From IMG/VR virus record IMGVR_UViG_3300021197_001447, positions 1 through 20,257 of that record: a DNA stretch of 20,257 nucleotides; one strand, written 5' to 3'. A program made the position numbers and the translations under genes. This stretch comes from a virus. Position 1 is the stretch's first letter. Every line of letters begins with the position of its first letter. This document shows, piece after piece, positions 1 to 20,257 of this stretch. Under the pieces are notes generated by a model. The model was given only the letters and a program-made list of their open reading frames with translations. It made no database searches and was not told the origin of the DNA.

Positions 1-2331
1 ATTTATATTAGTATCTTCAGTCAACGCGCCTATCGCTTTCGACCCAGTTGCAATCAAACCCGGACCAGCAAGGGCAATGGTTCCTGTCGTTCCGTCCGTG
101 AAACTGTCTACTGTTAGAATAGTTTCTGCGGCTAGTGAAATCCCCGACACACCAAGAGTGGTTCCCTTGATATGAACATTGCTCGTCTTCGCGGCAGAGA
201 TGTTGACCGCAGTTCCGTAACCGAAGGAAAGTCCTGCTAATGGATATGCGAATGTACATCCAGATATACCTACGTTGGTTGAAAGAACTGCACCAACCTG
301 AAGATAGTTATTGAGAACGTGTGTATCGGTCAATCGAACTGAGGAAGAATCGGCAGCGATTACACCTCTTCGGTTGTGAATAACACTACTGTCGTAAAGG
401 TTTACTGTGCATCTTTGATTTGCATTGATTCCGTCAGTAGTCAAACCATTTGCATAGTTACCGAGTGCGTGAGTTATTCCGTTGTTAAAGTAGTTACCGT
501 AGAACGAATTGAGCAAAGAGGTGTTTCTGAGTCTTACACCACCACCGAAGTTAAACGAAACTCTATTTGAGTTTGTTGCTATGCTGGAGATATCATCTGC
601 TTGCATTCCATAACTTCCGTTTCGGAATGAGATACATCCGTCTCTACTCGATACTCCAAATCTAAACACAGATGTGTGTGCGGATGGAAGGGATATTCCA
701 TTACCAAATCCGAACACTCCAGCAAAGTCTGAGGTGTTTCCTTGTACACTTCCTGTATATGATGCTGTGCTACCACCCAATCCCATAAAGGAATTTTCTG
801 CGGCGTAGTATCCGTATCTACCGTTGAAAGTTGAAACTGACCTTCTAATATTAGCGTTAGAGTTTTTCTTAATCTGGACTCCATCATTGTGGTTAGCAGA
901 GTAGATGTTATAATGTGAATCTAAGTCACTGCTTTCACAGACAACCCCAAACGAGTTTCCAGTCCACAGACAATAGTCTGCCGAAACCGAAGATGTGTTC
1001 ACTGAGTATAGTCCGTAGTTGTTAGCGGAAGAGACAAGACCTGTTCCGTACACCTTGGATTTATCTACATAAACTCCATAGTCAAATCCAGAGATTGCTA
1101 CATCTTCAATTGTGCATGATGAGTTGTTCATGACACCGATTCCCATTCCAGTCACTCCTGATGTGAACTCATATGTTCCACCACCAACGTCATGACCTTT
1201 TCCGAGAATAACTACATTTGAAATCTTTCCAAGTTTACCACCATTTTTAATTACTAAACCGTTACCACTGTCAAAGTTCAATCGACTTCGGAATACTTGA
1301 ATGCTTGAAAGATTACTATGTCTTTGTTGTGCTGTCGTAAGCACGGGTTCATATGCTCTACCACATGCAGTGAGTCCGGCGGAGGCAAAGGCGGCTCCCA
1401 TCGGAACTGCACCAGTTGCTCCAAACGGGTCACCACCAGAAGAAAGTATTGTGTTACTTCCTCTTGTTGCTTCACCTTTATATGTTGAAGTAGGCTGTCC
1501 AATGGAACCTTCGGTTGTTGAATATGCAAGACCTTGTGGTGTAATGAATCCGTCTGTTTTCGTTGCACCGCTTGTGAGTCCACTTTCATATGACTGATTG
1601 TCATGACGAACGTGAACAAGAATGCATGGATTAATATCAGTTCCACCTGTTGCTAAAATTTCATGTGCGCCAACTGCTAAGAATTTACGAAGAGAAACAC
1701 TGGCACCCTGAGCGGTATTTCCGCTCAGACCATTTTGACCTGTTGCCATGTAGATATCACCAGTACCACCGAGGTCAGTTTCAAATCCAGTTGGTCCTGC
1801 ACCAGACACTCCAACTGTAATTGGATATGCTCCGTCTGGTGTATAGTTTTGTTCTTTAATTACTGCAATATCACCAGGCTTAATGTTTGTAGTGGAGTCT
1901 ACACCAATTTCCATGTAGTAACCACCAATACCAGAATTGGGATTTCCGATAGTTGCAGTATATGCATTACCACCGAAAGATGCACCGGCATTAGTTTGAT
2001 AGTAATTGTAATTTCTTGCTATCAATGAAACAGGTGTTTGTCCGACGATTTGGATTCGTTCACCATCTGGATGGTCGATGACAATTTCTGATTCTTGATA
2101 ATCCGCGAGAATATTTACTACATCAGCAATGTTAATTGTTACTGTTGCAGTCTTTGCAATTTTCTTATCTCGCAGTACATTAAATGCTTTTCCTAAAGTC
2201 CTCCACGGAGCGTCAGAAGCACCCGAGGCGTTATCGTTACCAGTGGTGGAAATGTAGTAATTAACATTAGCATTAATTACTGTAACGAATTGGTCGTCTA
2301 GACCTGAAATTGTAATATGACTATTTGCCAT
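1..2331 (-). CDS. Parallel beta-helix tail spike/fibre-like protein, 3' end beyond window
   Basis: My own reading of the minus strand from ATG at 2331 to base 1 gives 777 codons with no stop, so the C terminus lies outside the window. Residues 25-50 carry the pattern YYISTTGNDNASG followed by PWRTLGKAF. From memory, this pattern (YYxSTxGxDxxxG...P..T...A) opens pectate-lyase-like right-handed beta-helix proteins of phage tails. Residues about 400-740 show short Asn/Gly/Ser-rich rungs (for example NNYGLYSVNTSSVSADYC and NGRYGYYAAENS), as expected of parallel beta-helix coils. A likely role is binding or cleaving host surface polysaccharide at the tail tip; no catalytic residues can be assigned by eye. 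The start is supported by AAGGA six bases before the ATG, and a second GGAG lies further upstream. A late-promoter-like CTAAATA box lies 23 bases before the start. The fold call is fairly firm; enzyme activity is unproven. Confidence 0.82.
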   Translation of the reverse strand, partial: MANSHITISGLDDQFVTVINANVNYYISTTGNDNASGASDAPWRTLGKAFNVLRDKKIAKTATVTINIADVVNILADYQESEIVIDHPDGERIQIVGQTPVSLIARNYNYYQTNAGASFGGNAYTATIGNPNSGIGGYYMEIGVDSTTNIKPGDIAVIKEQNYTPDGAYPITVGVSGAGPTGFETDLGGTGDIYMATGQNGLSGNTAQGASVSLRKFLAVGAHEILATGGTDINPCILVHVRHDNQSYESGLTSGATKTDGFITPQGLAYSTTEGSIGQPTSTYKGEATRGSNTILSSGGDPFGATGAVPMGAAFASAGLTACGRAYEPVLTTAQQRHSNLSSIQVFRSRLNFDSGNGLVIKNGGKLGKISNVVILGKGHDVGGGTYEFTSGVTGMGIGVMNNSSCTIEDVAISGFDYGVYVDKSKVYGTGLVSSANNYGLYSVNTSSVSADYCLWTGNSFGVVCESSDLDSHYNIYSANHNDGVQIKKNSNANIRRSVSTFNGRYGYYAAENSFMGLGGSTASYTGSVQGNTSDFAGVFGFGNGISLPSAHTSVFRFGVSSRDGCISFRNGSYGMQADDISSIATNSNRVSFNFGGGVRLRNTSLLNSFYGNYFNNGITHALGNYANGLTTDGINANQRCTVNLYDSSVIHNRRGVIAADSSSVRLTDTHVLNNYLQVGAVLSTNVGISGCTFAYPLAGLSFGYGTAVNISAAKTSNVHIKGTTLGVSGISLAAETILTVDSFTDGTTGTIALAGPGLIATGSKAIGALTEDTNIN

Positions 2332-2337
2332 TTGATT

Positions 2338-2342
2338 TCCTT
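2338..2342 (-). promoter_or_regulatory. Ribosome binding site of the beta-helix gene
   Basis: AAGGA lies six bases before the ATG at 2331. A second purine box, GGAG, lies at 2346-2349. Together they fix the start of this gene, whose other end is outside the window. Confidence 0.7.
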
Positions 2343-2354
2343 AATCTCCGTCTA

Positions 2355-2361
2355 TATTTAG
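2355..2361 (-). promoter_or_regulatory. T4-type late promoter candidate (CTAAATA) for the beta-helix gene
   Basis: The minus strand reads GTCTAAATATAGAC here; the CTAAATA part resembles the single -10-like box of T4 late promoters (TATAAATA). It overlaps the TAA stop of the collar-fibre gene and lies 23 bases before the ATG at 2331. A start a few bases downstream would give a leader of about 15-20 bases containing the ribosome site, the compact arrangement common for T4 late genes. It sits in the largest gap between genes in the window (26 bases). The box also lies in a small inverted repeat (GTCTA, 4-base loop, TAGAC; 2350-2363), probably too weak to matter. Position supports the call; it is one base off the T4 consensus. 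Confidence 0.5.
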
Positions 2362-4799
2362 ACCATAAATCCTTGATACATTTCTGCTTCTGCGGTATAA
2401 TGTAAGTGAATTAGGTTGTCGCCCTGAGAATAATTACCAAGGTCGTTGTTGAGGGCTATGTTTGTAAATCCATTGGTTCCTCTTCTTGAGATAGAAGTGA
2501 CCGATGTCGGTACACCATCTCTAAGTCCAGAGTGCATTGGGTAAATAGTTCCTACGTTTCCGCTGGAATTATCACTACCCCCACCATATGGGTCATACAA
2601 TCTGACGTTAGGTTTTGCTCTCATTGTTGTTGGGAAATGTACACTGTCGTGACATGTATTACTTATAGCAGGGTCTGAAAGACCAACTGGTGCATTATTT
2701 GCAGAATCTGTACTACCGGGAACGGTGTCAACATTGTATGATTTCTGATAGTATCTTTGTAACTTCGTTAACTCTTCTGCACCAGTAGGAATCTTGAGGT
2801 TTGTTGCATATGCACCGGGTTCTAATTGAAACTGAGTAAGACCGATATATCCACCAACCGCCATTCGTCCGGGTTCGTTGCAATTAAAGTGGTCAGGTGC
2901 GCCAAAAAGATTATCAGATTTCCATAAATTCAAGTTTGAAGTTGTAGTTCGTACATTTGTACCTGCACTCAAAATGAAACTAACCTGAAGACCAATACCC
3001 TCTTCAAATTGCCAATTTGCAAACTGTAGTTCTGATAGTGGAACAACTATTTTCTTTCTTACCCATCCATTGGATTCTGTAGAACTGGTAAATGGTGCAA
3101 CATAACTTCTATTGTTTGCCGCATTTCTGAAAACTACAGTAAGAGGAGTAGTGTCAGAAATTCCGGTTGTAGCATCGTCGTTTTTGACTAAGAATGAAAA
3201 GGTAAAGAAGTCGCTTCCCCATAGTTTCTGGAAATCATATCCCTCAATTGCTTGGGACATTGAAATAAATCCATTTGAGGTTGTTTCTGTGTCGGTGGTC
3301 TTTTCAATTTTCATCCAATATGACATTGGTGGAGAATAGTAACCTGCTACTTCAGTACCAGAAGAACTAATTAGACCCGGAGCAGGTCTACCAGTCGTTT
3401 CTCTTGAGATAGTAAATGCCGCAGAACCACTTCTAGCATAATACCATCTATCCATAGTATGGAAACTACTTGCAACATTGTCACTGAAACTGGTTCCTCT
3501 CTGTGAAACTCTAAGAAGAGGATTATGAATCAGATTAGTTTCCGCAACAATATCTGGTTTAAGAATAAATTTTGATGTATCGGCATCAAACGATACCAAA
3601 TCACCCGGAGCCATCGAATCACTATCCGAGTTATTTGCTCCACCACGGGAAGAATCAAAATCACCGAGACCAGACAGGTTCGATGTGAACAACGCGGCGT
3701 TTGCTTGAGCAGAAGCCTTTATTATGAAGTTAACGGCAAGGTGTGGGTTCGTAATATTAAACGAAGAACCACTACCTGCCTGACTAACACTAACAGGCAT
3801 ATCAACAAGTCTAGTATCAAAGTCCATACCACCCGCAGTAGGAAGCCAGTTATTACTTCCTACTGGAGCATCGTCCATAATTCTTTCTACGGGAATAGAA
3901 TCACTATCACTAGAATGCTGATTTTCTAATTGTCCATCAGCAGGAGAAAAATCAAAAGGACCTGTACCGTCTGCTACAGCGGCAAGCAAGTCAGAACGAC
4001 TTCGAATTGCATCGTCTCGATACATTCTATATGTTGCAATGTGTGAGTGAGCAGGAACATTCGAAAGATTTAGTGATACATCTTCTTGACCACCACCACC
4101 CCCTAATGGTCTAGCATTTCGTGAATCATCTCTATCTTGATTGTTTGATTGTTGGTTCACACCCAGTGCAACTCTTCCTCTAAAATCAGGAAGATAATAA
4201 TTGTTTCCTTCGTGTCCTCCGTAAATATCACCGACCAAGTTAGCAAGGTCTGGATATTCTATACTAGTAAATGTTTTACCATCACATAGCAGCCAACCTT
4301 TAGGAACATTGTCATCAGTACCAGCAAAGGGTGCGATTGTTCCGACAGGTTGCACTTCGCTTAAGTCAACTAGACTATCTCCACCAACACCATTTTGTAA
4401 ACCAATGTAATTTGCAACAACGCCCTTTGTTGTGGACATCATTGTTACCATTGCTTTTCTTACGGTTCCGGTTGTGGAGGGAGGAGTTGCTGTGAGTTTA
4501 CCAGCCGCCGAACCACTTAGAAAATAAACCGTTCCTCCGGCAAAACTTCCTGTGTCCGGTTCACCTTCACTTAAGTCAATCAAACCAGAGAAAACAATAT
4601 TAGCAGTCGTCGCTGTTCTACTTTCAATAACACCGATTGCTTCTGCATTACTTGCAGTGTCCGCTTGTGCCTTGACATATGTAGATGTGTCAGTATCAAA
4701 GCGAACGACATCACCCGAAGCAAAGTTATTACTTTGATTTACTGTTAATCGAGCGCCTGAACCGCTACCTTGTTGACTTACGAATGCACTGTTACCCAC
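2358..4799 (-). CDS. Tail fibre with phage tail-collar domain near its N terminus
   Basis: An 813-residue protein, probably a receptor-binding fibre. Residues about 20-138 form a beta module ending near VVANYIGLQNG that is related to residues about 382-541 of the fibre encoded just upstream. Residues about 149-365 are a tail-collar domain (Pfam Collar type): VGTIAPFAG, GWLLCDGK, YLPDFRGRVALGVN, a Gly-rich run, PAHSH (H251, H253) and NPHLAVNFIIK. T4 short tail fibre gp12 has such a domain and binds zinc through an HxH pair; equivalence here is inferred. Residues about 395-415 look like a partial second copy of the first module. From 422 (NPLLRVSQRG) to 686 (LEPGAYAT, then ELTKLQRYY) runs a carbohydrate-binding-like fibre domain, followed by a 127-residue C-terminal part. 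Collar domains usually sit at the C terminus, so this order is odd. Translation starts at GTG; the next in-frame ATG is over 100 codons later. Confidence 0.88.
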   Translation of the reverse strand: MGNSAFVSQQGSGSGARLTVNQSNNFASGDVVRFDTDTSTYVKAQADTASNAEAIGVIESRTATTANIVFSGLIDLSEGEPDTGSFAGGTVYFLSGSAAGKLTATPPSTTGTVRKAMVTMMSTTKGVVANYIGLQNGVGGDSLVDLSEVQPVGTIAPFAGTDDNVPKGWLLCDGKTFTSIEYPDLANLVGDIYGGHEGNNYYLPDFRGRVALGVNQQSNNQDRDDSRNARPLGGGGGQEDVSLNLSNVPAHSHIATYRMYRDDAIRSRSDLLAAVADGTGPFDFSPADGQLENQHSSDSDSIPVERIMDDAPVGSNNWLPTAGGMDFDTRLVDMPVSVSQAGSGSSFNITNPHLAVNFIIKASAQANAALFTSNLSGLGDFDSSRGGANNSDSDSMAPGDLVSFDADTSKFILKPDIVAETNLIHNPLLRVSQRGTSFSDNVASSFHTMDRWYYARSGSAAFTISRETTGRPAPGLISSSGTEVAGYYSPPMSYWMKIEKTTDTETTSNGFISMSQAIEGYDFQKLWGSDFFTFSFLVKNDDATTGISDTTPLTVVFRNAANNRSYVAPFTSSTESNGWVRKKIVVPLSELQFANWQFEEGIGLQVSFILSAGTNVRTTTSNLNLWKSDNLFGAPDHFNCNEPGRMAVGGYIGLTQFQLEPGAYATNLKIPTGAEELTKLQRYYQKSYNVDTVPGSTDSANNAPVGLSDPAISNTCHDSVHFPTTMRAKPNVRLYDPYGGGSDNSSGNVGTIYPMHSGLRDGVPTSVTSISRRGTNGFTNIALNNDLGNYSQGDNLIHLHYTAEAEMYQGFMV

Positions 4800-4805
4800 G
4801 GTTTT

Positions 4806-4810
4806 CTCCT
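4806..4810 (-). promoter_or_regulatory. Ribosome binding site deciding a GTG start
   Basis: AGGAG lies six bases before GTG at 4799-4797. The box overlaps the TAG stop of the upstream fibre gene (TAGGAG), so ribosomes finishing that gene are placed on the next start. This supports GTG as the real initiator, since no ATG lies nearby in frame. Confidence 0.75.
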
Positions 4811-7733
4811 AGTGTATACTTGTATCTATGTGGATTATTCCATTGTATGTATGGAATTGTCCAGCGGTTGCTGAATCTCCGGTTCTTTCTACAACCAGTG
4901 AACCAGTGTACCCACCAATGCTCTTGACATCGGCTAGGGTTAGTTGTCTTGTAAAATCTCCGGTTCCGCCCATACTGATTGCTTGAACCACTGCTCTGTT
5001 TGCGGTTGTTGCAGGAATACCATCACTACTAAATCCTGTGTTCGGGAACAGAGTCTTAGTGAAAGGAACATGAACAGGAACTACTGCATCGTTGTATGCT
5101 CTTTGGTGAGCATGAACAGGAACGACATTGTAGTATCTTTCACACAATTCCTTTTCGGTATTGTATGGTCTTTCTTCGAATCTACTTGCTTTTCTTCCTG
5201 ATTCAATTTGTACTCTTGCGAGTTCAAATCCAGCAGACAATCCTGCGGTATTACCGGGAATTGTAAATCGAAGTTCTAACCAGTTACTACCAGCAGAAAT
5301 TCCGGGTAATTGATTACCCTTCTGTAATCTGAACGTGTGTTGCTTGTATGTCCAATCTACAGGAAGGTCGTAGGTGTGTCCATATTGACCACCATCAGAG
5401 GCAGCACCTTGATGCAAGTATCCGCTTGGGTATACTGAGATTGCGTGTGTTGCACCACCACCATAAGTGAGTCCTTCGAGAGATGCTCCATTGAACACCT
5501 GAAGAAGACTTACACTAAAGTCTGAAGTTGCACCACCTTGTCCTAGAACATTTCCACTCTCAGAACCTCCACTTGCATAAGTTAGTCCTGCGTGCTTAAT
5601 CCAATACGAAACTACTACGTCTTTCTGTTCACCAGTTCTTCCGAATGTCTCAACGTCTTCAATTCTTTGTGCAAGAACGACATTTCCATCACCCTTCGAT
5701 GTATTCTTCTCTACTCGGATAAAGTGATTAATTGGTTTTGCACCACCTTCACTAAATACTTGTTTTTCTGGTCCTGTTGCCGCAAACCTACTTACTGTAC
5801 ATTTACTTGTATCGTCATCGTCTGCCGCTCTTTGTGAAGGACCAACTACCCAACAATCTGCGATGTAACCAGTGACACCTGCGTTAAAATCTAAACTACA
5901 ACCATCATAAGTTATTCCATATGGGGGAAGAAGTAGTTTTCCTGTATCGCGTGATGCGATTGCTGCGTCATATCCACCAGTATGTTCCCATCTTTGCCAG
6001 AATTCAAAATCACCATTGATGATTTTGTTTCTAAATGTCATCTGTGGGAGATATTCTGGTGTTGTCATACTTCCACTAACTTGGTCAAATTCCAAGAAGT
6101 CAGAAGAGATACCAGTTGTTTGACCGATTTCAAATCCTGCATAGTTTACAAACAATCCGACTGTATCAGAGACACCGAGAATAACGGGTTTTCTAATTTC
6201 ACCGGGAATGAGTGGGTCAGTTGCAGTGATTCCGCCAAGTGGTCCGTGTGTTCCGTTCAGGAAGTATGCTTCACCGGGAGAAAGTGTAAATCCACCAATT
6301 CCATCATTCTGAGTAATACCGCCAGGTCCGTGACCTGTTGCTCCGAATCGGTCTGCTTTTGATAAGTCAACAAGACCGTTGAAGCAAACAACAAATTGGT
6401 CTGCACTTCCTCCAACCCCAACTTCTTCAACAATACCGACAACTTCTGCTGTGGCTCGATTTACTGCTGAAGCAGCCTCGAATGTAGAACCAACACCAAG
6501 TACTTGACTAACCTCATGAGGACCAGCATAGAACTTCACAACCATACCGGCACTAAGTCCGTGACTTACTTGGGTAACTAATTGTCGGTTTACCCACTGA
6601 TAGTTTAGGAATTTGTCATTTGAAATCCCAGAACCTGAAGTGGGAATTCCCGCTTGTTTGGGTTCCCATGTAAATGAACTTTCGAATGTTGTTCCACCAA
6701 AGAGAACGTCACCATCCAGATGACTAATCTGAACCGTTCCTCTCGGTGTAATTGCCATTGCTTCTTTTTCGACACCACCGATTGTATCTTCATATCGAAT
6801 CTTTAGTCTCGATTGAGTATCTCCGGTTTCAAACGCTTCGAACTCATAGTACTTACCAAGTTGAGTAATCGAGGAAAGTCTAAGTTGAACATTTGAAGTT
6901 TTGTGTGAGAAGATTGTGAAATCAGAATTCGTTAATGCTCTTGCCGTTTCGAAGTTCAAATCAACATTGGGTTTGAATGAAACGAAGGAACTGGGGTCAG
7001 ACATTGAAGAAGGATAATCTAAAATGAATTCTTTATCACCACTCATTCCCTTAACAATAAATCCAGCACCGTCGAGTTGTGCATCGTTCGAACTACCGTA
7101 TGTGTTGTCGCCGGTGGAAGATGTTGCTAACCAAATTACCTTATCATCAATGTAGAGTTCAGTAGAATTTATTTGGGTTACATCACCATCAAACCAAATT
7201 TTACCAGTGAATCTGTGGTCGCCACTAATTGAGTACGGAAGCATTTCTTCGGCTTTAACGCTACGAGGAAGTTCTTGTCCGTGACTATAATCTGCGACTA
7301 CAAAGTAATCGTCTTTTGATACAGGTTGTCCGTTTTCACCACCAGAAGCACCAGGCATTCCACCAATGTCTAATGCAAGAACCATAGTTTTTGCTGAGAC
7401 ATCTGGATTACTTGCACCAGTTGAACCTCCAAGAGTAGAACCTGCTTGGATAAAACGAAGACCAAACTCACCCTGACCCGTTACACCATCAACACCTGCT
7501 CCTGAGTATGAACCTCTGAGTGTCCCGTCATATTCATTTACACCCTGACCGATGTTTAGTCTAATTGTAGTTGTGCCATCGACCGCTCGATACTTAGAAA
7601 GACCTAAGCCGGTATCTACATCATATACGTTAAGTTTATTAACGACATCAATCATGTCGTTACTTCGCAAGAACCATTCGTTGAATGTGTCTGCTAAAGC
7701 AAGAGGTGTTATGTAATGTAGAGTGCTTGCCAT
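4809..7733 (-). CDS. Large modular tail fibre protein
   Basis: A 974-residue fibre. The N terminus (residues about 8-60, with ADTFNEWFLRSNDMIDVVN and LNVYDVDTG) resembles, from memory, the start of tail fibres in marine T4-like phages and is probably the virion attachment end. Residues about 178-245 hold INSTELYIDDKVIWLA followed by DGAGFIVKG, a motif common in T4-like fibre shafts. Residues about 382-541 form a beta module (GLVDLS, GEAYFLNG, EIRKPVILG, FVNYAGFEIG) that recurs in the next gene. Residues 563-872 are a carbohydrate-binding-like domain, opening with NKIINGDFEFWQRW and closing with RFEERPYNTEKELCERYY; about 100 C-terminal residues follow and may be the tip. ATG at 7733 is preceded by GAGGATAAGG. 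The TAG stop is fused to the ribosome site of the collar fibre gene, so the two are probably translationally coupled. The fibre role is firm; the receptor is unknown. Confidence 0.87.
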   Translation of the reverse strand: MASTLHYITPLALADTFNEWFLRSNDMIDVVNKLNVYDVDTGLGLSKYRAVDGTTTIRLNIGQGVNEYDGTLRGSYSGAGVDGVTGQGEFGLRFIQAGSTLGGSTGASNPDVSAKTMVLALDIGGMPGASGGENGQPVSKDDYFVVADYSHGQELPRSVKAEEMLPYSISGDHRFTGKIWFDGDVTQINSTELYIDDKVIWLATSSTGDNTYGSSNDAQLDGAGFIVKGMSGDKEFILDYPSSMSDPSSFVSFKPNVDLNFETARALTNSDFTIFSHKTSNVQLRLSSITQLGKYYEFEAFETGDTQSRLKIRYEDTIGGVEKEAMAITPRGTVQISHLDGDVLFGGTTFESSFTWEPKQAGIPTSGSGISNDKFLNYQWVNRQLVTQVSHGLSAGMVVKFYAGPHEVSQVLGVGSTFEAASAVNRATAEVVGIVEEVGVGGSADQFVVCFNGLVDLSKADRFGATGHGPGGITQNDGIGGFTLSPGEAYFLNGTHGPLGGITATDPLIPGEIRKPVILGVSDTVGLFVNYAGFEIGQTTGISSDFLEFDQVSGSMTTPEYLPQMTFRNKIINGDFEFWQRWEHTGGYDAAIASRDTGKLLLPPYGITYDGCSLDFNAGVTGYIADCWVVGPSQRAADDDDTSKCTVSRFAATGPEKQVFSEGGAKPINHFIRVEKNTSKGDGNVVLAQRIEDVETFGRTGEQKDVVVSYWIKHAGLTYASGGSESGNVLGQGGATSDFSVSLLQVFNGASLEGLTYGGGATHAISVYPSGYLHQGAASDGGQYGHTYDLPVDWTYKQHTFRLQKGNQLPGISAGSNWLELRFTIPGNTAGLSAGFELARVQIESGRKASRFEERPYNTEKELCERYYNVVPVHAHQRAYNDAVVPVHVPFTKTLFPNTGFSSDGIPATTANRAVVQAISMGGTGDFTRQLTLADVKSIGGYTGSLVVERTGDSATAGQFHTYNGIIHIDTSIH

Positions 7734-7738
7734 TTACC

Positions 7739-7939
7739 TTATCCTCGGTTTAAGAGTTCTCTTAAGAGTTCTTTGAGTTCTGATATATCATTCTCTATTG
7801 TATTTAGTCGATTTTCTTTCGACTGATTTTCTTTTTGTCTTTTAAGAAACGATTCATATGCAACTTTGTTGGTGTTCACTAGACCACCAGAATGTAAGTC
7901 TCGTTCCAAATCATCGTTACCTTCTACTTTCATTCTCAT
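7739..7939 (-). CDS. Small coiled-coil protein of T4-like structural cluster, function unknown
   Basis: A 66-residue acidic and basic protein. The N-terminal part reads MRMKVEGNDDLERDL then GGLVNTNKVAYESF; the second half (residues about 33-64) is a heptad-like helix with NRLNTIENDISELKELL, so a short coiled coil is likely. Its ATG overlaps the stop of the DUF4815 gene (ATGA), a strong sign of coupled translation; AAGG lies ten bases upstream. I recall similar small proteins (start MKVEG, then a sentence like INTNKxAY, then a coiled coil) beside tail genes of marine T4-like phages, but no function. It might be a minor virion part, a chaperone or a trimerisation helper for the fibres. ATG at 7933 is a possible alternative start but lies further from the ribosome site. 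The next gene starts five bases after its stop. Confidence 0.8.
   Translation of the reverse strand: MRMKVEGNDDLERDLHSGGLVNTNKVAYESFLKRQKENQSKENRLNTIENDISELKELLRELLNRG
7801..7807 (-). promoter_or_regulatory. T4-type late promoter candidate (CTAAATA) for the fibre genes
   Basis: The minus strand reads CGACTAAATACAAT inside the small coiled-coil gene, about 68 bases before the ATG of the 974-residue fibre. CTAAATA is the same box found before the beta-helix gene, and one base off T4 TATAAATA. It also encodes Leu-Asn-Thr of the small protein, so chance is possible. Confidence 0.35.
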
Positions 7940-10900
7940 GATGTCGATACCTTCTTGGTCAGAGCAAAGGTAGCAAGTTTCTTGACTACAGGAACATCAG
8001 ACTTTGCTGGATTTCCAGTGAAAACCATTTTTGTTCTGTAAGATTTGTAGTTACCCAGTTCAATTCCAGAAGGAACTTTATATGTGTAATCTGCAAAGTC
8101 TTCTTCGTCGGATGCATTTTCTATCTTCTTAGACTCTTCTGTTTTTTCAAGTTTTACATACTTCTGTTCAGTGAGGTCATCTTTATCGTCAGGAAGAACC
8201 TGAAGATAAACTTCAACGTCACAGTCTGCGGGCATCGCCGCTTTGAGTTCAACCTTGACATCATTTGCAACTAGGTCGAGTGGAGTTGTTTTGGAAAGAT
8301 AACGAGAAACGGAAACGTCTTCTTTCTTTGTTGGTTTCGGATTCTCTTCACCCGTAGTGTCAGTCGAAATGTTATTTTTAACTGCTACCAGACTCAATCT
8401 GTCCAAGTCGAGTACAGGACTAATATCCTTATTATCAGTCTTAAGTTCTATAGAAAGTAATTTATTGTTCATAGTCAGTTCTGTTTTTGCATCTAACTTG
8501 ATGTCATTGTGTTCCACGACCTCTTCTTCTTTATTAAATGCAGTCGATGCCGGAATTGTCTTAATCTTGACACTCGTATCTGGTTTCTTAACGATATCTG
8601 CTTTAACATAAATCTTATGTGCAGTTGGTGTCTGTACAGTTTCTCTGATTTCGTTTTTAGCACTACCAGAAACACCCTTGACATTGAATGTTTTTATTGT
8701 GGTTGTATCATACTCAGCCTTGTTTACTCTGAACATGATATCCTTTGTCAAATCCATAGTTCTCTTTCCGTTACTCTGTGGTAAGAAAAGATTTCCAATG
8801 TAAGGTTGCTTTACTGCTTCCTGTACACTCTCAGTTCCATCTAAGGTAATACCCTTTCTTCCCAGTTCAGTTGACCAGAGAGAATACTTGTCGGTATTTG
8901 CTTTTACTGTGATTGCATAATCACCAGGCTCAAGATGAATAGCACTATCAAATTTGAATCGAGTGTATGAGTTTACGTTTGGTGATGTTGCATTGAACGT
9001 ACAACCAGTAGCGGCTCCATTGCTCATTTTTACAACGTGACTTAGAGGAACTGCATACTTAGGGTCTGGTTGCTCACCAACGACAGAACGCAATTCCACT
9101 TCTACAGGAACAGCAGAATTTATTTCACTGAACCAGAGGTCGATACTGGTCGCCATGATTCCCTTTTTGTTTTTAGTGGGGTCTACTGTGAAGATTTGTG
9201 CAAGTGGGTCAATTTTATCGTTGACCGAACTTTTCTGCATAAATCCGCGTTCTCGGTCACCCGTTGAAAGTTTTGTTTGACTGACAGATTCTTGGACAAT
9301 TTCTACTTTTCTTGTACTTCCGGTTTTGTTTCCCTCGGTCTTAACATCACCAATTGTAAAGATTGAAGAAGAGGTAGAAGTTTGTTTTCTTCCGGCAGAG
9401 AATTCAGCAGTGCTGGGGAGTTTATCGCTGACTGTTACGTTTAACTCACCAGAAGTAAAGATATTCTCTTCGGTTATTACAACCTTAAATGCAATCCTAC
9501 CTGTATGTGAACCATCAGCGGCACCAGAAGCAACCGTGTCTTTCGCAACCCGATTACCTGCAATATCTCCACTTGGAGTGTTACCTGCACCGGAGGTGAA
9601 TATTTGTGTTTCGGGTTTGAATGGAGTTAATTTTGCTCCGATGTTCTTACCCTTGTCATCAGTTCCTGCTTGATTAATTTTCTTACCATTGATATACACG
9701 CTATGTTGAGTATTAGGTTTCAGACCATTAGCGATTCCATAGAAAGTCAATGCTCTTGCTGGAGCCTTTGCATTTTCCCAACTTACCACATAGTGGTCCG
9801 CAATTGCATATCGTCTGGCTCCGAAAATCGTGTTGACGTAACGAGACTGACGTTGAACGCTGACGGTTTGACCTCTCCGGGCAGCGTCTGCTTTCAGTTT
9901 CCGTAGTTGCTTATCACTGGTAGCAACTGCATACGTTCTATTTTTGTCAGGTTGGTTGAATCGAAGGGTTCTGTTGTTCCACATATTGTACCAATTGTTT
10001 CTAGCGAATCTACCAAACAAACCACGACCACGATAGTACCGATTCCTACGACCATAAAAACCTCTCCATGCCCCATAACTACGATTCCACCATAGTCCAT
10101 ACGCACCCTTTGAATATGCGTATGCTCTTGCTTGTTTGGCTAAAACATTATTAGCAGTATTTACGTCACCAACACCACCGAGAGTCCGGTATATTTGAGC
10201 AACCCTGCTTGTGGTGAGATGCTTTTTGTCAGCAACTGTTGGTTTTGCTTGGTCTGCCCAGTCATCTGAACTTGGAGAAAGTTTAAGTTTTCCAACGAAG
10301 TTCTGTTTTGCTGTTGGATTTATTTTGAGATTTGTATTTCCTTCTAAGTTAGAAAGATATGCAACATCTTCTTTACTTGGAGTGAGTGTAATTAATCTGT
10401 CATCGGAAAGAGTAATACCATCAACATTTATTGATTCCATTTCCAAATTAATGTTGGTGCAAGAAACTGCTGGTCGTAACCTGTTTCCATCATATGCTAC
10501 ATTAGATTCATCATTCAATTCTGCTCTTTCAGGGCTAGAAAAATCATCAACATTCAATGCATTCATGAATGGTTCATTTTCTAAGTCTTCAACTCGTTTA
10601 CGAAGAGTTTCAATTTCTGCTGTGTTCAAATCACATTTTTCTTCTACATCCGAAAGACGAGTATCAAGTTCACCAATGTCTCTCATGGTATATCTTCGAT
10701 TGTCTGACTTTTCAATCCGAAGACTATCTGGAGAGAATGTATATGGAGGAACATCGAGAGTAAAGAGTTTCATACCATCATCCTCACTGAATGTTGGCAT
10801 AATTGGTTCCATAGAAGGAATACCTTCAATATGTTTAAATTCTGTATCATTTTCAATAACGATTAAATCGGTTCTTCCCATGTAGTGCTTATATGACACA

Positions 10901-13674
10901 AAGTAGAATTCACCATCTTCTGGTGTGAACGCACCTTGAACGCTGCTCGGAGAAACCCCCGTTGCAAGTTCCAAATTGCTGTTTTGTATCGTCTTCTGTG
11001 AAGGAACCCGAATAGGTCTGTGGTCAATACAATCTCTTAGACTTGCTCTTGCACCATTAGCGGGATTAATGAATGCCGGAATAGTTTCATAACCAAACGC
11101 CGCTCCAGTTTTACCATCAGAAGTAATACCAACGTGGTCGCTGTGAATATATGAATTCACACAAGCAGGCATCAAAATTGTGCTGTAGTTATTACTGACT
11201 GACATCTCGTGTTCAAAGTAGGTGAGAGTTACTTTGAACAGCGTTTGACCTTCTGGGGTGTTATTCCATGCACCTCCTGGACCAGCAGTTCCATCAAAAC
11301 CATCTCGGAGTATGAGATATGCGTGGTCATAGAGGTAACCCTTTTGTCCATCATTGAAGTCAAATTGTTCTGTAATATCTTTGCTACCACTAGCAATATC
11401 CAAAACCTGTTCAACTTCATATACATCAGAAATACCCAAATCAATTCCATTTCCATCCTGTATAAACTGATTAAATGAACCACCGGGAATATCAATTGTT
11501 GTTCTTTTGAGTGTCTTCTTTCTGAATTGAGAATCTAGAAGTTCTGTTTGTGCCGCATCTGCATTTGTTCTAATATTCGCTAGAACCAGAGCCGTTTTTC
11601 TTGCTCCATTATCAGTTCCTGCACTTGAACCACCGATGTGAATACCATCACTATTGATTCTTACTTTAAGTTCTCTACCACCAGATGCAATTTCAAGTGC
11701 GTTATCGCCACCAGCCAGGTCACCAGTACCACCTCCAAAGGTGTAAACATAACCGTCGGCAGCAACAATGTATTCGTCTAGTTGGTCTGCATCATCGATA
11801 ACACCATCACCTGCACCAGCACCCGCAAAGAAGAATCCTTCTGGGATGTGGTTGAATGGGTTATCTGCAAGAGTAGAAGTTCCTGCACTACCCTCGTAGT
11901 ATCCAAGAGATTTGTTCCATGTCAGTTCAACTCTAAAGTCTCTTTGAACAACATAGTCAAGTCCCATGATAGTTTTAACTGTATTTCCTTCTGGAACTTG
12001 ATACACTAAATTAGTGTTTCCTTCGTCCCCGAAAGTTGAACCCAATGTACCTCCGCCTACTGCTTCGGCTTCAAAAATTTGTTTATTTGAACCTGCTTGT
12101 GAAAAGTAAACTACATCGCTAATACTCGCTGTGTTAAACTGTTCTTCGAATCCAGCGACTTCACCGAATTGAACATTGTTCAAGTATAATCTGTAGATGC
12201 CTCCACCACCAGTAGTATGTACAAGCAACTGAACTGCATTAGCACAACCAATTCGGTCGTTTGATTGATTCGAAAGAATCAACTTCATTTGTTTAGGTCC
12301 TACAACAGTATCGAAAGTTGCTCCCTCAGTTGGGATATGATAGAACAGGCTTCCAGATTCCTGACCACTAAACAAAGGCTTACTTGCAGTGTTTTTAACT
12401 AGAACATAGTTACCCAAATCATTTTCGATAAGTTTACTAACTTGTTCTTTAATATGGTCTTCGTCTCTTGCTTTTCGACCAATGATGTATTCAGTATCTT
12501 GTAGTTCGAATTCATGTCCCCTAACATAACACTTACCGGGTTCAATTCCGAATGCAAGGTAGTTGTCCGCACCGGCAGTATTTCCATTATCATTGATTAG
12601 TGGATTGGTGCTATTGTCTGGAATAAATTCATCAACATACTCTTTTATTTCTAGTTCGAATGGTGTGACTTCGTAGTGACCAGACTCGTCGTAGGTTCTT
12701 CTTGCAAGAGTTTTTTCTAGTTCTGCATAGTCAGGATATTTTACTGTCTTAAAGGTTTCTCCTTGAAGAATCCTAACCAGTTCCACGAAATTTTCATTTT
12801 CATAATTCGAACGGAATCCATCTTCGTTGTATACGAAATGCTTCTGTGAAAGTTGTAGGTCAATCTGATATCGGTCAGCACCGGGAGCATTGTAGTTGTA
12901 TGAACCTTGTGCTGGGTCACGAAGTGTAACATCACTTGATTCTGTTACAGTTTTTCGATTCAACGAAAATCCAACAACAGCAGTTTGTTTTGTTGGGTCA
13001 AAAATTCGTTCGCCGACCAAACCATCATTTGTATCTGTGTTTGAGTAATAAACCGTAAGCACTTGTGCTGAATTTTGCACAAAGAATCCTTCGACATAAA
13101 ACAGACCTTCACCCACAGAAATCACAGTACAGTCTCCGCTACTCGCAGCATTTGTTGATGCAGAAGCAGAAACTGTAAATGTAGTGGTTAAGTTTGGATT
13201 TGTACTGGTAAAGGTGGAGTTTGTTTTGTATAGGTCTTTCTGATTTGCGGCATAATCCAAGGAAGGCGTCCCAGTATCTGCTTCTAGACCAACACCACTC
13301 ATTGGTTCATAAATTACAATTTGAGTTTGGTCGTCAGAAACATTGTCAATGACATCGAGTACTTTGCCTCTTTTGTTTCCACTAAAGATTTCAAATCCTT
13401 TAAGGAGAGCAAGTTCGGTGGAGGAAACAGATTCAATGCGAACAAATCTTGCTTCAGTTTCGTTGATTTCACCACCACGAACAACAGAACCGTTGTCAAA
13501 AACATGGTCACCAAAGTTAGATAACTGATTGTTAAGAATGCTCTGAAGTTGACTTAGTTCTCTTGCTTGTACGGAATAACCCGGACGGAAAAGAATTCTA
13601 AGAAACTTCTTCGACTCGTCGAAATCGTCGTAGTACGGTGAAACATTAAATCGTGATTTCTTTTCTCTTGCCAT
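7936..13674 (-). CDS. Giant DUF4815 virion structural protein (baseplate/fibre connector candidate)
   Basis: A 1912-residue protein. The N terminus (FNVSPYYDDFDESKKF, then LFRPGYSVQARELSQLQ and FGDHVFDNGSVV) is the hallmark of DUF4815, found in virion proteins of T4-like cyanophages and relatives. Residues about 995-1031 form a predicted coiled coil (ELDTRLSDVEEKCDLN to TLRKRVEDLENE). Residues about 1180-1240 are strikingly rich in Trp, Tyr, Arg, Asn and Gly (GLWWNRSYGAWRGFYG, RRNRYYRGRGLFGRF). Residues about 1489-1653 (DPLAQIFTVD to KQPYIGNLFLPQ) and about 1789-1905 (RYLSKTTPLDL to VKKLATFAL) match beta modules I recall from the C-terminal part of such proteins. No signal peptide or membrane helix is seen. 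It follows gp8 by ten bases and precedes the fibres, so it may link fibres to the wedge as gp10 does in T4; that is inference. AGAGGA precedes ATG at 13674. Its TGA overlaps the next start. Confidence 0.88.
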   Translation of the reverse strand: MAREKKSRFNVSPYYDDFDESKKFLRILFRPGYSVQARELSQLQSILNNQLSNFGDHVFDNGSVVRGGEINETEARFVRIESVSSTELALLKGFEIFSGNKRGKVLDVIDNVSDDQTQIVIYEPMSGVGLEADTGTPSLDYAANQKDLYKTNSTFTSTNPNLTTTFTVSASASTNAASSGDCTVISVGEGLFYVEGFFVQNSAQVLTVYYSNTDTNDGLVGERIFDPTKQTAVVGFSLNRKTVTESSDVTLRDPAQGSYNYNAPGADRYQIDLQLSQKHFVYNEDGFRSNYENENFVELVRILQGETFKTVKYPDYAELEKTLARRTYDESGHYEVTPFELEIKEYVDEFIPDNSTNPLINDNGNTAGADNYLAFGIEPGKCYVRGHEFELQDTEYIIGRKARDEDHIKEQVSKLIENDLGNYVLVKNTASKPLFSGQESGSLFYHIPTEGATFDTVVGPKQMKLILSNQSNDRIGCANAVQLLVHTTGGGGIYRLYLNNVQFGEVAGFEEQFNTASISDVVYFSQAGSNKQIFEAEAVGGGTLGSTFGDEGNTNLVYQVPEGNTVKTIMGLDYVVQRDFRVELTWNKSLGYYEGSAGTSTLADNPFNHIPEGFFFAGAGAGDGVIDDADQLDEYIVAADGYVYTFGGGTGDLAGGDNALEIASGGRELKVRINSDGIHIGGSSAGTDNGARKTALVLANIRTNADAAQTELLDSQFRKKTLKRTTIDIPGGSFNQFIQDGNGIDLGISDVYEVEQVLDIASGSKDITEQFDFNDGQKGYLYDHAYLILRDGFDGTAGPGGAWNNTPEGQTLFKVTLTYFEHEMSVSNNYSTILMPACVNSYIHSDHVGITSDGKTGAAFGYETIPAFINPANGARASLRDCIDHRPIRVPSQKTIQNSNLELATGVSPSSVQGAFTPEDGEFYFVSYKHYMGRTDLIVIENDTEFKHIEGIPSMEPIMPTFSEDDGMKLFTLDVPPYTFSPDSLRIEKSDNRRYTMRDIGELDTRLSDVEEKCDLNTAEIETLRKRVEDLENEPFMNALNVDDFSSPERAELNDESNVAYDGNRLRPAVSCTNINLEMESINVDGITLSDDRLITLTPSKEDVAYLSNLEGNTNLKINPTAKQNFVGKLKLSPSSDDWADQAKPTVADKKHLTTSRVAQIYRTLGGVGDVNTANNVLAKQARAYAYSKGAYGLWWNRSYGAWRGFYGRRNRYYRGRGLFGRFARNNWYNMWNNRTLRFNQPDKNRTYAVATSDKQLRKLKADAARRGQTVSVQRQSRYVNTIFGARRYAIADHYVVSWENAKAPARALTFYGIANGLKPNTQHSVYINGKKINQAGTDDKGKNIGAKLTPFKPETQIFTSGAGNTPSGDIAGNRVAKDTVASGAADGSHTGRIAFKVVITEENIFTSGELNVTVSDKLPSTAEFSAGRKQTSTSSSIFTIGDVKTEGNKTGSTRKVEIVQESVSQTKLSTGDRERGFMQKSSVNDKIDPLAQIFTVDPTKNKKGIMATSIDLWFSEINSAVPVEVELRSVVGEQPDPKYAVPLSHVVKMSNGAATGCTFNATSPNVNSYTRFKFDSAIHLEPGDYAITVKANTDKYSLWSTELGRKGITLDGTESVQEAVKQPYIGNLFLPQSNGKRTMDLTKDIMFRVNKAEYDTTTIKTFNVKGVSGSAKNEIRETVQTPTAHKIYVKADIVKKPDTSVKIKTIPASTAFNKEEEVVEHNDIKLDAKTELTMNNKLLSIELKTDNKDISPVLDLDRLSLVAVKNNISTDTTGEENPKPTKKEDVSVSRYLSKTTPLDLVANDVKVELKAAMPADCDVEVYLQVLPDDKDDLTEQKYVKLEKTEESKKIENASDEEDFADYTYKVPSGIELGNYKSYRTKMVFTGNPAKSDVPVVKKLATFALTKKVSTS

Positions 13675-13684
13675 GGTTTCCTCT

Positions 13685-15754
13685 TTAGAATCCTAGTAGA
13701 ATTTGATATTCTTCCATTTGTTCGGCGCCCTTTACAATGGGCTTCATATTTTGTGCATATAAGATTTCACCAGAATTGAATTTAATCTCTGGTATTTGTA
13801 CAGTATTTATAACGCCAATTCTTGCTGCCGCACCAGAAATACTAATTGCTTCTCCTGAAGTAAAAGACCCGGATTGGTTTATCAGAGTAAGTTCTCCGGT
13901 GTTTCCACCAGCAAATTCTTGGAAGTGAAAAATGGTTGCCTTTCCACCATTAGCCCCCGTAACAGCAGAGTCATCTGGGAAGGTGCTTTCTAGGAGAGGA
14001 ACTTTAGATGCGTCTGCACTAACACCAACAAAGGTGGCAGTTCTAAAATTAATTTGAGTTTGGTCCCTTGCTGGTTCTTGAACCCCAACAACTCTGGCTT
14101 GTTCATTATTGGTTACCGACCAAATTTTAGTCGAATCATCATATTTCATTTCACTGATTGCCTCACCAGTAAATCCAAACGCATAAGGTTGTTCAAATTC
14201 TCCTTGAACATTTTTTAGTTTTAATATACCATATCCGGCTTCGTTTGAAGGAGCGTAAGAATCAATTTTTCCTGTGGCTTTAGTTTCACTTCCAATTATA
14301 AAATTACCAACTGTGTATAGACTTTCTGCTAGTCCATCACCGGAAGAATTAGATTCAATTTTCATTTCTTTAATGATGTCAGTTTGAGTAGATGCAAGTC
14401 GGACGGGATTTCCATTACTATCAAGATACTGAGTGTCTGTATCATTTAATTTTGGATTTTTAACAATACCATATTGAAGTATGTCGTTATCACCAGAAAG
14501 ACCGGATATTTCTTCAGTTGCTTCGAATCGTTTTACAAGCAAAATATTACTTGCACCAAATTCTCGAACTGCATCTGAACCATGACCACCTCTAGGTGGG
14601 ATAATCGGATAAGATGAAAATCCAGCATAGTTTCCACTTGCAGTCGCATTGTCTGTTGGTACTATTACAGGTGTTATTTCTGTGTAGTTTTTGCCTGGAT
14701 TTGTCATAACGATTCTATCCAGTTTTTTATGAGTTGGATTGTTTCCATCGTATTCTGAGAATTTCAAATAACCCTCTGCGGAAACACCATCACCAGAAAA
14801 ACCCAAACTGGGTACAATCTGATAAGTTGACAGTTCTGTTACTGGCATTCTTAGTGGAGTTTCTATTGTGGCTATTCTAGTTGCTCCAACGTAATCTGTT
14901 ATTTTTGATACCTGTACCGCTCCGGGTCCTTTGGATACAATTAAATCCATATTGTTGTATGCATCGTCTGTTCCTAAAGAACCCGTATTAAGGGTGACTG
15001 TGGTCGAGCCAACTCCTGAATTTGAAGAAAACTGATATCGACCCACATCGATTTCTGCATGAGCAGATGCATCCCAGTTGTCTTCTCTCACAGAAGCCGG
15101 TAAGTCAATAAAGAAAATACCACCATCGATTGCATTTGATTGTATGTCAAATTGTCTCTGTGATACATCATCAAAACCTCTACTAGTCACTACAGGAACT
15201 GGAATGTATTCTGCTGATATAAACTTTCTTAGTTCTTCGGGAATGGTATACATGAACTTCCACATAAAACCATCTTGGGTGCTGAATACACCCGAGGTTT
15301 TTGTTGAAGAAGGTTTAGTTGTAGTTAGTGCGTTATTGTTATTCGAAATACATTTGTATACATTGTATTCTTCAGTCATCACATAATAACGCTTGCTCTC
15401 AAGATTCTCTTGGTGATTGTATTGGGTGTATTGAGTCGAACCCGACCAATCATATCGAGGAATCATATAAGAAATATCACTCGCATTGATTGCTTTCATT
15501 GCAATCATGTTTCTTGAGATTTCTCCATCTTCAAATGCAGAATCAATTGGATGATTGAAGATTGATTCTCCGGCAGTATTTCCGCGAGAAGTGGAGTAGT
15601 CACTCCCGTCAAACACACCGTCCGCAGTCCACCCAGTAGTCTTACCAATAAACATAAAGAGATTGTCTTTCTCTTTAAGAGTATCAATAAAAGCCTTTGC
15701 GGAATAATTCCGTATAGATTTTCTGATTGGGCTATTACTACCAGTGGAAGACAT
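13685..15754 (-). CDS. 8: Baseplate wedge subunit gp8, long form
   Basis: A 689-residue protein whose two ends match T4 gp8 (334 residues). At the N terminus the order is AKAFIDTLKEKDNLFMFIGK, then MIPRYDW (T4: VIPRRDW), YNVYKCI (T4: VYRCL), DGFMWKFMYTIPEEL (T4: DGYVWEYLFEIP) and EYIPVPVV (T4: EYIVVPW). At the C terminus GEILYAQNMKPI and EEYQILLGF match T4 GEMIYMENRPPI and EEINILFTF. In T4, gp8 is a wedge component bound to gp7, gp10 and gp6. Here about 350 extra residues sit between, with Gly/Ser-rich beta segments, including two repeats ending FTGEAIS and FTSGEAIS that also resemble a stretch of the gp7-like protein. TAGGAGT precedes ATG at 15754, 19 bases after the upstream stop. Identification is firm; the role of the insertion is unknown. 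Confidence 0.88.
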   Translation of the reverse strand: MSSTGSNSPIRKSIRNYSAKAFIDTLKEKDNLFMFIGKTTGWTADGVFDGSDYSTSRGNTAGESIFNHPIDSAFEDGEISRNMIAMKAINASDISYMIPRYDWSGSTQYTQYNHQENLESKRYYVMTEEYNVYKCISNNNNALTTTKPSSTKTSGVFSTQDGFMWKFMYTIPEELRKFISAEYIPVPVVTSRGFDDVSQRQFDIQSNAIDGGIFFIDLPASVREDNWDASAHAEIDVGRYQFSSNSGVGSTTVTLNTGSLGTDDAYNNMDLIVSKGPGAVQVSKITDYVGATRIATIETPLRMPVTELSTYQIVPSLGFSGDGVSAEGYLKFSEYDGNNPTHKKLDRIVMTNPGKNYTEITPVIVPTDNATASGNYAGFSSYPIIPPRGGHGSDAVREFGASNILLVKRFEATEEISGLSGDNDILQYGIVKNPKLNDTDTQYLDSNGNPVRLASTQTDIIKEMKIESNSSGDGLAESLYTVGNFIIGSETKATGKIDSYAPSNEAGYGILKLKNVQGEFEQPYAFGFTGEAISEMKYDDSTKIWSVTNNEQARVVGVQEPARDQTQINFRTATFVGVSADASKVPLLESTFPDDSAVTGANGGKATIFHFQEFAGGNTGELTLINQSGSFTSGEAISISGAAARIGVINTVQIPEIKFNSGEILYAQNMKPIVKGAEQMEEYQILLGF
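13804..13811 (-). promoter_or_regulatory. T4 late promoter candidate (TATAAATA) for the DUF4815 gene
   Basis: The minus strand reads GTTATAAATACTGT: an exact TATAAATA followed by CT, close to the extended T4 late consensus. It lies in the 3' end of gp8, about 130 bases before the ATG of the DUF4815 gene, and would give a leader of about 120 bases. It is the only exact TATAAATA I found on the coding strand. It also encodes Ile-Asn-Thr of gp8. Confidence 0.5.
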
Positions 15755-15773
15755 GTTATACTCCTAGTTTATC

Positions 15774-18128
15774 CTATCCGCCTTTGGGACTGACTGCTGA
15801 TACTGATGCTGTGTTAGATACAACTGCTGTTGTTTCTGCTATTCCATAATTAGTTAAATCAATATGCAAGAATGGATTTATTTGAACAGAAGCAAAAGAA
15901 GCCCCGTGTGTAATTGATGAGCCTTCATCTTTATATAGTCCTCTGGAGTTGGGATGTGGGAAAATTACCCAATATGGACCTCGTTGTACGAAATCTCCTG
16001 CGTCTGCGGTTGCACTGAATTCATATGCAGCCGTTGCTCCGTATGTAAGACCTCCAACTCCAATGGTAATACCTTCGACCAGTCTTGCTCCCTCAAACAG
16101 AGGTCCGGTTACCCCCGAATCCCATGTTGCACCACTCACACCACCAGATTCTGTTACTGGGATGAAAGAGTATGTGTTTCCTTCTATGCCGTAAATTGTA
16201 TCGGCACTTACTCCATGTGAATGCGGGGCCGGTCCTGTTCTACTTGCGTACTGTCTGTACGAATCACCAAAGTATATTCTAGACCTTGCAGTTGATACCG
16301 CATGGGTTCCGTGGTTCACCGCAGTATGGTCATTGGTGTTTCCTCCAGATTCTAGATTAATGTCAAGGGAAATGCCACCATAAAAAGAACCAGTCGTAGA
16401 CTGTGTTGATGTGTATGTGCCATCGTCGAGGGCAACCCCAATTCTTGTACATGGATTTATAGTTGAGTTTCCATTTGCTCCGGGTTCTATCTGCGTAAGA
16501 GTAATTTCTAATTCATTTGTATATGTCTTCGGAGTCAAAATCATTTTCAATCTACCATCGAGAATTGCGGCACTAAAGGCAAGATGCAGTGAATGAGTAG
16601 CACTGAATCCATTGTATCCACCGGCATTGTCGGTTCCGATTGTTACTCCACTACTGTCTTCTGGTTCTACATTATCATCCTGTATCCATGACACTGAAGT
16701 TCCGTCTGTGTTCGTTAATACAAGAACATCTCCTACATCATTTTTGAGTGCCTGGTAACCCTTAAACTGTGCAGATGCTCGTCCGTATGATGGATTGTAC
16801 CCGAACGGGAATACATCATTACCAACATCGTTGTATCTTAAATTTTGCGTAGTTTCAAATCTGTATGGGGTGTAGTGACCAAGAACAGAAATTTCTTTTG
16901 CTTTTGCCGAAGTGTTATATTCGAAGGTTAATCCGTGGGATTTTGCAATAACTAATGCACCGAATAGTTTCAATCCGGCTGGGTGAATCAAATCTAAAAT
17001 TGCTTGCTTGTATTGATTCAGTCCAATTTCTGCTCGTAGTTGATAGGAGAATTCTTGATAAAAATAGTTGTCTCTGATTTTCTTATTGGAGTTTAATTTT
17101 CCATCATTGTTTAGATAGTAACCGGGGTATTCACAAAGAGTACCAACGACACCTTCAAACGATGCTCCGGTTCCTTTGAATGTTTGAGCCTCGAATGTCA
17201 TACCGGCAGTTCCAGTATAGTTAACACCGAAATCTGACATCACGATAGCAAGAATACCACCCGAAGAATCAACAGAACTGACTATTCCCTTCGCACCAGA
17301 ACCTGCGGTTCCTGTTGCAGTGATGATATCACCAATTGCAAAAAACTTTCCTGCGGTCGCGGCGCTTATTGAAGTCAATACTGGGTACACCGCTTCTGTA
17401 AAATCTGCCGTGTCTCCTCCTACCGAAAAGTTAACCACCTCACCTGAATAAAAACTACCATTTATATTGGAGAGATATAGTTCTGCGATATTTGATTTGT
17501 TTTCGGAATAGTTATCAACAGACTCTATCTTTGCACTACCAACAACTCTTCCTTGTTTTTTCTGTTGAATTGTAGTACCGACTGAAGTAAAGATATTTTC
17601 AGAGTTACCATAAGACACCTTGAGAGTTTTTGGTTCATACCACTTACCACTGGAAATTTCTAAAATATCTTTTCTTGGATAATAGAATTCAGTGGAAACA
17701 TCATGAAGAATTCTCATTAAAAGACGATATGATTTTTCACTGCCCTTTGCTCTGTAGAATTCCTTTATTCTTTTCATCAATCTAATTTTATCGGCTGGAG
17801 TCTTTGTATCGAGGTCAGTTGCAAGAGTTTCTGGAAAACCCTGCAAGTATTGATTTTTAAAATGCCTGATAAAGCCGTCGATGGTGGTATCAATATCATT
17901 TAAGTCAGCAAGACCAAATGACCTTTCACCGGGATTTCCTTCAACTTCCAACCACTCAAAGTATGCTTCTAAAAAGTCAGCAAATTTTGCATGGTCTTCT
18001 TTGATGAAGTCAGGGATTAGGTCTTTTATAATCGGAGATACATGATAATCAATTTCAACCCTTCTATCAAGAGTTGGAATTGCTACCGATGGTTTAGATG
18101 TAGTATACCCTAATAGAAGTAAACTCAT
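15774..18128 (-). CDS. Baseplate wedge protein, gp7-like
   Basis: A 784-residue protein directly after gp6. The N-terminal region (residues about 30-165) reads SPIIKDLIPDFIKEDHAKF, FLEAYFEWLE, then KEFYRAKGSEKSYRLLMRIL and FYYPRKDILEISSGKWYEP; this is the helical head I recall from the protein after gp6 in marine T4-like phages. Residues about 337-400 hold YYLNNDGKLNSNKKIRDNYF, YQEFSYQLR and HPAGLKLFGALV, also typical of that family. Between them lies a beta stretch (AELYLSNINGSFYSGEVVNF) that resembles repeats in gp8. The C-terminal half (about 410-784) is Gly/Ser/Thr-rich and not recognised. Gene order after gp6 and before gp8, and the wedge role of T4 gp7 (1032 residues), suggest it is the gp7 counterpart, joining gp6, gp8 and outer baseplate parts. 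ATG at 18128 has AGGAA six bases upstream, overlapping the gp6 stop. Confidence 0.8.
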   Translation of the reverse strand: MSLLLLGYTTSKPSVAIPTLDRRVEIDYHVSPIIKDLIPDFIKEDHAKFADFLEAYFEWLEVEGNPGERSFGLADLNDIDTTIDGFIRHFKNQYLQGFPETLATDLDTKTPADKIRLMKRIKEFYRAKGSEKSYRLLMRILHDVSTEFYYPRKDILEISSGKWYEPKTLKVSYGNSENIFTSVGTTIQQKKQGRVVGSAKIESVDNYSENKSNIAELYLSNINGSFYSGEVVNFSVGGDTADFTEAVYPVLTSISAATAGKFFAIGDIITATGTAGSGAKGIVSSVDSSGGILAIVMSDFGVNYTGTAGMTFEAQTFKGTGASFEGVVGTLCEYPGYYLNNDGKLNSNKKIRDNYFYQEFSYQLRAEIGLNQYKQAILDLIHPAGLKLFGALVIAKSHGLTFEYNTSAKAKEISVLGHYTPYRFETTQNLRYNDVGNDVFPFGYNPSYGRASAQFKGYQALKNDVGDVLVLTNTDGTSVSWIQDDNVEPEDSSGVTIGTDNAGGYNGFSATHSLHLAFSAAILDGRLKMILTPKTYTNELEITLTQIEPGANGNSTINPCTRIGVALDDGTYTSTQSTTGSFYGGISLDINLESGGNTNDHTAVNHGTHAVSTARSRIYFGDSYRQYASRTGPAPHSHGVSADTIYGIEGNTYSFIPVTESGGVSGATWDSGVTGPLFEGARLVEGITIGVGGLTYGATAAYEFSATADAGDFVQRGPYWVIFPHPNSRGLYKDEGSSITHGASFASVQINPFLHIDLTNYGIAETTAVVSNTASVSAVSPKGG

Positions 18129-18133
18129 GCGTA

Positions 18134-18138
18134 TTCCT
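18134..18138 (-). promoter_or_regulatory. Ribosome binding site fused to the gp6 stop codon
   Basis: AGGAA overlaps the TAG stop of gp6 (TAGGAA) and lies just before ATG at 18128. It supports this start and points to translational coupling of gp6 with the gp7-like protein, the same arrangement as before the GTG-started collar fibre. Confidence 0.6.
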
Positions 18139-20038
18139 AGTAACTAGAACTTATACTTCCGCCGGACGAAGAACTTCCCCCACCAGAAGAGGCAGTTCCG
18201 TCCGATTTGGAAGTTGTATTTTTTCCAGTTTCTGTTTGTAGTGTAGTTTTAACGGAAACCTTTAGTGCGTCGTCGTCGGTAGTGTCTATGGTTAAGATTT
18301 GATTTCGTGTGGCAAATATATTTGAAGACTTTGGTGTTACTTCAATTTTAATAGCAGAACCCGAAATCAGTTCAAGCGGGGCGAAGGCGTTTATATCGAT
18401 TTTACCCGATTTGTAATCAACCATTCCGATTTTTTTCTTTACAAAATATCTTGTATCCAGACTATCGTATCGCACAATATCCATGTTTCCATATCCATCA
18501 TCTTCCAAGAAACAATCGTATGTAACATTTGAATCATCTGCATATTTGAATGATGTGCTTGATATAGTTGTCATATGTCCATCATGTGGATGTACCAGTT
18601 CATTGTTAAAGTTAATTGCATAGTTAGTACTAATGCCAATGCTTGGTGAAAATCTTTTTTGTAGTTTCGTTCTACTTTCAGAACCCACGATGGAATCGCC
18701 TATGTTGTCAATCAATCCTGTTAACTTAGAAAAGTATAAATCTCTATCAAATTTTTCTAAATCAGAATCCACATAATTCTTCACAGTCTCTTCCACTAGA
18801 CTCTTTATACCACCAGAATCTAGAATAGTTTTGTTCTTATCAAACACAACATCAAAATCAAACATCAGATATAGTGTGTCGGGGTCTACGATTTCAGGTA
18901 TGACAGAAACGATGCTTCTGTTTGCACTAATAGTAGCCTTGATGTTTTCTTTCGTTGCACTGTCAACGACTAGTCCAACCTTTGGCTTCAATGCAATAAA
19001 AACCTTTCCATATTCGGGAGGATTATTTTCTTGACCACCCCACACAAAAACAGATTCAAGACTAGGAAAATCTTTAATTAAAAGAGTTGAAAAGTCTTTG
19101 TCTGTGACTGCTCTATCTTGTGCTTGATAATTTTTTGGTGCATGGAATTTTACTGATTTTGTTGACTCTGGATTTGCTCCACCACCAGCGGCAGATATAG
19201 TTGTTATATTATAACCACTCAAAGAAAATGCCGGAGAGTTGGTAGTTTCGTTTCTACCCACTCCATTTGCTTCTTCTCCAGAAGTTACAACAAACTGTGC
19301 AATGATTAGATTTCCATCACTGGGTTTAAGACCAACAATATTATCTCCAAAGTAAATTTCAAATCTTCCATCATCGGTTTCTTGGAGATGATAAACTCTA
19401 TCTGTATCACTGACAACATTCATATCATTCGCAAGAGTCCATTTTGTTGAGTAGTTAGTTGTATCAGTTGCAGAATTTTGTACACGAACAGTTAATGTTG
19501 TGGTATCAGTATTTTCTGGCAAAATAAATCTTTGATTCGCAATACTCTGGTCAACCGTATATGTCTTTGACCGAAACGAGCCTTCATAAACATCAAATTG
19601 TGCGCCGGTGACACCAGCAGTTGCACTTGAAGCAAAATCATCAAGGGTAATAAAGTTATATGAACTATTCCCAACGCTTCCCTGAACTACAGTTCCTTTT
19701 GGAATAGTGAAAGCACTAGTACCAGTTGTTACTGCCTTAATGGTTGCTTTACTTGCACGAATTGAGTTTGGAGTATAACCGAGGTGCTTTGCGAGAGAAA
19801 CAATCGAACTTCTCTTTATAGCAGTGTCCAAGAACATTTCATTCGCAACCATGTTTGCATAGAAAGCCTGATAGTGACTGTTATATGCCAGAACATCCAA
19901 GAGAATGTTTAGACCAGCACCCTCAAAGTTATAGTCTTTGAAAGTTTCTTGTGACTTCAAGTAAGACTTAAGGCTTTCCTTAAGGCTATCAAAGTCAACA
20001 TCTGTTACGGATAGTTTAGCGTTTAGTGGGTCTGCCAT
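18137..20038 (-). CDS. 6: Baseplate wedge subunit gp6 (baseplate J-like)
   Basis: A 633-residue protein, close to the 660 residues of T4 gp6. The N terminus has DFDSLKESLKSYLKSQETF, FEGAGLNILLDVLAYNSHY, FYANMVANEMFLDTAI and KHLGYTPNS, all typical of gp6 of T4-like phages. Further on, RAVTDKDFSTLLIKDFPSLE, FVWGGQENNPPEYGKVFIAL and the following region match the baseplate J-like core. In T4, gp6 dimers form the ring of the inner baseplate that clamps gp7, gp25 and gp53 and opens on contraction. The last 28 residues are a Ser/Gly/Thr tail (TASSGGGSSSSGGSISSSY), which looks flexible. The start at 20038 has AGAGG nine bases upstream, and only one base separates it from the gp25 stop. Identification is firm. 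Confidence 0.93.
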   Translation of the reverse strand: MADPLNAKLSVTDVDFDSLKESLKSYLKSQETFKDYNFEGAGLNILLDVLAYNSHYQAFYANMVANEMFLDTAIKRSSIVSLAKHLGYTPNSIRASKATIKAVTTGTSAFTIPKGTVVQGSVGNSSYNFITLDDFASSATAGVTGAQFDVYEGSFRSKTYTVDQSIANQRFILPENTDTTTLTVRVQNSATDTTNYSTKWTLANDMNVVSDTDRVYHLQETDDGRFEIYFGDNIVGLKPSDGNLIIAQFVVTSGEEANGVGRNETTNSPAFSLSGYNITTISAAGGGANPESTKSVKFHAPKNYQAQDRAVTDKDFSTLLIKDFPSLESVFVWGGQENNPPEYGKVFIALKPKVGLVVDSATKENIKATISANRSIVSVIPEIVDPDTLYLMFDFDVVFDKNKTILDSGGIKSLVEETVKNYVDSDLEKFDRDLYFSKLTGLIDNIGDSIVGSESRTKLQKRFSPSIGISTNYAINFNNELVHPHDGHMTTISSTSFKYADDSNVTYDCFLEDDGYGNMDIVRYDSLDTRYFVKKKIGMVDYKSGKIDINAFAPLELISGSAIKIEVTPKSSNIFATRNQILTIDTTDDDALKVSVKTTLQTETGKNTTSKSDGTASSGGGSSSSGGSISSSY

Positions 20039-20039
20039 T

Positions 20040-20257
20040 TTATCTTAGCCTCTGAAGTGGTATGTTTAACTGAAACAAATCATTTCCAATTCCATTTACG
20101 GAGAACTCCACAGAAATATCGAACGTGTTGCTGTCTTCGTTGAAGTTCGCAAGCACAGATTGTAGTTCTGCTCTTGGTTCGTAATTTTCTATGACGAGTT
20201 TGATTTTTGCTTCGAGTTGAATTTTTACAATTGGACTGAAATTTTCAAAGAGCAGTT
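20040..20257 (-). CDS. 25: Baseplate wedge subunit gp25, C-terminal part only
   Basis: The visible 71 codons enter from the right edge of the window (first full codon at 20255) and end in TAA at 20042-20040. They read LLFENFSPIVKIQLEAKI, then VIENYEPRAELQSV and a beta-rich end FDISVEFSVNG with LQRLR at the stop. LLFE.F.P and the YEPR motif are typical of the C-terminal half of the gpW/gp25 family. T4 gp25 (132 residues) sits in the inner baseplate with gp6 and gp53 and acts in sheath assembly; the family also occurs in type VI secretion and R-type pyocins. The start and N-terminal half lie outside the window. One base separates its stop from the gp6 start, so the pair is almost certainly co-translated. 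Confidence 0.87.
   Translation of the reverse strand, partial: LLFENFSPIVKIQLEAKIKLVIENYEPRAELQSVLANFNEDSNTFDISVEFSVNGIGNDLFQLNIPLQRLR

What the first reader, a model, noticed from the sequence alone, without database searches (positions are those of the whole stretch)
2358..7733. Same modules reused in two neighbouring fibre genes
Residues about 382-541 of the 974-residue fibre and about 20-138 of the 813-residue collar fibre share the order: GxVVxF, GIVE/GVIE, F.GLVDLS/GLIDLS, YFLNG/YFLSG, ..RK.., VNYAG/ANYIG. Both also carry an LINGDF/LIHNPL...QR opening and an EL..(L/C).RYY closing motif of a binding domain, with different C-terminal tips. This suggests duplication followed by tip divergence, a route to broader host range.
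Basis: partly seen in the sequence, partly recalled or inferred. Interest (0 to 1): 0.5.

Follow-up and report, generated by a model that had tools for sequence, protein, structure and literature searches.

The report
Ancient module shared by neighbouring fibre genes
Two neighbouring fibre genes of an uncultured phage do share building blocks, but the sharing is old and recurs in many other phages, so it is not a recent copy made in this genome, and one shared block may be a connector that lets one fibre plug onto the other.

Summary
Module A (fibre ~373-545, collar fibre ~4-145) is homologous: BLASTP 48.5 bits against at most 32 in 2000 shuffles, profile E 3e-23. Module B is homologous only by profile; the tips are not. 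Local duplication in this genome is not supported. The pair recurs in other uncultured phages, each gene resembling its counterpart there more than its neighbour; joining the window's two A modules is rejected (AU p=0.00013). Module A occurs in 95 distinct contigs or records; 51 show the same tight pair, internal A upstream and N-terminal A downstream. The two genes' B modules lie on opposite sides of a split with SH-aLRT 100, pointing to separate acquisition. Module A is predicted to resemble phage decoration proteins and is related to the repeating bead of the Anabaena phage A-1(L) neck fibre, whose trimers join head to tail; module B looks like a CBM4 jelly roll. Best reading: an old two-gene fibre cassette. 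That one fibre docks on the other through A is plausible but untested (about one in three).

The parts
4809..7733 (-). upstream fibre gene, 974 aa (N-terminal region - module A - module B - tip)
   Evidence: counterparts next to a collar fibre in L002, L008, L012, L091, L092, L103, L105, L173, L174, L179 and others
6624..7733 (-). N-terminal region of the fibre (residues 1-370), 47-51% identical to 10 relatives; inferred virion anchor
   Evidence: no convincing PDB match by sequence; anchoring role inferred
6099..6617 (-). module A, internal copy (residues 373-545)
   Evidence: iterated profile
5076..6035 (-). module B of the fibre (residues 567-886)
4809..5075 (-). fibre tip (residues 887-974), gene-specific, ends HIDTSIH
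2358..4799 (-). downstream collar fibre gene, 813 aa, GTG start (module A - Collar - shaft - module B - tip)
4365..4790 (-). module A, N-terminal copy (residues 4-145)
   Evidence: iterated profile; AlphaFold2 model of residues 1-150, pLDDT 89.3, pTM 0.82
4170..4343 (-). Phage Tail Collar domain PF07484 (residues 153-210)
   Evidence: E 7.5e-17
2703..3542 (-). module B of the collar fibre (residues 420-699), CBM4-like jelly roll in the model
2358..2702 (-). collar fibre tip (residues 700-813), gene-specific
   Evidence: the phrog_4492 match extends to residue 807
7936..13674 (-). VrlC-like protein upstream of the fibre cassette (phrog_358)
1..2331 (-). right-handed beta-helix protein downstream of the pair, open at the contig end
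   Evidence: PF13229 E 1.3e-9; found in 12 of 52 pair loci, the window included

Best explanation
The two genes form an old, vertically inherited fibre cassette of T4-like aquatic phages, lying between VrlC and the neck genes. Shown: module A is homologous in the two genes; upstream (internal) and downstream (N-terminal) copies fall into separate lineages that diverge in step across phages; module B in the two genes belongs to two different branches of a widespread phage domain; the tips are not detectably related. Inferred: module A was duplicated once, or recruited twice, long before these phages split, and module B was brought into each gene separately. The upstream protein is anchored by its conserved N-terminal 370 residues. 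The collar fibre has no domain before its module A, so A is most likely its attachment domain. Module B is a CBM4-like jelly roll near the tip, probably binding surface glycans. How A attaches is the open step: I give about one in three to docking on the neighbour's module A, as in bead-chain neck fibres, about 30% to docking directly on the baseplate, and the rest to other roles.
For: Counterparts of both genes, adjacent, in the same order and with the same domain order, in independent contigs. Among 14 close relatives, module A identity averages 54.5% between upstream copies (minimum 41%) and 46% between downstream copies, against 28-40% between neighbours. Module A tree of 140 rows: window fibre-A with L002 fibre-A (99*), inside a 12-row set of upstream copies only (98*); 48 of 54 downstream copies plus 1 upstream copy in one group. 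AU test rejects the window's two copies as one clade (p 0.000132) and does not reject one clade of 48 downstream copies (p 0.905, higher likelihood). Parallel divergence: Mantel r 0.716, 0 of 2000 permutations, 43 contigs; r 0.704, 0 of 2000, without L055 and L086. Module B: 113-row tree with reciprocal sampling, SH-aLRT 100 split between the side holding all 9 collar-fibre B rows and the side holding all 31 B rows of module A proteins without a Collar. Fold: decoration-protein-like hits for A, CBM4 Z 13.3 for B. VrlC-like gene in 30 of 52 pair loci; neck, sheath-stabiliser, small terminase and sheath genes downstream in L002.
Against: Deep forks of the module A tree have little support (140 columns, 49 of 137 inner branches open, quick search), and six downstream rows fell outside the main group; I left those six out of the AU test after seeing the tree. 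The tree has no root, so one duplication and two separate recruitments cannot be told apart. In L055 the two copies are each other's closest relatives (44.7% against 38-39%), so local duplication does happen in this family. Fold matches of A are middling (no Foldseek E <= 0.001; best Z 8.6). 11 of 95 contigs carry a single module A gene with at least 1.5 kb searched on both sides, and in 12 the two genes lie more than 400 nt apart. I found no biochemical data for these fibres.
Confidence: 0.72

Rival explanations
1. One reading: one fibre gene (or its distal half) was duplicated locally in this genome and the tips then diverged under selection for a broader host range.
For: Same module order and adjacency; own-pair module A identity is slightly above random pairing (34.1% against 32.2%, 0 of 5000 permutations, 43 contigs; 34.2% against 32.6%, 6 of 5000, 41 contigs; 36.0% against 34.6%, 121 of 5000, 14 contigs); one contig, L055, does look like this.
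Against: The window's copies are much closer to their counterparts in other phages; AU rejection; module B falls in two distant branches and shows no own-pair excess; tips not homologous by profile.
Confidence: 0.03
2. No duplication at all: module A is a widespread fibre and virion domain that each gene recruited on its own, long ago, from different donors.
For: Module A is found in 95 distinct contigs or records, including single-gene cases and A-1(L) neck proteins; module B seems to have two sources, so separate recruitment is normal here.
Against: Two or more module A genes are commoner than one in this sample (72 against 23 of 95), and upstream and downstream copies diverge in step (Mantel r 0.716), which shows long joint inheritance though not its start.
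Confidence: 0.25
3. The collar fibre docks straight onto the baseplate through its N-terminal module A, as a second, short fibre independent of its neighbour; adjacency only reflects operon order.
For: T4-type phages have separately attached long and short fibres (recalled); A-1(L) also has separate long and short tail fibres (passages).
Against: It does not explain why the same domain is carried by both neighbours in 51 of 95 contigs, or why in a 134.8 kb and a 149.9 kb contig all module A matches at E 0.01 (2 and 3) lie in this gene pair.
Confidence: 0.3
4. Module A is a ligand-binding barrel rather than a connector.
For: 2 of 88 module A sequences hit the endosialidase beta-barrel family PF12195 (best E 6.3e-5); weak partial fold match to endosialidase NF (Z 4.3, 52 residues).
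Against: The fold match covers about half of the domain; stronger and fuller matches are to chains of phage capsids and head fibres; the N-terminal place in the collar fibre suits attachment, not tip binding.
Confidence: 0.12

Closest known systems
Neck fibre gp82-gp81-gp80 of Anabaena phage A-1(L) (PMC10966104; passages and section 8 read)
   Same: Two adjacent genes that carry module A: gp81 (168 aa, residues 53-157) and gp82 (about residues 122-233), E 2.4e-18 and 3.4e-13 with the iterated profile. In that paper gp81 trimers connect head to tail and dock on the gp82C trimer, and the distal gp80 has a carbohydrate-binding module.
   Different: There the chain sits on the neck and repeats gp81 about 14 times; here A is one domain of two long fibres beside baseplate genes. 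The gp82 match appears only after profile iteration (E 0.44 before; not found by profile A6).
Branched tail-spike complex of Ackermannviridae, TSP4/TSP2 of CBA120 (PMC11721090; passages)
   Same: Neighbouring receptor-binding genes flanked by vriC share a homologous N-terminal domain; the anchored protein (TSP4) and the second one (TSP2) bind each other through it (XD2-XD2).
   Different: The XD domains are T4 gp10-like; module A looks like a decoration protein. No interaction is shown here.
phrog_4492 tail fiber protein (C-terminal part)
   Same: Both proteins match its C-terminal region with module B; the collar fibre matches to the profile's end, tip included.
   Different: Module A lies outside the best-matching stretches.
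phrog_523 tail collar fiber protein
   Same: The whole collar fibre matches it from residue 21 to 209 (E 4.1e-13), so some members may hold module A before the Collar domain.
   Different: Module A on its own does not match it, nor does any member of the 88-sequence set at E 0.01.
CBM4-type carbohydrate-binding modules
   Same: Predicted module B fold: Z 13.3, 161 residues, 2.5 A to CBM4-2 of a Rhodothermus xylanase; also phage spikes and fibres (CBA120 TSP4, Kp7 gp52, Pa193, K2-2) at Z 9.8-10.7.
   Different: 8-17% identity; no ligand shown; only the collar-fibre copy was modelled.
Host recognition cluster between VrlC and gp14 of pelagimyophages and cyanomyophages (PMC7029224; passages)
   Same: Same genomic place: fibres directly after VrlC, followed further on by connector, sheath-stabiliser and terminase genes in L002.
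   Different: The passages seen do not mention a shared module or a gene pair.

Membership tests
Phage Tail Collar (PF07484) | match above the curated score | tested here: met
   collar fibre residues 153-210, 61.5 bits against cut-off 24; the upstream fibre has no Pfam match
phrog_4492 tail fibre C-terminal region | profile match | tested here: met
   E 3.1e-31 (collar fibre) and 6.1e-22 (fibre)
CBM4-like jelly roll (module B) | beta-sandwich fold like CBM4 | tested here: met
   Z 13.3 over 161 residues, predicted model of the collar fibre copy only
CBM4-like jelly roll (module B) | binds glycan | not testable with these tools
   no ligand data
capsid decoration / head-fibre fold (module A) | same fold as solved decoration proteins | tested here: inconclusive
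   best Z 8.6 (8saj_1), then 7.8, 7.6, 7.4; no Foldseek E <= 0.001
A-1(L) neck-fibre bead (gp81) | sequence homology to gp81 | tested here: met
   tblastn E 5e-4 from L008 collar-A; profile A3 E 8e-7; profile A6 E 3e-10; the window's own modules alone find nothing
A-1(L) neck-fibre bead (gp81) | trimers joined head to tail | not testable with these tools
   only monomers were modelled; no biochemistry
Local tandem duplication | neighbouring copies are each other's closest relatives | tested here: not met
   window; met in 1 of 43 pair contigs, L055
Ackermannviridae XD docking domain | gp10-like fold | tested here: inconclusive
   no gp10 or TSP N-terminal structure in the 50 rows shown, which excludes nothing

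The most novel reading that the evidence does not exclude
Module A is a self-recognising trimer connector: the collar fibre plugs its N-terminal A trimer onto the A trimer inside its upstream neighbour, so that the two genes build one composite or branched fibre with two glycan-binding jelly rolls. The same adjacent A-A gene pair would mark composite fibres across many uncultured aquatic phages and, with the bead-chain neck fibre of A-1(L), form one family of plug-together phage fibres.
Probability: 0.33. Interest if true: 0.62.

Novelty: new variant of a known kind. Interest (0 to 1): 0.4.

Why it matters
Many phages known only from metagenomes carry fibres that annotation leaves as 'hypothetical' or 'tail fibre'. 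It also corrects a tempting inference: similar neighbouring fibres here are an old pair inherited together, not a fresh duplication for a wider host range.

Tried and rejected
Close relatives by single-protein scans: none for the fibre, two contigs for the collar fibre. No DNA match of the window in the phage records. Module A of the window found nothing in the phage records by tblastn at E 1; modules of L123 and L120 found nothing at E 0.1; that of L008 found eight records, seven of them Nostoc, Anabaena or Dolichospermum phages. By profile, S-N03 and Vibrio phage D479 have one module A match each. Synechococcus phage S-SSM5 has none, although it has VrlC and a long fibre in the same place. 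PDB sequence searches gave weak hits that I took for chance: best E 0.85 for A, 0.075 for B, 0.0068 to human CD2 for the fibre N-terminus, 0.13 or more for single module A sequences. A partial third copy of the start of module A in the collar fibre (residues about 393-411) scored below zero and was dropped. The first module B tree was sampled mainly around collar-B; I repeated it with a reciprocal scan around fibre-B, with the same split. Families absent from the fold listings are not taken as excluded: T4 gp10, CBA120 TSP4-N. Passages on the capsid fibres of phage 7-7-1 (PMC12796354) gave nothing that bears on module A.

Rows dropped: module A copies spanning fewer than 95 residues, and tree rows over 75% identical to a kept row; B stretches under 170 residues and rows over 70% identical, new rows over 60% identical and then rows of other proteins over 50% identical; in the AU test of the downstream group, the downstream rows of L055, L086, L087, L117, L148 and L150, after seeing the tree. 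The names gp13, gp14 and gp15 are my labels for three L002 genes; one search supports connector, head closure and sheath stabiliser.
Full report
What the window is. The 20,257-base window is a whole IMG/VR contig. The large genes are on the minus strand and read, in their own order: a gp6-like baseplate wedge protein (18137-20038), another wedge protein (15774-18128), a gp8-like protein (13685-15754), a VrlC-like protein (7936-13674), the 974-aa fibre (4809-7733), the 813-aa collar fibre (2358-4799) and a beta-helix protein open at the contig end (1-2331). The related contig L002 continues, after the beta-helix gene, with connector, head-closure, sheath-stabiliser, small and large terminase and sheath genes; its large terminase is 62% identical to that of Synechococcus phage S-RIM8. 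So this is a T4-like phage near the cyanomyophages. Fibres directly after VrlC are the known 'host recognition cluster' of marine T4-like phages (PMC7029224, passages).

The observation. It is real. Module A links fibre residues 384-537 with collar fibre residues 17-137 at E 1.5e-9, 48.5 bits against a maximum of 32.0 in 2000 shuffles. Profile against profile it reaches E 3.3e-23. Module B is not significant between the two proteins alone (E 0.14) but is clear between profiles (E 6e-27), and both proteins hit the C-terminal part of phrog_4492. The collar fibre has a Collar domain between A and B. The tips are unrelated by profile (0.3%, 14 fibre tips against 11 collar-fibre tips). The fibre tips end in similar strings (such as YHIDTSI or YHFDFSI), and 8 of 11 collar-fibre tips in an HYTADAE-like string, so each tip type belongs to its gene; in L103 and L105 the collar-fibre tip is a different one altogether.

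Not local. Contig L002 carries both genes side by side, 55% (over the 585 residues that the contig holds) and 66% identical to the window's. So do L008 and L012 and further contigs found with module A profiles. In 42 of 43 dereplicated pair contigs the upstream copy has a closer upstream copy in another contig than its own neighbour, and likewise the downstream copy; the one exception is L055, whose two copies are 44.7% identical. For the window the values are 66% (fibre) and 78% (collar fibre), against 35% between the two. In a 140-row tree the window's fibre-A joins L002's fibre-A (99*) inside a set of 12 upstream copies (98*); 48 of the 54 downstream copies form one group with one upstream copy (support 89). 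Forcing the window's two copies together costs 112 log-likelihood units and is rejected (p-AU 0.000132); forcing 48 downstream copies into one clade raises the likelihood (p-AU 0.905). That group was trimmed of six downstream rows after seeing the tree, and deep forks are weak, so 'one old origin' is favoured, not proved. The label counts agree: 6 changes for the downstream label against 43 in shuffles.

How widespread. Module A occurs in 95 distinct contigs or records, three of them named phage records (193 copies of at least 95 residues); 72 of the 95 have two or more module A genes; 51 show a gap of at most 60 nt with an internal A in the upstream gene and an N-terminal A in the downstream gene, and in 32 of these 51 a Collar-like domain was detected downstream. 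By gap alone 53 of 95 have two genes within 60 nt, 7 within 61-400 nt, 12 further apart; 11 are single with at least 1.5 kb on both sides and 12 are single near the end of the stretch held. The sample was drawn by similarity to modules A and B, and one search kept the best 80 of 111, so these are not population frequencies. In the 134.8 kb and 149.9 kb contigs searched whole, all module A matches at E 0.01 (2 and 3) lie in the pair. A VrlC-like gene is in 30 of 52 pair loci, a lower bound since flanks are short. Upstream and downstream copies diverge in step (Mantel r 0.716, 0 of 2000, 43 contigs; r 0.704 without L055 and L086).

Module B. The first tree used relatives collected mainly around collar-B. 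After a reciprocal scan around fibre-B (best 80 of 158 kept) the 113-row tree still splits with SH-aLRT 100 into 41 rows holding all 9 collar-fibre B domains plus 32 B domains of other proteins, and 72 rows holding all 31 B domains of module A proteins without a Collar, the window's fibre among them. The two B domains therefore most likely come from different branches of a widespread domain.

Structure and likely work. The collar-fibre module A model is confident (pLDDT 89.3, pTM 0.82). Its best structural neighbours are chains from phage capsids and head fibres: Adjutor Z 8.6, HFTV1 7.8, BB1 7.6, Pam3 7.4, XM1 7.3, and phi29 gp8.5 base 4.6; also phi29 gp12 C-terminus 7.4. That these capsid chains are decoration or cement proteins is partly recalled. 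No Foldseek E reaches 0.001, so this is a resemblance. Among predicted viral proteins 79 match at E <= 0.001; most of the 50 shown are uncharacterised proteins of uncultured phages. Sequence ties module A to gp81 of Anabaena phage A-1(L) and, after iteration only, to gp82. In that phage about 14 gp81 trimers are modelled as connected head to tail and docked on gp82C, making a bead-chain neck fibre with a carbohydrate-binding module at its end (PMC10966104, passages and section 8). Module B with its tip is modelled at pLDDT 85.0; the B part matches CBM4 modules (Z 13.3) and several phage spikes.

Mechanism. Shown: homology, separate lineages, two branches of B, conserved N-terminus of the upstream fibre (47-51% identity to ten relatives). 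Inferred: the upstream fibre is anchored by that N-terminus; the collar fibre, whose module A begins within its first residues, attaches through A; module B binds glycans. Docking of A on A would explain adjacency, order, parallel divergence and a small own-pair excess of identity that A shows (34.1% against 32.2%, 0 of 5000, 43 contigs; 34.2% against 32.6%, 6 of 5000, 41 contigs; 121 of 5000, 14 contigs) and B does not (1745 of 5000, 10 contigs). That excess is small and could also be composition or rare conversion, and the B set is small. A close working analogue is the TSP4/TSP2 pair of Ackermannviridae, which also lies in a cluster flanked by vriC and is joined through a shared N-terminal domain (PMC11721090, passages). 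Against docking: single-gene cases exist, and the stretch before module A in the collar fibre is not a confident hairpin in the model (mean pLDDT 59 for residues 1-10), whereas A-1(L) is modelled to dock by N-terminal hairpins.

Known or new. Searches of the paper library (listings only except where passages are named) showed no description of this gene pair or module in uncultured T4-like phages; this is no proof of absence. Of 88 module A sequences, at most two match any one Pfam or PHROGs family at E 0.01, though the whole collar fibre matches phrog_523 over a stretch that includes A. Modular fibres, shared adapter domains and bead-chain fibres are known; the recurring A-A gene pair is, as far as I could see, a new variant of that kind.

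Noticed in passing
L103:7198-8304 and the L105 collar fibre (L105:5944-8298): Collar fibres that keep A, Collar and B but end in a wholly different tip, a likely tip replacement in that lineage.
   Followed up: partly
window 1-2331: Beta-helix protein directly after the pair, conserved in 12 of 52 pair loci; a possible third fibre or spike of the same cassette.
   Followed up: no
L098, L101, L104, L108, L113, L120, L141, L142 (upstream gene): The upstream gene often holds two module A copies in tandem; the second copies form their own groups in the tree, so tandem copies are old too.
   Followed up: partly
L055:2640-3628: Two small overlapping genes of 179 and 153 aa, each largely module A, like gp82/gp81 of A-1(L); the only pair contig whose two copies are each other's closest relatives.
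   Followed up: partly
L106:78-10776: Very long pair (1929 and 1625 aa) with module A in both and several B pieces in the second.
   Followed up: no
window 2358-4799, collar fibre residues about 393-411: A short GDLVSFDADTSKF stretch that echoes the start of module A but scores below zero with the profile.
   Followed up: partly
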